From Microbispora hainanensis (GTDB lineage Bacteria; Actinomycetota; Actinomycetes; Streptosporangiales; Streptosporangiaceae): a DNA stretch of 64,000 nucleotides. The stretch spans positions 1-64,000 of the forward strand of contig NZ_VIRM01000014.1 in the NCBI RefSeq assembly GCF_006874475.1, given 5' to 3'. Position 1 is the first letter of the stretch. Every line of letters starts with the position of its first letter. Below the pieces are notes generated by a model. The model did no database searches, was not told where the DNA came from, and worked only from the letters and a program-made list of their open reading frames with translations. The position numbers and the translations under genes are program-made. This document shows, piece by piece, positions 1 to 64,000 of the stretch.

Positions 1-1
1 G

Positions 2-166
2 GCGCTCAACCACATCGGCTACGACGGCCCGATCTCGATCGAGTGGGAGGACGCGGGCATGGACCGGCTGCACGGCGCACCCGAGGCCCTCGCCTACATC
101 CGCTCGCTCAACGCCATCACCCCGCCCGACGCCGCCTTCGACGCCGCCTTCTCCTCCGAGAGCTGA
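2..166 (+). CDS. Sugar phosphate isomerase/epimerase, C-terminal end (partial)
   Basis: The frame is open from the window edge and ends at TGA 164-166, giving the last 54 residues of a longer protein. The segment reading [16 protein letters not shown] followed by EALAYIRSL fits the last strand and helix of xylose-isomerase-like TIM-barrel proteins, where the Glu of the EWED segment is normally a metal ligand. The short Ala-rich tail after the helix is ordinary. Substrate cannot be told from this fragment. Nothing downstream shares its strand for about 2.6 kb, so it is probably the last gene of an operon lying to the left. Confidence 0.72.
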
Positions 167-249
167 CCTCTCTCTCCCCAGCTCTCGCGAGGCCCGGGGC
201 CGGGCGCACCCTCAGGTGCCGCCCGGCCCTCCGGCATGCTGACGGCGTC

Positions 250-744
250 CTACACGGTGCGGCGGGGTGGGAGCAGGGCGTTGACGCGGTCGGAGCCGGG
301 CCAGACGTAGGGGAGGTCGTCGGGGTCGCCGGGGAACTTCGGGCCGTAGAACTCCGGGTCCTTGCGCAGCAGAGCCGAGCGGTGGCTGAGGTGGAGGGCG
401 GGGTCGCCGAGCCAGGGCGGCAACTCGCCCGCCTCTGCGAGGGCCTCTTGGACGCGGGGGGTGTCGATGCCCCGGCAGCCGAGCAGCTCGCCGGTCATCG
501 TCGCGGCGCAGGTGTCGGCGCGGCCAAGGTCGCACCAGGCCGCCACGATCTCCAGGCCGTAGCGGACCAGCGCCTCCTCGTATCCGGCCCACATGTGCGC
601 CACCGGGTGGTGCCGCCAGCCGTACCCCGGAATGGTGAGCGTGCGCAGCACCTGCAGGGCCTCGACCCGCTGTTTGCCGAGGCGGAGCGGGTCGAGGACG
701 CGGGAGGTGGCCGCGAAGTCCGGGTAGGGCAGGAACGTCTGCAT
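250..744 (-). CDS. MSMEG_6728-type protein (pyrimidine dimer DNA glycosylase-like fold)
   Basis: This 164-residue protein opens with MQTFLPYPDFAATSRVLDP and continues LGKQRVEALQVLR, the signature start of a small actinobacterial cytoplasmic family usually labelled MSMEG_6728. I recall that family as related to the pyrimidine-dimer DNA glycosylase Pfam group. Conserved-looking segments include GYGWRHHPVAHMW, the middle LHLSHRSALLRKDP and the tail EFYGPKFPG...YVWP. Length is normal and no signal peptide or membrane segment is present. It is transcribed alone, separated from the alcohol dehydrogenase by a strong hairpin. A role in DNA repair is a family-level guess, not something the sequence proves. 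Confidence 0.7.
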   Translation of the reverse strand: MQTFLPYPDFAATSRVLDPLRLGKQRVEALQVLRTLTIPGYGWRHHPVAHMWAGYEEALVRYGLEIVAAWCDLGRADTCAATMTGELLGCRGIDTPRVQEALAEAGELPPWLGDPALHLSHRSALLRKDPEFYGPKFPGDPDDLPYVWPGSDRVNALLPPRRTV

Positions 745-762
745 GTCGCCGCTCGGGTTACC

Positions 763-812
763 CCGGTCCGCCGGAGATATCCCCCGCGCCGGGGAGATCT
801 CCGGCGGACCGG
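763..812. terminator. Strong hairpin terminator between two minus-strand genes
   Basis: A 16-bp perfect inverted repeat (arms 763-778 and 797-812, arm CCGGTCCGCCGGAGAT) encloses an 18-nt loop. It sits just past the stop of the alcohol dehydrogenase at 818 and before the start of the next minus-strand gene at 744, so it most likely ends the ferredoxin/ADH operon transcript. There is no long T-tract, which is usual for actinomycete terminators. Confidence 0.75.
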
Positions 813-817
813 TGGAC

Positions 818-1903
818 TCAGTCGAACAGCACGATCTGCCGGAGCACCTCGCCGCCGCGCAGGGCGTCGACGGCGTCGTTCAGGTCGGCGATCCTGATGC
901 GTGAGCTGATCATGCTGTCGAGGTCGAGCCTGCCCGCCTTGTAGAGGTTCACGAAGCGCGGGAAGTCCCTGCGGACGTCGGCGTCGCCGTACAGCGAGCT
1001 GAGGAGGTTCTTGCCCTCGAACAGCAGGCTGAAGGCGCTCAGCGGCACCATGTCGTCCATGGCGCCCGCGCCGACGACGATGACGTCGCCGCCGCGCCGC
1101 GTCGCCTGCCAGGCCGTCATGATGGCGGCCGACTTGCCGACCACCTCGAAGCCGTGGTCGAAGCCCTGCCCGCCGGTCAGCGTGCCGATGGCGTCCATGA
1201 GCTGGTCGGGTGTGCAGGCGTGGGTGGCGCCGACCTTCTTCGCGAGCGCGTGCTTGGACTCCAGCGGGTCGATCGCGAGGATCGTGGTCGCGCCGGAGAT
1301 GCGGGCGCCCTGGATCACCGACAGGCCGACGCCTCCGCAGCCGACGACCGCGACCGTCGCGCCCGGGCGCACCTTCGCGGTGTTGAGCACCGCGCCGACG
1401 CCCGTGGTGATGCCGCAGCCGATCAGCGCCGCCGCCTCGTACGGCACGTCGGGGTCGACCTTGATCGCCCCCTGCCACGGGACGATGATCTCCTCGGCCC
1501 AGGTGCCGCACCCGGCCATGCCGAACGCCGGGGTGTCGCCGCCGAACAGGAAGCGCGGCTCGGTGAAGCTCTTCATCATGTACGTCATGCAGAGGTTGGG
1601 CTGGCCGCCCACGCAGCTCGGGCAGTCGCCGCAGGCGGGCGTCCAGTTGACGATGACGTGGTCGCCCGGCTGCACGGTGGTCACGGCGTCGCCCACCTCG
1701 ACGACCTCGCCCGCGCCCTCGTGACCGGGGATGATCGGGAGCGGCATGGGGAGCACGCCGTTGAGGACCGAGAGGTCGGAGTGGCAGACGCCGGTGGCCT
1801 TCACCCGCACCCGGACGTCACCCGGGCCCACCGGCGTCAGCGTGATGTCGTCTCTGATGTCGAGCTTTTCGTCGCCGACCGCGTGGAGAAGCGCGCCGCG
1901 CAT
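818..1903 (-). CDS. Zn-dependent alcohol dehydrogenase (MDR family, class III-like)
   Basis: A 361-residue zinc alcohol dehydrogenase. Catalytic-zinc ligands appear as C38-H39 in ATGVCHSD and in PGHEGAGEV near residue 60. The structural-zinc loop is CGDCPSCVGGQPNLC near 91-105. The Rossmann NAD(P) motif is VVGCGGVGLSV near 168. It closely fits the actinobacterial group that oxidises steroid or terpenoid alcohols using NAD or a bound cofactor. The start is supported by GGGAGG 7 nt upstream. It is the last gene of a run PPOX protein, ferredoxin, ADH, with gaps of 70 and 51 nt, headed by a KstR-type operator at 2709. In Mycobacterium tuberculosis a comparable set (ADH, ferredoxin, CYP51) lies together at Rv0761c-Rv0764c. 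The substrate is inferred only. Confidence 0.93.
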   Translation of the reverse strand: MRGALLHAVGDEKLDIRDDITLTPVGPGDVRVRVKATGVCHSDLSVLNGVLPMPLPIIPGHEGAGEVVEVGDAVTTVQPGDHVIVNWTPACGDCPSCVGGQPNLCMTYMMKSFTEPRFLFGGDTPAFGMAGCGTWAEEIIVPWQGAIKVDPDVPYEAAALIGCGITTGVGAVLNTAKVRPGATVAVVGCGGVGLSVIQGARISGATTILAIDPLESKHALAKKVGATHACTPDQLMDAIGTLTGGQGFDHGFEVVGKSAAIMTAWQATRRGGDVIVVGAGAMDDMVPLSAFSLLFEGKNLLSSLYGDADVRRDFPRFVNLYKAGRLDLDSMISSRIRIADLNDAVDALRGGEVLRQIVLFD

Positions 1904-1954
1904 GGGGGACCTCCCGGTCTTTCAGGCTGGTCTTTCAGGGGTGGGCGCCGCGCG

Positions 1955-2149
1955 TCACTCGTCCTCGAGCGACAGCGCGGCCTTGGGACAGGACCGGACC
2001 GCGTGGCGGACCCGGTCGAGGAGTGCGGCGGGCGGCTCGGGCATCAGCACGTGGAGGTTGTCCTCGTCGTCGACCTCGAAGACCTCGGGCGCCAGGCCCA
2101 TGCAGACGGCGTTGGCCTCGCACACGTCGTAGTCGACCTTGATCTTCAT
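1955..2149 (-). CDS. [3Fe-4S] ferredoxin, P450 electron donor type
   Basis: A 64-residue acidic ferredoxin starting MKIKVDYDVCEANAVCMGLAPEVF. Only three cluster cysteines are present, C10 and C16 in the first loop and the one in RSCPKAALSL near residue 53. This is the pattern of single [3Fe-4S] ferredoxins that reduce bacterial cytochromes P450. The start is backed by GGAGGAGG about 6 nt upstream. There is no P450 beside it, but a CYP125-like P450 with the same type of operator is at 11253-12452 and is a plausible partner. It belongs to the operon ending with the alcohol dehydrogenase. Confidence 0.93.
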   Translation of the reverse strand: MKIKVDYDVCEANAVCMGLAPEVFEVDDEDNLHVLMPEPPAALLDRVRHAVRSCPKAALSLEDE

Positions 2150-2219
2150 GGCGCGTCCTCCTCCTGTGCGTCACATCGCGCTGGAGTTCACGTTAGGGCC
2201 TGTCCCGTGGATCTTGCGC

Positions 2220-3411
<1,192 letters not shown>

Positions 3412-3426
3412 CGGCGCGCTCGCCCG

Positions 3427-3475
3427 TGATGCGGGCCCTGATGTTATGCGGGCCCTGAGGTGATGCGGGGCCCTG
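3427..3475. repeat. Three short direct repeats (TGATGCGGGCCCTGA)
   Basis: Three near-identical 15-bp units start at 3427, 3444 and 3461, exactly 17 bp apart, in the gap between two convergent genes. They may form a processing or termination element, but no clear hairpin is seen. Confidence 0.6.
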
Positions 3476-3495
3476 GGCGGGGCGCCTGCGGAGGG

Positions 3496-4557
3496 TCAGG
3501 CGCGGGCGCGCTCGCAGCCGCACTCGCCGGTGATGCGGGCCTCCCGGCCGCCGGCGTCGCGGAAGATCCCTGAGCCGGGAGTGGCGCGGGAGAGGGCGTC
3601 GGCGGCGAGCACCACCGCGGCGGCCGTGTAGCCCGACCGCTCGTTGGGGAAGTGCCGCTGGTTCACGAACTGCCACCCGGTCCAGTAGGAGCCGTCCTCG
3701 TGGCGCAGGTGCTGCATGTCGGCGAACACCGCCAGCGCGCGCTCCCGCAGCCCGGCCGCGTCGAGCGCGAGCACCAGTTCGCACGACTCCGCGCCGGTGA
3801 CCCAGGGCTGGTCGGAGACGCAGCGTGCGCCGAGGCCCGGCACGACGAAGGTGTCCCACTCCAGGTCGAACCGCTGTGCCGCCGCGGCCCCGCGTACGGC
3901 GCCGCCGAGCACCGGGTAGTACCAGTCCATCGAGAACCGGCTCTTGTCGGCGAACGCCTCCGGGTGGCCGGCGATCACGTGGCCGAGCTGGTCGGCGGCG
4001 AGCTCCCAGTCGGGCTGCGGGTCGCCCAGCCGTTCGGCGAGCAGCGCCCCGCACCGCAGGCCCTGGTGGATGGACGAGCACCCGGTGAGCAGCGCGTAGT
4101 CCGCCGGACGTCCCTCGGCGTCGCGCTGCCAGAGGATCTCGCCCCGCGCGGTCTGCAGGCCGATGACGAAGTCGAGGGCCCGCGCCACCACCGGCCACAT
4201 CGACCGGGCGAAGTCCTCGTCGCCGGTCACCAGCAGGTCGTGCCAGACCCCCACCGCGATGTACGCCGCGTGGTTGGACTCCCCGGCCGCCTCGGCGGGC
4301 AGGCCGTCGCGGACCTTCATCGGCCAGGAGCCGTCCGGGCGCTGGTGCCGTACGAGCCAGTCGTAGCCCTTGCGGGCCTCCTCGCGCAGCCCGGCCACGG
4401 TCAGCGCCATCAGGCACTCGATGTGGTTCCACGCGTCGATGTGACCCTCGGGCCAGGGGACGCCGCCCAGGTCGTCCTGGACGGCGGCGATGCTCTCGGC
4501 CGTACGGACGACCTGCTCGGCGGTGATGATCCCCGGAACGTCGGGCACCCGCGTCAT
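3496..4557 (-). CDS. Prenyltransferase/squalene-cyclase-like alpha/alpha-barrel protein
   Basis: A 353-residue soluble protein rich in helical pairs typical of (alpha/alpha)6 barrels: WNHIECLMALTVAGL with YDWLVRHQRPDGSWP, then AYIAVGVWHDLL and ALDFVIGLQTARGEILWQRD. The QRPDGSWP segment resembles the QW-type repeats of terpenoid cyclases and prenyltransferase beta subunits, but no DXDD or zinc triad is evident. Actinobacterial homologues are annotated as prenyltransferases and sit beside a methyltransferase and a glycosyltransferase, as here. ATG 4557 overlaps the upstream stop by 4 nt, so translation is coupled. A glycosidase-like or structural role is equally possible. Confidence 0.75.
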   Translation of the reverse strand: MTRVPDVPGIITAEQVVRTAESIAAVQDDLGGVPWPEGHIDAWNHIECLMALTVAGLREEARKGYDWLVRHQRPDGSWPMKVRDGLPAEAAGESNHAAYIAVGVWHDLLVTGDEDFARSMWPVVARALDFVIGLQTARGEILWQRDAEGRPADYALLTGCSSIHQGLRCGALLAERLGDPQPDWELAADQLGHVIAGHPEAFADKSRFSMDWYYPVLGGAVRGAAAAQRFDLEWDTFVVPGLGARCVSDQPWVTGAESCELVLALDAAGLRERALAVFADMQHLRHEDGSYWTGWQFVNQRHFPNERSGYTAAAVVLAADALSRATPGSGIFRDAGGREARITGECGCERARA

Positions 4558-5267
4558 GCGGGCTTCCGGACGTAGACCACGACGCTCTTGCCGATCAGAG
4601 GGTTGAGCACGGCCTCGGCCAGCCGGGTCGCGAGGGGGCGCTTCATGATGTCCCAGACGAGCAGCTCGTGGTAGGCCTTGGCCAGCGGGTGCTGGTCGTC
4701 GTTGACCCCGACCGCGCACTTGATCCACCAGTACGGCGAGTGCAGGCCGTGGGCGTAGTGGTGGCCGCCGACCTCAAGCCCGGACGACTTCAGCTTCGCC
4801 TGGAGCTCCGCCAACGTATAAATCCGGATATGTCCGCCGGGGGCGGTGTGGTAGTCCTCCGACAGGGCCCAGCAGATCCGCTCGGGCAGGAAGCTCGGCA
4901 CGGTGATCGCGGCCCGGCCGCCCGGCTTGAGCACGCGGACGATCTCGCGCATCGCGGCCATGTCGTCGGGGATGTGCTCCAGCACCTCGGCGGCGATGAC
5001 GCGGTCGAACGACGCGTCGGGGAACGGCATGTGGAGGGCGTCGCCGACGACGGTGTCCCCGGTCGCGCCCGCCGGCACCTCGCCTTCCTTGTCCATCGCC
5101 GCGAACATGGCCGCCACGTTCTCCATCTCGGCGGCGTCCATGTCGAAGGCGACCACGTCGGCGCCCCGGCGCAGCACCTCGAAGGCGTGCCGGCCACCGC
5201 CGGCCCCGAGGTCGAGGACACGGTCGCCCGGTCCGACGGGCAGCCGGTTGAAGTCGACGGTCAGCAC
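4554..5267 (-). CDS. Class I SAM-dependent methyltransferase (UbiE/Methyltransf_11 type)
   Basis: 237 residues. The SAM-binding motif I is RVLDLGAGGGRHAFEVLRRG (residues about 19-38), followed by the acidic motif VVAFDMDAAEM, GDALHMPFPDASFD, and the IAAEVLEHI and VLKPGGRAAI motifs of the Methyltransf_11 family. The C-terminus carries aromatic-rich HSPYWWIKCAVGV, probably for substrate binding. The gene lies between a glycosyltransferase and the alpha/alpha-barrel gene, with which it overlaps by 4 nt. The set looks like a conserved actinobacterial block acting on a glycosylated or isoprenoid substrate. Confidence 0.88.
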   Translation of the reverse strand: MLTVDFNRLPVGPGDRVLDLGAGGGRHAFEVLRRGADVVAFDMDAAEMENVAAMFAAMDKEGEVPAGATGDTVVGDALHMPFPDASFDRVIAAEVLEHIPDDMAAMREIVRVLKPGGRAAITVPSFLPERICWALSEDYHTAPGGHIRIYTLAELQAKLKSSGLEVGGHHYAHGLHSPYWWIKCAVGVNDDQHPLAKAYHELLVWDIMKRPLATRLAEAVLNPLIGKSVVVYVRKPA

Positions 5268-5303
5268 TCGGTGCCTGCCTTTCGTGGGGTCTGGGGAGTC
5301 ACC

Positions 5304-5345
5304 GGGGGACGTTCATCAGGGGACGTTCATCGGGAGACGCCTATC
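5304..5345. repeat. Three imperfect 14-15 bp tandem repeats
   Basis: Units built on GGGGACGTTCATC follow each other from 5304, the last being degenerate and running into the end of the glycosyltransferase gene. They fill the short gap between that gene and the methyltransferase. Confidence 0.55.
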
Positions 5346-6582
5346 GGGACAAGCGCCGTGCCGCGATGGCCTCGTGGTAGGCCTCGACCGTGCGCTGGGC
5401 GACGACCGGCCACGCGTAGCGCTCCATCACGCGGTCGTAGCCGCGCCGGCCGAACTCCGCGCGCTCCCCGGGGGAGTCGAGCAGGCGGCGCAGCACGGCA
5501 GCCAGCTCCTCGGGGTCGCCCGGCGTCACCTGCACGGCCGCGTCGCCGACCACCTCGGGCAGGGCGCCCGTACGCGACGCGACCAGCGGTGTGCCGCACG
5601 CCATGTGCTCGACGGCCGGCAACGAGAACCCCTCGTAGAGCGAGGGGACCACCGCGACCTCGGAGGTGGCGATCAGCTCGGCCAGCTCCTCGTCGGGGAT
5701 GCCGTGCACGAACCGTACGCGGTCGTGCAGCGACAGCTCGTTGACGAGCTGTTCGGTGGGGCCTCCGGGGGTGGGCCTGCTCACCACGGTGAGGTCGACC
5801 TCGCGCTCGGTGGCGAGCTTGGCGACCGCGCGCAGCAGGGTCGCCACGCCCTTCATGGGCGAGTCGGCGCTGGCCACGGCCACGATCGAGTTCGCCCGCT
5901 TCGGCAGCTCGGGCCGGGGGTGGAAGAACCGGGTGTCCACGCCGAGCGGGATCAGCCGCATGTTGGACTGCGGCACGTTGAAGTCGCGGTGGATGTCGGC
6001 GAGCGACGACTCGCTGACGGTCAGGATCGGGCTCAGCCGGGGCGCCACGATGCTCTGCATGCGCACGAAGCCATACCAGCGGCGCATCGACAGCCGCTTC
6101 CAGCCCTTGGCGGCCTTCAGCTCGATCCGCCGGTCCACGCTGATCGGGTGATGGATGGTGCCGACCACCGGGAACAGCCGCTGGATGCCGAGCAGGCCGT
6201 AGCCCAGGGTCTGGTTGTCCTGGACGACGTCGAAGTCGCCGCGCCGCCTCTTCAGCTCCCGGTAGGCCCGCAGGCTGAACGTCAGCGGCTCGGGGAAGCC
6301 GGCCGTCCACATCGTGGCGACTTCGAGCGCGTCGATCCAGTCGCGATATTCGTCGCGCTTCGGCGTACGGAACGGGTCCTCGTCGCGGTAGAGGTCCAGG
6401 CTCGGCACCTTGTTGAGGATCACGCCCTCGTCCAGCTCCGGGTAGGGCTGGCCGGAGAAGACCTCCACGTGGTGGCCCAGGGCGACGAGCTCGCGGCTTA
6501 TATGGCGCAGGTACACCCCCTGGCCGCCGCAGGTGGGCTTGCTGCGGTAGGACAGCAGCGCGACGCGCAGCCTCTCCGCCAA
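5341..6582 (-). CDS. GT4-family glycosyltransferase
   Basis: A GT-B glycosyltransferase of about 413 residues. The N-terminal half starts LRVALLSYRSKPTCGGQGVY, with the glycine loop of the acceptor domain. The C-terminal half has LIPLGVDTRFF, the nucleotide-sugar site EVAVVPSLYEGFSLPAVE (EX7E motif) and HMACGTPLVAS. TTG 6582 is preferred because AAAGGGG lies 9 nt before it and the protein then begins at the first Rossmann strand; a longer reading lacks support. It is first in a three-gene minus-strand operon and divergent from gmd, with a KstR-type site between. The likely donor is a GDP-sugar, inferred from gmd. Confidence 0.88.
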   Translation of the reverse strand: MAERLRVALLSYRSKPTCGGQGVYLRHISRELVALGHHVEVFSGQPYPELDEGVILNKVPSLDLYRDEDPFRTPKRDEYRDWIDALEVATMWTAGFPEPLTFSLRAYRELKRRRGDFDVVQDNQTLGYGLLGIQRLFPVVGTIHHPISVDRRIELKAAKGWKRLSMRRWYGFVRMQSIVAPRLSPILTVSESSLADIHRDFNVPQSNMRLIPLGVDTRFFHPRPELPKRANSIVAVASADSPMKGVATLLRAVAKLATEREVDLTVVSRPTPGGPTEQLVNELSLHDRVRFVHGIPDEELAELIATSEVAVVPSLYEGFSLPAVEHMACGTPLVASRTGALPEVVGDAAVQVTPGDPEELAAVLRRLLDSPGERAEFGRRGYDRVMERYAWPVVAQRTVEAYHEAIAARRLSR

Positions 6583-6742
6583 GAGGCACCCCTTTCCAGC
6601 CGGTTTCCCGCCGTGCCCCCGTGGGGCTGCTGCCAGGAACACTACCATTTGACCTTAGATGGGGTAGGTGAGGTGGAAAGGGTCCTCGATTGACCCTCAC
6701 CCGGCCCGACCTGGGCTGTTAGCTTACCCGAACGCGATTCTG

Positions 6743-6756
6743 TGTAACACGTTCTA
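6743..6756. promoter_or_regulatory. KstR-type operator (TGTAACACGTTCTA)
   Basis: An exact match to TNNAACNNGTTNNA in the divergent promoter of the glycosyltransferase operon (start 6582) and gmd (start 6838). The surrounding 6583-6837 region has no gene. Its presence in front of sugar genes is unexpected for a steroid repressor. Confidence 0.65.
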
Positions 6757-6837
6757 GTGGCGCATCTATAGGCATGGCCGGGCAGGGCGGTACATTCGCC
6801 TCTCATAGGCCAAGTTGGGCGCTACGAGGAGGATCCG

Positions 6838-7863
6838 TTGGCCAGGCGTGCGCTGATCACCGGCATCACCGGTCAGGACGGCTCCTATCTCGCAGAACAC
6901 CTGCTGAGCGAGGGATACGAGGTCTGGGGCCTCGTTCGCGGGCAGGCCAACCCCCGCGTCCCGCGCGTGCGCCGGCTCCTCCAGGACGTACGGCTGGTCC
7001 GCGGCGACCTGCTCGACCAGGGGTCGCTGATCTCGGCGGTGGAGAAGGTGCAGCCCGACGAGGTCTACAACCTGGGGGCCATCTCGTTCGTGCCCATGTC
7101 GTGGGAGCAGGCCGAGCTGACCGCCGAGGTGACCGGCATGGGCGTGCTCCGCGTGCTGGAGGCCATCCGCGTCTGCTCGGGGATCACCGCCTCGCGCGGC
7201 TCGTCGGCCGGGCAGATCCGCTTCTACCAGGCGTCGTCCTCCGAGATGTTCGGCCAGGTCAGGGAGACGCCGCAGACCGAGCGCACCCCCTTCCACCCCA
7301 GGTCGCCATACGGCGTGGCCAAGGCGTACGGGCACTTCCTCACGCAGAACTACCGCGAGTCGTACGGGATGTTCGCGGTGTCCGGCATCCTGTTCAATCA
7401 CGAGTCGCCCCGGCGGGGGGCCGAGTTCGTCACCCGCAAGGTCTCGCTCGGCGTCGCGCGGATCAAGCTCGGCATGGCCACGGAGCTGCGCCTGGGCAAC
7501 CTGGAGGCGCGCCGCGACTGGGGATACGCCGGCGACTTCGTCCGGGCCATGCACATGATGCTGTCGGCCGCCGAGCCCGAGGACTACGTCATCGGCACCG
7601 GGCGCACCCACTCGGTGCGCGAGCTGGTCGAGGCGGCCTTCGCCGCCGCCGGCCTCGACTGGGAGCGGCACGTCGTCTGCGACGCGTCCCTGCACCGCCC
7701 GGCGGAGGTCGACCTGCTGTGCGCCGACCCGAAGAAGGCCCGCACCCAGCTCGGCTGGGAGCCGACGGTGTCGTTCGAGGAGCTCGTGGCGATGATGGTC
7801 GAGGCCGACCTGCGCCTGCTCGCCGACGGCGGCGACCCGGAGCAGGACTCCTCCTGGGCCTGA
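6838..7863 (+). CDS. gmd: GDP-mannose 4,6-dehydratase
   Basis: 341 residues, short-chain dehydrogenase/reductase fold, converting GDP-D-mannose to GDP-4-keto-6-deoxymannose with bound NADP. The N-terminal ALITGITGQDGSYLAEHLL is the diagnostic nucleotide-binding motif, YQASSSEMFGQ carries the active-site Ser/Glu, and SPYGVAKAYGH holds the YXXXK pair. Other family segments are NHESPRRG and LGNLEARRDWGYAGD. The TTG start is set by GGAGGATCC directly upstream and by the fold start. It is divergent from the glycosyltransferase operon and could supply a deoxy-hexose donor. No GDP-fucose synthase is seen next to it. Confidence 0.95.
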   Translation: MARRALITGITGQDGSYLAEHLLSEGYEVWGLVRGQANPRVPRVRRLLQDVRLVRGDLLDQGSLISAVEKVQPDEVYNLGAISFVPMSWEQAELTAEVTGMGVLRVLEAIRVCSGITASRGSSAGQIRFYQASSSEMFGQVRETPQTERTPFHPRSPYGVAKAYGHFLTQNYRESYGMFAVSGILFNHESPRRGAEFVTRKVSLGVARIKLGMATELRLGNLEARRDWGYAGDFVRAMHMMLSAAEPEDYVIGTGRTHSVRELVEAAFAAAGLDWERHVVCDASLHRPAEVDLLCADPKKARTQLGWEPTVSFEELVAMMVEADLRLLADGGDPEQDSSWA

Positions 7864-7881
7864 CACCGGCCGGAGACGCGG

Positions 7882-8481
7882 TCAGGAGGGCGGCCGGGCC
7901 AGCCGGATCCCGGCGCCGAGGGGAACGGCGACGGATGGGATGCGGATCGGCACCTTGCTCTCGCCGATCTTGAATCCGTCCACTCCCCAGCTCACCGCGA
8001 CCTCGCAGTCCCCGCCGGGACGGAGGGTCACCAGCCGCCCGTCGCGGATCGCCGCGCTCAGCAGCCCGATCGTGAACGTCAGGTCGACGGAGAACGTGAT
8101 CGTGAGCACTTTGCGCTCGTCGGCGTAGACCTCGACGTACGGGCGGTGCTCCGAGGTGATCGAGTGCGCGGCCAGGGAGACCGGCTCGATCTTCCCGCGG
8201 CGGCCGTCCTCGTGACTGCGCACCGCGGCGGCCCGCAGCTCGCGGGACTTCTGCCATCCGGCCGCCAGGACCGCCCCGAGAGTGATCCCGTGGAGCAGGC
8301 CGGCGCCGGCCTCGGGCAGCTGAGCGACGAGTTGCCCGGCGAGGGCCGGGGCGTCGCGGCAGATCGTGCTCATCACCTGGGGGTCGCGGACGACTCTTGC
8401 CGCCGCCGCCACCGCGCCGCGCGCGCTGTCGTAGAGCGCGAGGGCGGCCGTGCCCGGATTCGGGTTGATGGTCAGGTTCAT
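7882..8481 (-). CDS. Hypothetical protein, 199 aa
   Basis: No family recognised. The first half is helical and Ala-rich (LYDSARGAVAAAARVVRD; QLVAQLPEAGAGLLHGITLGAVLAAGW), the second half is beta-rich (YVEVYADERKVLTITFSVDL; VSWGVDGFKIGESKVPIRI), suggesting a helical segment followed by a beta sandwich. There is no clear signal peptide or strong membrane helix. Its ATG overlaps the stop of the PASTA protein by 4 nt, so the two are translationally coupled and may form one envelope-associated unit. It converges with gmd. Confidence 0.7.
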   Translation of the reverse strand: MNLTINPNPGTAALALYDSARGAVAAAARVVRDPQVMSTICRDAPALAGQLVAQLPEAGAGLLHGITLGAVLAAGWQKSRELRAAAVRSHEDGRRGKIEPVSLAAHSITSEHRPYVEVYADERKVLTITFSVDLTFTIGLLSAAIRDGRLVTLRPGGDCEVAVSWGVDGFKIGESKVPIRIPSVAVPLGAGIRLARPPS

Positions 8482-9536
8482 GACAGGCCTTCCCGGATCT
8501 CCTGCCGGCCCGGGTCCGGGACGACGTGAAGACGTACGGCCGGGCGGGAGCCGCGGCTCTCGTGGATCCGCACGTCCGGGGACGGATCGGCGCGGGAGAC
8601 GAGACGCACCGCCCGGCGGCGGTCGTGGTCCCGGTCAGGCGCGCGCCGGCCGCCCCGGGCCTTCCATCCGGCGAGGCCGAGGAGCGCGGCGGCGACCGCG
8701 ACGAGGGCGAGCCCCGGCGGCACACCCAAGTCGGAGCCCGTCTCCTCGCCGGAGGGCGGGGCCGTCGGCACCGCCTCAGGGCTCTCCGCGGGCGACTCGT
8801 CCGGCCGCGGCGACTCCGGCGGACTCGGCGAGGGGCTGTCGTCCGGGCTCGCCGCTGGACTCACAGGCGGGCTCACCGGTGGGCTCACCGGTGGGCTCAC
8901 GGGGGACACGACGCTCAGGACGACGTCGATGGCGTCGCCGATGGTCAGCTCGTCTCCGCCGGGAGGGTTCTGGTCCTCGACGATCTGGTCGTCGCGCGCG
9001 TCGTCCGCTCCTCTGAGCGTCAGCCCCCGGTCCGCCGCCAGCTGCCGCGCCTCCTCGACCGTACGGCCGATGAGGTACGGCACCTCGGTCGAGCCGTCGA
9101 GGAGCAGGCTGACGGCCTGCCCGTAGGCGAGCAGCCCGCCGGGCGCGGGAGTCTGCTCGGCGACCTTCCACTCGCCGGTGGCCTCCGGCTGCCCGGTGGT
9201 CACGCCGAACCCGGCCTTCTGCGCTTCGGCGGTGGCCGCGGTCAGCGTCATCCCGGTCAGGTCGGGCACCTTCCCACCCAGGTAAACGCGGACCCCCGTG
9301 ATTTTGAACTCGATGCACGACAGCGTCTCCGCGCTGCTCACGAAACTCCCGGGAGGAACGGGATCGGGCACGGTCGCGACCCCATAGCCGAAATGGTTGT
9401 GGAGCGTCTCGTACGCCTGCTCGTACGTCTGACCGATCACGTTGGGCGGGGGCGGGCATTTCGCGGCCTGCGCCGGCGTGGCCCAGAACGCGGCGACGGC
9501 CATGGCGAGGGCCACGATCAGGCGTACCGGCATCAT
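8478..9536 (-). CDS. Secreted/membrane-anchored PASTA-domain protein
   Basis: 352 residues. A signal peptide (MPVRLIVALAMAVAAFWATPAQA) is followed by three PASTA-like repeats: PPNVIGQTYEQAYETL, VPDLTGMTLTAATAEAQKAG and VPYLIGRTVEEARQLAADRG. A long Pro/Ser linker with repeated SPPV units follows, then a membrane helix (LALVAVAAALLGLAGW) and a basic tail of about 60 residues, so the PASTA part should face the wall. PASTA domains bind peptidoglycan or muropeptides, but there is no kinase domain, so it is not a PknB homologue. The first two residues are both Met; either may be the start. Confidence 0.85.
   Translation of the reverse strand: MMPVRLIVALAMAVAAFWATPAQAAKCPPPPNVIGQTYEQAYETLHNHFGYGVATVPDPVPPGSFVSSAETLSCIEFKITGVRVYLGGKVPDLTGMTLTAATAEAQKAGFGVTTGQPEATGEWKVAEQTPAPGGLLAYGQAVSLLLDGSTEVPYLIGRTVEEARQLAADRGLTLRGADDARDDQIVEDQNPPGGDELTIGDAIDVVLSVVSPVSPPVSPPVSPPVSPAASPDDSPSPSPPESPRPDESPAESPEAVPTAPPSGEETGSDLGVPPGLALVAVAAALLGLAGWKARGGRRAPDRDHDRRRAVRLVSRADPSPDVRIHESRGSRPAVRLHVVPDPGRQEIREGLS
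8866..8901. repeat. Three 12-bp tandem repeats inside the PASTA gene
   Basis: Units GGYGGGCTCACC at 8866, 8878 and 8890 encode the repeated SPPV of the linker. In-frame expansion of this kind changes linker length without breaking the gene. Confidence 0.7.
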
Positions 9537-9889
9537 CGTCTCCGGAACGAGTCGGGGTTGTCCGAAGGGAACGGGGGCGGGCTTCCCGAATGACGGGCTT
9601 CTCGAGGAAATGGTGCGAAGAATCGCGGCCGGCTCGCCTGAGTATCCCCCTACTCATATGCGCGGGCGCAATTCCCCGGTCCGGTGAGCGGACCGGGAGG
9701 GCGCAGGTCTGCGCCCAGCGCGAGGGCCGACGTCGGGACGTTGTGGTCACCGGGCAGGTGCCGGGCACGTGCCGGGCCAGACCCGGCCACTCCACCTCGC
9801 GCGGCGCGTCGTGAGCCGCCTGACACGCCTGTCAAGATCTCCCGCACGCTCGCCTGATCGCCCGCAAATTGACATAAAACCTACCAATT
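9537..9889. other. Intergenic region with hairpin and divergent promoters
   Basis: No convincing gene lies here. A 9-bp hairpin (arms 9675-9683 and 9689-9697, CCCGGTCCG with GTGAG loop) sits mid-gap. TTGACA at 9869-9874 is a good -35 for the ROK gene. Two GCATGC hexamers at 9892 and 9903 flank the putative transcription start and could be operator half-sites. Confidence 0.5.
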
Positions 9890-9904
9890 GTGCATGCTTT
9901 TCGC

Positions 9905-11281
9905 ATGCGGCAATTCACAGAGGTCGTGCCGCCGGCGCGACGCGGGCACGAGCAGGCCGTGCTGGGGCTGCTGCGCGCGTACGGCCCGCTCAACCGGGGC
10001 GAGCTCAGCCGGCGGTGCGGCCTGTCGCGGACGACCCTGCACGACACCCTCAGCGGACTGCTGGCCGCGGGCGCGGTGGTCACCGCGACGCCGGACGAGG
10101 CGCCGCGCGGCCGGGGCCGTCCCGCCGAGCGGCTGGTCCTCAACCCCGCGGCCGGACAGGCCCTCGGCATCGACTTCAGCCGCCGCGCGGTGCACGTCGC
10201 GGCCGTCGGCGTGACGTACGAGATCGTGGGCACGGCGGGGGAGGCGCACGCCCCCGGCCTGCCGTGGCCCGACCGGGTGGCGCTCGCCGAGCGCCTCGTC
10301 CGCGGGCTGCTCGGCGGCGAGGTGTGGCGCAGGGCGCTCAAGGGCGTCGGCGTGGGCGTCGTGGGCCCCCTGGCCGGGGCATGGGACGGAGCGCCGGACG
10401 GCGTCCTCTCCGGCGTCGCGGCCCTGCTCTTGGAGCGCTTCGGCGGTCCGGTGCTGCTGGACAACAACACCAGGCTCGCGGCGCTCGCCGAGTCGACGTG
10501 GGGCGCGGCCGCCGGTGACCAGGACGCGCTCTATCTGCGGCTGTCGTACGGCGTCGGCGGCGGCGTGGTGGCCGGAGGGGTGTTGCACCGTGGCGCCGAC
10601 GGAGTGTCCGGGGAGATCGGGCACGTTCCGGTGGACCCGGCCGGGAGGCCCTGCGAGTGCGGCGGCACGGGATGCCTGGAGACCGTCGCCTCGATCAGGG
10701 CGGTGCTCGACGCCTACCGGGCCAGGGGCGGCCGGGGGGACGACCTGCCCGCGCTGACGGCGGCCGTGGAGGCGCGCGACCCGATCGCCCTCGGCCTGCT
10801 GTCCGAGGTGGGCGGCCAGATCGGACGGGTGCTAGCCGCGCTGTCCAACGCGATCGGGCCCAGGGTGATCGTCATCGGCGGTGAGCTGGCCGAGCTCGGC
10901 GCCCCGCTCCTGGAGCCCGTCCGGAAGGCCCTGGACGCGGGGGCGGTGCCGATCTCGCGCCATCGGCTGACCCTGCGCCGTGCGGCGCTCGGCGACGTCG
11001 CGGGCGCGCTCGGCGGCGTCGCCCTGGCGCTCGGGGAGTCTCCGCTGTTGTCGCGCTACCCGGCCCCAGAGCCCGATCTGGCGCCCGAGCCGGAGCCAGA
11101 TCCCGAGCCCGAGCCCGGCCTCGCCGATTCACCCGGCGGCGGGCGCGGTGGGCGGGGCGGACCGCCACCCCGCCCCTTCGTCGGGTGGGGCACGGCGCAG
11201 GCCCGGCCGCGCCTGCCCCTGACCCCGCTGCCGTCGTTGCCGTCGTTGCCGGTCAGCCGAGGGCGACGGGCAGCGTCTTGA
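9905..11281 (+). CDS. ROK-family transcriptional regulator
   Basis: About 458 residues. An N-terminal winged helix (LNRGELSRRCGLSRTTLHDTLSGLL, near 20-45) precedes a sugar-kinase-like ROK domain. That domain has the ATP-site segment LGIDFSRRAVHVA, LLDNNTRLAALAE, the signature SGEIGHVPVDPAGR and the zinc-binding CECGGTGCLETVAS. Such proteins usually repress sugar genes in response to a sugar or its phosphate. ATG 9905 fits a leaderless transcript from TTGACA at 9869; GTG 9890 is also in frame. The last 80 or so residues are a low-complexity PEPEPDPEPEP and Gly/Pro-rich tail that is not part of the ROK fold and overlaps the end of the facing P450 by 29 bp. Confidence 0.87.
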   Translation: MRQFTEVVPPARRGHEQAVLGLLRAYGPLNRGELSRRCGLSRTTLHDTLSGLLAAGAVVTATPDEAPRGRGRPAERLVLNPAAGQALGIDFSRRAVHVAAVGVTYEIVGTAGEAHAPGLPWPDRVALAERLVRGLLGGEVWRRALKGVGVGVVGPLAGAWDGAPDGVLSGVAALLLERFGGPVLLDNNTRLAALAESTWGAAAGDQDALYLRLSYGVGGGVVAGGVLHRGADGVSGEIGHVPVDPAGRPCECGGTGCLETVASIRAVLDAYRARGGRGDDLPALTAAVEARDPIALGLLSEVGGQIGRVLAALSNAIGPRVIVIGGELAELGAPLLEPVRKALDAGAVPISRHRLTLRRAALGDVAGALGGVALALGESPLLSRYPAPEPDLAPEPEPDPEPEPGLADSPGGGRGGRGGPPPRPFVGWGTAQARPRLPLTPLPSLPSLPVSRGRRAAS

Positions 11282-12452
11282 TGCCGTTGATGAAGTAGGA
11301 CCTCAGCCGGGTGGCCTCGCCGGTCTGCCGGATGCCGGGCAGGCGCTCGGCGAGCACCTCGAACAGCACCCGAAGCTCCAGCTTGGCCAGGTGGTTGCCG
11401 AGGCAGAAGTGCGCCCCGCCGCCGCCGAAGCCGATCTGCGGGTTGGGGTCGCGGCCGATGTCGAACTCCTCGGGCCGCTCGAAGACCTCCTCGTCCCGGT
11501 TGGCCGACGCGTAGAAGACCACCACCTTGTCGCCCCCGGCGATCTTCTGGCCGCGGATCTCGGTGTCCGTCGTGGCCGTACGCCGGAACAGGTTGACGGG
11601 GGACACCCACCGGACGATCTCGTCGGCGGCCGTCCTCGCGAGAGTGGGGTCGTCCACCAGGCGCTTCCACTGGTCCGGGTGCTCGAAGAGGGTCAGCATG
11701 CCTCCGGACGCCGCGTTCCGCGTGGTCTCGTTGCCCGCCACGATGAGCAGCAGGACGAACAGGTCGAACTCGTCCTCGGTCAGCGTCTGCCCGTCCTCGT
11801 CCGGCTGCAGGAGCTTGGTGACGATGTCGTCGCGCGGGTCCTGCCTGCGCGCCGCGGCCAGCGTGTGGGCGTACGAGTAGACCTCGAAGGCGGCGGCCTG
11901 CCCCTCCTCGGGGCTGCTGGAGTAGTCGGGGTCGTCGCTGCCGATCATGCGGTTGGACCACTCGAAGATCTTGTTTCGGTCCTCGACCGGCGCGCCGAGC
12001 AGCTCGCAGATCACGTACAGCGGGAGCGGCGCGGCGATGTCCCGCACGAAGTCGACCTCGGGCTTGCTCTGCACCTCGTCGACCAGGGCGTGGCAGATGT
12101 CCCTGATGTGCTCCTCCAGCCGCCCGATCTGGCGCGGGGTGAAACCGCGGTTGACCAGCGAGCGGCGCCGGGTGTGGTCGGGCGGGTCCTGGTTGAGCAT
12201 CATCAGCCGCTGGAACTCGCGCTGCTCCTCGGGCATCTCGTCGAACAGCGCCAGTTTCCGGGCTGAGGAGAAGAGGTCGGAGTGACGGGAGACGTGGACG
12301 ACGTCCGCGTGCCTGGTGACCGCCCAGAAACCGGGCCAGTCGCCTTCTCCCTCGTGCCGGTAGACGGGCGCGTTGTGCCTCAGCCAGCGGAGCTGGTCGT
12401 GCGGCACTCCGCTGCGCGCGTAGCGGTCCATGTCGACGAGGTCGATTTCCAT
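11253..12452 (-). CDS. Cytochrome P450, CYP125/CYP142-like (steroid type)
   Basis: 399 residues with all P450 landmarks: I-helix IVAGNETTRNAASG, K-helix EIVRW (EXXR), meander RDEEVFERPEEFDIGRDPNP and the heme loop FGGGGAHFCLGNHLAK with the Cys thiolate ligand. AGNETTRN followed by the exact ADEIVRW, and the ending LRSYFINGIK, closely resemble CYP125A1, the cholesterol C26/C27 hydroxylase of mycobacteria. The ATG has AGGTGA upstream. A KstR-type operator at 12574 lies 122 nt before the start. The ferredoxin at 1955 is a plausible electron donor. The exact CYP family needs a tree. Confidence 0.93.
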   Translation of the reverse strand: MEIDLVDMDRYARSGVPHDQLRWLRHNAPVYRHEGEGDWPGFWAVTRHADVVHVSRHSDLFSSARKLALFDEMPEEQREFQRLMMLNQDPPDHTRRRSLVNRGFTPRQIGRLEEHIRDICHALVDEVQSKPEVDFVRDIAAPLPLYVICELLGAPVEDRNKIFEWSNRMIGSDDPDYSSSPEEGQAAAFEVYSYAHTLAAARRQDPRDDIVTKLLQPDEDGQTLTEDEFDLFVLLLIVAGNETTRNAASGGMLTLFEHPDQWKRLVDDPTLARTAADEIVRWVSPVNLFRRTATTDTEIRGQKIAGGDKVVVFYASANRDEEVFERPEEFDIGRDPNPQIGFGGGGAHFCLGNHLAKLELRVLFEVLAERLPGIRQTGEATRLRSYFINGIKTLPVALG

Positions 12453-12478
12453 TGCATCACCTAATCGGGTTTTGGCTG

Positions 12479-12508
12479 CCCCTGGTAAGAGGGCCCCTGG
12501 TAAGAGGG
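12479..12508. repeat. Two 15-bp tandem repeats upstream of the P450 gene
   Basis: CCCCTGGTAAGAGGG occurs twice back to back (12479-12493, 12494-12508) between the P450 start and its KstR-type operator. A third, partial copy (CGCCCCTGG) follows. It would lie in the 5' untranslated leader. Confidence 0.65.
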
Positions 12509-12573
12509 ACGGTCGCCCCTGGCCGGCCCGCTGCTCGGTGGGAGTGCGGTCGCGCGCTTGTCCGCAGTGATTC

Positions 12574-12587
12574 TGAAACGTGTTCTA
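12574..12587. promoter_or_regulatory. KstR-type operator (TGAAACGTGTTCTA)
   Basis: An exact match to TNNAACNNGTTNNA upstream of the CYP125-like gene and also 86 nt upstream of the divergent YjbR-like gene. This is where a KstR operator would be expected, since cyp125 is a KstR target in mycobacteria. Confidence 0.75.
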
Positions 12588-12673
12588 TTACGGGCCCGGC
12601 GGCACGTCAAGCGACCCTCGGGTGACGGATCGCTTGAGCCGGCTTGTCGGTGGGCTCTGGTACGACTGGGCGC

Positions 12674-13018
12674 ATGGGTGTGAGCGTCGAGGAGTTCCTC
12701 TCCATGCTGGACCGGTTGCCCGAGGTCGGCCAGGGCGAGGGCGGTGACTGGGTCTCGTTCAAGGTGCGCGGCAAGGGCTTCGGCTACCTGTGGGAGCGCA
12801 CCGAGACGGTGGGCCTCAAGGCGACGATCGAGGAGCAGACCGCGCTCGTGGCCGAGCGGCCCGAGGTGTTCGAGCCGCAGTTCACCGCCGGGCGTTTCGG
12901 CTGGGTCGTGGTCCGTCTGGCGAAGATCGACGCTGACGAGCTGTTCGAGCTGGTGACCGAGGCGTGGTGCCTGACCGCGCCGAAGACCCTCGTCGAGGCG
13001 TACGAAACCCGGTCGTAG
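12674..13018 (+). CDS. MmcQ/YjbR-family protein
   Basis: A 114-residue protein: GVSVEEFLSMLDRLPEV, then DWVSFKVRGKGFGYLW, the strand GLKATIEEQTALV, FTAGRFGWVVVRLAKID and WCLTAPKTLVEAY. This is the compact CyaY-like fold of the MmcQ/YjbR family, which has a double-wing DNA-binding-like topology but no established biochemical role. ATG 12674 was chosen because the family starts just before the first helix. It is followed by the convergent end of the LAL regulator gene. It is likely a housekeeping neighbour rather than part of either cluster. Confidence 0.85.
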   Translation: MGVSVEEFLSMLDRLPEVGQGEGGDWVSFKVRGKGFGYLWERTETVGLKATIEEQTALVAERPEVFEPQFTAGRFGWVVVRLAKIDADELFELVTEAWCLTAPKTLVEAYETRS

Positions 13019-13036
13019 CCCGGTCGTAGCCCGGCC

Positions 13037-15898
13037 CTATGCCTCCTGGCCGGGCCATTCCTGCTGGTCGTGGCCGGAGCCGGGCCGGGGTTCGGCCGGG
13101 TGCTCGCGGAGCCGCCTGATGACCTCCGCGAGCTCGGTGCGGGTGTGGATGCCGAGCTTGCGGTAGATGCGGGCGAGGTGGGTGTCCACGGTCCGCTTGC
13201 TGATGGACAGCTCGTTCGCGACCTGGAGGTTGCTCATGCCGCGCAGGACCAGGTCGGTGACCCGCATCTCCCCGGCCGTCAGGGGCGACGGGCCGTCAGA
13301 CTGCCCGCCGCGGGCCCGGCTGCCGATCGTGGCGAGGTTGCGCTCGGCGAGCGCGGCGAGCCGTACGGCGCCGCAGCCGTCGGCCAGGTCGTACGCCTCG
13401 CTGAGGGTGTCGTGGGCGCGGCGCGTCTCCCCGGCGGCCCGCAGGGCGATGCCCAGGCGCACCATCGCCCGGATGCGTTCGATGCCGCCGGGCCCGTCGA
13501 GCACCGACAGCGCCTCGCTGAGCAGGTCGATCCGGCGGGTGCCCTCGGCGGTCGTGCTCGCGGTGCTCAGCGCCCGGCCGACGCAGTCGGGAGCGCCCCA
13601 GGCCCGGGCCAGTTCGAGCTCCTCCTCGGCCAGGCGGTGGGCCGGCCCGCGCTGGCCGAGCCGCAGGTAGGCGAGGGCCGCCTGGCCCCGCCAGCCCGCG
13701 CACGCCGGGTTGACCACCCCCGCCGACAGGAGCTGCCGCCCGGCCTCCAGCAGGGCCGGCAGCCCTTCGCGTACGTCGCCCCTGGCGACCGCCACCCGGC
13801 CCTGGGCCTCGAGCAGCGCCGCCTGCAGCAGGGGGTGCACCGGTTCGCGCGCGGTGACCTCGTCGAACAGCGCGTGGGCGACGTCGAGTTCGTCGCGTTC
13901 GAGGAGCACGCGGGCCATGCACGACACGGCGGCGACGTGCAGGCCGGAGGCGTGCGAGCCGCGCGCGAAATGGATGGCCTCGCGCGCGTGCGTCAGTGAC
14001 GCGCGCAGCTCCCCTCTGCGGTAGGCGATGTCCGACAGCAGCGTGACGGCGAGGGCCTGCCCGGTCATCGAGGCGCGCGCTCGCGCCTCGGCGGCCACCT
14101 GTTCCGACCAGTACGCCGCCTCGTCCACGCGGCCCGCCCACACCAGCGCCATGACCAGTGCCGGCGGGATCGATCCGCCGCCGTCGAGGCAGCGCCGGGC
14201 CAGGGCCAGCGTGCGGCCGCGGTTCCTGCCCCTGGCCGCGCCGGACAGCGCGGCGGAGGCGAGGTAGTCCTGCGCCCCCGCGCTGGTGGCGGCGCCGGGC
14301 TCGGCGTTGAGCTGCCGCAGCGCGGCGCGCGAGCCGTACGACTGGCCGGTCAGCAGCGCCTGCGCGCTGAGCCGCAGCAGCACCTCGCGGTCGGGGAACC
14401 CGCCGGACGGGTCCTCGTCGAAGCCCCGGGCGATGTCGCAGAAGGCCGCGGCGGCCTCGGAGGAGTTGAGCGTGAGCAGGGCCGTGGCGAAGGGCGCCAG
14501 GGAGTCCGCCCGCTCGGCGGCGTCGCCGGCGAGGGCGGTCACGGTGCGCAGGTGCCGCAGGCAGGCGGGGATGTCGAGGTGCACCTCGACGGCGCCCAGC
14601 TCGGCCGTCACCTGGAGGACGGTGTGGTCCTTGGCGGTGGCGAGCGCGCGGTGGAGATAGCGGGTCGCGTCCTCCCAGGCGTTCTCGGAGACCGCCTCCC
14701 GCGCCGCCTCGCGCAGCACCGACACGGCCCACGGGTCGCCGGTGGGGCTGGCCGACAGCAGGTGCCGGGCCGACCGCTTGGGCGGCGAGCCGAGGCGGTG
14801 CAGCAGCGAGGCCGCCCGCCGGTGCATCTCGTCGCGCGTCCGGGGGTCCATGCGCGCGAGGATCGTCGACTGGACGAGGTCGTGCGTGAACCGCTGCGGC
14901 GGGCTGCCCTCCAGCAGGCCCGCCCCCGCGAGCGCGTGGCCCGCCTCCTCGGCCGCGACCGCGCCGTAGCCGGCCAGCATCGCCGCCGTCTCCAGCCCGG
15001 CGTACGGCGCGATGATGGCAAGGCTCTGCAGGAGGGCGAGCAGGGACGGATATCTGCCGCCGAGCCATTCCAGGACGGTCTCCGACAGGGCCGTCGCGCC
15101 GATCCGCATCACCCGGGGCAGCTCGGACCGCTGCGGCAGGACGTCGGCGGCGGCCAGCCGTCCGGCCGTCTCCAGCAGGAGCAGCGGGTTTCCCTTGGTC
15201 AGGCGGTGGCAGGCCGCGACGATCTCGTCGTCCACCCTGGCGCCGAGCGCCGACTCCATGAGCGTGGCGGCGCATCTGCGGCACAGCGCCGAGGGCCGCA
15301 GCGACCGCGCGTACGGCAGCGCCAGGATGTCGCGGACCGCGTCGCCGCCGCTGCGGTCCTCCACGTCGCAGGTCAGGATCATCGCGATGGGCAGGCCGTC
15401 GAGCCGCCTGGCGATGTAGGAGCACCACTGCGCCGACTGCGGGTCGGCGTGGTTGAGGTCGTCGACCGCGATGATCAGCGGTTGTCCCGCGGTCAGCGAG
15501 CGGGTGGCCCGATAGAGGTCGTCGAGCAGCGTGGCGGGCACGGCGGGCGCGCTCCCGTCGTACGGCACCGCCGTCAGCGCCGGCGCGCGCACACCGCCGT
15601 CGAGGACGGCGGCGGGGGCGCCGGGCTCGGCCCGCCCCGAGCCGCTCATCATCGGGTCGAACAACTGCCGGACGATGCCGAACGCGAAGGAGCGCTCGTC
15701 GGCGTGGCCCCGGGCGCTCAGCACGACCCCGCCCGGCCTGCGCGCCAGCGCCGCGTGCAGCAGTCTGGTCTTCCCGATCCCTCGCGTGCCCTGAATGACC
15801 AGTACGGCCGGTCTTCCTTCGTGAAGCCCGGCCAGCACCTCGTCGACGACCCCTAGCTCCTTGTCCCGGTGCAGTAGTACCGGCCGCCCTGAGGCCAT
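13037..15898 (-). CDS. LuxR-family LAL regulator (AAA ATPase + HTH), likely RiPP cluster activator
   Basis: 953 residues, the size of LAL regulators. The N-terminal AAA/NTPase module has Walker A GTRGIGKT (residues 37-44) and Walker B LIIAVDDLNHAD (141-152). The middle is Ala-rich helical TPR-like repeats. The C-terminal LuxR helix-turn-helix reads LTAGEMRVTDLVLRGMSNLQ then LSISKRTVDTHLARIYRKLG (near 880-930). LAL proteins usually activate specialised-metabolite clusters. It is divergent from the cyclodehydratase operon across a 420-bp promoter region with a long inverted repeat and TACGTA palindromes, so it is the best candidate for the cluster-specific regulator. Whether it binds those motifs is inferred. 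Confidence 0.93.
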   Translation of the reverse strand: MASGRPVLLHRDKELGVVDEVLAGLHEGRPAVLVIQGTRGIGKTRLLHAALARRPGGVVLSARGHADERSFAFGIVRQLFDPMMSGSGRAEPGAPAAVLDGGVRAPALTAVPYDGSAPAVPATLLDDLYRATRSLTAGQPLIIAVDDLNHADPQSAQWCSYIARRLDGLPIAMILTCDVEDRSGGDAVRDILALPYARSLRPSALCRRCAATLMESALGARVDDEIVAACHRLTKGNPLLLLETAGRLAAADVLPQRSELPRVMRIGATALSETVLEWLGGRYPSLLALLQSLAIIAPYAGLETAAMLAGYGAVAAEEAGHALAGAGLLEGSPPQRFTHDLVQSTILARMDPRTRDEMHRRAASLLHRLGSPPKRSARHLLSASPTGDPWAVSVLREAAREAVSENAWEDATRYLHRALATAKDHTVLQVTAELGAVEVHLDIPACLRHLRTVTALAGDAAERADSLAPFATALLTLNSSEAAAAFCDIARGFDEDPSGGFPDREVLLRLSAQALLTGQSYGSRAALRQLNAEPGAATSAGAQDYLASAALSGAARGRNRGRTLALARRCLDGGGSIPPALVMALVWAGRVDEAAYWSEQVAAEARARASMTGQALAVTLLSDIAYRRGELRASLTHAREAIHFARGSHASGLHVAAVSCMARVLLERDELDVAHALFDEVTAREPVHPLLQAALLEAQGRVAVARGDVREGLPALLEAGRQLLSAGVVNPACAGWRGQAALAYLRLGQRGPAHRLAEEELELARAWGAPDCVGRALSTASTTAEGTRRIDLLSEALSVLDGPGGIERIRAMVRLGIALRAAGETRRAHDTLSEAYDLADGCGAVRLAALAERNLATIGSRARGGQSDGPSPLTAGEMRVTDLVLRGMSNLQVANELSISKRTVDTHLARIYRKLGIHTRTELAEVIRRLREHPAEPRPGSGHDQQEWPGQEA

Positions 15899-16070
15899 CC
15901 CTACCCCCGGACCATGTACCGATTTTTCTCGACATACGGATCATGCCGGACAGGGCCAGCGGGTTGTCAATACGTGAAATCGCTACGAGTAAACACAATA
16001 TTGCTGACACATGAAAGCAACACCTTGTCATGATTCCATGTCCAATGGATGGGGAGTTTGCCCCTCCGCG

Positions 16071-16099
16071 CCGGAACCCCTATGGCATAGGGGTTCCGG
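16071..16099. promoter_or_regulatory. 29-bp inverted repeat (13-bp arms)
   Basis: Perfect arms CCGGAACCCCTAT (16071-16083) and its complement (16087-16099) around GGC. It lies 173 nt before the LAL start and 220 nt before the cyclodehydratase start. It may be an operator for a dimeric regulator or, read as RNA, a very stable hairpin in the LAL leader. Confidence 0.6.
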
Positions 16100-16150
16100 G
16101 CGGCCGAATCATCGCGGCAGGTCGGCGGGCACGGCCCTGAGAGGCGGTGC

Positions 16151-16162
16151 GCATACGTATTC
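16151..16162. promoter_or_regulatory. TACGTA palindrome (GCATACGTATTC), cluster operator candidate
   Basis: It matches 11 of 12 positions of the perfect palindrome GAATACGTATTC at 28625. It is located 157 nt upstream of the cyclodehydratase gene, with weaker relatives over the next 110 bp. Shared only with other RiPP-cluster promoters in this window. Confidence 0.55.
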
Positions 16163-16318
16163 CGCCGTGCCGCCGGCGATACGCATCACCGTACGCACAG
16201 GTCCGGATCGCGCTTTGTGCACGCCGATCGTACGTATGCGCCCGTGAAGCGACAAATACGTCTTTACTTTTTCCGCGAGTCAATGGAATTCTCCGCTCAT
16301 CGGCTAATCACGGAGTGA

Positions 16319-18589
16319 ATGGCGGGGGGCATGGAACGGCCACGGCTCAAGGCGCACTTCACGACCGAAGTCCTCGACGACGCGAAAGTCTTCCTTTTGG
16401 CGGAAGGCCAGCACTATCTCGTACGCGGCGCGGGCTCGGGCCGCGTCCTTCCCTATCTCGACGGCCGGCACACGGTGATGGACATCGTCCAGGCCCTCGC
16501 CGGCGAACTGTCCCCGGCCCAGGCGGTGCTCGCCGTACGGCGATACGAGGCCGCCGGACATCTGACCGAGGGCCGGCCGCCCCTGGCCGACCCGGTGCTC
16601 GCCTTCTGGGACGCGCAGGGCATCGACCCCGCGGCCGTCGTCACGGCCCTGGAGCGGACGTCCTTCCGGCTGTTCGCGGGCGCGGGCGTCGATCCCGGCC
16701 CGATCGAGGCGCTTTTGCACGAGCACGGGCTGCGCACCGCTCCGGACGGCGACGGCCCGGTCGTGGCGGTGGTCCACGACTACCTCGACCCGGGCCTGGC
16801 GGAGCTCAACGCCGAGTGCCTGGCGGCCGGGCGGCCCTGGGTGCTGGTCAGGCCCGCCGGCACCGTGGCCTGGCTGGGACCGCTGTTCCAGCCGGGGGAG
16901 ACGGGCTGCTGGGCCTGCATGTCCCAGCGGATCGAGGGCAACCGGCAGGTCGAGCGCTACCTCGCGGGCAAGCGGGGCGACGGGCTGCCGCCGTACCACC
17001 CGGTGCGCGAGGCCCTGCAGGGCGGCGCGGCGGCGGTGGGCGGGCTGCTCGCGGCCGAGCTCGCGCGGACGGCCGCCACGGGCCGGCCCTCGACCCTCCA
17101 GGGCAAGATGATCACGGTCGACCTGCGCACGCTCACCAGCGCCGAGCACCAGATGATCCGGCTGCCGCAGTGCCCGTCGTGCGGCGACCCCTCGCTGATC
17201 CGCGACCGCGAGCCGAAGGTGGCGCTGGCCGCGCGGACCGCCCGGCACGCGACCGACGGCGGCTACCGGGTCGAGCAGCCCTCGGCGACGTACGCCCGGC
17301 TGGAGCGGCACATCAGCCCCTACCTGGGCGCGGTCACCGGGCTGCGCCCGTGGGCCGGCGAGGACAACGGCGTGACCTACAGCTTCACCGCCGGTCACAA
17401 CTTCGCCATGCTGGGCGACAACATGGACCTGCTGCGCCGCAACCTGCGCGGGCAGAGCGGCGGCAAGGGCCGCACCGAGATCCAGGCCAAGGTCAGCGCC
17501 CTGTGCGAGGCGATCGAGCGCTACTCGGGCGTGTGGCGAGGCGAGGAGCCGGTGCTCAAGGCGGCCTACGCCGACCTCGACGAGGGTCTCGCGGTGCACC
17601 CGGCCGACCTGCTGCTGTTCTCCGACAACCAGTACGGCGACCGGGACGCCTGGAACAGCGACCCCTCCCACCGGCTGCACCTGGTGCCCGAGAGGTTCCG
17701 TACGGATCTGCCGCTCGACTGGTCGCGGGCCTGGTCGCTGACCGCAGACGAGGAGCGGCTGATCCCCGCCGGCTACGCCTGGTATGGCCATCCCGACCTC
17801 GAACGCCACTTCTACTGCGTCGGCGACTCCAACGGCAGCGCCTCCGGCAACACGCTGGAGGAGGCGATCCTCCAGGGGTTCTGCGAGGTCGTGGAGCGGG
17901 ACGCGGTCGCGCTGTGGTGGTACAACCGGGCCCGGCGGCCCGCCTTCGACCTCGACTCGCTCAACGACCCGTACGTCGGCACGCTGCGCGAGTTCTACGC
18001 CGACATGGGCCGCAGCCTGTGGCTGCTCGACCTGACCAGCGACCTCGGCGTCCCGGCCTTCGCCGGCGTCTCCCACCGGCTCGGCCACCCGGTGCAGGAC
18101 ATCATCGTGGGGTTCGGCGCCCATCTCGATCCCCGGATCGCCGCGCTGCGGACGCTGACCGAGGTCAACCAGTTCCTCCCGTCCGTACGCCGCAGGGACG
18201 AGAACGGCGAGACGATCTATCACGACGACGACATCGCGACGCTCCGCTGGTGGAAGGAGACCACGCTCGACAGCGACCCCTGGCTGCTGCCCGACCCCGC
18301 GCAGCGGTCCCGCACGCTGGCGGACTATCGGGTGCCCGAGGGCGCCGACCTCGCGGCCGACGTCGAGACCTGCGTCGCCCGGGCCGCCGCCTGCGGTCTC
18401 GAGGTGATCGTCCTCGACCAGACGCGGCCGGATCTGGAGCTCAACGTCGCCCGGGTGCTGGTCCCCGGCATGCGGCACTTCTGGCGCCGGCTTGGCCCGG
18501 GCCGCCTGTACGACGTGCCGGTGGCCCTCGGCTGGCGGACGGAACCGGCTCTGGAGGAGGAGCTCAACCCCACCAGCGTCTTCTTCTGA
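16319..18589 (+). CDS. TOMM cyclodehydratase: fused E1-like leader-binding domain and YcaO
   Basis: 756 residues. It should bind the precursor leader and use ATP to turn Cys (or Ser/Thr) into azolines. Residues 1-330 form the E1/ocin-ThiF-like part with a four-Cys zinc site, C197 and C200 (ETGCWACMSQ) and C285 and C288 (PQCPSCGD). Residues about 380-750 are YcaO: GKGRTEIQAKVSALCEAIER at 383-402 and GNTLEEAILQGFCEVVERDA hold the ATP/Mg ligands. The C-terminus is NPTSVFF, without the PXPXP tail of many azoline-forming YcaOs. ATG 16319 follows CGGAG closely; ATG 16331 also has a good site. It heads a five-gene plus-strand operon. Confidence 0.94.
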   Translation: MAGGMERPRLKAHFTTEVLDDAKVFLLAEGQHYLVRGAGSGRVLPYLDGRHTVMDIVQALAGELSPAQAVLAVRRYEAAGHLTEGRPPLADPVLAFWDAQGIDPAAVVTALERTSFRLFAGAGVDPGPIEALLHEHGLRTAPDGDGPVVAVVHDYLDPGLAELNAECLAAGRPWVLVRPAGTVAWLGPLFQPGETGCWACMSQRIEGNRQVERYLAGKRGDGLPPYHPVREALQGGAAAVGGLLAAELARTAATGRPSTLQGKMITVDLRTLTSAEHQMIRLPQCPSCGDPSLIRDREPKVALAARTARHATDGGYRVEQPSATYARLERHISPYLGAVTGLRPWAGEDNGVTYSFTAGHNFAMLGDNMDLLRRNLRGQSGGKGRTEIQAKVSALCEAIERYSGVWRGEEPVLKAAYADLDEGLAVHPADLLLFSDNQYGDRDAWNSDPSHRLHLVPERFRTDLPLDWSRAWSLTADEERLIPAGYAWYGHPDLERHFYCVGDSNGSASGNTLEEAILQGFCEVVERDAVALWWYNRARRPAFDLDSLNDPYVGTLREFYADMGRSLWLLDLTSDLGVPAFAGVSHRLGHPVQDIIVGFGAHLDPRIAALRTLTEVNQFLPSVRRRDENGETIYHDDDIATLRWWKETTLDSDPWLLPDPAQRSRTLADYRVPEGADLAADVETCVARAAACGLEVIVLDQTRPDLELNVARVLVPGMRHFWRRLGPGRLYDVPVALGWRTEPALEEELNPTSVFF

Positions 18590-18605
18590 CCCGATAGGGG
18601 GAGCA

Positions 18606-20090
18606 ATGCACACCGTTCAGGTGCGGCTGCGCCGCGACGCCGGCCTGTCCGAACCGGAGGAGACGCCGGGGGCGGTCATCCTGGCCACGCCGTTCGGCCC
18701 TGCCACGCTGCGGGGCCTGCCGCCCGGCGCGGTCGCCGCGCTGCGCGCGCTGGCCCGCGGCGGCACGAGCGAGGACGAGCTGGCCAGGACCGTCACCGAG
18801 CACGACGGCGAGGGCGGGCTGCTGCGCTGGCACCTGCTGCTGCGCAAGCTGTCGGCCGGGGCCCTGCTGGAGCGGGCCCTGGTGGTGCCGTCCGGCGGAG
18901 AGATGGCGACAGCCGGGGCCGAGCCGGTGGCCGTGCTGCGCCCCTTCGGAGGCGGCCCGCTGCGCCCGGCCGCGCCGCTCGCCGCGGACGCCCGCGTGCG
19001 CCTGTCGAGGTTCGCCATAGCGGTGCCGGAGGACGGCAGGCTCGTGGTGCGCGTGCCCCGCAGCCCCCTCGGGGTCGAGCTCGCCCCGGCCGCCGCGCCG
19101 CTGCTCGGCCTGCTCGCGGACTGGACGACCCCGGCCGGCCTCGCCTGCCCGGGGCTGCCGGCCGGGACGACGGCGGCGGTGCTCGGCCTGTTCGCCGACG
19201 CCGGGCTGCTGGTGCGGCCGACACCCGAGGGAGAGGACCCCGAGCGCGGAGCCGTCCCGCTCGCCCAGTGGTCGCCGGCCGACCTGTGGCTGCACACCCG
19301 CACCCGGGAACCCCGTACGACCGGGCGCTACGGCGGCACCTATCCGCTGCGGGGCGTGCAGGATCCGCTGCCGGTGGCGCCGCCCGCCTTCGACGGCCCC
19401 CGGATCGCCCTGGAGCCGCCGGACCTGGACGCGATCGCGAAGACCGAGGCGAGCCTGACCGATGTGCTGGAGGCCCGCCGCTCGATCCGCGAGCACGACG
19501 CCGCCGCCCCGATCACCCTCGACCGCCTGGGCGAGCTGCTCTACCGCACGATGCGCCAGCGGCGCACCTTCACAGGGGAGGACGGCCAGGAGCTGGCCGA
19601 CCGGCCCTACCCGTCCGGCGGCGCGGTCCACGAGCTGGAGGTCTATCCCCTCGTCGTCTCCTGCGAGGGCCTGGAGCCCGGCCTGTGGCACTACGCCGCC
19701 CACGCGCACGCGCTTGAACGGGTGGCCGATCCCGGCCCGGCGACCCGCACGCTGCTCGACCGGGCCAGGTCGGCGGCCATGATGACCGGGGACCCGCAGG
19801 TCCTGCTGATCGTGACGGCCCGCTTCGGGCGGGTGATGTGGAAGTACGAGACCATCGCCTACTCGCTGATCCTCAAGCACGTGGGCGTGCTCTACCAGAC
19901 CTTCTACCTGGTGGCCACGGCCATGGGCCTGGCGGTCTGCGGGCTCGGCGGCGGTGACGCGGCGGAGTTCGCCGCGGCCAGCGGGCTCGACCCGCACGCG
20001 GAGGGCAGCGTGGGCGAGCTGCTGCTCGGCAGCAGGCGGGGCGGCGCGGCGGGGACGCCGCCGGGATGGTCCCCGGAGGTGCCGTCATGA
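18606..20090 (+). CDS. SagB-type FMN-dependent azoline dehydrogenase
   Basis: 494 residues. The C-terminal half is the nitroreductase-like SagB/ThcOx domain: LTDVLEARRSIREHD, RPYPSGGAVHELEVYPLV and LILKHVGVLYQTFYLVATAMG followed by GLGGGDAAEFA, which bind FMN and oxidise azolines to azoles. The first 250 residues are an extra winged-helix/E1-like extension seen in other actinobacterial SagB proteins. AGGGGGAG lies just before ATG 18606, 16 nt past the cyclodehydratase stop. Its presence implies aromatic thiazoles rather than thiazolines. Its stop overlaps the HlyD-like gene. Confidence 0.93.
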   Translation: MHTVQVRLRRDAGLSEPEETPGAVILATPFGPATLRGLPPGAVAALRALARGGTSEDELARTVTEHDGEGGLLRWHLLLRKLSAGALLERALVVPSGGEMATAGAEPVAVLRPFGGGPLRPAAPLAADARVRLSRFAIAVPEDGRLVVRVPRSPLGVELAPAAAPLLGLLADWTTPAGLACPGLPAGTTAAVLGLFADAGLLVRPTPEGEDPERGAVPLAQWSPADLWLHTRTREPRTTGRYGGTYPLRGVQDPLPVAPPAFDGPRIALEPPDLDAIAKTEASLTDVLEARRSIREHDAAAPITLDRLGELLYRTMRQRRTFTGEDGQELADRPYPSGGAVHELEVYPLVVSCEGLEPGLWHYAAHAHALERVADPGPATRTLLDRARSAAMMTGDPQVLLIVTARFGRVMWKYETIAYSLILKHVGVLYQTFYLVATAMGLAVCGLGGGDAAEFAAASGLDPHAEGSVGELLLGSRRGGAAGTPPGWSPEVPS

Positions 20091-20899
20091 AGTTCCGGTT
20101 GAAGGCCCTGCAGCGGATGCGGGAGCCCGACGAACTCGACTCCCCGACCCTGCTCGCCTCCCCGCGCGGCTGGATCGCCACGTTCGTCGTGCTCATCGTG
20201 GTCGTCGCCGCGGGGGTGTGGTCGTTCGTCGGCAGACTGCCGGTCACCGTGACCGCCAAAGGGCTGCTGACCCATCCGGCGGGCACCGCCCAGCTGCAGA
20301 GCCCGTACACCGGGACCGTGCGGACGATGATGGTGAGCCCCGGCCTGCGGGTGGTGCGCGGACAGGCGGTGGCGGAGGTGCTGCGGGCCGACGGCACCGT
20401 GCGCACCGTGAGCAGCCCCTTCACCGGCGAGGTCGTCACCACCTCGGCGAGCGAGGGCGCGATGGTCCGCGAGGGCGACGGGCTGCTCGCGATGGAGCGG
20501 ACCGACGCTCCCCGCGACCGCCTGGTCGCGATGCTGTTCGTGCCGGGCGACCACGCGCTCGGCATCGCCCCCGGCCGTACGGTCGACCTCGCGGTCTCCA
20601 ACGCCCCGCCCGGCGTGTTCGGGCTGCTGCGCGGCAGGGTGACCTCGATCAGCCCCTATCCGCTGATGGCGGAGGGCGTCGCCGCCCTGGTCGGCGGCGA
20701 CCTCTCGGCCCGCGGCTACCTCACCGCGGAGCCGCCCCGCCTGGTGGTCGTCGACCTCCTGCCCGACCCCCGCACCATGTCCGGATACTCCTGGACGACC
20801 GAGACCGGTCCCCCGATGGAGCTGCAGTCGCAGGTCACGGTGACGGGCACCGTCACGCTCAGCAGCCAGACGCCTTTCAACCTGCTCCTCGGACGCTGA
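20087..20899 (+). CDS. NHLM bacteriocin system secretion protein (HlyD-like)
   Basis: 270 residues, the membrane-fusion-like component paired with NHLM ABC exporters. A single membrane helix lies near residues 26-46 (GWIATFVVLIVVVAAGVWSF). It is followed by a lipoyl/barrel-sandwich part, LQSPYTGTVRTMMVSPGLRV and the mirrored VSSPFTGEVVTTSASEGAMV, which is the HlyD hallmark. The C-terminal half is beta-rich. ATG 20087 overlaps the SagB-gene stop by 4 nt and has GGAGGTG 6 nt upstream; the earlier ATG at 20066 lacks a site. In Gram-positives such proteins probably guide the peptide through the wall. Confidence 0.92.
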   Translation: MKFRLKALQRMREPDELDSPTLLASPRGWIATFVVLIVVVAAGVWSFVGRLPVTVTAKGLLTHPAGTAQLQSPYTGTVRTMMVSPGLRVVRGQAVAEVLRADGTVRTVSSPFTGEVVTTSASEGAMVREGDGLLAMERTDAPRDRLVAMLFVPGDHALGIAPGRTVDLAVSNAPPGVFGLLRGRVTSISPYPLMAEGVAALVGGDLSARGYLTAEPPRLVVVDLLPDPRTMSGYSWTTETGPPMELQSQVTVTGTVTLSSQTPFNLLLGR

Positions 20900-20910
20900 G
20901 AAGGAGACGG

Positions 20911-23157
20911 ATGAGCCAGGTCACGGCCTCTCGCGCCGACGCCCCACCGTCCGGCGCCCCGCCCCGGCGCGAACGCCGCAAGCGGGGGCGCGTGAGCACG
21001 CCGACCGTCATCCAGATGGAGGCCGTCGAGTGCGGGGCCGCCGCCCTCGCCATGGTCCTCGGCCACTACGGCAGGTTCGTGCCCCTTGAGGAGCTGCGGG
21101 CCGCCTGCGCGGTGTCCCGGGACGGCGCGAAGGCGTCCAGCGTGATCGCCGCCGCCCGCAAGTACGGCCTGGAGGCCAAGGGCTTCCAGATGGAGCTGGA
21201 GGACCTGCGCGACGTCGTCAAACCGGCGATCATCTTCTGGGCGTTCCAGCACTTCATGGTCGTCGAGGGCATCCGCAGCCGCTTCGGCAGGCCGGTGGTG
21301 GCGGTCAACGACCCCGCGAGCGGCCCCCGCCTGGTCGACTGGGACGAGTTCGACTCGGGCTTCACCGGCATCGTGCTGACCTTCGAGCCCGGGCCCGGAT
21401 TCCGGCCCGGCGGCCGGCCCACCCGGGTGGCCGAGGCGCTGCTGTCGCGCCGCATGCCCTCCGGCCGGGCGCTGCCGCTGGTGCTGCTGGCCAGCCTGCT
21501 GCTGGTCGTGCCCGGGATCATCGCGCCGGCGTTCAGCCGGGTGTTCATCGACCACATCCTCACCGGCCGCGACCCCGGCTTCATCCTGCCGCTGCTGGTG
21601 GCGATGTCGGTGACCGCCCTGGCGATGTTCGTGCTGACCTCGGTGCAGCGGCACTACCTGCTGCGGATGGAAATACGGATGGGGCTGGTCAGCTCCGCCC
21701 GTTTCTTCCGACATCTGCTGCGCCTGCCGGTGGAGTTCTTCCTGCAACGCAGGCCCGCCGAGGTCGCCAGGCGGGTGTCGGCCAACGACATGGTCGCCGA
21801 GATCCTGTCCAGGGACCTCGCGGTCACCGTCGTCAACCTCGTGCTGGTGCTCTTCTACGCGGTCGTCCTGATCCGCTACGACGTGCTGCTCGGCCTCATC
21901 GGCGTGGGCATGGCGCTGCTCAACATCCTCGTGCTGCGGCAGGTGTCCAGGGCCAGGACCGACGCCGTGGCCGCGCTGCGGGCCGACCTCGGCAACCTCA
22001 CGTCGGCCACCTTCAACACCCTGCAGCTCGTGGAGACCGTCAAGGCCACCGGCGCCGAGCCCAGCGCGTTCCAGCGGTGGGCGGGCTTCCTGGCCAAGGC
22101 CGTGACCGCCCGGCAGCGGCTGGGCGTGCCCAGCGCGGTCATCACGGTCGTGCCCCCGCTGCTCGCCGGGGTCAACAGCGGGCTCATCCTGCTCGTCGGC
22201 GGCCTGCGGGTCGTGGACGGCGCGGTCAGCGTCGGCCTGCTGGTGGCCTTCCAGAGCCTGCTCGGCGCGCTGTCGCGGCCGGTGACCCAGCTCACCAACC
22301 TCGGCGGGCGGCTGCAGGACATCTCCGCCGACATCACCCGGCTGTACGACGTGGAACGTCACCCCCGCTCGCCCGTCTTCGACCGCCCGGACCGGCCGTC
22401 CGGAAGCCGGCTCGACGGGTCGATCACCTTCGAGGAGGTGACGTTCGGCTACAACCCGCTGGCCAAGCCGGTCGTCAAGAACGTGTCGTTCTCGGTGGTG
22501 CCGGGCCGGCGGGTGGCGATCGTCGGGGGCTCGGGGAGTGGGAAGTCGACCATCGGCCGCCTCGTGGCGGGGCTCTACCGGCCGGCGTCGGGCCGGGTGC
22601 TGCTCGACGGGCGCGACCGCGAGGAGATCTCCAGGACCGAGCTCGCGGCCTCGGTCGCGTACGTGGACCAGGACATCTCGCTGTTCGAGGGCACGGTGCG
22701 CGACAACCTCACGCTGTGGAGCGACGACATCTCCGACGAGGTCGTCACCGCCGCGCTGCACGACGCGGCCATCTTCGACGTCATCTCCGCCCGCCCCGGC
22801 GGGCTCAACAGCCGGGTGCGCGAGGGCGGGCGCAACTTCAGCGGCGGGCAGCGCCAGCGGCTGGAGCTGGCCAGGGCGCTGGCCGGGCAGCCGACGCTGC
22901 TCGTGCTCGACGAGGCGACCAGCGCGCTCGACCCGGAGACCGAGCGGGTGATCGCCGACAACCTGCGCCGCCGGGGATGCGCCTGCCTGATCATCGCCCA
23001 CCGGCTGTCGACCGTACGCGACGCCGACGAGATCCTCGTGCTGCACCAGGGCGAGGTGGTGGAACGCGGCACGCACGACGACCTCATGCGCCTCGGCGGC
23101 CACTACGCACGCTTGATCGAGAACGCCCGGCCGGGCGGTGAAGGGATGGACCGATGA
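20911..23157 (+). CDS. NHLM ABC exporter 1 with C39 peptidase domain
   Basis: 748 residues, a peptidase-containing ABC transporter. The C39 cysteine protease (about 28-165) has catalytic C41 in MEAVECGAAALAMVL, H114 in WAFQHFMVVEG and D134 in VAVNDPASG. The membrane domain (about 185-470) starts ALPLVLLASLLLVVPGIIAP. The ATPase has Walker A IVGGSGSGKSTIGR, signature FSGGQRQRLELARAL, Walker B LLVLDEATSALD and the H-loop IIAHRLST. It should cut the precursor leader and export the product. AAGGAG precedes ATG 20911. All catalytic residues are present. Confidence 0.96.
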   Translation: MSQVTASRADAPPSGAPPRRERRKRGRVSTPTVIQMEAVECGAAALAMVLGHYGRFVPLEELRAACAVSRDGAKASSVIAAARKYGLEAKGFQMELEDLRDVVKPAIIFWAFQHFMVVEGIRSRFGRPVVAVNDPASGPRLVDWDEFDSGFTGIVLTFEPGPGFRPGGRPTRVAEALLSRRMPSGRALPLVLLASLLLVVPGIIAPAFSRVFIDHILTGRDPGFILPLLVAMSVTALAMFVLTSVQRHYLLRMEIRMGLVSSARFFRHLLRLPVEFFLQRRPAEVARRVSANDMVAEILSRDLAVTVVNLVLVLFYAVVLIRYDVLLGLIGVGMALLNILVLRQVSRARTDAVAALRADLGNLTSATFNTLQLVETVKATGAEPSAFQRWAGFLAKAVTARQRLGVPSAVITVVPPLLAGVNSGLILLVGGLRVVDGAVSVGLLVAFQSLLGALSRPVTQLTNLGGRLQDISADITRLYDVERHPRSPVFDRPDRPSGSRLDGSITFEEVTFGYNPLAKPVVKNVSFSVVPGRRVAIVGGSGSGKSTIGRLVAGLYRPASGRVLLDGRDREEISRTELAASVAYVDQDISLFEGTVRDNLTLWSDDISDEVVTAALHDAAIFDVISARPGGLNSRVREGGRNFSGGQRQRLELARALAGQPTLLVLDEATSALDPETERVIADNLRRRGCACLIIAHRLSTVRDADEILVLHQGEVVERGTHDDLMRLGGHYARLIENARPGGEGMDR

Positions 23158-26129
23158 GCGTCCCGACCGCGACGCCGCCCTCGACGTTCTCGCCGTTCTT
23201 CACCGACGCGGCCACGCCCATCGACTATTCGGCCGACCGGCTGCTCGTGCTGGCCGACCTGCGCGAGGTGCTGCTGGTCGAGCGCGGCGCGGTCGACCTG
23301 TTCGCCGTACGCCTGGAGAACGGCAGGCCGGTCGGCCGGTGGAACTACCTGTGCCGGGTGCGGCAGGGCGCGCTGGTGCTCGGCTCGCCGCGCGGCCCCA
23401 GGCACAGCATCGTCGGGCGGCCGGTGCTCGGCGCCCGCGTGTCGAGCCTGCCGCTGGCCCGGCTGGAGGGCCTGTCGGCCCGTCGCGTCGACGGCCCGTC
23501 CGCGTCGGGCAAGGCGGTCCGCGCCCTGCCCACCCGTGAGTACGGCATGGCCGTGCGCGAGTTCGTGCAGGGCCTGGAGGCCGGCGTGGTGGCGCTCGCC
23601 GCGTCGATGCGCGACACGCTGCCCCCGCGCGACTTCGTCCCGCTGTCGCCGGACGAGCCCACCGTCGTCCGCGAGGGCGAGGCCGTCCGGTCGGTCGACG
23701 GACTGCGGTGGATCACCGTCGAGGACGGCGTGGTCGAGATGCCGGAGGGCGTCGCCGGTCAGCTCAGCGCGGGCGCCGAGGTGTGCGTCACCGAGCGGGA
23801 CTGGCTGGTGGCCCGCGGCCCGGCCCGGCTGCGCGCCCGCTCGACCCTCGACCTGCTGGGCGCGGGCGAGCTGTGGCACCGGTGGGTCGAATACACCACC
23901 CGCTTCCTCTACATGATCGACCGGCGGATCGAACGCCGGAACTCGACCGAGCTGAGGGCGCTGACGAGCCGGGCCGAGCGGGGCGGCGACGTGCTGCGCA
24001 CCACCGCCCGCGGGTTCGACACGCTGGTGCGCGACACCGAGGCGCGGGTGCGCCTCACCGACGTGGCCGGGGACCCTCCCGCGCTGGCCGCCGCGCGCCT
24101 GGTGGCCTCGCACGCCGGATTCTCGGTGGTCGCGCCCCCGCCGGGAGCCGTGAACGGCGGCCGGATCGACCCGCTGCAGGCCATCGCGCTCGCCTCGGGC
24201 GTACGCACCCGCCGGATCAGGCTCGACGACCGCTGGTGGCGGCGGGACATCGGGCCGATGGTGGGCTACCGCTCCTCCGACGGTGAGCCGGTGGCGCTGC
24301 TGCCCATCGGGTCGCACTACGTCATGGCCGCGCCGGGGGAGGAGCGCGTCACCCCGGTCACCGCGGCGGTCGCCGGCACGCTGACCCGGCACGCCGACGT
24401 GCTGTACGAGCCGCTGCCGCCGGCCGTCACCGGAGTGGGCGGGCTGCTGCGGTTCGGCCTGGCCAAGAACCGCAAGGACCTGTGGACCCTGCTCAGCCTC
24501 GGGACGCTGGTGGCCTGCATCGGCCTGCTGGTGCCCGCCATGACCGGCCTCGTGCTCGGCACGTACGTGGCCAGGGCCGAGCGCGAGATGATCGTGCAGG
24601 GCGCGCTGCTGGTGATCGCGGGCTCGCTCGTGGCGGCCGCGCTGTCCGTGGTGCAGAACTTCGCCGCGCTGCGCATCGAGGGCAGATCGTCGGCCCGCCT
24701 GCAGGCGGGCGCCTGGATGCGGCTGCTGTCGCTGCCCGCGACGTTCTTCACCAACTACTCCACGGCCGAGCTGGGCACCACGGTCCTCGGCGTCAGCGTG
24801 GTGCAGGAGACGCTGTCCGGCGTGATGACGACGGCGGCACTCGGCCTGTTCGCCGGCCTGGCCAACCTCGTGCTCGTCTTCTTCTACGACGTACGGCTCG
24901 CGCTGATCGCGACGGCGCTCGTGCTGGCCGGGGTGCTGGTGTGCGCGGTCGCGGGCTACTTCGAGGTGCGGCTGCAACGCCGGCTCTACGCCCAAGAGCA
25001 GCGGCTGTCGTCGCGGGTCTTCCAGCTTCTGACGGCCGTCCCGAAGCTGCGGGTGGCGGCGGCCGAGGAGCGGGGCTTCGGGGTCTGGGCGGCGGAGTTC
25101 CTCAAGGCACGCAGCATCGGAGTGTCCGCCCGCCGGGTGCAGAACCTCGTCACGACCTTCAACGCCGGCTTCCCGCTGGTCGCGTCGGTCATCGTCTTCG
25201 CCGTGGTGGCCGGGCCGATGCTCGGAGACGTGTCCGTCTCCGCGTTCCTGGCGTTCTTCGCCGCGTTCAACCTGCTGCTGGCCTCGGTGCTGCAGTTCAC
25301 CGGCGCGGCGATCACCGCGATGAGCGTGGTGCCCATGCTGGAGCGGCTGCGGCCGATCCTGGCGGCCGATCCGGAGGAGCACGCCGGCAAGGCCGACCCG
25401 GGCGAGCTGTCGGGCCGGATCGAGCTGTCGCGGGTGTCGTTCCGCTATGGCGAGGACGGGCCGCTCGTGCTGGACGGGGTGGACCTGTCGGTCGAGCCCG
25501 GCGAGTTCGTCGCGATCGTCGGCCCGACCGGCAGCGGCAAGTCGACGATCCTGCGGCTGCTGCTCGGCTTCGAGTCGCCGAGCTCGGGAACCGTGCTGTA
25601 CGACGGCCAGGACCTGGGCGAGCTCGACATCGGCGCGGTGCGCCGCCAGTGCGGGGTGGTCCTGCAGAACAGCTCGCTGCTCGCCGGCGACATCAAGGCC
25701 AACATCATCGGCAGCACCGACCACACGATCGACGACGCCTGGGACGCCGCGGGCATGGCGGGCATCGCCGACGACATCGCCAACATGCCGATGGGCATGC
25801 ACACCGTGCTGTCGGAGGGCACCAACACGCTGTCGGGCGGGCAGCGGCAGCGCATCATGATCGCCCGCGCCCTCGTCTCGCATCCCCGCATCGTGCTGTT
25901 CGACGAGGCGACCAGCGCATTGGACAACCCCACCCAGAAGATCGTCACGGAGAGCACCCGCCAGCTCAACGCCACCCGGATCGTGATCGCCCACCGGCTC
26001 TCGACGATCACGGACGCCGACAAGATCGTGGTGCTCGATCGCGGGCGCATCGTCCAGCAGGGCCGATATCAGGAGCTGCTCGAGGACGCCGACGGCCTGT
26101 TCGCCCGCCTCGCCCGCCGCCAGATCTGA
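23154..26129 (+). CDS. NHLM ABC exporter 2 (permease/ATPase with large N-terminal domain)
   Basis: 991 residues. The first 400 or so residues are a cytoplasmic region special to this family, with a cyclic-nucleotide-binding-like start and an internal domain. The membrane domain begins near LGTLVACIGLLVPAMTGLV. The ATPase has Walker A IVGPTGSGKSTILR, signature LSGGQRQRIMIARAL, Walker B IVLFDEATSALD and the H-loop IVIAHRLST. There is no C39 peptidase here, so it is the partner half-transporter of the C39-containing gene, whose stop it overlaps by 4 nt. A strong hairpin follows its stop. Confidence 0.95.
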   Translation: MSVPTATPPSTFSPFFTDAATPIDYSADRLLVLADLREVLLVERGAVDLFAVRLENGRPVGRWNYLCRVRQGALVLGSPRGPRHSIVGRPVLGARVSSLPLARLEGLSARRVDGPSASGKAVRALPTREYGMAVREFVQGLEAGVVALAASMRDTLPPRDFVPLSPDEPTVVREGEAVRSVDGLRWITVEDGVVEMPEGVAGQLSAGAEVCVTERDWLVARGPARLRARSTLDLLGAGELWHRWVEYTTRFLYMIDRRIERRNSTELRALTSRAERGGDVLRTTARGFDTLVRDTEARVRLTDVAGDPPALAAARLVASHAGFSVVAPPPGAVNGGRIDPLQAIALASGVRTRRIRLDDRWWRRDIGPMVGYRSSDGEPVALLPIGSHYVMAAPGEERVTPVTAAVAGTLTRHADVLYEPLPPAVTGVGGLLRFGLAKNRKDLWTLLSLGTLVACIGLLVPAMTGLVLGTYVARAEREMIVQGALLVIAGSLVAAALSVVQNFAALRIEGRSSARLQAGAWMRLLSLPATFFTNYSTAELGTTVLGVSVVQETLSGVMTTAALGLFAGLANLVLVFFYDVRLALIATALVLAGVLVCAVAGYFEVRLQRRLYAQEQRLSSRVFQLLTAVPKLRVAAAEERGFGVWAAEFLKARSIGVSARRVQNLVTTFNAGFPLVASVIVFAVVAGPMLGDVSVSAFLAFFAAFNLLLASVLQFTGAAITAMSVVPMLERLRPILAADPEEHAGKADPGELSGRIELSRVSFRYGEDGPLVLDGVDLSVEPGEFVAIVGPTGSGKSTILRLLLGFESPSSGTVLYDGQDLGELDIGAVRRQCGVVLQNSSLLAGDIKANIIGSTDHTIDDAWDAAGMAGIADDIANMPMGMHTVLSEGTNTLSGGQRQRIMIARALVSHPRIVLFDEATSALDNPTQKIVTESTRQLNATRIVIAHRLSTITDADKIVVLDRGRIVQQGRYQELLEDADGLFARLARRQI

Positions 26130-26162
26130 GCCCACGGGCGGTTTCGCGGGCATGGATGCGCA

Positions 26163-26198
26163 AACCGCCGGCGGACCGGGAACGATCCGCCGGCGGTT
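26163..26198. terminator. Bidirectional hairpin terminator
   Basis: Perfect 13-bp arms AACCGCCGGCGGA (26163-26175) and its complement (26186-26198) with a 10-nt loop. They lie between the end of the NHLM operon and the end of the convergent small-protein/methyltransferase/P450 operon. Confidence 0.85.
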
Positions 26199-26207
26199 CT
26201 CGTGTGG

Positions 26208-26393
26208 TCAGTAGCGGGGCCTGCGGCTCAGCACGATTCCGGCGATGAGGAACACCACGCCGAGCCCGCCGTACACGAAGGCGTGGGTGGTGGCGGGCGG
26301 CTTCACGCTGGCGTTGGCGACGGCCAGCCCGAGGCCCACGATGCCGCTGATGTAACAGAAGATCGCGACGAAGATCTTCCAGAAGGGGCTCAT
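26208..26393 (-). CDS. Small two-helix membrane protein, 61 aa
   Basis: It starts MSPFWKIFVAIFCYISGIVG and contains two hydrophobic stretches, residues about 5-27 and 40-57, joined by a polar loop with KPPATTHAFVYGG, and ends in a basic tail SRRPRY. No family recognised. Its ATG overlaps the methyltransferase stop by 4 nt, so it is the third gene of the P450/methyltransferase operon inside the RiPP cluster. An immunity or accessory-export role is plausible for such a small integral protein, but only by position. Confidence 0.8.
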   Translation of the reverse strand: MSPFWKIFVAIFCYISGIVGLGLAVANASVKPPATTHAFVYGGLGVVFLIAGIVLSRRPRY

Positions 26394-27226
26394 GACGTAC
26401 TCCGTTCGGATGCGGCGGGACCGCCCGGTGCGGTCCCGGCGACGACGAGGCCGAGCAGCATGACCCAGGCGTCGGGGTCGGCGCGGAAACGCCGCCACCG
26501 GTCGGCCGCCAGGGCGAGCTCGGGCAGGGTCAGGGCCCCGGAGGCGACCAGCGGCGCCAGCCGCTCCGGGCCCAGGTGAGGGGCGAACGCCTCGGTGGGG
26601 CGGTCGTCGTTGGTGGTGGCGAACGGCCGCAGCACCACGTCGCCGAAGCCCGCACGGCGAAGGAGCCGGGTGAGCTTGCGCCCGATCAGCCGGTCGCCGC
26701 CGGCCTGCCGCTGCGCGCCGGTCATGCGGTTGTGCACGCCGGCCATCTCGGGGTACATCGGGTCGGCCAGGCCCCACAGCATCGCGTCCACCTCGATCAC
26801 GACCAGCCGCCCGCCCGGCCGCAGCACCCGCAGCGCCTCCGCCACCACGGCGGCCGGGTCGGCCACGTGCTGCAGTACGTATCGGAGCAGGACCGTGCCC
26901 ACGGACGCGTCCGCCAGCGGCAGCCGTACGGCGTCGCAGCCGAGCAGGGGGGCCCGGGCGTCCGCCGCGTGCGCCAGCAGCGCGGTGTCGATGTCGGCGG
27001 CCACGATGGGCAGGTCCGGCAGGGCGGCCCGCAGCCGCCGGGTGACCGCGCCCGAGCCCGCCCCGAGCTCCAGCAGGGGCGCCGGGACGCCCACGTCGAG
27101 CAGGATCCGCAGCTCCTCGTCGAAGGAGAGCTCGGCCTGGGCCTCCAGGCGCGCCAGCTCGCCGTGCAGGCCCCCGGCTGTCGTCGCGGCCGGGTCGTAC
27201 GACCCGGCGCCCGTCACGGCGGTCAC
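26390..27226 (-). CDS. SAM-dependent methyltransferase, RiPP cluster
   Basis: 278 residues from GTG 27226, which overlaps the P450 stop (GTGA). Motif I is APLLELGAGSGAVTRRLRA, then VAADIDTALLAHA, DAVRLPLADASVG, YVLQHVADP and LRPGGRLVVIEVD of the Methyltransf_11/25 group. The C-terminal part (HNRMTGAQRQAGGDRLIGRK; WRRFRADPDAWVM) is typical of natural-product methyltransferases. It may methylate the N-terminus, a side chain or the C-terminus of the peptide. It is coupled on both sides by 4-nt overlaps, so it is co-made with the P450 and the small membrane protein. Confidence 0.9.
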   Translation of the reverse strand: MTAVTGAGSYDPAATTAGGLHGELARLEAQAELSFDEELRILLDVGVPAPLLELGAGSGAVTRRLRAALPDLPIVAADIDTALLAHAADARAPLLGCDAVRLPLADASVGTVLLRYVLQHVADPAAVVAEALRVLRPGGRLVVIEVDAMLWGLADPMYPEMAGVHNRMTGAQRQAGGDRLIGRKLTRLLRRAGFGDVVLRPFATTNDDRPTEAFAPHLGPERLAPLVASGALTLPELALAADRWRRFRADPDAWVMLLGLVVAGTAPGGPAASERSTS

Positions 27227-28605
27227 GGCCGCCTCCGCGCGTCCCTGAGTTCCGTCTCCCGGGGCTCCGTCTCCCGGGGCTCCGTCTCCCGGGGGCGGGG
27301 GACCATGAGCATGCCGTGCCGCGGGCGCAGCGTGACCAGGGCCTCGGGCTCGACCGGGAAGCCGGGGACGAGCTCGGGGCGCACGGCGCGCAGCAGCACG
27401 GCCAGCACGAGCGTGGCCTCGACCAGCGCGAAGTGGCGGCCGACGCACACCCGCGGGCCGCCGCCGAAGGGGAGGTACTGGTGCCCGGCGTGGGTGTGCT
27501 CGGCCGCGAACCGGTCCGGTGCGTACGTCTCCGGGTCGGGCCAGTAGCGCGGATCCCGGTGGAGTACGTACGGGCTGACGCACACCAGCGTGCCCGGAGG
27601 TATGGCGTATCCGCCGACCACGTCGGCCTCGACGGAGCGCCGGGAGATGAGCCACACGGGCGGATACAGCCGCATGGCCTCCTTGATCGCCCGCTGGCAG
27701 GCGGTCAGCCGGGGCAGGTCGGCGGCGGTGGGGGTCCGGTCGCCGCCCAGCACCTCGTCCACCTCCGCGCGTACGGCCCGCGCCGCGTCGGGGTGACGGT
27801 CGAGGAGGTAGAGCGTCCAGGTCAGGGCCTTGGCGGTGGTCTCGTGCCCGGCCATGACGATCGTCAGCACCTGGTCGCGCAGGTCGGTCGCGGTCATCGC
27901 GTGCCCGGAGGCCAGCATCGCGCCGAGCAGGTCGTCGTTCTCCTGGCCGGTGGCCCGGCGGGCGGCCACGATCGTCCGGGTGACGGCGTCGAGGAACGCC
28001 TTCGCCCGGCGGAACCCCTCCCGCCCGCCGCCCTCGGAGGCGGGGTCGAAGTGCCCGATGAAGCGGTTGACCTCGTCCACCGCCCGCCCGAAGCCGTCGC
28101 CGACGCCCGCGATGTCCGCGCCGAGCATGGCGCGCGCGATGACGGTGAGCGTGAGCGCGGTCAGGTCGTGGTCGACGCGTACGGCCTCGCCGTTCTCGCC
28201 GGCCCGCCGCCACCGGTCGGCCAGGTGGGCCGCGGCGTCGGTCATGATCTGGTCGAACCGCTCGACCTCCGTCGGGCGGAAGGCCGGGGCGATCATCTTG
28301 CGCTGCCTGGCCCACTCCTCGCCGCCGCTGGTCAGCAGGCCGTTGCCGAGCAGGGGGCGCAGCATGTCGTCGTCGGGCGTGCGGTCCTTGGTGTAGTTGG
28401 CGCCGTTGTCCTTCAGCACGTGCCGGGCCAGGTCGGGCCGGTGCAGCATGTAGACGGGCGCGCCCTCGGCCTCGTGTCTCGTCACGTCGCCCCAGGCGGC
28501 CATCTCGGTGACGAAGCGCAGCGGGTCCTCCCGCATGCTGCGCAGACTTTGGGCGCCGTCCGGACCCGGCGGCAGGGATACGTAACCGCTGTGCGTATCG
28601 GCCAT
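27223..28605 (-). CDS. Cytochrome P450, RiPP cluster
   Basis: 460 residues. It has I-helix IVMAGHETTAKALTW with the usual acid/Thr pair, EXXR in IKEAMRLYPPVW, and heme loop FGGGPRVCVGRHFA with the Cys ligand. Its long N-terminus and the GQENDDLLGAML segment resemble the class II-like bacterial P450s of the CYP102/110 type rather than CYP105/107. The start is ATG 28605, preceded by GAGGG; an upstream GTG in frame lacks support. The C-terminus ends in a repeated PRETEPRETEPRETE tail coded by 15-bp tandem repeats. Two TACGTA palindromes lie just upstream, shared with the divergent precursor gene. Confidence 0.92.
   Translation of the reverse strand: MADTHSGYVSLPPGPDGAQSLRSMREDPLRFVTEMAAWGDVTRHEAEGAPVYMLHRPDLARHVLKDNGANYTKDRTPDDDMLRPLLGNGLLTSGGEEWARQRKMIAPAFRPTEVERFDQIMTDAAAHLADRWRRAGENGEAVRVDHDLTALTLTVIARAMLGADIAGVGDGFGRAVDEVNRFIGHFDPASEGGGREGFRRAKAFLDAVTRTIVAARRATGQENDDLLGAMLASGHAMTATDLRDQVLTIVMAGHETTAKALTWTLYLLDRHPDAARAVRAEVDEVLGGDRTPTAADLPRLTACQRAIKEAMRLYPPVWLISRRSVEADVVGGYAIPPGTLVCVSPYVLHRDPRYWPDPETYAPDRFAAEHTHAGHQYLPFGGGPRVCVGRHFALVEATLVLAVLLRAVRPELVPGFPVEPEALVTLRPRHGMLMVPRPRETEPRETEPRETELRDARRRP
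27251..27294. repeat. Three 15-bp tandem repeats at the P450 3' end
   Basis: Units TCCGTCTCCCGGGGC start at 27251, 27266 and 27281 and encode the PRETE repeats of the P450 tail just before its stop. Confidence 0.75.
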
Positions 28606-28624
28606 GCCCACCCTCACTTTTTCT

Positions 28625-28677
28625 GAATACGTATTCGCTTATGAATTGCGCACGCGATCGACTGCGAATACGTACTC
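28625..28677. promoter_or_regulatory. Pair of TACGTA palindromes between P450 and precursor genes
   Basis: GAATACGTATTC (28625-28636) is a perfect 12-bp palindrome. GAATACGTACTC (28666-28677) differs at one position. Their starts are 41 bp apart, about four helical turns, so one regulator could bind both. A weaker copy (GGATACGTAACC) lies at 28576 in the start of the P450 gene. They sit in the 230-bp gap that must hold both divergent promoters. Confidence 0.65.
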
Positions 28678-28835
28678 GGTGATATTTCCTGATCGGAGCA
28701 TAGTCCGCGCCGTTCGAGGCCTCAATACTTATGCCGGCGGCGGGAAAATTAAGTCTGTGCCGTTCCCGCACCGCCGTGTAAGACTTCATTTCGAAAGCGG
28801 CGGACATCGCCGTAAAGAAAGCCGGGAGGCAGGCA

Positions 28836-29228
28836 ATGTCTTTGGACCCCAGACAGCGCGCCGAATTCGTGAACGCGTACACCCGCGTTCTCATCACCGC
28901 GTGGTCGAGTGAGGAATACTCGGCGCGGCTGGACTCCGACCCCCGCGCGGCTCTCGCCGAGTCCGGGCTGGAGCTGCCGGCTGGAGCCGAGGTCGTCCTC
29001 GTCCGCAACATTCCCGAAGGCCACCACGACAGCAACATCGAGGTGCAGGTCGCGCTCTGGGAGAGGGGCCTCGAAACGGGCCGCTTCGAGCTGCACATCC
29101 CCGAGACGCCTCAGGTCGACATGGCCGAGCTGAGCGAGGGCGACCTCGACTCCATCGCCGCCGGCGCCTCCGGGGCCGAGGCGATCGACATCAACTGCTG
29201 CTGCTGCCCCTGCTGCTGCTGCACCTGA
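28836..29228 (+). CDS. NHLP-leader RiPP precursor with Cys4-Pro-Cys4-Thr core
   Basis: 130 residues. Residues about 15-60 resemble nitrile hydratase alpha-subunit leaders: LITAWSSEEYSARLDSDPRA then LAESGLELPAGAEVVLVRNI. An inserted stretch of about 30 residues (HHDSNIEVQVALWERG onward) follows, then the acidic helix ELSEGDLDSIAAGASG where double-Gly-type leaders are cut. The C-terminus is EAIDINCCCCPCCCCT and the gene ends there. All eight core Cys codons are TGC. GGGAGG precedes ATG 28836. With the cyclodehydratase and SagB enzyme, the predicted product is a polythiazole peptide with up to eight rings. The cut site is probably after AG or GA of IAAGASG. The ring count and cut site are inferred. 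Confidence 0.93.
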   Translation: MSLDPRQRAEFVNAYTRVLITAWSSEEYSARLDSDPRAALAESGLELPAGAEVVLVRNIPEGHHDSNIEVQVALWERGLETGRFELHIPETPQVDMAELSEGDLDSIAAGASGAEAIDINCCCCPCCCCT

Positions 29229-29278
29229 CCGTCATCCGACCATCACCTGACCATCACCACCACTCGGAGGGCTAGGCC

Positions 29279-30223
29279 ATGTCCATGGTCGCCGAGCAGG
29301 CGAACCCCGTCCACGTGCGCTCCCTGCGCAAGCGGTACGGCCCGGTGAACGCGGTCGAGGAGGTGGACCTCGACGTGCGGAGCGGCGAGGTCTTCGCGCT
29401 CCTCGGGCCGAACGGCGCCGGCAAGACCACCACGGTGGAGATCCTGGTGGGGGTTCGCCGGCGGACATCCGGCGACGTGCGTGTCCTCGGCCGGGATCCG
29501 GCCGAGGACGCGCCCGAGTGGCGCGCCAGGATCGGCGTCGTCCCCCAGACGACGGGGGCGTACACCGACCTGACCGTGCGCGAGGTGGTCGAGCACTTCG
29601 CGGCGTTCTACCCCGCGCCGCTGCCGGTGGCCGAGGTGATCGACATGGTCGGCCTCGGCAAACAGGCGCGCAAGCAGACGCAGGCGCTCTCCGGCGGGCA
29701 GGCGCGGCGGCTCGACGTCGCGGTCGGCGTCGTCGGGGACCCCGATCTCATCTTCCTGGACGAGCCGACGACGGGACTCGACCCCGTCGCCCGCAGGGAG
29801 GCGTGGGATCTCGTCCGCTATTTCGCCGGCCGGGGCAAGACCACCGTGCTCACCACCCATTACCTGGACGAGGTCGAGGCGCTCGCGCAGCGGGCGGCCG
29901 TCATCGTCGGGGGACGGGTCGTCGAGTCGGGCCCGGTCGCCGAGCTGGGCGGCAGGCGCGAGACACCCGCCGCCGTGAGCTTCACCAGGACGGACGGGCT
30001 CGGCGCGGGCCTGCCCGCGCTGCCGGACGACGCCGTGGTGGAGGAGGCGGAGGGCCTGGTGGTCGTACGCACCCACCACCCCACCGAGGCCATGGCCGCG
30101 CTGCTGCCCTGGGCGGCCGCCTCCGGCGTACGCGAGCTGCCCGACCTGCGCATCCACCGGCCGTCGCTGGAGGAGATCTATCTGGACCTCATCCGGAGCA
30201 ACCAGGAAGGCGGTGTCGTGTGA
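29279..30223 (+). CDS. ABC-2 exporter ATPase (DrrA-like)
   Basis: 314 residues. Walker A LLGPNGAGKTTTVEIL, Q-loop VPQTTGAYTDLTV, signature LSGGQARRLDVAVG, Walker B LIFLDEPTTGLDP and switch LTTHYLDEVEALAQ. It has the long C-terminal part of drug-resistance ATPases such as DrrA, ending LHRPSLEEIYLDLI in type. CGGAGGG precedes the ATG, 50 nt after the precursor stop, so it is probably transcribed with the precursor. It may give self-protection or a second export route. Its stop overlaps the permease ATG by 1 nt. Confidence 0.95.
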   Translation: MSMVAEQANPVHVRSLRKRYGPVNAVEEVDLDVRSGEVFALLGPNGAGKTTTVEILVGVRRRTSGDVRVLGRDPAEDAPEWRARIGVVPQTTGAYTDLTVREVVEHFAAFYPAPLPVAEVIDMVGLGKQARKQTQALSGGQARRLDVAVGVVGDPDLIFLDEPTTGLDPVARREAWDLVRYFAGRGKTTVLTTHYLDEVEALAQRAAVIVGGRVVESGPVAELGGRRETPAAVSFTRTDGLGAGLPALPDDAVVEEAEGLVVVRTHHPTEAMAALLPWAAASGVRELPDLRIHRPSLEEIYLDLIRSNQEGGVV

Positions 30224-31077
30224 TGAACGCTCCCGACGCGGTCCTCGCGCAGGAGAGCGGGGTGGTGCTCGATCCCGCCCGCTCGATCCTGTGGCGGGCG
30301 GCCGTCTCGCGTTCGTCGGTCGAGCTCAAGTCGTTCTTCCGCAACCGGCAGTCGCTGGTCTTCACGCTGCTGCTGCCCATCGTGCTGCTGGTCGTGCTCG
30401 GCTCCATCTTCTCGGGGACCGTGCCCGGCACCCACACCGACTTCAAGCAGATGTTCATCGCGGGCATCATCGCCTGCGGCGTGATGAGCGTCAGCTTCAA
30501 CGGGCTGGCCATCAGCGTCGCCATCGAGCGCGACACCGGGATGATCCGCCGGCTGGCCTCCAGCCCCATGCCGAAGTCGGCCTACTTCATCGGCAAGGTG
30601 GTCAGGGTGGCCGTGACCGGCACCCTGGAGACGGTGCTGCTGCTCGCGGTGGCCGTGCTGGCGTTCGGGCTGCCGCTGCCCTCGACCGCCGCCCGGTGGG
30701 AGACGCTCGTGTGGGTGCTGCTGCTCGGCGGGGTGTCCTGCACGCTGCTGGCCGTGGCGTTCAGCTCGGTCATCCCCAACGCCCGGTCGGCCTCGGCCAT
30801 CGTCACGCTGCCGTTCCTGGTGCTGCAGTTCATCTCGGGGGTGTTCTTCCCCTACAGCCAGCTGCCGGCGTGGATGCAGACGGTCGCGGCCCTGTTCCCG
30901 CTCAAGTGGATGACCCAGGGGCTGCGCTCGGTGTTCCTGCCGAACGACTTCGCCCACGTCGAGCCCGCGGGTGTCTGGGAGCTCGACCGCGTGGCGCTCG
31001 TGCTGGCCGCGTGGTGCCTCGCCGGGCTGGCGCTGAGCTTTTTGACCTTCCGCTGGCGTGGGCCCAACGTCCGCTGA
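30223..31077 (+). CDS. ABC-2 exporter permease (DrrB-like)
   Basis: 284 residues with six predicted membrane segments, for example LVFTLLLPIVLLVVLGSIF near the N-terminus, and the ABC-2 signature region LPFLVLQFISGVFFPYSQLP followed by WMQTVAALFPLKWMTQGLR. It partners the ATPase just upstream to form a DrrAB-type drug or peptide exporter. The start ATG 30223 overlaps the preceding stop (TGATG). It converges with the P450 gene at 31081 with only 3 bp between stops, so transcripts probably read into each other. Confidence 0.94.
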   Translation: MNAPDAVLAQESGVVLDPARSILWRAAVSRSSVELKSFFRNRQSLVFTLLLPIVLLVVLGSIFSGTVPGTHTDFKQMFIAGIIACGVMSVSFNGLAISVAIERDTGMIRRLASSPMPKSAYFIGKVVRVAVTGTLETVLLLAVAVLAFGLPLPSTAARWETLVWVLLLGGVSCTLLAVAFSSVIPNARSASAIVTLPFLVLQFISGVFFPYSQLPAWMQTVAALFPLKWMTQGLRSVFLPNDFAHVEPAGVWELDRVALVLAAWCLAGLALSFLTFRWRGPNVR

Positions 31078-31080
31078 CGC

Positions 31081-32244
31081 TCAGGTGAGCCGGATCCGGA
31101 ACTCGCCCAGCCGGCGCGGCACGAGCACGGGCGCCCAGGCGGGCGGGGCGCCGTCCGTGCGGATCGCGGGGAAGCGTCCGGCCAGGCCGCGCAGCAGCAG
31201 TGCGCCGGCCTGCCGGACGAGGGGCGCGCCCAGGCAGAAGTGGGTGCCGGCGCCGAAGGCGAGGTGGGGATTGGGAGACCGGGTCAGCACCAGGTCGTGG
31301 GGGTGGTCGAAGACGGCCGGGTCCCTGTTGGCCGCCGCGACCACGGCGAGCACCCGCGCGCCGGCGGGAATGACCGCGTCGCCGAAGGACACCTCGGCGG
31401 TCGTCACCCTCGCGGTGAAGGGGATCGGCGCCTCCAGCCGCAGCAGCTCGTCGACCGCCGTACGAGCGACGTCGTCGCCGCCCTCGCGCAGCGCCGCCAG
31501 GGCCTCGGGGCGCGGCAGCAGCCAGAACAGCGCGTTGCCCACCATCTCGGCCAGCGGGCGCCAGCCGCCGACGACGGCCAGCGAGAGGATGCCCAGCATC
31601 TCGGGCCGCGTCAGCCGCTCGTCCGCGGCGAGCCGCGCGATCGACCCGCCGGGCCCGCGCGCCACGTGCGCGTCGAGGAACCGGGTCAGCTCGCCCATCG
31701 CGACGCGGCCCTCCCGCGCGGCCTGGGGCCCCGCCAGCGGGTCGAGGTTGACCGAGGCACGCCGCGCCAGGTCGGCGAAGGCCGCCTCGTCCTCGCGCGG
31801 CACGAGCAGCGTCCGCGCGAGCACGCCGGTCGCGAACGGCTCGCCCAGATCCCGGGTGACCTCGGCCGCCTCCGTCAGCCCGTCGAGCAGGCCGTCCACG
31901 ACGGCGGTGATGCCGGCGGCGAGCTCGCGCACCGCGGCGGGACCGAGCAGGGCCATGCCGGGGGCGCGCAGCCGGTTGTGGTCGGGCGGGTCGGTGGTCA
32001 GCATCGAGGCCGGCAGGTCGTCGTCGCGCACCCGCTCGCGCTGCCCCAGCTCGGCCGAGAACCGGGCGTCCTTGAGCGCGCTCGCGACGTGCTCGTGCGC
32101 CGTGAGCAGCCACATCCGGGACGTGACGTCGAAGTGGACCGGATCGTTGGCCCGCAGCCAGTCGTACGCCGGATACGGGTCGGACCTGCCGGCCGGCGAG
32201 AACGGATGGGCCAGACCGGCCGGAAGCCGGCGGAGAGCGGTCAT
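31081..32244 (-). CDS. Cytochrome P450 with non-canonical I-helix
   Basis: 387 residues of the actinomycete CYP105/107-like length. EXXR appears in AVDELLRLEAPI and the heme loop is FGAGTHFCLGAPLVRQ. The I-helix, normally AGXDT/AGHET, reads SLAVVGGWRPLAEMVGNAL, so both the acidic residue and the Thr used for proton delivery are absent. Such P450s can do reactions other than ordinary hydroxylation or act on carrier- or peptide-bound substrates. The start has AGGGGATC upstream. It is divergent from the FAD/Rieske operon, with three 15-bp direct repeats in the promoter. Confidence 0.9.
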   Translation of the reverse strand: MTALRRLPAGLAHPFSPAGRSDPYPAYDWLRANDPVHFDVTSRMWLLTAHEHVASALKDARFSAELGQRERVRDDDLPASMLTTDPPDHNRLRAPGMALLGPAAVRELAAGITAVVDGLLDGLTEAAEVTRDLGEPFATGVLARTLLVPREDEAAFADLARRASVNLDPLAGPQAAREGRVAMGELTRFLDAHVARGPGGSIARLAADERLTRPEMLGILSLAVVGGWRPLAEMVGNALFWLLPRPEALAALREGGDDVARTAVDELLRLEAPIPFTARVTTAEVSFGDAVIPAGARVLAVVAAANRDPAVFDHPHDLVLTRSPNPHLAFGAGTHFCLGAPLVRQAGALLLRGLAGRFPAIRTDGAPPAWAPVLVPRRLGEFRIRLT

Positions 32245-32269
32245 CGGCGATCCCCTGGGGCTGAGGTCA

Positions 32270-32308
32270 CAAGATCACGAGTCGCAAGATCACAAGTCAC
32301 AAGATCAC
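32270..32308. repeat. Three direct repeats of CAAGATCAC at 15-bp spacing
   Basis: Copies begin at 32270, 32285 and 32300, exactly 15 bp apart, 26-64 bp upstream of the P450 start and 84-122 bp upstream of the divergent FAD-oxidase start. Iterons of this kind often bind a regulator co-operatively; tandem duplication is the plain alternative. Confidence 0.7.
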
Positions 32309-32391
32309 GGCACGGCCACGCTACTACACAGCCGCCGCCGCCGGGATGAATGCGAACAACTGCGGACCGGACGGGCGCTTGGGAGGCAGCG

Positions 32392-33576
32392 ATGCGGGTC
32401 GATGTAGTGGTTGTGGGCGCGGGCGTCAGCGGCCTGACCGCCGCACGGCGGCTGCGCGCCGCCGGTCTGACCGTCACGGTGCTGGAAGCCAGGGACCGCG
32501 TCGGCGGGCGGGTGCGCACCCACCGGCCCGGCGACGGCGGTCCGGAGATGGAGCTGGGCGCCCAGGTCGTCCACGGCGACCGCAACCCCGTCTGGGACGT
32601 GCTCGAACCGGACGCGGCCGAGCCGGTGCGGCCCGGCAAGGCCCTCGTCGCCGCGGAGGGCAGGGTGCTGCCGCTGGGCGTGCTCGCCCGGCAGGGACAG
32701 CCGCCGTGGGCCGTCGAGCAGAGCCTGCTGCGCGACCCGGGCGAGGATGTGCCCGTCGCGGGGCGGCTCACCTCGGGCGACCAGGTCGAATGGCTGCGGC
32801 AGAACTGGGCGGCCGACCCCGGGTCGCTCAGCGCGGCGGGGATGGCCGCAGGACGCCGCGCCGATGACGTCGGCGAGGGCCGCTACGCCATACGCGGCGG
32901 ATTCGACCGACTGGCCGGCACGCTCGCTCGCGGCCTCGACGTACGGCCCGGCAGCCCGGCCAGGAGCATCGCCTGGTCGCCGGGCCGGGTGGAGGCCCGT
33001 CTCGACGACGGCGCGGTGACGGCCGCGGCGGCGGTGGTGACCGTGCCCCCGCCCGTGGTCGCCGGCGGGGCGCTCACGATCGCGGACCTGCCGGACCGCA
33101 AGCGGGCGGCCGCCGAGTCGCTGCGCCTCGGCGACGCCTGGTGCGGGGTGGTGACGCTGTCGCGGCCCGCCCCCGAGTCGGCCGTCGTGTTCGACGCCGA
33201 GGGCGGCCTGGGCTTCGTCACCTGCACCGCCGGCAGCAGGCGCGTCCTGGTGGTGGCCAAGGCCGGGGCCGCGGCGCGGGCGCGCGAGGCGGCCCGCGAA
33301 GGGCCGCCCCCGCTGGGCCGGGTGCTGCCCTGGGCCGGGGACGCCCGGCCCGAGCACGTCGAGGCGGCCGACTGGGGAGCGGACGCCTGGGCGACCGGCG
33401 CGTTCACCTATCCCCGCGTCGGCGCCCTGTGGGCGCGGGCGGCGTGGGCGGAGCCGATGGGCGCGACGGTGTTCTTCGCCGGCGAGGCCACGGCCGCCGG
33501 CGTCCCGATGGTGCAGGCGGCCATGGCCAGCGGTGACCGCGCGGCCGGAGAGGTGCTGGAGGCGGTAGGGCGATGA
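32392..33576 (+). CDS. FAD-dependent amine-oxidase-type flavoprotein
   Basis: 394 residues. The N-terminus [20 protein letters not shown] is the FAD Rossmann motif, followed by [16 protein letters not shown], the GGRV motif of the monoamine oxidase/phytoene desaturase fold. The C-terminal [21 protein letters not shown] closes the FAD site. GGGAGGC precedes ATG 32392. It is the first of four overlapping genes (FAD oxidase, Rieske protein, hydrolase, VOC protein). The substrate is unknown; neighbouring P450 and Rieske genes suggest stepwise oxidation of a small molecule or of the RiPP. Confidence 0.9.
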
Positions 33577-34490
33577 AGGTGCACACGGGCTGGTATCTGC
33601 TGGCGTTCGAGGAGGAGCTCGCCGAGGGGCTGAACCCCCTGATGCTCGGCGGGCGCAGGCTGCTGGCCGTACGCGAGGGGCCGCGCGTCCGCGTGTTCGA
33701 CGGGCTGTGCCCGCATCGGGGCGCCGCCCTGGGCCACGGCGGCACCCTGGACGGCGACTGCGTCATCTGCCCCTTCCACGGCAAGCGGGTGTCCCTCGGG
33801 GACACGGCGCGGCGCTGGTCGGTCGCCGAATACGCGGTCGAGCGGGCGGGCGCGGCGGTGTTCGTACGGCTGTCCGCGGACGACGACCGGGGCTTCCAGC
33901 GGGCCGTCAAGGAGGTGGCCGACGGCAACATCGTCGTGAGCGCGGTGATCCAGCCGGTGGCGGTCCCTTCGGAATACGTGGTGGAGAACGCCTTCGACGC
34001 CGAGCACTTCCACCAGGTGCACCTCGTGCCCCGCGTGGTCGGCATGCGGGTCTCGCCCGGTCCGGACGGCGAGATGGCCATCGAGGGGGAGTTCCGCACC
34101 AAGGCCCCGCCGTGGGAGCGGGAGCGCCGGCTCGACTTCGCCTCCCGGTTCTACGCCCGGGCCTTCAGCCCCAGCCTCGTCGTGACCGAGCTGGGCACCG
34201 GGGACGCGCCGTACACGATCATCACCGGCGCCGTGCCAACCCCGGACGGCTGCGTGGGGCGGGTCGCCATCGCGCTGCGGCCGGAGCGCGCGGAGGCGCT
34301 CGACGCGCTGGTCCACGGCGCGAAGTACGCCTTCGAGCAGGACCGCGTCGTCTGGGACCACCTCGATCCGGACGCGCCGCAGCGCTACGACGCCGGAGAC
34401 CGGCCCGTGCTGGCCTTCCGCCGGTTCTGCGCCACCTTCGGCACCGTGCCGCCGGCCGGAACCGCCTCGGTGACCGGGGAGCTTGCGTGA
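33573..34490 (+). CDS. Rieske non-heme iron oxygenase, alpha-subunit-like
   Basis: 305 residues. The Rieske [2Fe-2S] site is [14 protein letters not shown] (Cys and His about 47 and 49) and [12 protein letters not shown] (about 65 and 68). The mononuclear iron motif is [12 protein letters not shown], with the Asp/His/His arrangement of Rieske oxygenases, so an oxygenase is more likely than a simple Rieske ferredoxin. A dedicated reductase is not seen. ATG 33573 overlaps the FAD-oxidase stop by 4 nt, so both are translated together. Confidence 0.9.
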
Positions 34491-35275
34491 TGCGGGTGCA
34501 CACGAGCGGGAGCGGCCCGGCCGTGCTGTGGATCCACGGCTACACGATGGACTCCACCACCTGGCGCGACCTGTGGGCGCTGCTGCCGGGCCGCCGGCAC
34601 GTCGGAATCGACCTGCCGGGCCACGGAGGGTCGGGCCCGATGCGGCCCGGCACGACGCTGCCGGGCCTGGCGGCCCAGATCGCGGACGTCGCGCGGGCCG
34701 AGGGGGCTCGCGACGTCGTCGCCCTGTCGTTCGGGTCGCTGGCGGGGATCCAGCTCGCCGTGGACGCGCCCGACGTCGTACGGCGTCTCGTCGTGGCGGC
34801 CCCCACCATCGCGGGCGCCCCCAGCGAGCCGGGGACGGCCCCGCGCTACCGCGCGCTGATGGCGCTGCGGCGGGCCGGCGCGGACGGCGCCGCGCTGGCG
34901 GACGTCTGGATGTCCTCCCCGCCCGACATCTTCCGGGGCACCGAGGCGCACCCCCGGCTGCGGGCGAGCCTGCGGACGGTCATCGCCCGGCACGGCTGGG
35001 ACGAGCTGCGCACCGGTTCGATGGCGGCGTTCCACCGGCACACGCACACCGACGAGGCGCTCGCCGCGATCGGGGCCGACACCCTGGTGCTCGTCGGGGA
35101 CGCCGAGATGGCGACGTTCGCGGCCAACGCCGCGCGGCTGGGCGCGCTCGTGCCCCGCTGCCGGGTGGCCGAGATGGCGGACGCCGGTCACCTGTGCCTG
35201 ATCGAACGCCCGGGGGCCGCCGCGCGGCTCATCCGGTCGCATCTGGAGAGGAGCCCGGTGGATGCCCAGGCGTGA
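34490..35275 (+). CDS. Alpha/beta-hydrolase
   Basis: 261 residues, beginning [20 protein letters not shown] with the oxyanion-hole HGY. The nucleophile elbow reads VVALSFGSLAG, an SXG elbow with Ala in place of the first Gly of GXSXG. The acid is in DTLVLVGDAEMATF and the catalytic His in MADAGHLCLIER. The start ATG overlaps the Rieske stop by 1 nt and the 3' end overlaps the VOC gene by 14 bp. It could open a lactone or ester, or cleave a C-C bond made by the oxygenase. Confidence 0.88.
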   Translation: MRVHTSGSGPAVLWIHGYTMDSTTWRDLWALLPGRRHVGIDLPGHGGSGPMRPGTTLPGLAAQIADVARAEGARDVVALSFGSLAGIQLAVDAPDVVRRLVVAAPTIAGAPSEPGTAPRYRALMALRRAGADGAALADVWMSSPPDIFRGTEAHPRLRASLRTVIARHGWDELRTGSMAAFHRHTHTDEALAAIGADTLVLVGDAEMATFAANAARLGALVPRCRVAEMADAGHLCLIERPGAAARLIRSHLERSPVDAQA

Positions 35276-35975
35276 GACGTACGCGCAGGGCTCGCCCTGC
35301 TGGGTGGACTACATGGCGGCCGACCCGGAGGGGGCGCGGGACTTCTACGCGGCCCTGTTCGGCTGGACCTTCGACGAGCCCGAGGAGTACGGCTACCGCC
35401 TGGCGCGGCGGGCCGGGGAGGTCGTCGGAGGGTTCGGCCAGGTGCCGCCGGGCCGAGGGCTGTCGGCCACCTGGAACACCTACCTGGCGGCGAAGGACGC
35501 CGACGCGGTGGCCGCGCGAGTGAAGGAGCTCGGCGGCGCGGTGGTGCTCGGGCCGCTCCCGGCCGGGGAGAACGGGCGGTTCCTGTTCGCGATCGACACG
35601 ACGGGCGCGTCGGTCGGCTTCTGGCAGGGGCACTGGGCGGAGGGCATCGTCCTGGTCGACGAGTTCGGCGCGATCTGCGGTCACGAGCTGAGGGTGGCCG
35701 ATCCCGGCGGCGCCCGCGCCTTCTACGCCGGGCTCTTCGGGGAGGAGACGGCGCCCGGACGGGAGGCGCGCGGTGTGCCGGCCGGCGCGTCCCCTCAGTG
35801 GGTGTCCTACTTCCTGGTGGACGACGTGCACTCGGCGGCCCTGGCCGCGCGACGAGCGGGCGGCGGGGTCGCCGAGGCGGGGGACGACGGGCGGGAGGCG
35901 GTGCTGCGCGACCCGTGGGGCGCGCTGTTCGGCGTCAGGGACGGCCGGTGCCGCTCCGGGGACGGAACCAGATGA
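35262..35975 (+). CDS. Two-domain VOC (glyoxalase/bleomycin resistance-type) protein
   Basis: 237 residues with two VOC modules, GSPCWVDYMAADPEGARDFYAAL... in the first half and ELRVADPGGARAFYAGLFGEE in the second. Each is a beta-alpha-beta-beta-beta unit; together they make a metal site. Such proteins act as dioxygenases, isomerases or drug-binding resistance proteins. GGAGCCC lies before ATG 35262. It is the last gene of the four-gene oxidative operon. A self-resistance role for the nearby cluster is possible but unproved. Its end overlaps the small minus-strand gene by 41 bp. Confidence 0.88.
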   Translation: MPRRETYAQGSPCWVDYMAADPEGARDFYAALFGWTFDEPEEYGYRLARRAGEVVGGFGQVPPGRGLSATWNTYLAAKDADAVAARVKELGGAVVLGPLPAGENGRFLFAIDTTGASVGFWQGHWAEGIVLVDEFGAICGHELRVADPGGARAFYAGLFGEETAPGREARGVPAGASPQWVSYFLVDDVHSAALAARRAGGGVAEAGDDGREAVLRDPWGALFGVRDGRCRSGDGTR

Positions 35976-36105
35976 AGAACGCGGCCACGAGGAGCGCGCC
36001 GACGATCACGACGACCGTGCCCACGGTCGTGTCGATCATCAGTGACACGACGACCGCGACCGCGTAGACCAGCGGCACGATGAGGCGGATGTTGGTCAGT
36101 CCCAT
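35935..36105 (-). CDS. Small two-helix membrane protein, 56 aa
   Basis: From ATG 36105 (GGGGAG upstream) it reads MGLTNIRLIVPLVYAVAVVV, with two hydrophobic stretches (about 6-22 and 25-46) and a basic C-terminus WFRPRSGTGRP. No family recognised. A longer ATG at 36153 would add a Phe-rich start without a ribosome site. The upstream region holds two TACGTA palindromes of the RiPP-cluster type, which makes it a likely member of that regulon. Like the 61-residue protein at 26208 it may protect the membrane or assist export. Confidence 0.72.
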   Translation of the reverse strand: MGLTNIRLIVPLVYAVAVVVSLMIDTTVGTVVVIVGALLVAAFFIWFRPRSGTGRP

Positions 36106-36185
36106 GACGGCTCCCCGGAAGAAAAAGAATGCGCCGAACGCATCATCGGCCATCTTTCCGGGGGCCGTCCAGCGTGGTTCCGGTT

Positions 36186-36225
36186 ATTACGTATCCCGAT
36201 TCGGAAGCGTACGTATACGTATTGC
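36186..36225. promoter_or_regulatory. TACGTA palindrome group at the cluster's right edge
   Basis: ATTACGTATCC (36186-36196) and GTACGTATACGTATTGC (36209-36225) share the ATACGTAT core with the sites at 16151 and 28625. They lie 80-120 nt upstream of the 56-residue membrane protein and next to the end of the zincin-like gene. Confidence 0.55.
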
Positions 36226-36230
36226 GGGGG

Positions 36231-36959
36231 TCAGATATTCAGGCCGGGCCGCAGCACGAGCAGATAGAACGCCACCACGGCGGCGTAGCCGGCGAACGCC
36301 CAAAGAGGAAGCCGCCAGCCCGCGTCCGTCCGTTCCTCGCGTTCGTACGGCCGGCCCGCGTTGAGCGTCATGAATCCGACCAGCGCCATTCCCGGCCCCC
36401 AGCAGCCGAGAATGCCGTAGAAAACCACCTCGGGGTCGCCGCCGAGCCCGGCGGGCACCAGCAGCGCCAGGCCGATCAGGTAGGGGATCCACAGGCGGGT
36501 CACGGACGCCTTGCGGTCGCGCGGCGTGTCCAGCGGCACGCTCGCGGGCAGCGAGTCGAGATACATGCGGCTGAGCGGCCGGGTGACCAGATAGAGGAGC
36601 CCCATCCCGGCGGCGGTGACGAGGAACTGCACGGCGACGGGCACGTTGTAGAGCCGCGCCACGACGCCGGTGTCGCCCACCGTGAGCAGCGGCATGACCA
36701 CCAGATAGCCCAGGAACGCCGTGATGCCGGTCATCGCCAGCCACATGAGCAGCAGGCGGGCATAGGAGGGTCCGCGCCGGCGATACAGCGCCCAGCAGAC
36801 GAGGCCCGTGACGAGGCTGCCGATCGGGCCGCTTGCGGCCACGAGGGCCTCCTGCGCCCGTTCGGGCGAGGGCACGTGCAACTCGACGAACTGGCCGATG
36901 GCAGGATGGAAGCCCAGCGCGCGGGCGGCCAGGGCGTGCGACCCCTCGTGCAGGAACAC
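36231..36959 (-). CDS. M50-like zincin membrane protein, start uncertain
   Basis: From GTG 36959 the protein is 242 residues with about five membrane segments (LLLMWLAMTGITAFLGYLVV, FLVTAAGMGLLYLV, LIGLALLVPAGLGG and others). HEGSH right at the N-terminus is an HEXXH metalloprotease motif as in site-2 proteases, but no clear NPDG partner is seen. The frame stays open to 37082, adding AAPPTPSVRAAWGPLALSYATAQLVEV, which supplies the helix the motif should sit in, yet no ATG or GTG occurs there. Either an ATT/CTG start is used or a 1-nt indel has split the gene from ATG near 37079. A KstR-type site lies upstream at 37152. Confidence 0.68.
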   Translation of the reverse strand: MFLHEGSHALAARALGFHPAIGQFVELHVPSPERAQEALVAASGPIGSLVTGLVCWALYRRRGPSYARLLLMWLAMTGITAFLGYLVVMPLLTVGDTGVVARLYNVPVAVQFLVTAAGMGLLYLVTRPLSRMYLDSLPASVPLDTPRDRKASVTRLWIPYLIGLALLVPAGLGGDPEVVFYGILGCWGPGMALVGFMTLNAGRPYEREERTDAGWRLPLWAFAGYAAVVAFYLLVLRPGLNI

Positions 36960-37151
36960 CTCGACGAGTTGTGCCGTCGCGTACGACAGGGCAAGCGGTC
37001 CCCATGCCGCGCGGACGGAGGGGGTGGGGGGAGCGGCGGCGTCCTGCCGGGCCGCCGGAATGTCGGGGGGCTCGTCATCCTGTCATGGAACCAGAACCCG
37101 CAGACGCGGTCCAAGCGCTTTCCCGCGATTGGAATTTAATTCCAATAGGAG

Positions 37152-37165
37152 TGGAACTCGTTCTA
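37152..37165. promoter_or_regulatory. KstR-type operator (TGGAACTCGTTCTA)
   Basis: An exact match to TNNAACNNGTTNNA between the end of the KstR-like gene (37260) and the zincin-like gene, whose open frame begins at 37082. It suggests that gene belongs to the same regulon. Confidence 0.65.
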
Positions 37166-37227
37166 GCGGAAGACGGCGGCTCACCCATCGTGCATATCCG
37201 CCTTACCCGAGGGTGTGGACGGTGTGT

Positions 37228-37249
37228 CGCCGGATTTTCGTAGCCGGCG
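37228..37249. terminator. Short hairpin after the KstR-like gene
   Basis: CGCCGG (37228-37233) and CCGGCG (37244-37249) can pair around a 10-nt loop just past the repressor stop. The stem is short and there is no T-tract, so this is a weak call. Confidence 0.35.
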
Positions 37250-37259
37250 GAAGGAAATT

Positions 37260-37904
37260 CTAGAAACCCGCCAGCAGCCGGTCGGCCGCGATCTCGATCC
37301 GGTGCTGGATCTGCTCGTAGGTGCGCCGGCCGCGCAGCATCTCCAGCAACTCCTGCACCCAGACACCCGCCAGGGAGCCGGTGAGGGCGAGCTGGTCCTC
37401 CGGAGGAAGGCTCACCGTGCGGCCGTCGGCCGCGACGCGCAGCAACAGGCTCGCCATCCGGTCGCCGAACGGCGCCTCCACCTCCGCCATGATCAGGGAG
37501 CGGATGAGCGCGTCGGCGAGCTCCGGCTCGCGCATCAGGCCCCGCGTGGCCCGCATCAGCACGTCGACCGCGCGGCCGGCGGGGTTGGCGGCCTGCGGCG
37601 GACGCCGCTCGATGCTGGACTCCAGCAGGTCGATCTCCTCGCCGACCACCGCGACGACCAGGTCCATCTTTGACGGGAAGTAGCGATAGAGCGTTCCCAG
37701 GGCGACGCCCGCGCGCTCGGCGACCGTGCGCATCTGCATCGCCTCGACGCCTCCGCGGGAGGCGAGGGCGGCCGCCGCCTGGACGATGCGCCGGCGCCGT
37801 TGGTGCTGGCTCCGGGTGCGGACCCCGGGGGGTGGCCGGGGCCGGATGGCTGCCCGCGGAGGAGGGGCCTTCGGGAAGCGGTGGCGGAGCGTCGGCGACT
37901 GCAT
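37260..37904 (-). CDS. TetR-family repressor, KstR-like
   Basis: About 214 residues. The helix-turn-helix reads IVQAAAALASRGGVEAMQMR then VAERAGVALGTLYRYFPSKM, which is close to mycobacterial KstR (AVQMRAVADRADVAVGTLYRYFPSK). The C-terminal VWVQELLEMLRGRRTYEQIQ also follows KstR (VWLSNLLAWLTRR). KstR represses sterol degradation genes and is released by 3-oxo-cholestenoyl-CoA-type ligands. ATG 37904 is favoured because the earlier ATG 37925 would lie inside the palindrome AACACGTT at 37921. It is divergent from the FadE28/FadE29-like pair, with operators between. Ligand specificity is inferred. Confidence 0.88.
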   Translation of the reverse strand: MQSPTLRHRFPKAPPPRAAIRPRPPPGVRTRSQHQRRRRIVQAAAALASRGGVEAMQMRTVAERAGVALGTLYRYFPSKMDLVVAVVGEEIDLLESSIERRPPQAANPAGRAVDVLMRATRGLMREPELADALIRSLIMAEVEAPFGDRMASLLLRVAADGRTVSLPPEDQLALTGSLAGVWVQELLEMLRGRRTYEQIQHRIEIAADRLLAGF

Positions 37905-37918
37905 GCGAAGTGCGCATA

Positions 37919-37930
37919 GGAACACGTTAT
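37919..37930. promoter_or_regulatory. KstR-like half-conserved operator at its own gene
   Basis: GGAACACGTTAT has the central AACNNGTT but lacks the outer T and A of the consensus. Placed 15 nt upstream of the preferred repressor start, it would suit autorepression. Confidence 0.5.
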
Positions 37931-38049
37931 CTGATTTCCGTCCCTTCCGGATGGTTACCCGTCGGTCACAAAGGCGCTGGCGGCTTTATGACTTTCTTGT
38001 TTCGGCCGTGCGTCGCCGCCGGTTCGTGAGCCGCCCTCTGGACAGGGAT

Positions 38050-38063
38050 TAGAATCCGTTCTA
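38050..38063. promoter_or_regulatory. KstR-like operator (TAGAATCCGTTCTA), one mismatch
   Basis: It matches the 14-bp consensus except AAT for AAC in the left half. It lies 64 nt upstream of the FadE28-like start, where a KstR operator is expected. Confidence 0.6.
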
Positions 38064-38126
38064 GTTTGCGGTTCTGGGCGGGGTTCCCGCCCCGCAGGCA
38101 GGTCCGTGGAACACGCGGGAGGTCCG

Positions 38127-39194
38127 GTGGACTTCGATCTCGACGAGACCCATGCCGAGGTGCGCGCGCTTGCCGCGTCGGTGCTGGAGCGGGAGGCGGA
38201 CCAGGCCAGGATCGAGGCGCACGAGCGCGGCGGCCGGCCGTACGACGCGGGGGCGTGGAAGGCACTGGCCCAGGCGGGCCTGCTCGGCGTGTGCCTGCCG
38301 CCCGAAGCGGGCGGCGCCGGGCTCGGCCCGCTCGCGATGGCGGTGATCCTGCGCGAGGTGGGGGCGCGTGTCGCGCCGGTTCCCGCGCTGCCCGGCCTCG
38401 TCGCCGCGCTGACCGTCGCCGGGCACGGCACGGACGCCCAGCGCCGGGCGCTCGCGCCGTTCGCCGAAGGAGACGAGGTGCTCACCGTCGCCTTCCGCGA
38501 GGCCGGGGCGGGCCCGGGCGACCCGCCCGCCGCGATCGCCGAGGACGGAAGGATCACCGGGCGGCCCGGCGTCGTCCCGTACGCCGCCGAGGCGTCGGCC
38601 GTCCTCGTGCCCGCGCGGTCGGGGGACGGGGACGCGCTGTTCCTCGTGCGGCCCGCGGACGCGCGGCTGCTGCCGGTCCCGACGGCGACCGGGGAGCCCG
38701 CGGCCGCGGTCGTCCTGGAGGACGCGCCGGGCGAGATGGTGGGGGAGCACGACGGCGCGGCCGTCGCCGCGTTGAGGCTGAACACCCTGGCCGCGGTGAC
38801 CGCGGCCGCCTCCGGGGTCCTCGCGGGCGCGCTCGCGCTGACCAAGGGACACATCGCCGCGCGCCGGCAGTTCGACCGGGTGCTCGCCGAGTTTCAGGCC
38901 GTGACCATGCAGATCGCCGACGTCTACATCGCCGCACGCGCGCTCGACGTCGCCATGTGGACGGGAGCGTGGCGGCTGGGCGAGGGGCTGCCGGCGGAGC
39001 GGGATCTGGCCGTCGCCGCCCACACCGCGGCCGGGGACGCCGTACGCGCGCTCTACACCTGCCAGCACCTGCACGGCGGCATCGGTCTCGACCTGACCTA
39101 TCCGCTGCATCGCTACTTCGGCATGGGCAAGCACCTCGCCCATCTGCTGGGCGGCGAGCAGGCCCAGCTCGACCTGATCGGAGCGCTGATCTGA
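38127..39194 (+). CDS. chsE1: Acyl-CoA dehydrogenase, FadE28/ChsE1-like subunit
   Basis: 355 residues, shorter than a standard acyl-CoA dehydrogenase, as FadE28 is. GTG 38127 is chosen since VDFDLDETHAEVRALAASVL matches FadE28's MDFD start and GGGAGG precedes it. LTKGHIAARRQFDRVLAEFQ, then QIADVYIAARALDVA and CQHLHGGIGLDLTYPLHRYF, are diagnostic segments. In mycobacteria FadE28-FadE29 form a heterotetramer that dehydrogenates the C3 side-chain CoA ester (3-oxo-pregnene-20-carboxyl-CoA) of cholesterol. The next gene, FadE29-like, overlaps it by 1 nt, as the partners should be made together. Substrate identity is inferred. Confidence 0.9.
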   Translation: MDFDLDETHAEVRALAASVLEREADQARIEAHERGGRPYDAGAWKALAQAGLLGVCLPPEAGGAGLGPLAMAVILREVGARVAPVPALPGLVAALTVAGHGTDAQRRALAPFAEGDEVLTVAFREAGAGPGDPPAAIAEDGRITGRPGVVPYAAEASAVLVPARSGDGDALFLVRPADARLLPVPTATGEPAAAVVLEDAPGEMVGEHDGAAVAALRLNTLAAVTAAASGVLAGALALTKGHIAARRQFDRVLAEFQAVTMQIADVYIAARALDVAMWTGAWRLGEGLPAERDLAVAAHTAAGDAVRALYTCQHLHGGIGLDLTYPLHRYFGMGKHLAHLLGGEQAQLDLIGALI

Positions 39195-40366
39195 TGTTCA
39201 TCGAGCTGACGGCGGAGCAGCGGCGGCTCCGCGACGACCTGCGCGACTACTTCGCGTCGTGCCTGACCCCCGAGCAGCGCGCCGAGATCGCCCGCGACCC
39301 GTTCGGCGAGGCGTACACGGCGCACTGCCGCAGGCTGGGCCGCGACGGCAAGCTCGGCCTCGGCTGGCCGAAGGAGTACGGCGGGGGCGGATACGGCCCG
39401 GTGGAGCAGCAGATCTTCGCCAACGAGGTCGCCAGGGCCGAGGTGCCCTACCCGCTGATCACGCTGCAGACGGTCGGCCCGACGCTGATGCGCTATGGCA
39501 CGGACGCGCAGAAGGAGTTCTTCCTGCCGCGCATCCTCGCCGGGGAGTGTCACTTCGCGATCGGCTACACCGAGCCCGAGGCGGGCACCGACCTGGCCTC
39601 GCTGCGGACGACGGCGCTGCGCGACGGCGACCACTACGTGGTCAACGGCCAGAAGGTGTTCACCTCGGGCGCGCACCACGCCGACTACGTCTGGCTGGCG
39701 GCGCGCACCGATGCGGCGGCGAAGAAACACCGCGGGATCACCATGATGATCGTCGACTGTACGGACCCCGGGTTCTCCTGGACGCCGATCGTCACGATGG
39801 ACGGCCGCCACCACACCAACGCGACGTACTACTCGGACGTGCGGGTCCCGCTCGACATGGTCGTCGGCGAGGTGGACAAGGGCTGGGACCTGATCGTCAG
39901 CCAGCTCAACCACGAACGCGTCACGCTCGGGCCCGCCGGCGCCATCGGGCACACCCTCGACCGCTTCGCCCGCTGGGCGAAGACCAGCCGGGGACGCGAC
40001 GGCGTGCCGCTGTGGGACCACCCCGGCGTACGGCGGGCCGTCGCCGAGGTGTACGCGTACTTCCGCACCAACGAGCTGCTCAACTGGCAGGTCGCGGCGT
40101 CGATGGACCTCGGCTGGCTGGGCGCGCCCGACGCGTCGGCCACCAAGATCTACGCCTCCGAGCGGGTGCAGGAGGTCGGCCGGATCGTCGGCGACACGCT
40201 GGCCCGCTTCGGCGACCCCTACGACGAGGAGACGCGCGACCTGATCGAGCGGGTGGACCGGGGCGTCAAGGGCGGCCTCGTGCTCACCTTCGGCGGCGGC
40301 GTCAACGAGGTCCAGCGGGAGTTGATCGCCATGCTCGGGCTCGGGCTGCCCAAACCGCCACGGTGA
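39194..40366 (+). CDS. chsE2: Acyl-CoA dehydrogenase, FadE29/ChsE2-like subunit
   Basis: 390 residues. MFIELTAEQRRLRDDLRDYF, then LGLGWPKEYGGGGYGPVEQQ, GYTEPEAGTDLASLRT, VNGQKVFTSGAHHADYVW, HHTNATYYSDVRVP and LTFGGGVNEVQRELIA follow M. tuberculosis FadE29 almost segment by segment. It is the FAD-binding partner of the upstream subunit in steroid side-chain oxidation. The hydratase and thiolase genes (chsH1, chsH2, ltp2) that follow in mycobacteria are not present here; the next gene is on the other strand. Regulation by the divergent KstR-like repressor is likely. Confidence 0.93.
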   Translation: MFIELTAEQRRLRDDLRDYFASCLTPEQRAEIARDPFGEAYTAHCRRLGRDGKLGLGWPKEYGGGGYGPVEQQIFANEVARAEVPYPLITLQTVGPTLMRYGTDAQKEFFLPRILAGECHFAIGYTEPEAGTDLASLRTTALRDGDHYVVNGQKVFTSGAHHADYVWLAARTDAAAKKHRGITMMIVDCTDPGFSWTPIVTMDGRHHTNATYYSDVRVPLDMVVGEVDKGWDLIVSQLNHERVTLGPAGAIGHTLDRFARWAKTSRGRDGVPLWDHPGVRRAVAEVYAYFRTNELLNWQVAASMDLGWLGAPDASATKIYASERVQEVGRIVGDTLARFGDPYDEETRDLIERVDRGVKGGLVLTFGGGVNEVQRELIAMLGLGLPKPPR

Positions 40367-40401
40367 GCGCCCGCCCGGCGGCGCTTTGCGGGGCTCCAGG
40401 C

Positions 40402-40446
40402 GTTCCGGGCGTTCCGGGCGTTCCGGGCGTTCCGGGCGTTGCGGGG
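40402..40446. repeat. 9-bp tandem repeat GTTCCGGGC, about 5 units
   Basis: Four exact units from 40402 and a fifth degenerate one fill the gap between two convergent stops. A slippage-type minisatellite. Confidence 0.75.
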
Positions 40447-40447
40447 A

Positions 40448-42619
40448 TCAGGGCGTGAAGACCGTCGGCACGTTGAAGAAGACGACCAGCGCGATGATCA
40501 GGCAGATCAGGATGCCGACGGCCTCCCACAGCCAGTCGTAGTGCCGGTCGCCCTTGCCCCGCCGGCCCTTGCGGATGGCGTTGCCCGTGCCCTTGCTCGT
40601 GCCCTTGCTCGTGCCCTTGCGCGTCGCGCTGCCCGCGCTCTTGCCGGTGCTCTTGCTCTTGCTCTTGTTCGCGCCGCTGCCGCCGGACGCCCGGCCGGCG
40701 TGCCTTCGGGCCGGACGGCTCGGGGCGGCGGGCCGGGGCACGGAGAGCGCCGCGACGACCGGGTGGACCAGGACGTCGTTCTCCGCCGCGGACGCCTCGA
40801 CGGCCCGCGCGCCGTACGTCTCCGCCGGCTTCACCGGCTCCACCGTCGGCTCCTCGGCCGGTCGCGCGGCCTCCCGCGGCGCGGGAGCGAACGCACCCGC
40901 AGGGGAGGACGCAGGGGAGGCGGCAGGGGAGGCGGCAGGGGAGGGGGCGGGGAAAAGCGCTTCGGAGGGCGGCGTCAGCGGAGGTTCGTCGGCCGGCTCC
41001 TCGATCCGAGGGAAGCCGGACGCCGCCTCGGTCTTCGGGAAGGCGCCGGTGAACTCGCCGGTGAACTCGGTGGTGGACGCGGTGGTGGACTCGGCCGGTC
41101 GCGACGTGTCCGAGGGATCGGCCGTACGGAACGCGTCGAAGGGCACGGCGAAGCGGAGCGTGTCGAACAACGCGTCCAGCGGCTCCGCCGGGTGGGACGT
41201 GCCGGCGGCCTCGGAGGCGTCAAGGGGCTCCGCCGGGCGTGGTGCGGTGCCGAAGGCGTCGAGGGGCTCGGCGGGGCCGGACGTGTGCGAGGCGGCTCCG
41301 AAAGCGTCGAACGACTCAGTGGGCCGTGCCGTGCCGAATGCGTCGAAGGGCGGCTCCGCAGGGCGGTGCGCCGTGCCGAAGGCATCGAACGGTTCGGTGG
41401 GCTGCGCGGTGCCGAAGGGGTCGAACGGTTCCGCGGGACGGGGCGTGCCGGACGTCCCGAAGGCGTCGAAGGGGCGTGCGGCCGTGCCGAAGGCCTCGAA
41501 CGGATCCGTACGGGGAGGGGCGGCGGTGCCGAAGGCGTCGAACGGCTCGGGAGCGGGGGCGACGTCCGGAGCGGATGGCGGCGCGGCGGGCGCGGCGGGC
41601 GTGGCCTGCGTAATCTGCGCGGCGGGCGTAATCTGCGCGGCCTGCGCGGCTTCCTGAGGGGACGCCTGCGGCTCCACCGGGGCGGTCAGGGCCGCCGGCC
41701 GCTCCGCCGGCCGCTCCGCCGGCCGCTCCGCGGGCGCGGACCGCCCGGCGCGCTTCCTGCGCAGCCGGCCCTCGCCGAGCGAGTTGAGCAGCGCCCCGCG
41801 CAGCCGCGGCATGGGCTCGGTCGTCGCCTCGTGCTTCGCCTTGCGCCGGGAGCCCTGCGGCTGCCCGATGGAGTCGGCCTTGACGACGCACGTGTTGGTG
41901 ACCTGGTCGGGGTCGCTGAGCGGCAGCGGCCAGGTCGGGGTGGTCGGCCACAGCCTCTTGGTGACCAGCCCCGACGACTTCTCGCCCCCCGTCGTGGCGC
42001 TCCCCGGCTCGTCGTACGGCAGCGCCGTCAGCACCCGGTCGCGTACGGACGCGGCCGGGCGGCGCCAGGGCAGCCGGGCCAGCACGTCGCCGAGCGGGGA
42101 GACGCCGATGGCGTCGTAGACCTCCGCGACGCCGGCGGGCACGAACGGCGCCGACCTCGCGGCGGTCACCGCAGTCTCCAGCGTCTGGGCGAAGCGGCGC
42201 GTCGCTCCCGCGATCAGCTCCTCGGCGGTGTCGGCCGCGACGTCGAGGACGACCGACAGCTCGTGCGCCGTCAGGCCGCACACCTCCGCCAGGAGCAGGA
42301 CCTCGCGCTGGTGTGGCCGGATGTCACGGAACACCCGCTCGATCAAGGAGGTGGCGGGGTCGGCGACCGAGTCGACGGCCGGCATCGCGTAGCTGACGTC
42401 GCGGCGGTAGATCTCCCGCCGGCCCAGCGCGTACAGCGCGGCGCGCGAGGGCGGCTCGGCGGTCGGCACGGTGGTGAAGACGGCCACCACGGCGTCGGAG
42501 GCGGACGCCGTCTCGCCGAGCTGGTCATGGCAGTACGCGAACAACCCCGCCGCGTGACGCTCGTAGAGCTCGGCGATGAGCTCGCTCCTGGAGCGCAGAC
42601 CGGTGAGCGGTGCAGTCAC
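40448..42619 (-). CDS. ECF-sigma-like protein with FDAFGTA repeats and C-terminal membrane anchor
   Basis: 723 residues. Residues 1-160 look like an ECF sigma factor: RSELIAELYERHAAGLFAYC in the region-2 position and IRPHQREVLLLAEVCGLTAH followed by ELSVVLDVAADTAEELI as a region-4 HTH. A linker follows. Residues 357-500 hold eight or more copies of a PFDAFGTA unit, then Pro/Ala/Glu-rich sequence, a Lys/Ser-rich stretch (NKSKSKSTGKSAG; KGTSKGTSKGTG) and one membrane helix (EAVGILICLIIALVVFFNVP) at the very end. The sigma-like domain would thus be tethered to the inner face of the membrane. No anti-sigma gene is adjacent. Whether region 2 still binds core polymerase is unknown; it may be a sensor protein that reuses the fold. 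Confidence 0.8.
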   Translation of the reverse strand: MTAPLTGLRSRSELIAELYERHAAGLFAYCHDQLGETASASDAVVAVFTTVPTAEPPSRAALYALGRREIYRRDVSYAMPAVDSVADPATSLIERVFRDIRPHQREVLLLAEVCGLTAHELSVVLDVAADTAEELIAGATRRFAQTLETAVTAARSAPFVPAGVAEVYDAIGVSPLGDVLARLPWRRPAASVRDRVLTALPYDEPGSATTGGEKSSGLVTKRLWPTTPTWPLPLSDPDQVTNTCVVKADSIGQPQGSRRKAKHEATTEPMPRLRGALLNSLGEGRLRRKRAGRSAPAERPAERPAERPAALTAPVEPQASPQEAAQAAQITPAAQITQATPAAPAAPPSAPDVAPAPEPFDAFGTAAPPRTDPFEAFGTAARPFDAFGTSGTPRPAEPFDPFGTAQPTEPFDAFGTAHRPAEPPFDAFGTARPTESFDAFGAASHTSGPAEPLDAFGTAPRPAEPLDASEAAGTSHPAEPLDALFDTLRFAVPFDAFRTADPSDTSRPAESTTASTTEFTGEFTGAFPKTEAASGFPRIEEPADEPPLTPPSEALFPAPSPAASPAASPASSPAGAFAPAPREAARPAEEPTVEPVKPAETYGARAVEASAAENDVLVHPVVAALSVPRPAAPSRPARRHAGRASGGSGANKSKSKSTGKSAGSATRKGTSKGTSKGTGNAIRKGRRGKGDRHYDWLWEAVGILICLIIALVVFFNVPTVFTP

Positions 42620-42902
42620 GACCGGCTCCTCTGAGTTTCTTGGCTGGTCCGTTCTGAGGGACGCGGCGGAGGGACGGGAGAGGCGTGAGAGTAATCATGC
42701 CAACACATCACCGCGTCACGCATCATGAGATGCCCTATTGATAGATATCTAGGCCCGGATTTCGGGTGTTCCCGCCGTAGGCTGACCGGCGGGTGTTGTG
42801 TCCGAATCGGGGCGCGTTGGATATCCGAGGGGTTCAGAGGGAAGAGCGAGGGGGCCTCCCGGTGTTGGGTTGATCGCACACTCTTTCGAAGGGCGAGATG
42901 GC

Positions 42903-43970
42903 GTGATCACGTTCGAAGACGTCACCAAGCGCTACCGGGACGGGACGGTGGCCGTGGACGAGCTCAGCTTGGAGGTGCCCAACGGTGCGATCACCGTGTT
43001 CGTGGGCCCATCCGGCTGCGGCAAGACCACGTCGCTGCGGATGATCAATCGCATGATCGACGCCACCTCCGGCCGCATCACCCTGGACGGTCAGGACGTG
43101 CGCGAGATCGACCCGCCCACGCTCCGGCGCGGCATCGGGTATGTGATCCAGCAGGCGGGCCTGTTCCCGCACCGCAAGATCGTGGACAACGTCGCGACGG
43201 TGCCCTACCTGCTGGGCTGGAACAAGAAGAAGGCACGCGCCCGCGCGATGGAGCTGCTCGACCTGGTCGGGCTCGACCCTGGCCTGGCCGATCGCTATCC
43301 CTTTCAGCTTTCGGGCGGGCAGCAGCAGCGCGTCGGCGTGGCCCGGGCGCTCGCGGCCGACCCTCCGGTGCTGCTCATGGACGAGCCGTTCAGCGCCGTC
43401 GACCCGATCGTGCGGGCCAGTCTCCAGGACGAGCTGCTGCGGCTGCAGTCGGAGCTGCGCAAGACGATCGTGTTCGTCACCCACGACATCGACGAGGCGG
43501 TCAAGCTCGGCGACACGGTGGCCGTCATGCGTGTCGGCGGGCGGCTGGCCCAGATGGCCGGCCCGGCCACGCTGCTCACCGAGCCCGCCGACGACTTCGT
43601 CCGCGAGTTCCTCGGCCGCGACCGCGGCATCCGGCGGCTCTCGTTCATCTCGGCCAAAGAGGTACGCCTGCGCCCGGCGCCGTCCGATCTGGTGACCGAC
43701 GAGGACGGCAGGCCGCTCGGCTGGCGCACCGCGGAGGGGCTCGCGGCCCACGGCACCTTCAATCCGGAGACCGACTCGCTGCGCGCGGCACTCGACGCGG
43801 CGCTGCTGTCGGCCAACGGCACCGCGGTGGCCGTGGACGAGGAGGGCCGCGTGCGCGGCGTGGCCGGCCGGGACGCGATCGACGAACTACTCGCCGAGTA
43901 CGCGCCGCCCGCCGCAGGCCCCGCACCCGGAGCTTCAAGGGGCGGCACCTCCGAGGGGGCGCCCACGTGA
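42903..43970 (+). CDS. Betaine/choline-type ABC importer ATPase (OpuCA/ProV-like)
   Basis: 355 residues from GTG 42903 with GGGCGAG upstream. Walker A VFVGPSGCGKTTSLRMINRM has the RMINRM ending typical of ProV/OpuA ATPases. VIQQAGLFPHRKIVDNV, signature LSGGQQQRVGVARAL and Walker B LLMDEPFSAVDP follow. After residue 240 comes a CBS-like tail (LRAALDAALLSANGTAVAVD...GVAGRDAIDELL), which in OpuA senses ionic strength. It starts a four-gene operon with two permeases and a binding protein, a full osmoprotectant-type importer. Confidence 0.94.
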   Translation: MITFEDVTKRYRDGTVAVDELSLEVPNGAITVFVGPSGCGKTTSLRMINRMIDATSGRITLDGQDVREIDPPTLRRGIGYVIQQAGLFPHRKIVDNVATVPYLLGWNKKKARARAMELLDLVGLDPGLADRYPFQLSGGQQQRVGVARALAADPPVLLMDEPFSAVDPIVRASLQDELLRLQSELRKTIVFVTHDIDEAVKLGDTVAVMRVGGRLAQMAGPATLLTEPADDFVREFLGRDRGIRRLSFISAKEVRLRPAPSDLVTDEDGRPLGWRTAEGLAAHGTFNPETDSLRAALDAALLSANGTAVAVDEEGRVRGVAGRDAIDELLAEYAPPAAGPAPGASRGGTSEGAPT

Positions 43971-44641
43971 CCGACGAGCCCCTCGTCCGCTGGGACTGGA
44001 TCGCGCGCAACTGGGCCAACGGCGGCCCCACCGCGATCAGCGCCCTGCTGGAGAACCACGTCGTGATGGCCTTCCTGCCCGTGCTGTTCGGGCTGGTCGT
44101 GGCCCTGCCGCTGGGCCTGGCCTGCGTGCGCTGGCGCTGGCTCTACCAGCCGACCGCCGCGCTGATGAACGTCACCTACTCACTGCCGTCCCTCGTGCTG
44201 TTCTCGATCTTCCTGTCGATCACCGGGCTCACCCGGTCGACCGTCGTCATCCCGCTGACGTTCTTCGCGCTCGCGGTGCTGATCCCCGCCGTGGTGGACG
44301 GCCTGGCCTCGGTGCCCGACTCCGTGAGGCAGTCGGCGGTGGCGATGGGGTTCCGGCCCGCGCGCCGGCTGCTGCGGGTCGAGCTGCCGGTCGCGGTGCC
44401 GGTGGTGCTGGCCGGGCTGCGGGTCGCGACCGTGTCGAGCATCAGCCTGGTCAGCGTGGGCGCGCTCATCGGCCAGGGCGGGCTGGGCAACCTGTTCATC
44501 GACGGCTGGCAGCGGCAGTTCTACACGCCGATCGTGGTCGGGATCGCGCTCATCGTCCTGCTCGCCGTGCTCGCCGACGGGCTGCTCGTGCTCGCCCAGC
44601 GGCTGCTGACCCCCTGGTCCCGGGCGAGGAGGACGGCGTGA
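43967..44641 (+). CDS. Betaine/choline-type ABC importer permease 1
   Basis: 224 residues, five or six membrane segments. SAVAMGFRPARRLLRVELPV is the EAA loop that docks on the ATPase, and GQGGLGNLFIDGWQRQ is typical of OpuCB/ProW-like permeases. GTG 43967 overlaps the ATPase stop by 4 nt. The next permease overlaps its stop in the same way, so the three inner-membrane parts are made in ratio. Confidence 0.93.
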   Translation: MTDEPLVRWDWIARNWANGGPTAISALLENHVVMAFLPVLFGLVVALPLGLACVRWRWLYQPTAALMNVTYSLPSLVLFSIFLSITGLTRSTVVIPLTFFALAVLIPAVVDGLASVPDSVRQSAVAMGFRPARRLLRVELPVAVPVVLAGLRVATVSSISLVSVGALIGQGGLGNLFIDGWQRQFYTPIVVGIALIVLLAVLADGLLVLAQRLLTPWSRARRTA

Positions 44642-45300
44642 ACTGGCTGGCCGGCTTCTTCGGCGACGCGGCGCACTGGTCGGGCCCGGACGGCATCCCG
44701 GTCCGGCTGCTCGAACACCTGGAGTTCTCGGCCGCGGCCTTCCTCGTCGCGGCGCTGATCGCCGTGCCGCTCGGCATGCTCATCGGCCACACGGGCCGCG
44801 GCGCGCTGCTCGTCGTGGTCGCGGCGAACGCCGCCCGGGCGCTGCCGACGCTCGGCCTGCTCGTGCTCGTGGTGCTGCTGGCGGGCGTGGGGACCGTCCT
44901 GCCGGTGCTGATCCCGCTGATCGTGCTCGCGGTGCCGCCCATCCTGGTGAACACGTACGAGGGCGTGCGGGGGGTGGACGCCGACCTGCGCGACGCGGCG
45001 TACGGCATGGGCCTGCGCGGGCGTCAGGTGCTGTTCCGCACGCTGACCCCGGTCGCGCTGCCGCTGATCCTGCTGGGCCTGCGCCTCGCCGCCATCCAGG
45101 TCGTCTCGACCGCCACCGTGGCGGCGTTCGTGGGGCTGGGCGGCCTCGGCCGGTTCATCATCGACGGCCTGGCGACCAAGACCTATGCGGATGTGGTCGG
45201 GGGAGCGGTCCTGGTGGCCGCGCTCGCCCTGGCCGTCCAGTTCGCCTTCGTCCTGCTCGACCGGGCGGTCGTCTCGCCCGGTGTCCGCCAGGTCCGCTAA
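44638..45300 (+). CDS. Betaine/choline-type ABC importer permease 2
   Basis: 220 residues, homologous to the preceding permease. The EAA loop is RDAAYGMGLRGRQVLFRTLT, and FVGLGGLGRFIIDGLATKTY ends the core. FSAAAFLVAALIAVPLGMLI is the first membrane segment after a short periplasm-side start (MNWLAGFFGDAAHW). GTG 44638 overlaps the previous stop. It pairs with permease 1 as a heterodimer, as in OpuCB/OpuCD. Confidence 0.93.
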   Translation: MNWLAGFFGDAAHWSGPDGIPVRLLEHLEFSAAAFLVAALIAVPLGMLIGHTGRGALLVVVAANAARALPTLGLLVLVVLLAGVGTVLPVLIPLIVLAVPPILVNTYEGVRGVDADLRDAAYGMGLRGRQVLFRTLTPVALPLILLGLRLAAIQVVSTATVAAFVGLGGLGRFIIDGLATKTYADVVGGAVLVAALALAVQFAFVLLDRAVVSPGVRQVR

Positions 45301-45310
45301 TCTCGATTTT

Positions 45311-45337
45311 ATCCCCCTATAATGAAGGGATTTTTTT
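45311..45337. promoter_or_regulatory. Small hairpin with T-tract before the binding-protein gene
   Basis: ATCCC (45311-45315) can pair with GGGAT (45327-45331), followed by seven T. It may be an attenuator that changes the ratio of binding protein to permease. The same stretch holds TATAAT (45318-45323), so a separate promoter for the binding-protein gene is the alternative. Confidence 0.4.
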
Positions 45338-45340
45338 GGT

Positions 45341-46261
45341 ATGAGGCGTATCTTCGGCGTCGCGGCGGTCGCACTGACCGCGGCGCTCACGTTATCGGCC
45401 TGCGGGAGCTCCGACCCGCTCTCCACGACCGCGTCCGCCGCCCCGTCGGCGTCGGGCTCGGGCGACGCCGCCGCCGCGAAGGTCGTCGTCGGCTCCTTCA
45501 ACTTCCCCGAGAGCGTCCTGCTCGCCTCGATGTACGCCCAGGCCCTCCAGGCCAAGGGGGTCACGGTCGAGGAGAAGCCCAACATCGGCAGCCGCGAGGT
45601 CGTCTACGACCAGGTCAAGGGCGGCGGCCTGACCGTGCTGCCCGAATATGCCGGGTCGCTGCTGGCGTTCATCGACAAGTCGAGCACCGCCAGGACCAAG
45701 GACGAGATCCTCGCGGGCCTGAAGGCCAAGCTGCCCCCGGAGCTGGAGATCCTGGAACCGGCGGCGGCCGAGGACAACAACTCGCTCACGGTCACCAAGG
45801 CCACGGCCGACAAATACCAGCTCAGCACCATTGAAGACCTCGTCAAGGTGGCGAAGGACTTCGTGGTCGGCGGCCCGCCGGAGTTCAAGCAGCGCCAGGA
45901 GGAGAACTTCAAGAGCGTCTACGGCCTGGAGTTCAAGCAGTGGAAGCCCACCGGCGACACCACCGCTGACGCGATCAAGAGCGGCACGGTCCAGGTGGGC
46001 AACGTGTTCACCACCGACCCCAAGATCGTGCTGAACGACCTCGTGCCGCTGCAGGACAACAAGAACGCCTTCGGCTCCGAGAACGTGACGCCCCTCGTCT
46101 ACAAGGCCGGGGTGAACGACACCGTCACCTCCACGCTGAACGCGGTCTCCGCCAAGCTGGACACCCAGACGCTGGTCACCCTGATGAAGCGCATCGCCGT
46201 CGACAAGGACGACCCGCCCGTGGTGGCCAAGGACTGGCTCACCCAGAACGGCCTGGTCTGA
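45341..46261 (+). CDS. Osmoprotectant-type substrate-binding lipoprotein (OpuCC/ProX-like)
   Basis: 306 residues. A lipoprotein signal MRRIFGVAAVALTAALTLSA ends in the lipobox LSAC-G, with Cys lipidation expected, then a Ser/Ala-rich tether. The mature part has VVVGSFNFPESVLLASMYAQ, KPNIGSREVVYDQVKGG and LTVLPEYAGSLLAFIDK, the fold and segments of OpuCC/OsmF. The ligand could be betaine, choline or carnitine; the aromatic cage cannot be located with certainty. The stop is followed by a strong hairpin terminator. Confidence 0.94.
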   Translation: MRRIFGVAAVALTAALTLSACGSSDPLSTTASAAPSASGSGDAAAAKVVVGSFNFPESVLLASMYAQALQAKGVTVEEKPNIGSREVVYDQVKGGGLTVLPEYAGSLLAFIDKSSTARTKDEILAGLKAKLPPELEILEPAAAEDNNSLTVTKATADKYQLSTIEDLVKVAKDFVVGGPPEFKQRQEENFKSVYGLEFKQWKPTGDTTADAIKSGTVQVGNVFTTDPKIVLNDLVPLQDNKNAFGSENVTPLVYKAGVNDTVTSTLNAVSAKLDTQTLVTLMKRIAVDKDDPPVVAKDWLTQNGLV

Positions 46262-46276
46262 CAGCGACCACGTAGC

Positions 46277-46328
46277 CGAACGCCTCCCGGCCGGAGCATT
46301 ACTCGTGTTCCCCACCGGGAGGCGTTCG
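46277..46328. terminator. Hairpin terminator of the importer operon
   Basis: Perfect 14-bp arms CGAACGCCTCCCGG (46277-46290) and its complement (46315-46328) with a 24-nt loop, starting 16 nt after the lipoprotein stop. Confidence 0.85.
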
Positions 46329-46374
46329 TCTGTCCGGACCGGACGGCGCTCGACCCGGCGCGGTTTCCGCTCGC

Positions 46375-46446
46375 CGGTGCCAGTGCCAGTGCCAGTGCCA
46401 GTGCCAGTGCCAGTGCCAGTGCCAGTGCCGGTGCCGGTGCCGGTGT
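46375..46446. repeat. 6-bp tandem repeat (GTGCCA/GTGCCG), about 12 units
   Basis: A run of GTGCCA units, changing to GTGCCG near the right end. It codes Val-Pro or Gly-Thr dipeptides depending on frame and strand, none in a convincing gene. It borders the decayed region. Confidence 0.85.
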
Positions 46447-46479
46447 CGGCCGGTCGGGCATCCCCGGCGCCCTGCCTTC

Positions 46480-46840
46480 GCCCCGGCCACTCGGGGTCGG
46501 AGACCTCCGTCACCTGCACCCCGTCCAGGTCGAGCCCTGCCCACCGGCCTGCGTCCAGCGTGAGGATGCCGGCCCCCCGCCAGCCGAGCGAGCATCGCCG
46601 TGTGCGCGTCCTCCCACAGCGGCCTGCCGTCGCCGGTCAGCCGCGCCGCGGCCTGCCCGAGTTCGAGCGCGTCGCCGAAGTCGCCCAGCGGACCGTACGC
46701 GGCGGGTTCCGCCGCGTGGCCCCGGTCAGGCGATGGCGGTCAGAGCGGTGGAGCGGGCCGTGACGAGGGCGCGCAGGGCGTTCTCGGTGGCCTGGTCGGC
46801 CGGGGTGAGGACGAACAGGCGCGAACGCCACCCCCGCCCT
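46480..46840 (-). pseudogene. Decayed gene pair, possibly antitoxin plus PIN-type toxin
   Basis: On the minus strand, LFVLTPADQATENALRALVT then ARSTALTAIA ends at a TGA at 46728-46726. Just below it, GDFGDALELGQAAARLTGDG and RPLWEDAHTAMLARL continue only if one base is removed near 46580, into GILTLDAGRWAGLDLDGVQV and TEVSDPEWP. The LWEDAHTA...ILTLDAGRW order resembles the end of PIN-domain toxins. Frames are broken and no start is found, so this is a remnant. The identification is tentative. Confidence 0.4.
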
Positions 46841-46907
46841 GGCCTCCTTCGCCCTGTCCTCCCACGTCATCGGCTACGCCCGCATCACCGCGACCGCCAA
46901 GCGCTGA
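46840..46907 (+). pseudogene. Short gene fragment of unknown origin
   Basis: A plus-strand tail reading ALASFALSSHVIGYARITAT then AKR and stop at 46905-46907. It has good actinomycete codon use but no upstream gene body. Together with the minus-strand remnant it shows that 46.3-46.94 kb is a site of repeated loss or insertion. The rest of that stretch holds nothing I can support. Confidence 0.35.
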
Positions 46908-46940
46908 GAACGCTCCGTACGCGGGATCCGGGATCGGTCC

Positions 46941-48803
46941 TCAGAGGTAGGGCCGCTGGTCGCGCTTGGCCTCCTCGTAGCGTTCGCGCGCGGCGCGCGC
47001 CTCGGGGAGCCCGGACACCTCGGCCACCGGCACGTCCCACCACGCCTCGGCGGCCGGTGCGGGGCCGGGGACCGTCTCGACGTAGACCACGGTCGTACGG
47101 GGGGAGGCGACCGCCTTGGCGAGCGCGGCCCGCAGGGTCTGCGGGTCGGTGGCCGTCAGCACGTCGGCGCCGAGGCTGGCCGCGTTGGCGGCGAGGTCCA
47201 CCGGCAGCCGCTCCCCGTCGAGCCGGCCGCCGGGGCCGCGCCTGCGATAGGCGGTGCCGAGCCGGAGCGCGCCGACCGACTCGCTCAGCGCGCCGATCGA
47301 GGCGAAGCCCTGGTTGTCGACCAGGACGATGACGAGCTTGACGCCCTCCTGCACGGCGGTGGCGATCTCCTGGGCCATCATCAGATAGGACCCGTCGCCG
47401 ACGAGCACGAACACCTCGCGCTCGGGCGCGGCGAGCTTCACCCCCAGGCCCCCGGCGATCTCGTAGCCCATGCAGGAGTAGCCGTACTCGACGTGATACT
47501 GCCCGGGGTCGGAGGCCCGCCAGAGCCGGTGCAGGTCGCCCGGCATCGACCCGGCGGCGTTGACCACCACCCCGCCCGCGGCGACCTCGTTCAGCACGCC
47601 GAGCACGACCGGCTGGGTCAGCTCGGTGCCGCCGCAGAACCGGTCGATCTCCGCCTGCCAGGCGGCGGCCAGCTCGGCCGCGCGGGCCGTCCATGCGGGG
47701 TCGGCCCGCCAGTCCACGTCGCCGAAGGCCGCGTCGAGCGTCTTCAGGGCCTCCCGGGCGTCGGCGACGAGCATCTCGGCCGCGTGCTTGGCGGCGTCGA
47801 ACGCCGCCACGTTGACGTTGAGGAACCGGGCCCGCCGGAACAGCGTCCGCGACGCGGTGGTGAAGTCGCTGTAGCGGGTGCCGATCCCGATGACCAGGTC
47901 GGCCTCGCGGGCCAGGGTGTCGGCCGCGCGCGTCCCGGTGTGCCCGATCGCGCCCACCGCGCACGGATGGTCGTACGGCAGCGCGCCCTTGCCGGCCTGG
48001 GTCTCGGCCACCGGCACGCCGTGGCGTGCGGCGAAGCGGCCCAGCTCGGCGCAGGCGTCGCTGTACCTGACCCCGCCCCCGGCGACGATCAGCGGGTGGC
48101 GCGAGCCGCGCAGCAGCGCGACGGCCCTGGCCAGGGCGGCGGGCTCGGGGACCGGCCGGGCCACGTGCCACACCCGGCGGGCGAACAGCTCCTCGGGCCA
48201 GTCGTACGCCTCGGCCTGCACGTCCTGCGGCAGCGCCAGCGTCACCGCGCCGGTCTCGGCGGGGTCGGTGAGCACCCGCATGGCCCCCAGCAGCGCCGCA
48301 GGAAGCTGCTCGGGCCGGTTGACCCGGTCCCAGAAGCGGCTGACGGGCCTGAGGCAGTCGTTGACGCCGACGTCGTACGACCGGGGGTCCTCCAGCTCCT
48401 GCAGCACCGGCGAGGCGGCCCGGGTGGCGAACAGGTCGCCGGGCAGCAGCAGCACTGGCAGCCGGTTGATCGTGGCCAGCGCGGCCCCGGTCACCATGTT
48501 GGTCGCGCCCGGCCCGATCGAGCTGGTGCAGGCGAGCGTGGACAGCCGGCCGGACTGCCGGGCGTAGCCGGCGGCCGTGTGCACCATCGCCTGCTCGTTG
48601 CGGGCCAGATAGTAGGGCAGCGGGTCGCGCGTGCCCGCGCCCTGCTCCGCCAGGGCCTGGCCGACGCCCGCGACGTTGCCGTGCCCGAAGATGCCGAAGC
48701 ACCCGGCGATGAGCCGGTGCTCGACGCCGTCGCGTTCGGTCCACTGCCGCGCGAGGAACCGCACCAGCGCCTGCGCGACCGTGAGCCTCGTCGTGTTCGT
48801 CAT
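46941..48803 (-). CDS. iolD: 3D-(3,5/4)-trihydroxycyclohexane-1,2-dione acylhydrolase (IolD)
   Basis: 620 residues, ThDP-dependent enzyme fold. It opens the ring of the trihydroxycyclohexanedione intermediate of myo-inositol breakdown to 5-deoxy-glucuronate. GCFGIFGHGNVAGVGQAL near the start and YLARNEQAMVHTAAGYARQS with the catalytic Glu are IolD-specific. VLVGDGSYLMMAQEIATAVQ is the ThDP/Mg motif and VLVDNQGFASIGALSES follows. ATG 48803 has GGGAGGTG upstream and overlaps the iolB stop by 4 nt. Other inositol genes (iolA, C, E, G) are not in the window. Confidence 0.96.
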   Translation of the reverse strand: MTNTTRLTVAQALVRFLARQWTERDGVEHRLIAGCFGIFGHGNVAGVGQALAEQGAGTRDPLPYYLARNEQAMVHTAAGYARQSGRLSTLACTSSIGPGATNMVTGAALATINRLPVLLLPGDLFATRAASPVLQELEDPRSYDVGVNDCLRPVSRFWDRVNRPEQLPAALLGAMRVLTDPAETGAVTLALPQDVQAEAYDWPEELFARRVWHVARPVPEPAALARAVALLRGSRHPLIVAGGGVRYSDACAELGRFAARHGVPVAETQAGKGALPYDHPCAVGAIGHTGTRAADTLAREADLVIGIGTRYSDFTTASRTLFRRARFLNVNVAAFDAAKHAAEMLVADAREALKTLDAAFGDVDWRADPAWTARAAELAAAWQAEIDRFCGGTELTQPVVLGVLNEVAAGGVVVNAAGSMPGDLHRLWRASDPGQYHVEYGYSCMGYEIAGGLGVKLAAPEREVFVLVGDGSYLMMAQEIATAVQEGVKLVIVLVDNQGFASIGALSESVGALRLGTAYRRRGPGGRLDGERLPVDLAANAASLGADVLTATDPQTLRAALAKAVASPRTTVVYVETVPGPAPAAEAWWDVPVAEVSGLPEARAARERYEEAKRDQRPYL

Positions 48804-49612
48804 GAGACACCTCCCAGCCGGGGATCGACGGGCTGATCTGCCCACGTGTCGCGGATCCACGCGTGCCTCGGGTCGTCGGTGAAGGCCATCGACCGCGTGC
48901 CCGCCGGGCCGGCCAGGACGTTCAGGTAGTAGAGGTCGTAGCCGGGCGCGGCCATCGACGGGCCGTGATAGCCGTGCGGGACGAGCACGACATCGCCCGC
49001 CGACACCTCGGCCAGCGTCTCGTGGGTGCCGTACACCCGCTGGTAGCCGGGGCCGCCCTCGAAGTAGTAGATCTCCTCGAGCACCGCCTCGTGCTCGGAG
49101 GGCGTGTCGTGCTTGTGGGGCGGATAGGACGACCAGTTGCCGCCCGGAGTGATCACCTCGACCGCCACGAGTTTGTCGCAGTCGAACGCCTCCGGGGAGC
49201 AGAAGTTGTTCACCTGCCGGGTCGCCTGCCCCGCCCCCCGGATCTCGACCGGCACGGCATCGGCCGGGCCGTACCTCACGGGGAGGCGGCGGGTGGCCCG
49301 GGCGGCCGGGAACGCGATCCTGCCCCTGCCGCTGACGGTGACCCAAGCGTCCACCGGCAGGTACGCGAAGTCGGTCGGCCCGGAGAACACCGAGGGGCGT
49401 CCGGTGAGCGACAGCCGCAGGCCGTCGGCGACGACGTCGCACGCGCCCGCCAGCGGCAGGACGAGCATCTCCTCCTCGCCCGTCGACAGCTCCACCGGCC
49501 GGTCCGCCAGGTCCACGACCCGCAGCCCGGCGTACGTCCAGCCCGCGGCCTCCGGGGTGATCTCGACGCCCCAGGGGCCGGAGGTCGCCATGCCGTACGG
49601 AATGTGGGTCAT
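48800..49612 (-). CDS. iolB: 5-deoxy-glucuronate isomerase (IolB)
   Basis: 270 residues, double cupin. It converts 5-deoxy-D-glucuronate to 5-dehydro-2-deoxy-gluconate, the step after IolD. The metal site lies in SSYPPHKHDTPSEHEAVLEE with the His/His/Glu cluster, followed by YYFEGGPGYQRVY and VLVPHGYHGPSMAAPGYDLY. ATG 49612 overlaps the stop of the collapsed aldolase reading frame, and its own stop overlaps iolD, so all three were once one coupled operon. Confidence 0.95.
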   Translation of the reverse strand: MTHIPYGMATSGPWGVEITPEAAGWTYAGLRVVDLADRPVELSTGEEEMLVLPLAGACDVVADGLRLSLTGRPSVFSGPTDFAYLPVDAWVTVSGRGRIAFPAARATRRLPVRYGPADAVPVEIRGAGQATRQVNNFCSPEAFDCDKLVAVEVITPGGNWSSYPPHKHDTPSEHEAVLEEIYYFEGGPGYQRVYGTHETLAEVSAGDVVLVPHGYHGPSMAAPGYDLYYLNVLAGPAGTRSMAFTDDPRHAWIRDTWADQPVDPRLGGVS

Positions 49613-49809
49613 GTGCTCTCCAGCAGGGTGACCGCGGCGTCCACGGCCACGCCGAGCACGCCCCGGGCCGGTCGGTCGGCCGCGATGATCAGCAGCGGGC
49701 CGCGCCCGCTCACCGGCGGACGGCGCCTGCGGACCGCGGCCGCGTGGGCCACCCGCTCCGGGTGCCAGGCCCGGTCGTCCCGCAGGCGGCGGCGGTCCTC
49801 CTCACGCAT
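49609..49809 (-). pseudogene. Collapsed Cgl0159-type (beta/alpha)8 aldolase gene, about 66 codons left
   Basis: MREEDRRRLRDDRAWHPERV then RRRRPPVSGRGPLLIIAADR-PARGVLGV matches my memory of the first 50 residues of the aldolase-like protein that precedes iolB in many actinomycetes, whose motif is normally AADHPARGALGV. Instead of the 230-odd following residues the frame jumps to AVDAAVTLLEST and stops. This looks like an in-frame internal deletion joining both ends, keeping the ATGA coupling to iolB. The His of AADHP is also replaced by Arg. It cannot be a working enzyme. Confidence 0.6.
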
Positions 49810-49911
49810 GCCCGGCGCCCCCCCTTCCTGCCCCTCCATCAGGAACGTTCCCCGTGACTGGGGGCAGTCCCCGCGCGGACCCGCGGGTCACGACGGTCTC
49901 GACCGCGTGAC

Positions 49912-50655
49912 TCAGCGCTCGACGAGGGTGACCTCAAGGGAATAATGCGAGGCCCGGTACACGTGCGAGCCGTGCTCGACCGCCCGTCCCTGGTCGTCGT
50001 AGGTGGTGCGGACCATCGTGAGCAGCGGGCAGCCGCGCCGCTCCTCCAGCAGCCGCGCCTCCGCCGGGGTGGCGGCGCGAGCGCCGATGCGCTGGTGCGC
50101 CACCCGCATCCGGATGCCGGTCTGGCGCAGCATCTCGTAGAGCCCGCGCTCCTGCAGCGACTCGGCGGACAGCGGGGCCAGCCCGACCGGCAGCCAGTTG
50201 TGCAGCAGGGCGAGCGGCTCTCCCATGGCGAACCTGATCCGCTCCAGTCGCAGCACCTCGGCGCCCGGTTCGACGCCGAGCGCCGCCGCGGCCTCCTCCC
50301 CGGCCGGGACGGTGTCCAGCGACAGCACCCGGGTCTCCGGCTTCTGCCCGGCCCTGCGCAGGTCGTCGTACAGGCTGGTCAGCTCGACCGAGCGCTTCAC
50401 CTGGCCGTGCACGACCTGGGTGCCGACGCCGCGCTTGCGGACGACCAGGCCCTTGTCGACGAGGAACTGGATCGCCTGGCGGATGGTGGGGCGGGACAGG
50501 CCGAGTCGCTCGGCGAGCTGGATCTCGTTGTCCAGCCGGGAGCCGGGGGGCAGCGTGCCGGCCTGGATGGCCTCCGAGATCCGCTCGGCCACCTGGAAAT
50601 AGAGGGGCACGGGGCTCGACCTGTCGAGGTCGATGTCCAATCGAGTGACGGTCAC
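49912..50655 (-). CDS. GntR/HutC-family transcriptional regulator
   Basis: 247 residues from GTG 50655. The winged helix is PLYFQVAERISEAIQAGTLP then RLGLSRPTIRQAIQFLVDKG. The C-terminal UTRA-type ligand domain includes LRLERIRFAMGEPLALLHNW and the ending GSHVYRASHYSLEVTL. Such regulators control sugar or polyol genes. It stands head-to-tail before the iol genes and so probably represses them, with an inositol-derived inducer. TGTCCGG repeats lie just upstream. Confidence 0.9.
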   Translation of the reverse strand: MTVTRLDIDLDRSSPVPLYFQVAERISEAIQAGTLPPGSRLDNEIQLAERLGLSRPTIRQAIQFLVDKGLVVRKRGVGTQVVHGQVKRSVELTSLYDDLRRAGQKPETRVLSLDTVPAGEEAAAALGVEPGAEVLRLERIRFAMGEPLALLHNWLPVGLAPLSAESLQERGLYEMLRQTGIRMRVAHQRIGARAATPAEARLLEERRGCPLLTMVRTTYDDQGRAVEHGSHVYRASHYSLEVTLVER

Positions 50656-50680
50656 GACCCGACGGTAGCTGACATCAGAA

Positions 50681-50707
50681 TGTCCGGACCAATGCCCGCG
50701 TGTCCGG
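50681..50707. promoter_or_regulatory. TGTCCGG direct repeats, GntR operator candidate
   Basis: TGTCCGGAC (50681-50689, containing the palindrome GTCCGGAC) and a second TGTCCGG (50701-50707) lie 26-52 nt upstream of the regulator's GTG. The 20-bp spacing places both on one face of the helix. Confidence 0.5.
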
Positions 50708-50835
50708 CAACGAGGGGAGACACCCCCTTCCGCAGGACGTGCCATCGAAGGGATCCCCGCGCATCCTGGGGAGCTCGGTTGCGCGTCCCGGTCCCCGGTG
50801 GCACAGTCGCACGCCGGAGGGGAAGGAGCCGGGGC

Positions 50836-51327
50836 GTGGGACCTGCACAGGGACTGTTCACCGAGGCCATGGCGCAGGTGGCCGCGGGCGTGGCCGTCGT
50901 GACGGTCAAGGACGACCGCGACGACCTGGGCACGACGGTCGCGACCCTGATGTCGGTGTCGCTCGACCCGCCGCTCGTGCTGATCAGCCTCGACTCGGCC
51001 GGATATCTCGCCGAGGTGCTGCTGCGCAGGGACCGCTGGGCGGCGAGCGTCCTCGCGGACGGCCAGCAGACGATCGCCTCCAGGTTCGCCACGGCCGGAC
51101 GGCCGGGCGCCCGGCTCCTGCTGGCCGGGGTCGCCCACCATCGCGGCGCGCACAGCGAGGCGCTCGTCGTGGAGGGCGGGGTGGCGGCGATCGAGGCCGA
51201 GACGGTCCAGGTCGTCCCGGCCGGCGATCACACGCTGTTCATCGGCGAGGTCCTCGGCGTCGACTACGTCGACGCGTCCAAGGCCCCGCTCGTACGGCTG
51301 CGCTCCCGCTACCGCCCGGTCCAGTGA
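50836..51327 (+). CDS. Flavin reductase-like (FMN-binding) protein
   Basis: 163 residues. FTEAMAQVAAGVAVVTVKDD then TTVATLMSVSLDPPLVLISL is the start of the DIM6/NTAB flavin reductase fold. WAASVLADGQQTIASRFATA and the ending HTLFIGEVLGVDYV fit as well. It would reduce FMN or FAD with NAD(P)H for a two-component monooxygenase, though none is adjacent. GTG 50836 has GGAAGGAG upstream. Its stop abuts the SppA stop on the other strand. Confidence 0.88.
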   Translation: MGPAQGLFTEAMAQVAAGVAVVTVKDDRDDLGTTVATLMSVSLDPPLVLISLDSAGYLAEVLLRRDRWAASVLADGQQTIASRFATAGRPGARLLLAGVAHHRGAHSEALVVEGGVAAIEAETVQVVPAGDHTLFIGEVLGVDYVDASKAPLVRLRSRYRPVQ

Positions 51328-53019
51328 TCACCTGATCGTCCACCAGCCCGGCAGCACCAGCGGGCCGTACGCCGGGAGGCCGAGCTGCCCGGCCATCCGC
51401 GCCAGCGGCCCCCACGCCTCCAGGCGCACCCGGGCGAGCGCGGCCGACTTGTCCTCGCTCGACTCCGGCGGGCGCAGCCGCTCCAGAGGGTGCATGCGGG
51501 GATAGGTCCGTACGGGGGCGTCACCGGGCAGCCCGGCCCGGCGGCGGGCCAGGGCGAGCGCGTCCTCCAGGCCGCCGAGCTCGTCGGCGAGACCGGCCGC
51601 CCTGGCGTCGTCGCCGGTCCACACCCGGCCCCTGGCCAGCTCGTGCGCCCGCTCCCTGGTCAGGCCGCGGCCCTGCGCCACCTTGCCCACGAAGTCGTCG
51701 TAGATGCGGTCGAGCCAGGCGTTCACCCGCTGCCACTGCTCATCCGAGAACGCGGTGGACGGCGAGAACATCCCGGCGTTGGCGCCCTCGGCGACCGACT
51801 CCGTCACCACGCCGAGCTTGCCGAGCAGCTCACCGACCACGGGCTTGCCGCCGAACACCCCGATCGAGCCGGTCAGCGTGCCCGGCTGGGCCACGATCAC
51901 GTCGGCGGCCATCGACACGAAGTAGCCGCCGGAGGCCGCGAGGTCGCCCATCGACACGATGACCGGCTTGCCCGCCTGGCGCGCCAGCACGACCTCCCGC
52001 CAGATCGCGTCGGAGGCGACGTACGATCCGCCGGGGCTGTCCACGCGGAACACGATGGCCTTGACCTTCTCGTCGCGCCGGGCCGAGCGCAGGGCGGCGC
52101 AGATGGTGTCGGAGCCCATGGCGCCCCCGCCGCCCAGCGGCGAGCGGCCGCTGCGCCCGAGACGGATCATGCCGGTGCCGTGGACCAGGGCGACCGTGGC
52201 CGCCCCGGGGTGGGGGAGCCTGCCGGACAGCGTGCTCTTGGCGTACCGCGACACGTAGAGCAGGTGCGCGCCCTCGTCGACGGTCTCGGCGTAGACCTCG
52301 TCGCGATACTTCAGCTCGTCCACGAGCCCGGCCTCGACGGCCTCCGACCCGATGAACGGGCCCTGGTCGATCAGCTCGCGCACTCGCTTGGGGTCGAGGC
52401 CGCGTCCTTCGGCGACGCCCGCGACGATCTGCTCGGTGACCGACTCGGCGATGCGCCCCGTCGACTCGCGGTGGGCGTCGGTCATGTGGTTCTGGGTGAA
52501 GGTGTTGGCCGCGGTCTTGTACTCGTGCCGCTGGCCGAGCTGATATTCCACCCCGGCCTTGGCGAGCGCGTCGCGCAGGAACCGCTGCTCCAGCGCCACG
52601 CCGGTGAGGCCCACGTCGCCGGAGGGCTGGAGGTAGACCCGTTCGAAGGCGCTGGCCAGGTAGTAGGGGACGGTGCCCGCGCCGAACTCGCCGAACGTCT
52701 CGGCGAACGCGACGGTGCGCTTGCCCGCGGCGCGCAGCTTCACCACGGCCGTACGCAGCTCCTGCACCATGCCGAGGCCGAGGGGGTTGCCGCCGATCTT
52801 GACGATCAGCGCGGTCACGCGGGGGTCCTTGCGGGCGCGGCGCAGGCCCGACAGCACGTCGGTGAGGCGCGCCTTGCGCATGGACAGCAGGGCGGTGACG
52901 GGGTCGGAGGGCGGGCCTTCCGACAGCCCCTCGGTCAGGTCCAGTTCCAGCACGAGCGGCGCGGTGCGGCGCTGCCGCAGCTTGCCCACCGTTTCTACGA
53001 TCGTCCTCGTCGCGTCCAT
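51328..53019 (-). CDS. sppA: Signal peptide peptidase SppA, long form
   Basis: About 563 residues with two tandem Clp/crotonase-like halves, as in the 67K-type E. coli SppA. The catalytic Lys is in GQRHEYKTAANTFT in the first half and the Ser nucleophile in VSMGDLAASGGYFVSMAADV in the second. PGTLTGSIGVFGGKPVV follows. There is no obvious N-terminal membrane helix. ATG 53019 has GGTGG before it; ATG 53031 is also in frame. It degrades leftover signal peptides at the membrane. Confidence 0.93.
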   Translation of the reverse strand: MDATRTIVETVGKLRQRRTAPLVLELDLTEGLSEGPPSDPVTALLSMRKARLTDVLSGLRRARKDPRVTALIVKIGGNPLGLGMVQELRTAVVKLRAAGKRTVAFAETFGEFGAGTVPYYLASAFERVYLQPSGDVGLTGVALEQRFLRDALAKAGVEYQLGQRHEYKTAANTFTQNHMTDAHRESTGRIAESVTEQIVAGVAEGRGLDPKRVRELIDQGPFIGSEAVEAGLVDELKYRDEVYAETVDEGAHLLYVSRYAKSTLSGRLPHPGAATVALVHGTGMIRLGRSGRSPLGGGGAMGSDTICAALRSARRDEKVKAIVFRVDSPGGSYVASDAIWREVVLARQAGKPVIVSMGDLAASGGYFVSMAADVIVAQPGTLTGSIGVFGGKPVVGELLGKLGVVTESVAEGANAGMFSPSTAFSDEQWQRVNAWLDRIYDDFVGKVAQGRGLTRERAHELARGRVWTGDDARAAGLADELGGLEDALALARRRAGLPGDAPVRTYPRMHPLERLRPPESSEDKSAALARVRLEAWGPLARMAGQLGLPAYGPLVLPGWWTIR

Positions 53020-53065
53020 AAATGCCACCATAAGCGAAGGTTTCGCCAGGGCGGCCGGACGATCA

Positions 53066-53094
53066 GGGCCCCCGCGCGAGACGCGCGAGGGCCC
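53066..53094. terminator. Hairpin after the chitinase gene
   Basis: GGGCCC at 53066-53071 and 53089-53094 pair, with an inner GCGCG/CGCGC stem interrupted by a mismatch. It lies between the chitinase stop (53121) and the sppA start. Confidence 0.6.
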
Positions 53095-53120
53095 ATGTCG
53101 GTGCGAGGCGGTTACCCCGG

Positions 53121-54769
53121 TTACTTCAGCCCGTTGGACATCGCGGTGATCAGCTCACCGTTGGCGGTGTCGCCGCTGAACTCCCAGAAGAACGCTCCGC
53201 CGAGACCCTGGTTCTTGGCGTAGGTCATCTTGCCGCCGATCGTGGCGGGGGTGTCGTAGCTCCACCAGTTCGAGCCGCACTTGGCGTAGGCGGTGCCGGC
53301 GACCGTGCCGGTGGCCGGGCAGCTGTTCTTGAGGACCTTGTAGTCCTCGATGCCCGCCTCGTACGTGCCGGGCGCGGCGCCGGTGGCGCTGCCGCCGGGC
53401 GCGGCCTGCGTGACGCCGGTCCAGCCGCGGCCGTAGAAGCCGATGCCCAGCAGGAGCTTGCTCGCCGGCACGCCCTTGCTCTTGAGCTTCTGGACGGCCG
53501 CGTCGGAGTAGAACCCGGCGGTGGGGATGCCGGAGTAGGAGGTGAGCGGCGAGTGCGGCGCCGTCGGGCCCTGCGCGGCGAAGGCGCCGAAGTAGTCGTA
53601 GGTCATCACGTTGTACCAGTCGAGGTACTGCGCCGCGCCGCCGTAGTCGGCCGCGTCGATCTTGCCGCCGTTCGTGCCGTCCGCGGTGATCGCGGCGGTG
53701 ACGAGGTAGCTGGGACCGAACTTGGCCCGCAGGGCCGCCATCAGGTTCCTGAACGCCGCCGCACCGCTGGAGTCACAGCTCAGGCCGCAGGCGTTCGGGT
53801 ATTCCCAGTCGATGTCGATGCCGTCGAACACGTCGGCCCAGCGCGGGTCCTTCAGCAGGTTGTAGCAGGAGTTCGCGAACGCGGTGGGGTTGGCCGCCGC
53901 CTGCCCGAAGCCGCCGGACCAGCTCCACCCGCCGAAGGAGTAGAGGACCTTGATGTGCGGGTACATCGCCTTGAGCTTGCGCAGCTGGTTGAACGCGCCG
54001 CGCAGCGCGTTGGGGTTGTCCCAGGTGTCGGCCTTGCCGTCCACGCTGTTGGCCGCGGTGTAGGCCATGTCGTAGTCGGCGTAGGAGTCGCCGATCGCGC
54101 ACTGGCCGTTGGTCACGTTGCCGAAGGCGTAGTTGATGTGGGTGAGCTTGGCGGCCGAGCCGCTGCTCACGATGTTCTTCACGAAGTATTGCCGGGCGTA
54201 GACGCCCCAGTCGGCGAAGTAGCCCAGCACCTTCCTGCCGCCGGGCGGCGGGGGCGTCGGGCTCGCCGAGGGCGACGCGGAGGGAGACGCCGAAGGGGAG
54301 GCGGACGGCGAAACCGAGGGCGAGGCGGACGGGCTGGCGCTCGGGCTCGTGCTCGGGCTGGCCGAGGGGGAGCTGGTGGGCCCGCCGGTGCAGGGCGCGC
54401 CGTTCAGCGTGCAGTTCAGCGGGGTCGAGCCGCCGGGCGCTCCGATGAAGCCGAAGGTCGCCGACGCGCCCGCCGCGAGGCCGCCGCTCCAGGAGGGGTT
54501 CTTGAACGTGTAGTGGTTGCCGCTCCTGGTCATGGTGGTGTCCCAGGCCGAGCTGATCGACGCGCCCGAGGGCATGTCGATCTCGACGGTCCAGCTCGGC
54601 AGGGCGTCCGACCCGGCCTTCACGGTGAACTTGCCCTGGAAGCCGGTGCCCAGTCGGAGTCGACGGAGTACGTGGCGGTGGCGGGGGTGGCGGCGGTCGC
54701 GGTCCCGAGCGCGAGCGGCGCGAGTAACGCCGCGCCCGCGATCAGGGAGCCGAGGAGGATCTTTCGCAC
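53121..54769 (-). pseudogene. GH18 chitinase with CBM2, broken by a 1-nt frameshift
   Basis: The signal peptide starts at GTG 54769 (RKILLGSLIAGAALLAPLAL) and runs into TATYSVDSDW, the first strand of a CBM2. The frame then leaves the gene. The rest, GTGFQGKFTVKAGSDALPSW onward, resumes in the next frame, as if one G were lost in the run at about 54649. Beyond it everything is intact: CBM2, a Ser/Pro-rich linker of SPSA repeats and the GH18 domain with the catalytic VFDGIDIDWEYPN (DXXDXDXE). Without correction the catalytic part would lack its signal peptide and stay inside. It may be a sequencing error. Confidence 0.8.
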
Positions 54770-54799
54770 CGGAGCTCCTGCTCTTGGGGGGTAAAGGAC

Positions 54800-54812
54800 A
54801 GGAAAGTTTCCT
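54800..54812. promoter_or_regulatory. Inverted repeat AGGAAAGTTTCCT before the chitinase
   Basis: A 13-bp palindrome 31-43 nt upstream of the chitinase GTG, followed by the related TTAGTTAGGA. Similar GAAAGTTTCC elements precede secreted glycoside hydrolase genes in other actinomycetes as far as I recall. Probably a regulator site. Confidence 0.55.
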
Positions 54813-54923
54813 ATTAGTTAGGAGAGTAAGCACAGACAGCGAGGGGGTCAACGCCCTCGTTTCCCGCTAAGGGTCGTTTAAGCCTCCGCTAAGGTCGGCC
54901 CCCCGGGCGGAGGCGACAGGAGA

Positions 54924-56117
54924 GTGCCTGCTTGGGAGCGGCGCGGCGGGCGCCCGGTCTCGTACGATGATCCGGTGCACGGCTTTGTCCGCTCCGTGTG
55001 GTACGAGCCCCGTCCCCCCGATCCACCCGTACGCGTGTGGCGGGACTGGGCGCTCGTCGGGGTGCTCGTGCCGCTCGCGGTGCTCGAAGGGGTGCTGCGG
55101 CCGGACCTTCCGTGGCGGCTCTTCGAGGTCGCCGTCACCGCCGGGCTGGTCCCCATCTTGCTGTGGCGGCGGACCCGGCCGCTGGCGATGCTCGCGATCT
55201 GCTTCGTCGCGACGGATGTGATCCCGGTCCTCGTGACCGGCGCGACCCTCGACATGTACACGCTGGGATACATGCTGATCCTGCCGTACGCCATGTTCCG
55301 GTGGGGGTCGGGCAGGGAGATCGTGGCCGGCCTGGGGATCATGCTGGCCGCCGCCGGTCTGTCCGTGCTCGTCGACCACGCCGCTCTGCCCGACGTGATC
55401 GGGCCGTTCGCCGTCATGCTCGCGACCACCAGCCTGGGCGGCGTGTTCCGCTATCGGGCCGGGGCGCGGATGCGCGAGCTCGACCAGGTCAAGCTGCTGA
55501 TGCGTGAGCAGCTCGCCCGCGACCTGCACGACACCGTCGCGCACCACGTCTCCGCCATGGCCATCCGCGCACAGGCCGGGCTCGCCACGGCGGCGTCGCG
55601 TCCGGACGCCGCGGCCGATGCGCTCCGCGTGATCGAGGCCGAGGCGGCACGGGCCCTCGACGAGATGCGCGCCATCGTCCGCGTCCTGCGCCGGGACCGG
55701 CCGGCGGAGCTGACGCCCGGCCGGCGCGTCGCCGAGCTCGAACGGCTCGCCAGCCGGGGCGGCTCCCACCATCCGGCGGTCGAGGTGGAGATATCGGGTG
55801 ACCTGGACGGCCTGTCGCCGTCGGTCGAGTCCGCCGTCTACCGCATCGCGCAGGAGGCGGTGACCAACGCCGTACGGCACGCGCGCCGCGCCACCCGGGT
55901 CGAGGTGCGCGTCGCCGTGGATGAGACGGCGGTGCGCCTGTGCGTGCGCGACGACGGCGACGGGGGCACCGCGCGCCCGGCCGCGCCGCCGGGATACGGG
56001 ATCATCGGCATGAGCGAGCGCGCGAACCTGCTCGGCGGCACGTGCGTGGCCGGCCCGGACCGCGATCGGGGGTGGACGGTGACCGCGGTGCTTCCCCGGG
56101 CCGGCGTCACGACATGA
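54924..56117 (+). CDS. Sensor histidine kinase, NarL/DesK type
   Basis: 397 residues. The N-terminal half has about five membrane segments (WALVGVLVPLAVLEGVL; LFEVAVTAGLVPILLW; YMLILPYAMFRW; GLGIMLAAAGLSVLV). The HisKA_3 dimerisation box is QLARDLHDTVAHHVSAMAIR with the phospho-His, and the HATPase region has IAQEAVTNAVRHARRATRV and GYGIIGMSERANLLGG. ACAGGAG lies just before GTG 54924. It overlaps the response-regulator gene by 4 nt. The signal is unknown; chitin sensing is only suggested by the adjacent chitinase. Confidence 0.93.
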   Translation: MPAWERRGGRPVSYDDPVHGFVRSVWYEPRPPDPPVRVWRDWALVGVLVPLAVLEGVLRPDLPWRLFEVAVTAGLVPILLWRRTRPLAMLAICFVATDVIPVLVTGATLDMYTLGYMLILPYAMFRWGSGREIVAGLGIMLAAAGLSVLVDHAALPDVIGPFAVMLATTSLGGVFRYRAGARMRELDQVKLLMREQLARDLHDTVAHHVSAMAIRAQAGLATAASRPDAAADALRVIEAEAARALDEMRAIVRVLRRDRPAELTPGRRVAELERLASRGGSHHPAVEVEISGDLDGLSPSVESAVYRIAQEAVTNAVRHARRATRVEVRVAVDETAVRLCVRDDGDGGTARPAAPPGYGIIGMSERANLLGGTCVAGPDRDRGWTVTAVLPRAGVTT

Positions 56118-56800
56118 GCGAGCGAAGCGAGCGAGCTGATGGGCGCAGCGTCCGGGTGCTGATCGCCGACGACCAGGAGATCGTCCGCACCGGGCTCTCG
56201 ATGATCCTCGACGCCCAGCAGGACATCGAGGTCGTCGGCACCGCCGCCGATGGTCGGCGGGCCGTCGAGCTGGCCCGGCGCCTGCGGCCCGACGTGTGCC
56301 TGTTCGACATCCGCATGCCCGGCACCGACGGCATCGAGGCGACCCGGTCCCTGGCCGGTCCTGACGTCGCCGATCCCCTCGCGGTCGTCGTGATCACCAC
56401 GTTCGACCTCGACGAGTACGTCTACGCCGCGCTGCGGGCGGGGGCCCGGGGGTTCCTGCTGAAGAACGCCGGCGCCGACATGCTCGCGCAGGCCGTGCAC
56501 GCCGCCGCCGGCGGCGACGCGCTCATCGCCCCCAGCGTCACCGCGCGGCTGCTCGGGACCTTCGCCCGCACCGGTCCCGCCGCGTCGCCCGCGCAGCCCA
56601 TCGAGGCGCTCACCTACCGGGAGGAGCAGATCCTCGCCGCCGTGGCGCGCGGCCGGACCAACGGCGAGATCTCCGCCGAGCTGCACATCTCGCTCAGCAC
56701 GGTGAAGACGCACGTCGCCAGCCTGATGGCGAAGCTGGGCGCCCGCAACCGGGTGGAGATCGCCATCTGGGCGTACGAGACCGGCCGCGTCGGAAGCTGA
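56114..56800 (+). CDS. Response regulator, NarL/FixJ family
   Basis: 228 residues. The receiver domain RVLIADDQEIVRTGLSMILD has the acidic pocket, the phospho-Asp is in DVCLFDIRMPGTDG, and the Thr/Lys switch in VVITTFDLDEYVY and GFLLKNAGADML. The LuxR-type HTH is LTYREEQILAAVARGRTNGE then LHISLSTVKTHVASLMAKLG. It is the cognate partner of the upstream kinase, with which it overlaps by 4 nt. Confidence 0.95.
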   Translation: MSERSERADGRSVRVLIADDQEIVRTGLSMILDAQQDIEVVGTAADGRRAVELARRLRPDVCLFDIRMPGTDGIEATRSLAGPDVADPLAVVVITTFDLDEYVYAALRAGARGFLLKNAGADMLAQAVHAAAGGDALIAPSVTARLLGTFARTGPAASPAQPIEALTYREEQILAAVARGRTNGEISAELHISLSTVKTHVASLMAKLGARNRVEIAIWAYETGRVGS

Positions 56801-56824
56801 CCGGACCCTGGCTGTGGGGGGCCT

Positions 56825-57760
56825 TCAGCGGGGGATCGCCCAGTGGGGTGTCCAGGTCCCGGCCGCGTCCTGCCCGGTCCCGGCGGCGGCGAGGTGGGCG
56901 CGGAGGGTCGCCAGCGCGGGGTGAGGGTTGTCGCGGCGCCACAGAAGCGCGTGCGGATAGACGGGCGCGGGGTCGGTCACCGGGATGCGGCGCAGGCCGT
57001 GGCCGGCGGGCCAGACGAGGCGGGTGTGCCCGCCCATGAAGGTGGCCAGGGCCGGGGTGTCGGCGATGGTGTCGAGGAGCGCGTCGGAGCCGAAGTTGGG
57101 GCCGGTCGCCTCGATCGTGAGGCCGAACTCGGCGACGAGGTCGTCGTAGTAGGCGGCCCACTCGGTGCCGGGGACGATGCCGGGCATCCAGATCCGGTGC
57201 CCGGCGAGCTGGGCGACCGTCACCGACCGGGCGCCCGCCAGCGCGTGGGCGGGGCCGGTGAGGAGCTGCAGCGGCTCGTCGATCACCCGGACGGCCTCGA
57301 TGTCCTCGGGCAGGGGGCGGCCGGGCATGGCGACGGCGCGGAAGGACGCGTCGATCGCGCCGGACCGGATGGCGGCGACGGCCTTCTCGATATCGAACAG
57401 CATCACCACGTCGAGGTCGATCTCGGGGTGCGCGCGGTGGAAGCCGCGCAGCAGGGCCGAGGCCGCGCTGCGCGAGGCGATCATGTCGACGCGCAGCGGA
57501 CGGCGGCCGGCGCGCACGGACGTGACCGCGCGTTCGGCGGCGCGCAGCAGCCCGCGGGCGTGAGGCAGGAACGCCTGCCCGTCGATGGTGAGCTCGGCGC
57601 CGCGCGGCGTGCGGAGGAACAGCCGCACGCCGAGGTGGCGCTCCAGGGCGGCGATGCGCTTGGAGACGGCCTGCTGGGTGACCGCCAGGTCGGCGGCGGC
57701 CTCCTGGAACTGCCCCGCTTCGGCGGCGGCCACGAAGGTCCGGACGGCGTCGAGGTCCAT
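56825..57760 (-). CDS. LysR-family transcriptional regulator
   Basis: 311 residues. The N-terminal winged helix is MDLDAVRTFVAAAEAGQFQE then ADLAVTQQAVSKRIAALERH. The ligand domain (residues about 90-290) has the type I periplasmic-binding-like fold. It is divergent from the MFS gene with 213 bp between the starts, and that gap contains several GGTTGT elements, one a palindrome. It is likely to control the MFS pump. LysR sites (T-N11-A) are not clearly visible. Confidence 0.93.
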   Translation of the reverse strand: MDLDAVRTFVAAAEAGQFQEAAADLAVTQQAVSKRIAALERHLGVRLFLRTPRGAELTIDGQAFLPHARGLLRAAERAVTSVRAGRRPLRVDMIASRSAASALLRGFHRAHPEIDLDVVMLFDIEKAVAAIRSGAIDASFRAVAMPGRPLPEDIEAVRVIDEPLQLLTGPAHALAGARSVTVAQLAGHRIWMPGIVPGTEWAAYYDDLVAEFGLTIEATGPNFGSDALLDTIADTPALATFMGGHTRLVWPAGHGLRRIPVTDPAPVYPHALLWRRDNPHPALATLRAHLAAAGTGQDAAGTWTPHWAIPR

Positions 57761-57842
57761 TCGGACACCTTAGGTCGTTGCCGACAGCGTGGCCTCACCC
57801 ATGCTCACGACGGGCGGCATTCGTCCGGCACTCCCTGGGCGT

Positions 57843-57946
57843 ACAACCGGTGGTTGTCATGGGAGGGCCTAGCGGTTGTTTGATCCCTGGTCATCGGGCT
57901 CGCTTTGATGCTTCGGGTCGCGGATCGGTTGTGCGGCATCGGTTGT
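57843..57946. promoter_or_regulatory. GGTTGT element array between LysR and MFS genes
   Basis: ACAACCGGTGGTTGT (57843-57857) is an inverted pair. Further GGTTGT copies lie at 57874, 57927 and 57941; the last two are inside a 14-bp direct repeat (ATCGGTTGTGCGGC). Likely operator sites for the LysR protein or another regulator of the pump. Confidence 0.55.
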
Positions 57947-57973
57947 GCGGGCGAGTGACGAGAGGCGTCGGAC

Positions 57974-59290
57974 ATGCGGAACGGGCACGGGCTGGGGCGG
58001 CGGTTCGGATGGCTCTGGGCGGCGTACGGCACCAGCGCGCTCGGCACGTGGCTCGCCTTCGGCGCGTTCCCGCTGATCGCGATCCAGGTGCTGCACGCCG
58101 GCCCGGTGGAGGTCGCGGCGTTGTCCGCCGTGGGGGCCGCGGTGGGCGCGGCCGTGGCGGTGCCGCTGGGCCCGTGGGTGGAGTTCCGCCGCAAGCGGCC
58201 GGTGCTGATCGGGACGGACCTGGTGCGGTGTGCGGCTCTGCTGACGATCCCCGCCGCGTTCGCGCTCGGCGTGCTCTCCTTCGTCCAGCTCCTGCTGGTG
58301 TCGGTCGTCGTCGCCGCGGCCGACATCACCTTCCGCGCGGCCTCCGGCGCGTACCTGAAGACGCTGGTGCCCGCCGGGGACCTGCTCGTCGCCAACGCCC
58401 GGTTCGAGTCCACGGCCTGGACGACCACGATCGTCGGACCGCCGCTTGGCGGCGCCCTGATCGGGCTCCTCGGCCCGGTGGCGACGGTGGTGGCCGACGC
58501 GGTCAGCTACCTGCTCTCGGCTCTGGGCATCCGTGCGATCGGCGGCGGGGAGCCGCGCCCCGAGCGCAGGGAGGCCGCTCGCATGCGCATCGGGGACCTG
58601 CTCGACGGCTGGCGCTACATCCTCGCCGACGCGACGCTGCGTCCGCTGTTCTTCAACGCCGCCGTGTTCAACGGCCTGGTGATGGCCGCCGACGCGCTGC
58701 TGGCCGTCCTGATGCTCGGCCCGCTCGGGTTCGCGCCCTGGCAGTACGGCCTCGCCTTCGCCGCGCCCTCGATCGGCGGGCTGCTCGGCTCGCGGCTGGC
58801 CCGGCCGCTCGTCACCCGGTTCGGGCAGCACCGGGTGCTGGTCGCGAGCGGGGCGCTGCGCGCGCTCTGGCTCGTGGGCCTGGCCTTCGTGGGGCCGGGC
58901 ACCGGAGGGCTGCTGCTGGTGATGGGCCTCGAACTCGGGCTCATCTTCTGCTGCGGGGTCTTCAACCCCGTCTGCGCGACCTACCGGCTCGAACGCACCG
59001 CACCCGGCCGGATCGCCCGCATGCTGTCGGCCTGGACGGTGACCACCAAGGCGTCGACCGCGCTGCTGACGGCCGTCTGGGGCGTGCTGGGCGGCCTGCT
59101 CGGCCCGCGCACGGCCATCGGCCTGGCCGGCGTGCTCCTGCTGGCGACCCCGCTGCTGCTTCCCCGCCGCGCCGAGACGAGCCCCACCAAGCCCCCTGCT
59201 GATCCCCCTGCCGAACCGCCTGCCGAACCGCCTGCCGAACCGCCCGCCGGGCCGCCCGCCGGGCCGGAGCCCGCGCCGAGCCGCGCCTGA
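57974..59290 (+). CDS. MFS transporter, EntS-like
   Basis: 438 residues with twelve predicted membrane segments, such as FGWLWAAYGTSALGTWLAFG and ALSAVGAAVGAAVAVPLGPW. The loop VEFRRKRPVLIGTDLVRCAA resembles the A-motif of the drug/enterobactin exporter group. RFESTAWTTTIVGPPLGGAL, with its PPLGG turn, is typical of these pumps. The C-terminal 35 residues are PPAEPPAEPP repeats from 12-bp tandem units (59204-59270), probably a disordered tail. GAGAGGCG precedes ATG 57974. Confidence 0.9.
   Translation: MRNGHGLGRRFGWLWAAYGTSALGTWLAFGAFPLIAIQVLHAGPVEVAALSAVGAAVGAAVAVPLGPWVEFRRKRPVLIGTDLVRCAALLTIPAAFALGVLSFVQLLLVSVVVAAADITFRAASGAYLKTLVPAGDLLVANARFESTAWTTTIVGPPLGGALIGLLGPVATVVADAVSYLLSALGIRAIGGGEPRPERREAARMRIGDLLDGWRYILADATLRPLFFNAAVFNGLVMAADALLAVLMLGPLGFAPWQYGLAFAAPSIGGLLGSRLARPLVTRFGQHRVLVASGALRALWLVGLAFVGPGTGGLLLVMGLELGLIFCCGVFNPVCATYRLERTAPGRIARMLSAWTVTTKASTALLTAVWGVLGGLLGPRTAIGLAGVLLLATPLLLPRRAETSPTKPPADPPAEPPAEPPAEPPAGPPAGPEPAPSRA
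59204..59270. repeat. 12-bp tandem repeats in the MFS 3' end
   Basis: Units of the type CCTGCCGAACCG repeat about five times and encode the PPAE tail. In-frame, so the pump's core is not affected. Confidence 0.75.
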
Positions 59291-59304
59291 CGGACCGCCA
59301 TGGC

Positions 59305-59709
59305 GGGCACGGCCTCCACCGCGACCTCATTACACGGCAGCGCCTCCTGCACCACGCGGACCCCGCGACAGACATCCACCATCGGCTCGCTCCCGAGCCC
59401 GGCGACATCGTCGTACGCAAGACCCGCTACGGCGCGCTGTCCACGACGGACCTGGACCGGCGGCTGCGGGATCGCGGAATCACCACCCTGGTCATCGCCG
59501 GCATCACCACCAGCGGCGTCGTGCTGTCCACCCTCACCGACGCCGCCGACCGCGACTACCGGCTCTACGTCCTGTCCGACGGCGTCGCCGACCTGGACCC
59601 GCACGCCCACCAGGCCCTGATGACGGGCATCTTCCCGAGGCTGGCCCACATCGTCGACACCGCCGAACTGCGCTCGCTCCTGCGGGAGAGCCGGCCCGAT
59701 CGGGCATGA
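59305..59709 (+). pseudogene. Isochorismatase-like hydrolase, 5'-truncated
   Basis: The open frame reads ADPATDIHHRLAPEPGDIVV then GITTLVIAGITTSGVVLSTL and YRLYVLSDGVADLDPHAHQA, matching the second half of cysteine-hydrolase/isochorismatase proteins. The first 70-odd residues with the catalytic Asp are missing and no start codon with a site is found. The Cys of the active-site loop is Gly (TTSGVVL), as in some family branches. Only short out-of-place sequence separates it from the MFS stop. Confidence 0.65.
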
Positions 59710-59714
59710 GCCGC

Positions 59715-60407
59715 CTACCTCGCCCTTCGGGACGGGAGCCGGGAGCCTCTGCGTACGGCCCACTCCGCGACGGCGAGGTTGATCACCCATCCCGCGCCCA
59801 TCAGCAGCGCCCGGGGGAGCGGGCCGGGCTCGCCGGCCAGCGCCATCCAGGGACCGACGGTCAGCAGTTGGGTGCCCGCGCCCATGCCGATCGCGTAGCC
59901 CCGCGTCATCCAGGCGCGGTGGCGGGTGACGTCCCGCCGCCGGATCGCCGCGAAGCCGAGGACGAGGGACACGATCATGAGGGTGCCGAACGCCAGCCGC
60001 AGGCCGACGAGGAGGGCGCTGTCGTTCTGCAACGGGGGATAGAACAACGTCATCCACAGCCCCGAGACCGCGCTGACGAGCCCGGACGGCACCACGAGCC
60101 GCCCGGCGGCGCGGTGCCAGGCGGGCCTGCGGCGGCGCAGTCCGTGGGCGAACTGGAGCGCTCCCAGGATGCTGAAGACCGTGACGGAGACGATGTGCGC
60201 GACGACGGGCGCGGGCGTCGCGAAATAGCGGACGCTGTCGTGGGTGATCGGCCCGCCGCCGGCCAGTTGCCCCAGCCGGGTGGAGCCGGCGATCACCGGG
60301 ACGGCGCTGAGCGCGATCAGCGCGGCGGGCACGAGCCATCCCGTCCTGCGATTCCTGCCTGCTGAGGTGCCCCGGGCGAGTGCGGGCCGTTCCATCGATT
60401 CGGTCAT
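59715..60407 (-). CDS. DUF2306-like integral membrane protein
   Basis: 230 residues with six to seven membrane segments. The hydrophobic segments PAALIALSAVPVIAGSTRLG, VVAHIVSVTVFSILGALQFA and GMGAGTQLLTVGPWMALAG are joined by the conserved-looking RRRPAWHRAAGRLVVPSGLV and RRRDVTRHRAWMTRGYAIGM, each with His that could ligate heme or metal. Such proteins are common in actinomycetes and have no known function. ATG 60407 was chosen; an upstream start is in frame but lacks a site. It is divergent from the oxidoreductase gene. Confidence 0.82.
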   Translation of the reverse strand: MTESMERPALARGTSAGRNRRTGWLVPAALIALSAVPVIAGSTRLGQLAGGGPITHDSVRYFATPAPVVAHIVSVTVFSILGALQFAHGLRRRRPAWHRAAGRLVVPSGLVSAVSGLWMTLFYPPLQNDSALLVGLRLAFGTLMIVSLVLGFAAIRRRDVTRHRAWMTRGYAIGMGAGTQLLTVGPWMALAGEPGPLPRALLMGAGWVINLAVAEWAVRRGSRLPSRRAR

Positions 60408-60569
60408 GCGCCGATCGTCGTCCCCGCGAGGGTGCCGTTTCATCGGCGGAACGGCCGGATTCGCACCACCCGATCGGCTGCCGATCGGGCGTACTTTCGG
60501 CCGATACGCCCCGCGTGTGGCGCTTCTTACGCTGGCACTCCCCACCGCCGAGGTGATGAGGAGAATCCC

Positions 60570-61553
60570 ATGAAGGCCTACGTCCTGCGCTCGTACGGTC
60601 CGCCCGACGTCCTGGAGCTCATCGACGTGGACACACCCGTGCCCGGCCCCGGTGAGGTGCTGGTGCGGGTGCGAGCCACCTCCGTCCAGCCGTACGACTG
60701 GCACCACATGCGAGGCGAGCCGTACGCCGCGCGGCTGATGGGCGGCACGCTCGGCCCGCGCGGGCCGCGCATCGGCATCCTGGGCGCCGACGTGGCAGGA
60801 CACGTCGAGGCGGTCGGGGCCGGCGTCACGGGGTTCGCCCCAGGCGACGAGGTGTTCGCGCTGCTCACCCAGGGCGGCTTCGCCGAGTACGTGTGCGTGC
60901 CGGAGAGCGCACTGGCCCGCAAGCCGGAGACCCTGTCGTTCGAGCAGGCGGCCGCGGTGCCGCTGGCGGCCGTCACCGCGCTGATGGCACTCGACCAGGG
61001 AGGGGTCCAGGCGGGTCACGCCGTTCTCGTGAACGGGGCCTCGGGCGGCGTCGGGACGTTCGCCGTGCAGCTCGCCAAGGCGTTCGGGGCCGAGGTCACC
61101 GGTGTGTGCAGCGGGCGGAACGCCGACCTGGTGCGTTCGATCGGCGCGGACGAGGTGGTCGACTACACGAAGGAGGACTTCACCCGGCGCGGGCCGCGCC
61201 ACGACGTGCTGCTCGACATCGCGGGCACCCGCTCGCTGCGGGCCTGCGCGCGGGTGCTGAAGCCCCGGGGGACGCACGTCGTCGTCGGCGGGCCGGCCGG
61301 ACGGTGGCTGCAACCCGTCGGCCACACTCTCGCGACGCTCGCGGTGTCGCCGTTCGTGTCCCAGCGCGTGGTCATGACCCAGGTGATCGGCGCCGGGAAC
61401 ATCCGGGGCGACCTGATGCGGCTGACCGACCTCATCGAGGACGGCAAAGTCACCCCCGTCATCGGCCGCACCTACGCGTTCGGCGAGATCCCCACGGCCG
61501 TCGCCTACGTGGAGCAGGGCCACGCCGCCGGCAAGGTCGTCGTCACGATCTGA
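60570..61553 (+). CDS. NAD(P)-dependent quinone oxidoreductase-type MDR enzyme
   Basis: 327 residues. MKAYVLRSYGPPDVLELIDV and VLVRVRATSVQPYDWHHMRG start the GroES-like part. The Rossmann site is VLVNGASGGVGTFAVQLAKA (AXXGXXG, NADPH type). Zinc ligands are absent, so it is a zinc-free quinone/enone reductase. AGGAGAA precedes ATG 60570. Its last 11 bp overlap the convergent WYL gene. The adjacent WYL regulator may control it. Confidence 0.92.
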   Translation: MKAYVLRSYGPPDVLELIDVDTPVPGPGEVLVRVRATSVQPYDWHHMRGEPYAARLMGGTLGPRGPRIGILGADVAGHVEAVGAGVTGFAPGDEVFALLTQGGFAEYVCVPESALARKPETLSFEQAAAVPLAAVTALMALDQGGVQAGHAVLVNGASGGVGTFAVQLAKAFGAEVTGVCSGRNADLVRSIGADEVVDYTKEDFTRRGPRHDVLLDIAGTRSLRACARVLKPRGTHVVVGGPAGRWLQPVGHTLATLAVSPFVSQRVVMTQVIGAGNIRGDLMRLTDLIEDGKVTPVIGRTYAFGEIPTAVAYVEQGHAAGKVVVTI

Positions 61554-62526
61554 CCTCTCCGGAGTCCGCCACAGCCGCCTGCAGCCGGTCGGACAGATCG
61601 CGCAGCACCGGGATCAGCTCGGGGGGGTCCAGCACCCGGAACGGAAACCCCTTGGCCGCGACGTGCAGGGCCAGCGTCTCCAGGGAGTCGGAGCCCGTGT
61701 GGAACAAACAGGCGTCGGCGCCGTGCGCCTCCAGCCGGCCGGCGGTGGGGGAGGAGCGCCGGGCCACCGCCTCGATCGGGGCCCCGAACAGGATCCGGGC
61801 GCGATAGCGGTAGGGTGCCGACGAGATCGCGTCGGAGACGTACGCCGCCACGTCGCCGGAGGGAGGCGTACGCGGGGTGAATCGGGCGCCGGGCGGTTCC
61901 ACCGGCCCCTGGATCCGGTCGGCCCGGAAGGTCCGCCAGTCGTCGCGGTCCACGTCCCACGCCAGCAGATACCACCGCCGGTGCGTGTGGGCCAGCCGGT
62001 GGGGCTCGACGGTGCGGACCGGCACTCCGTTCCGTCCCGGATAGCGCAGCCGCAGCCGCCGGTGGTCGCGGCAGGCCGCCGCGAGCGCGGTCAGCAAACC
62101 CGGGTCGACCGCCTCGGCGGCCGGCGCCGGCCCGGTCAGCGGTACGGCCGCCGCGCGGAACGCGGTCACCCGGTGCCGGAGACGGGCCGGGAGCATCTGT
62201 TCCAGCTTGGCCAGCGCCCGCACCGAGCTCTCCTCCAGCCCGGCGACACTGCCGGTCGCCGCCGTGTGCAGCCCGATCGCGACCGCCACCGCCTCCTCGT
62301 CGTCGAGCAGCAGCGGCGGCAGCGCCGTGCCGGCTCCGAGCCGATAACCGCCCGCGACTCCCGGCGTCGCGTCCACCGGATAACCGAGGTCGCGCAGCCG
62401 ATCGATGTCGCGCCGCACCGTACGCAGGCCCACGCCGAGCCGTTCGGCCAGGTCGGCGCCCCGCCAGTCGCCGCGCGACTGGAGCAGGGACAGCAGCCGG
62501 AGCAGTCGCGCCGAGGTTTCCAGCAT
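61543..62526 (-). CDS. WYL-domain transcriptional regulator (DeoR-like)
   Basis: 327 residues. The N-terminal HTH is LLRLLSLLQSRGDWRGADLA then RLGVGLRTVRRDIDRLRDLG. The WYL domain has VRTVEPHRLAHTHRRWYLLA followed by WRTFRADRIQGPV, so the W-Y-L core reads WYL as expected. The C-terminal WCX-like region follows. It starts at ATG 62526, 63 nt from the divergent epoxide hydrolase, which is a probable target. Confidence 0.93.
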   Translation of the reverse strand: MLETSARLLRLLSLLQSRGDWRGADLAERLGVGLRTVRRDIDRLRDLGYPVDATPGVAGGYRLGAGTALPPLLLDDEEAVAVAIGLHTAATGSVAGLEESSVRALAKLEQMLPARLRHRVTAFRAAAVPLTGPAPAAEAVDPGLLTALAAACRDHRRLRLRYPGRNGVPVRTVEPHRLAHTHRRWYLLAWDVDRDDWRTFRADRIQGPVEPPGARFTPRTPPSGDVAAYVSDAISSAPYRYRARILFGAPIEAVARRSSPTAGRLEAHGADACLFHTGSDSLETLALHVAAKGFPFRVLDPPELIPVLRDLSDRLQAAVADSGEVRS

Positions 62527-62589
62527 GAGGGAAATTGTGCCCGCTATTGGTGACCGAACCTGACACCGATTGTTCCTACGGTGATCCGC

Positions 62590-63744
62590 ATGACGAACAC
62601 CGAAATCCGTCCGTTCCGCATCCAGGTCCCCCAGGCCGGCATCGACGACCTGCGCGACCGGCTCGCCCGCACCCGCTGGGCTCCCCAGTTGCCGGACACC
62701 GGCTGGGAGCGCGGCGTGCCGACCGGCTACCTGCGCGATCTGGCGGCGTACTGGGCGGAGAAGTACGACTGGCGGGCGCACGAGGCCGCGATCAACGCCC
62801 ATCCGCAGTTCACGACCACGATCGACGGCATCGACCTGCACTTCCTGCACGTCCGCTCGGCGGAGGCGGGCGCCACACCGTTGCTGCTGCTCCACGGCTG
62901 GCCCGGTTCGATCGTGGAGTTCCTCGACGTGATCGGCCCGCTCACCGACCCTGCGGCGTACGGCGGGGACCCCGCCGACGCCTTCCACGTGGTGATCCCG
63001 TCGCTTCCCGGGTATGGCTTCTCCGGCCCGCTGCCCGCCGCCGGCTGGACCGACGGACGTGCCGCCGCTGCGCTGGCGGAGCTGATGGACCGGCTCGGCT
63101 ACGACCGGTACGGCGTGCAGGGCGGCGACGTGGGCGCCTTCGTCGCCCCGCTGGTCGGCCGGGCGGCGCCCGACCGGGTCATCGGGGTCCACCTCAACGC
63201 GCTGGTCACCTTCCCGACGGGGGACCCGGCCGACATGGCCGCGCTCACCGAGGCCGAACGGGAGCGGCTGAACCGGATGAAGGACTGGCAGGACCGGTCG
63301 AGCGCGTACATGCAGATCCAGGGCACCAAGCCGCAGACGATCGGGCACGCCCTGCATGACTCCCCGGCCGGCCAGCTCGCCTGGATCGTGGAGAAGTTCC
63401 AGGAGTGGACCGACCCGGCCGCCGCTCTGCCCGAAGACGCCGTGGACCGCGACCGGATCCTCACCGACGTCAGCCTCTACTGGCACACCGGCACCGCGGG
63501 CTCGGCCGCGCACACTTACTTCGAGCGGTTCAACGACCCGTCCATGTGGGCACCGCGCGAGCGGTCGGGCGTGCCCACGGCCGTGGCGGTCTTCCCCACG
63601 GACTTCGCCGTCCGCGGGTTCGCCGAGAAGGTGCACACCATCGCGCGCTGGACCGAGTTCGACCGGGGTGGCCACTTCCCCGCCCTGGAGGCGCCCGGTC
63701 TGCTCGTGGAGGACCTGCGGGAGTTCTTCGGCGGGCGCGCCTGA
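62590..63744 (+). CDS. Epoxide hydrolase (EHN + alpha/beta-hydrolase)
   Basis: 384 residues. The N-terminal EHN region starts [20 protein letters not shown] and continues [20 protein letters not shown]. The hydrolase core has the oxyanion motif [20 protein letters not shown], the nucleophile Asp in [17 protein letters not shown], and the His in [14 protein letters not shown]. This is the microsomal-type epoxide hydrolase family. ATG 62590 has GGTGA close upstream; GTG 62581 is in frame. A weak hairpin (CCCGG TTTT CCGGG at 63754-63767) follows. Confidence 0.94.
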
Positions 63745-63797
63745 CCTGCTCCGCCCGGTTTTCCGGGGTCCGTGCAGCGATCCCCGGCCGGCGGGGC

Positions 63798-64000
63798 TCA
63801 GGACTCGGCGACCAGGCCCTCGGGCTCGGTGTCCGTCTCCTCTGCGACCGTCTCGGCGCGCTCGTCCATCTCCGGGCTCACGGCCGTCGGGCTCTCCACC
63901 GGGCGCAGCCACACGACGCCGAGCGGCGGCACGCGCAGCCGGGTCGAGCAGGGCAGCCCGTGCCGCGGCGTCTCCACCGACTCGACCGAGCCCATGTTGC
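63798..64000 (-). CDS. glgB: 1,4-alpha-glucan branching enzyme C-terminus, partial
   Basis: The frame enters from the window edge and stops at 63798. NMGSVESVETPRHGLPCSTR then LRVPPLGVVWLRPVE is the last beta-sandwich of GlgB-type proteins (VGNXGXVEXXXXPXHG...PPLGVLWL). An acidic tail of about 30 residues (EMDERAETVAEETDTEPEG) follows. Only the tail is visible, so glgB rather than another alpha-amylase-family protein is inferred. Confidence 0.7.
   Translation of the reverse strand, partial: NMGSVESVETPRHGLPCSTRLRVPPLGVVWLRPVESPTAVSPEMDERAETVAEETDTEPEGLVAES

Follow-up and report, generated by a model that had tools for sequence, protein, structure and literature searches.

The window, a 64,000-nucleotide stretch of DNA from Microbispora hainanensis, a soil actinobacterium, contains a gene for a precursor peptide whose last residues form two runs of four cysteines around a single proline. 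Genes for modification, export and regulation surround it, and the features read as follows.

13037..15898, minus strand: AAA/TPR/LuxR-HTH (LuxR-type) regulator, at the left boundary of the block described below
16152..16161: operator-like palindrome CATACGTATT, 5' of the YcaO operon, with a second copy, AATACGTCTT, at 16255
16319..18589, plus strand: fused leader-binding/YcaO cyclodehydratase (TIGR03882, 140.9 bits, cut-off 36.9; TIGR03604, 251.9, cut-off 219.25)
18606..20090, plus strand: SagB-type FMN dehydrogenase (TIGR03605, 161.7, cut-off 78.4; start picked by an SD-like sequence)
20087..20899, plus strand: NHLM HlyD-type secretion protein (TIGR03794, 143.6 bits, under the curated cut-off of 156.2)
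20911..23157, plus strand: C39 peptidase-ABC exporter (TIGR03796, 975.6, cut-off 853.3; QMEAVECG motif)
23154..26129, plus strand: second NHLM ABC exporter (TIGR03797, 840.1, cut-off 709.4)
26390..27226, minus strand: SAM methyltransferase (Methyltransf_11; domain found within the longer ORF scanned)
27223..28617, minus strand: first cytochrome P450, with canonical AGHETT
28626..28635: operator-like palindrome AATACGTATT, within the promoter region of the divergent P450 and precursor genes, with a second copy, AATACGTACT, at 28667
28836..29228, plus strand: precursor peptide gene (130 codons, 130 amino acids), ending IAAGASGAEAIDINCCCCPCCCCT, that is, NCCCCPCCCCT; NHLP leader at residues 1-110 (end IAAG), variable spacer at 111-116, invariant IDINCCCCPCCCCT at 117-130
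29166..29225, plus strand: core region ASGAEAIDINCCCCPCCCCT, 3' of the putative C39 cleavage site IAAG, a site placed from alignments
29279..30223, plus strand: DrrA-type ABC ATPase
30223..31077, plus strand: DrrB-type ABC permease
31081..32244, minus strand: second cytochrome P450 (heme Cys retained; I-helix VVGGWRPL)
32350..33576, plus strand: amine-oxidase-like FAD flavoprotein of the Amino_oxidase family (PF01593)
33573..34490, plus strand: Rieske non-heme iron oxygenase (contains CPH...CPFH and DxxHxxxxH)
34487..35275, plus strand: alpha/beta hydrolase
35262..35975, plus strand: VOC/glyoxalase-like protein, within the block and present in some relatives, not all
35935..36105, minus strand: 56-aa hydrophobic protein, probably membrane
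36214..36223: operator-like palindrome TATACGTATT, 5' of the gene for the 56-aa protein
36231..36959, minus strand: 242-aa protein within the gained or lost block, without a Pfam match; its only matches in the loci searched are from Microbispora

An earlier note on this DNA described a poly-Cys precursor of 130 codons ending NCCCCPCCCCT, and the translation of 28836-29228 agrees. An SD-like GGGAGG lies directly 5' of its start. The pattern (TGY)4 turns up three times in the window, where 0.03 would be expected from shuffles, and two of the three are the precursor's Cys runs. Across the 8.7-Mb genome, a 27-base pattern for CCCCPCCCC is found once and its reversed control not at all; at E 0.01, the genome holds a single precursor of the poly-Cys family.

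The frame is real at the protein level, because relatives keep the Cys/Pro pattern with differing codons. Cys is written TGC in 225/230 cases and TGT in 5/230 (29 rows, L087 and L092 being one genome), and Pro in the relatives' cores is CCC, CCG or CCT. These synonymous codons rule out an artefact of frame or repeat. Few silent changes occur in the core, as is partly expected from the dominance of TGC. We tabulated 21 cores with Cys runs around Pro, entering the eight Microbispora genomes as one row and G025 as two; L092 lies inside L087, so this genome (G808, Streptomyces sp. H27-H5) was counted once. Positions flanking the Pro in these cores hold 139 Cys, 5 Ser and 1 Thr and no other residue, and at six inner block positions Cys is replaced, by Ser or Thr only. 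Left out of the table were L041/G639 (CCCCSGLCTCT), which has no Pro, and G163, G429, G686 and the second leader of G386, which have no Cys run. In the Microbispora precursors, the final 14 residues are invariant and five of the six just before them vary, as counted over related, non-independent sequences. An invariant end behind a variable hexapeptide suggests that trimming may proceed in two steps. NCCCCPCCCCT is a putative trimmed end; the invariant Microbispora stretch is IDINCCCCPCCCCT.

A nitrile-hydratase-type leader, also claimed earlier, is supported. The family profile of the leader matches NHase alpha and the solved NHLP leader structure 8tb1, and its predicted fold is the NHLP leader fold, which together with the 8tb1 match speaks for the NHLP assignment; against TIGR03793 it scores 38 bits (E 1.1e-9), short of the curated cut-off of 50.9. 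In the predicted structure, the leader forms a small folded domain and the C-terminal tail is disordered. The leader carries the stretch LSEGDL, an L(X)4L motif. Plasmid carriage was considered and rejected: the one match in 72,556 plasmid records is a 40% leader relative ending KINCQIL, without the Cys run.

The same note proposed a TOMM-type cyclodehydratase, a SagB dehydrogenase and HlyD-like and C39-ABC/ABC (NHLM) exporters. Scores for TIGR03882, TIGR03604 and TIGR03605 lie above cut-off, as do those of both ABC proteins, with the HlyD protein below. The cyclodehydratase is homologous to LynD and TruD over nearly its full length, and a genome search for a second gene above the TIGR03604 cut-off found none. 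A C-terminal PxPxP is a hallmark of azoline-forming YcaO proteins; we looked for it in 16 aligned rows of the cyclodehydratase, and it is not present. The protein ends NPTSVFF, and VFF is the C-terminal end in 16/16 aligned rows; the aligned residues of LynD are NPTPM, two residues short of the LynD end. The missing PxPxP appears to weaken the case for classical catalysis and lowers our confidence in it, while leaving the homology intact. A Lys-Tyr motif is a feature of SagB-type FMN dehydrogenases, and WKY is found in the window and in 16/16 aligned relatives. The YcaO and SagB genes adjoin the precursor in all 13 genomes whose available stretch extends to YcaO; in the other nine of the 22 genomes, judging by gene order in their relatives, the stretch stops short of it.

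Of 15 Microbispora genomes, 8 carry the precursor and seven do not; it is also found in Nonomuraea, Sphaerisporangium, Planobispora and Streptomyces. This recurrence shows that it is not a product of chance. Wider genome surveys gave matches in 30/297 and 17/394 genomes, counts in which many entries are NHase alpha or NHLP leaders of other kinds that lack a poly-Cys core. The left flank could be located in G002, G004, G006 and G012 but not in the other three precursor-free Microbispora (G001, G013 and G014), and the comparison covers these four. A 24-kb block, 13,026-37,249, is absent as a unit from the same site in G002, G006 and G012, with 1.15, 1.15 and 1.33 kb of DNA in its place, respectively; in G004, 3.9 kb of other DNA occupies the site. 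The cluster had been placed at 16319..31077. This interval is too short, as the cluster spans approximately 13.0 to 37.2 kb, and it misses 31081-35275, where the tailoring genes kept most widely across genera are found: the second P450, flavoprotein, Rieske protein and hydrolase.

The second P450 and the flavoprotein accompany the precursor in 22/22 genomes (five named genera plus MAGs), with changed gene order. In the I-helix of this P450, Pro stands in place of the usual Thr, which the first P450 has, both in the window and in 17/17 aligned relatives. Three distant poly-Cys relatives (G410, G386 and G1101) have no second P450, flavoprotein, Rieske protein or hydrolase in the available stretch, so the tailoring set is not part of the whole poly-Cys family. 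The methyltransferase and P450 noted earlier beside the precursor are there, both on the minus strand at 26390-28617; neither was found in 36 kb of the Planobispora cluster. This pair is less universal than the set of second P450, flavoprotein, Rieske protein and hydrolase. Several Streptomyces clusters and G206 have a gene resembling flavin halogenases or monooxygenases together with a Tyr before the Cys block. Its name is uncertain, as CmlS, QhpG and LodB models all match and none scores above cut-off. A link between this gene and the Tyr was rejected: Sphaerisporangium and N. spiralis carry a 60% relative and a core without Tyr, and CG926 (GNYCCC) and L053 (YYCCCCC) have no such gene in the available stretch. 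The 56-aa protein, a candidate immunity factor, accompanies the cluster in other genera at another position. A search at E 0.01 found no counterpart of it in the G206, G027 and G025 stretches. The 14-base form of the operator-like palindrome was found seven times against 0.68 expected from a dinucleotide shuffle; four of the seven copies have three mismatches, and of these four, three fall outside promoters.

We compared the locus with known systems. Shared with the MprE/MprC/MprD proteusin azole system are an NHLP leader that folds, with structure 8tb1 as the match noted above, an L(X)4L motif, an RRE-bearing YcaO cyclodehydratase and an FMN oxidase for thiazoles; unlike that system, with its ten precursors, it has a single precursor, a contiguous Cys4-Pro-Cys4 core and the P450/flavoprotein/Rieske/hydrolase set (PMC12455567). 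The dehydrazoles and carnazolamide share an NHLP-leader precursor with a Cys-rich C-terminus, a YcaO protein and dehydrogenase, and a methyltransferase (PMC10676384). Carnazolamide has eight azoles; a DUF4135 enzyme also converts its Ser residues that precede azoles to dehydroalanines, and its pathway includes a radical SAM epimerase (PMC10676384). No DUF4135/LanMbC dehydratase or radical SAM epimerase was found among the block proteins scanned, the Cys residues are contiguous in the present core, and the invariant core end lacks the Ser that dehydrazoles require before azoles. The cyanobactin heterocyclases LynD, TruD and MusD are homologous to the cyclodehydratase, the first two over nearly full length. 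Cyanobactins use a short unstructured PatE leader (PMC12455567) and PatA/PatG-like proteases; here there are an NHLP leader, a C39 exporter and a cyclodehydratase end that differs from LynD. Nostatin A is likewise a proteusin with azoles, which here would follow from homology, and differs in its 30-residue core, sactionine and dehydro residues, and cyanobacterial origin (PMC11583998). The NHLP/TOMM clusters of Haft 2010 share the TIGR03793/03794/03796/03797 families and a fused cyclodehydratase, and are described as multi-precursor, unlike this one; CCCC as a term is absent from the main text (PMC2887384). In a Planobispora antiSMASH table, 'bacteriocin' cluster 24 is common to Microbispora; it may or may not be the present cluster and plays no part in our argument (PMC4514598). 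The earlier note did not recognize the product as described, and open-access PubMed Central, which holds few preprints, likewise yielded no description of a CCCCPCCCC core or matching oligothiazole peptide. Thiopeptides are defined by Ser-derived dehydroalanines and a pyridine synthase. Neither lantibiotic-type dehydratase nor thiopeptide cyclase families were found among the block proteins scanned, and the invariant core end has no Ser.

We conclude that the product made and exported by the block is probably a hypermodified oligothiazole RiPP, a heavily tailored hybrid of LAP and proteusin. Genes, families, conservation and presence or absence as a unit were observed directly, and from them we infer the chemical steps, docking, trimming and immunity. 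The folded leader would present its disordered tail to the enzymes, with LSEGDL docking on the fused, LynD-like cyclodehydratase at its recognition domain. By homology, this enzyme would convert the Cys run to thiazolines and SagB would oxidize these to thiazoles, giving up to four thiazoles ahead of the Pro and up to four behind. The hinge Pro would retain its ring, with its carbonyl built into the thiazole that follows, and an additional methyloxazole could arise from the terminal Thr. The second P450, amine-oxidase-like flavoprotein, Rieske protein and hydrolase would form a conserved set tailoring the peptide. The C39-ABC protein would cleave after IAAG and export the peptide jointly with the second ABC and HlyD proteins, and the variable spacer would probably be cut off at a later stage. 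DrrAB and the 56-aa protein would likely provide self-protection.

Certain points speak against an oligothiazole: the VFF end, the sub-threshold HlyD protein and leader, and the capacity of poly-Cys to bind metal or form disulfides. Possible, though we think it unlikely, is partial cyclization in the manner of MprC, in which some Cys become azolines or azoles, others remain thiols or form thioethers or disulfides, and two four-thiazole blocks never arise. MprC forms between two and six rings on its native substrates (PMC12455567), four rings in direct succession would be demanding, the altered cyclodehydratase C-terminus may reflect altered activity, and methylated Cys is reported in a carnazolamide intermediate (PMC10676384). 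Against this, carnazolamide reaches eight azoles (PMC10676384), and the restriction of inner block positions to Cys, Ser and Thr in the tabulated cores suggests that each position is used.

The remaining alternatives concern the fate of the tail and the reach of the pathway. Eight thiols in a row would bind soft metals, and the tail could be exported unmodified as a Cu/Zn-binding thiol peptide with a metal-binding or redox role, YcaO and SagB acting elsewhere. We regard this as very unlikely, given that both genes adjoin the precursor wherever the stretch reaches YcaO, that the genome offers neither another family precursor nor another such YcaO gene at the thresholds above, that Cys is swapped at six inner positions for Ser or Thr alone, and that scanning the block proteins found no metal transporter or metal-responsive family. 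Alternatively, the tailoring genes at 31-36 kb might belong to an unrelated neighboring pathway, leaving a plain oligothiazole. No palindrome copy with two or fewer mismatches lies between the second P450 and flavoprotein genes, and the distant poly-Cys relatives miss the tailoring genes in the available stretch; nevertheless, the constant company of second P450, flavoprotein and precursor under changed gene order, and the joint absence of tailoring genes and precursor in Microbispora lacking the block, make this quite improbable.

The hypermodified oligothiazole remains our preferred reading. A bolder version, which we hold only tentatively, is a new actinobacterial RiPP class, oligothiazole ribbons, with contiguous blocks of three to five thiazoles on each side of the Pro, usually a C-terminal ring derived from Thr, two-step release and remodeling by the atypical P450, the amine-oxidase-like flavoprotein and the Rieske protein; at its boldest, the hinge Pro or N-terminal residue would be oxidized as well, and the resulting single long conjugated rod would bind to nucleic acid or to membranes.

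If the oligothiazole reading is true, ribosomes and one cyclodehydratase would build chains in which four to five thiazoles are directly linked, raising the question of how eight adjacent Cys are handled by a YcaO enzyme whose C-terminus is unusual. At least five named genera carry the family (Microbispora, Nonomuraea, Sphaerisporangium, Planobispora and Streptomyces), and several carriers are culture-collection strains, so the product and each tailoring enzyme are directly testable. Such a pathway would provide a gene-encoded route to rigid thiazole rods of defined length, along with new oxidases that act on them.

The precursor gene proposed in the earlier note is real and lies where it was placed (28836-29228, forward strand). 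An SD-like sequence accompanies this 130-codon ORF, whose 3′ end carries, in frame, two (TGC)4 runs flanking CCC. Runs of (TGY)4 occur three times in the window against 0.03 expected, and the 27-base pattern of the precursor end matches once in the 8.7-Mb genome, where its reversed control has no match.

We found the precursor in eight of 15 Microbispora genomes, counting the window's own. Of 297 genomes in a family sample, 30 matched it at E 0.001, including 14 with values below 1e-30; in a class sample it was matched in 17 of 394 (six below 1e-50). The two samples share genomes. Five of 295 Streptomyces genomes matched at E 1e-6, three with a poly-Cys core. The four matches among 396 phylum-sample genomes include G1101, assigned only to the same phylum, whose core reads SYCCCCCPCCSCT. 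A scan of genome contigs found 17 loci, spread over Microbispora, Nonomuraea, Sphaerisporangium, Planobispora, Streptomyces and two MAGs.

Across 21 tabulated cores (15 distinct), the inner positions beside the proline hold 139 Cys, 5 Ser and 1 Thr, and the cores end in Thr (19), Ser (one) or Ala (one); the substitutions are thus confined to residues that cyclodehydratases can use. Among the eight Microbispora precursors, residues vary at 4 of 110 leader positions, 5 of 6 in the spacer and none of 14 in the end. Silent-only changes affect 34 leader codons and none in the end; their absence from the end is to some extent expected, given the strong preference for TGC (225/230). Outside Microbispora, the stretch from the AAG-like site to the Cys block varies in length and sequence. 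Judging from these sequences, the C39 protease would cut after IAAG, with the spacer lost later.

The surrounding genes appear to come and go together. At the corresponding site in the four precursor-free Microbispora genomes examined, out of seven (G002, G004, G006 and G012), the left flank ends at about 13,011-13,025 of the window and the right starts at about 37,250-37,262. Only 1.15 kb (G002, G006) or 1.33 kb (G012) separates these flanks, so a block of some 24.2 kb is either wholly there or wholly missing; in G004 the site contains 3.9 kb of different DNA.

Gene content was compared by tBLASTn of window proteins against 27 genome entries, 22 with a strong precursor. All 22 contain the precursor, second P450 and flavoprotein. 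The Rieske protein and hydrolase occur in 21 (the G005 stretch stops early), the methyltransferase in 21 (the exception is Planobispora) and the first P450 in 20 (missing in Planobispora and in the G025 MAG, where the contig runs out). The YcaO cyclodehydratase is found in 13; judged by relatives' gene order, the other nine stretches stop short of it. By tBLASTn, the stretches of weak entries G410, G386, G163, G429 and G639 have no second P450, flavoprotein, Rieske protein or hydrolase; G410 and G386 retain YcaO, SagB and a poly-Cys core. Between genera the gene set is retained and its order changed (loci L052, L053, L067-L070).

Several relatives (L067:5078-6532, L070:12926-14326, and the Sphaerisporangium and Nonomuraea spiralis loci) also encode a flavin halogenase/QhpG-like flavoprotein, which contains a WYWVIP stretch in L067; no counterpart turned up in the Microbispora loci. 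Close to the halogenase-like gene, Streptomyces and G206 encode a 290-310 aa protein without a Pfam or NCBIfam match.

The cyclodehydratase matches LynD and TruD along almost its entire length, and also MusD. It ends in PTSVFF, compared with PTPM in aligned LynD, and VFF is the end in 16/16 aligned rows. SagB has WKY (17/17 rows), the C39 domain retains QME-ECG (16/17, the row from relative CG926 being partial) and both iron motifs are present in the Rieske protein (17/17). With register set by eye, the first P450 has AGHETT in 17/17 rows; the second retains the heme Cys, and its I-helix, VVGGWRPLAEM, places Pro at the position of the AGHETT Thr in 18/18. Modification would most likely yield up to eight thiazoles; doubt comes mainly from the altered end of the cyclodehydratase and from how crowded eight adjacent rings would be.

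An operator-like palindrome, AATACGTATT, occurs five times in the 64-kb window at ≤1 mismatch, where base shuffles predict 0.10 copies. All five fall within three of the block's promoter regions:

Palindrome copies and the adjacent small gene
16152 and 16255, palindromes upstream of the YcaO gene
28626 and 28667, palindromes in the precursor/P450 promoter
36214, palindrome upstream of the 56-aa gene
35935-36105, reverse strand, 56-aa hydrophobic protein

The palindrome also precedes the precursor in scanned Microbispora, Nonomuraea, Sphaerisporangium and G206 loci and YcaO in several scanned loci; it is absent from scanned loci L052-L057, L067, L068 and L071. As candidate regulator, the AAA/LuxR protein is the obvious choice. 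The 56-aa protein, a candidate immunity protein, is matched in five further Microbispora loci, two Nonomuraea and Sphaerisporangium, and in three Streptomyces (G636, G562, G541) at the far cluster end, past the second exporter. Planobispora has a weak match (E 1.4e-4) adjoining YcaO, and the G206, G027 and G025 loci have none.

Other precursors were seen alongside. G386 (L044/L059) and G163 (L016/L065) encode Cys-free NHLP precursors with hydrophobic ends (VDVNIVVIAIVI, VNVNVYAIFAA), and in both a short second YcaO-like match lies alongside. Since the Cys-free precursor of G386 adjoins the poly-Cys one, a single set of exporters may serve both core types. In G639 (L041/L060), an NHLP-like precursor carries another kind of Cys-rich core, CCCCSGLCTCTG, and a cyclodehydratase of 36% identity lies nearby. 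A separate NHLP-like family has Gly/Thr/Ala-rich ends (GTAGTLGTIGG; L017-L021, L045, L047 and others), with up to three matches per genome. The window's genome has a second, weaker YcaO-family match (G000:C185:71665-72567), below the TIGR03604 cut-off. Outside the block, one ORF (46305-46763) has a VPVPVP repeat and another gene (41204-41562) internally repetitive DNA.

In the portions of the literature available, NHLP leaders, TOMM enzymes and NHLM export are already known (PMC2887384, PMC4603692), as are the NHLP azoles MprE (PMC12455567), nostatin A (PMC11583998) and carnazolamide, with eight azoles (PMC10676384); the open-access text available yielded no description of a Cys4-Pro-Cys4 core or the block's tailoring set. 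As to function (antibiotic, signal or metal binding), the genes point no further than export and possible immunity. Since the parts are known and their combination was not found in that literature, we conclude that the core and tailoring set are a new variation built from known parts.
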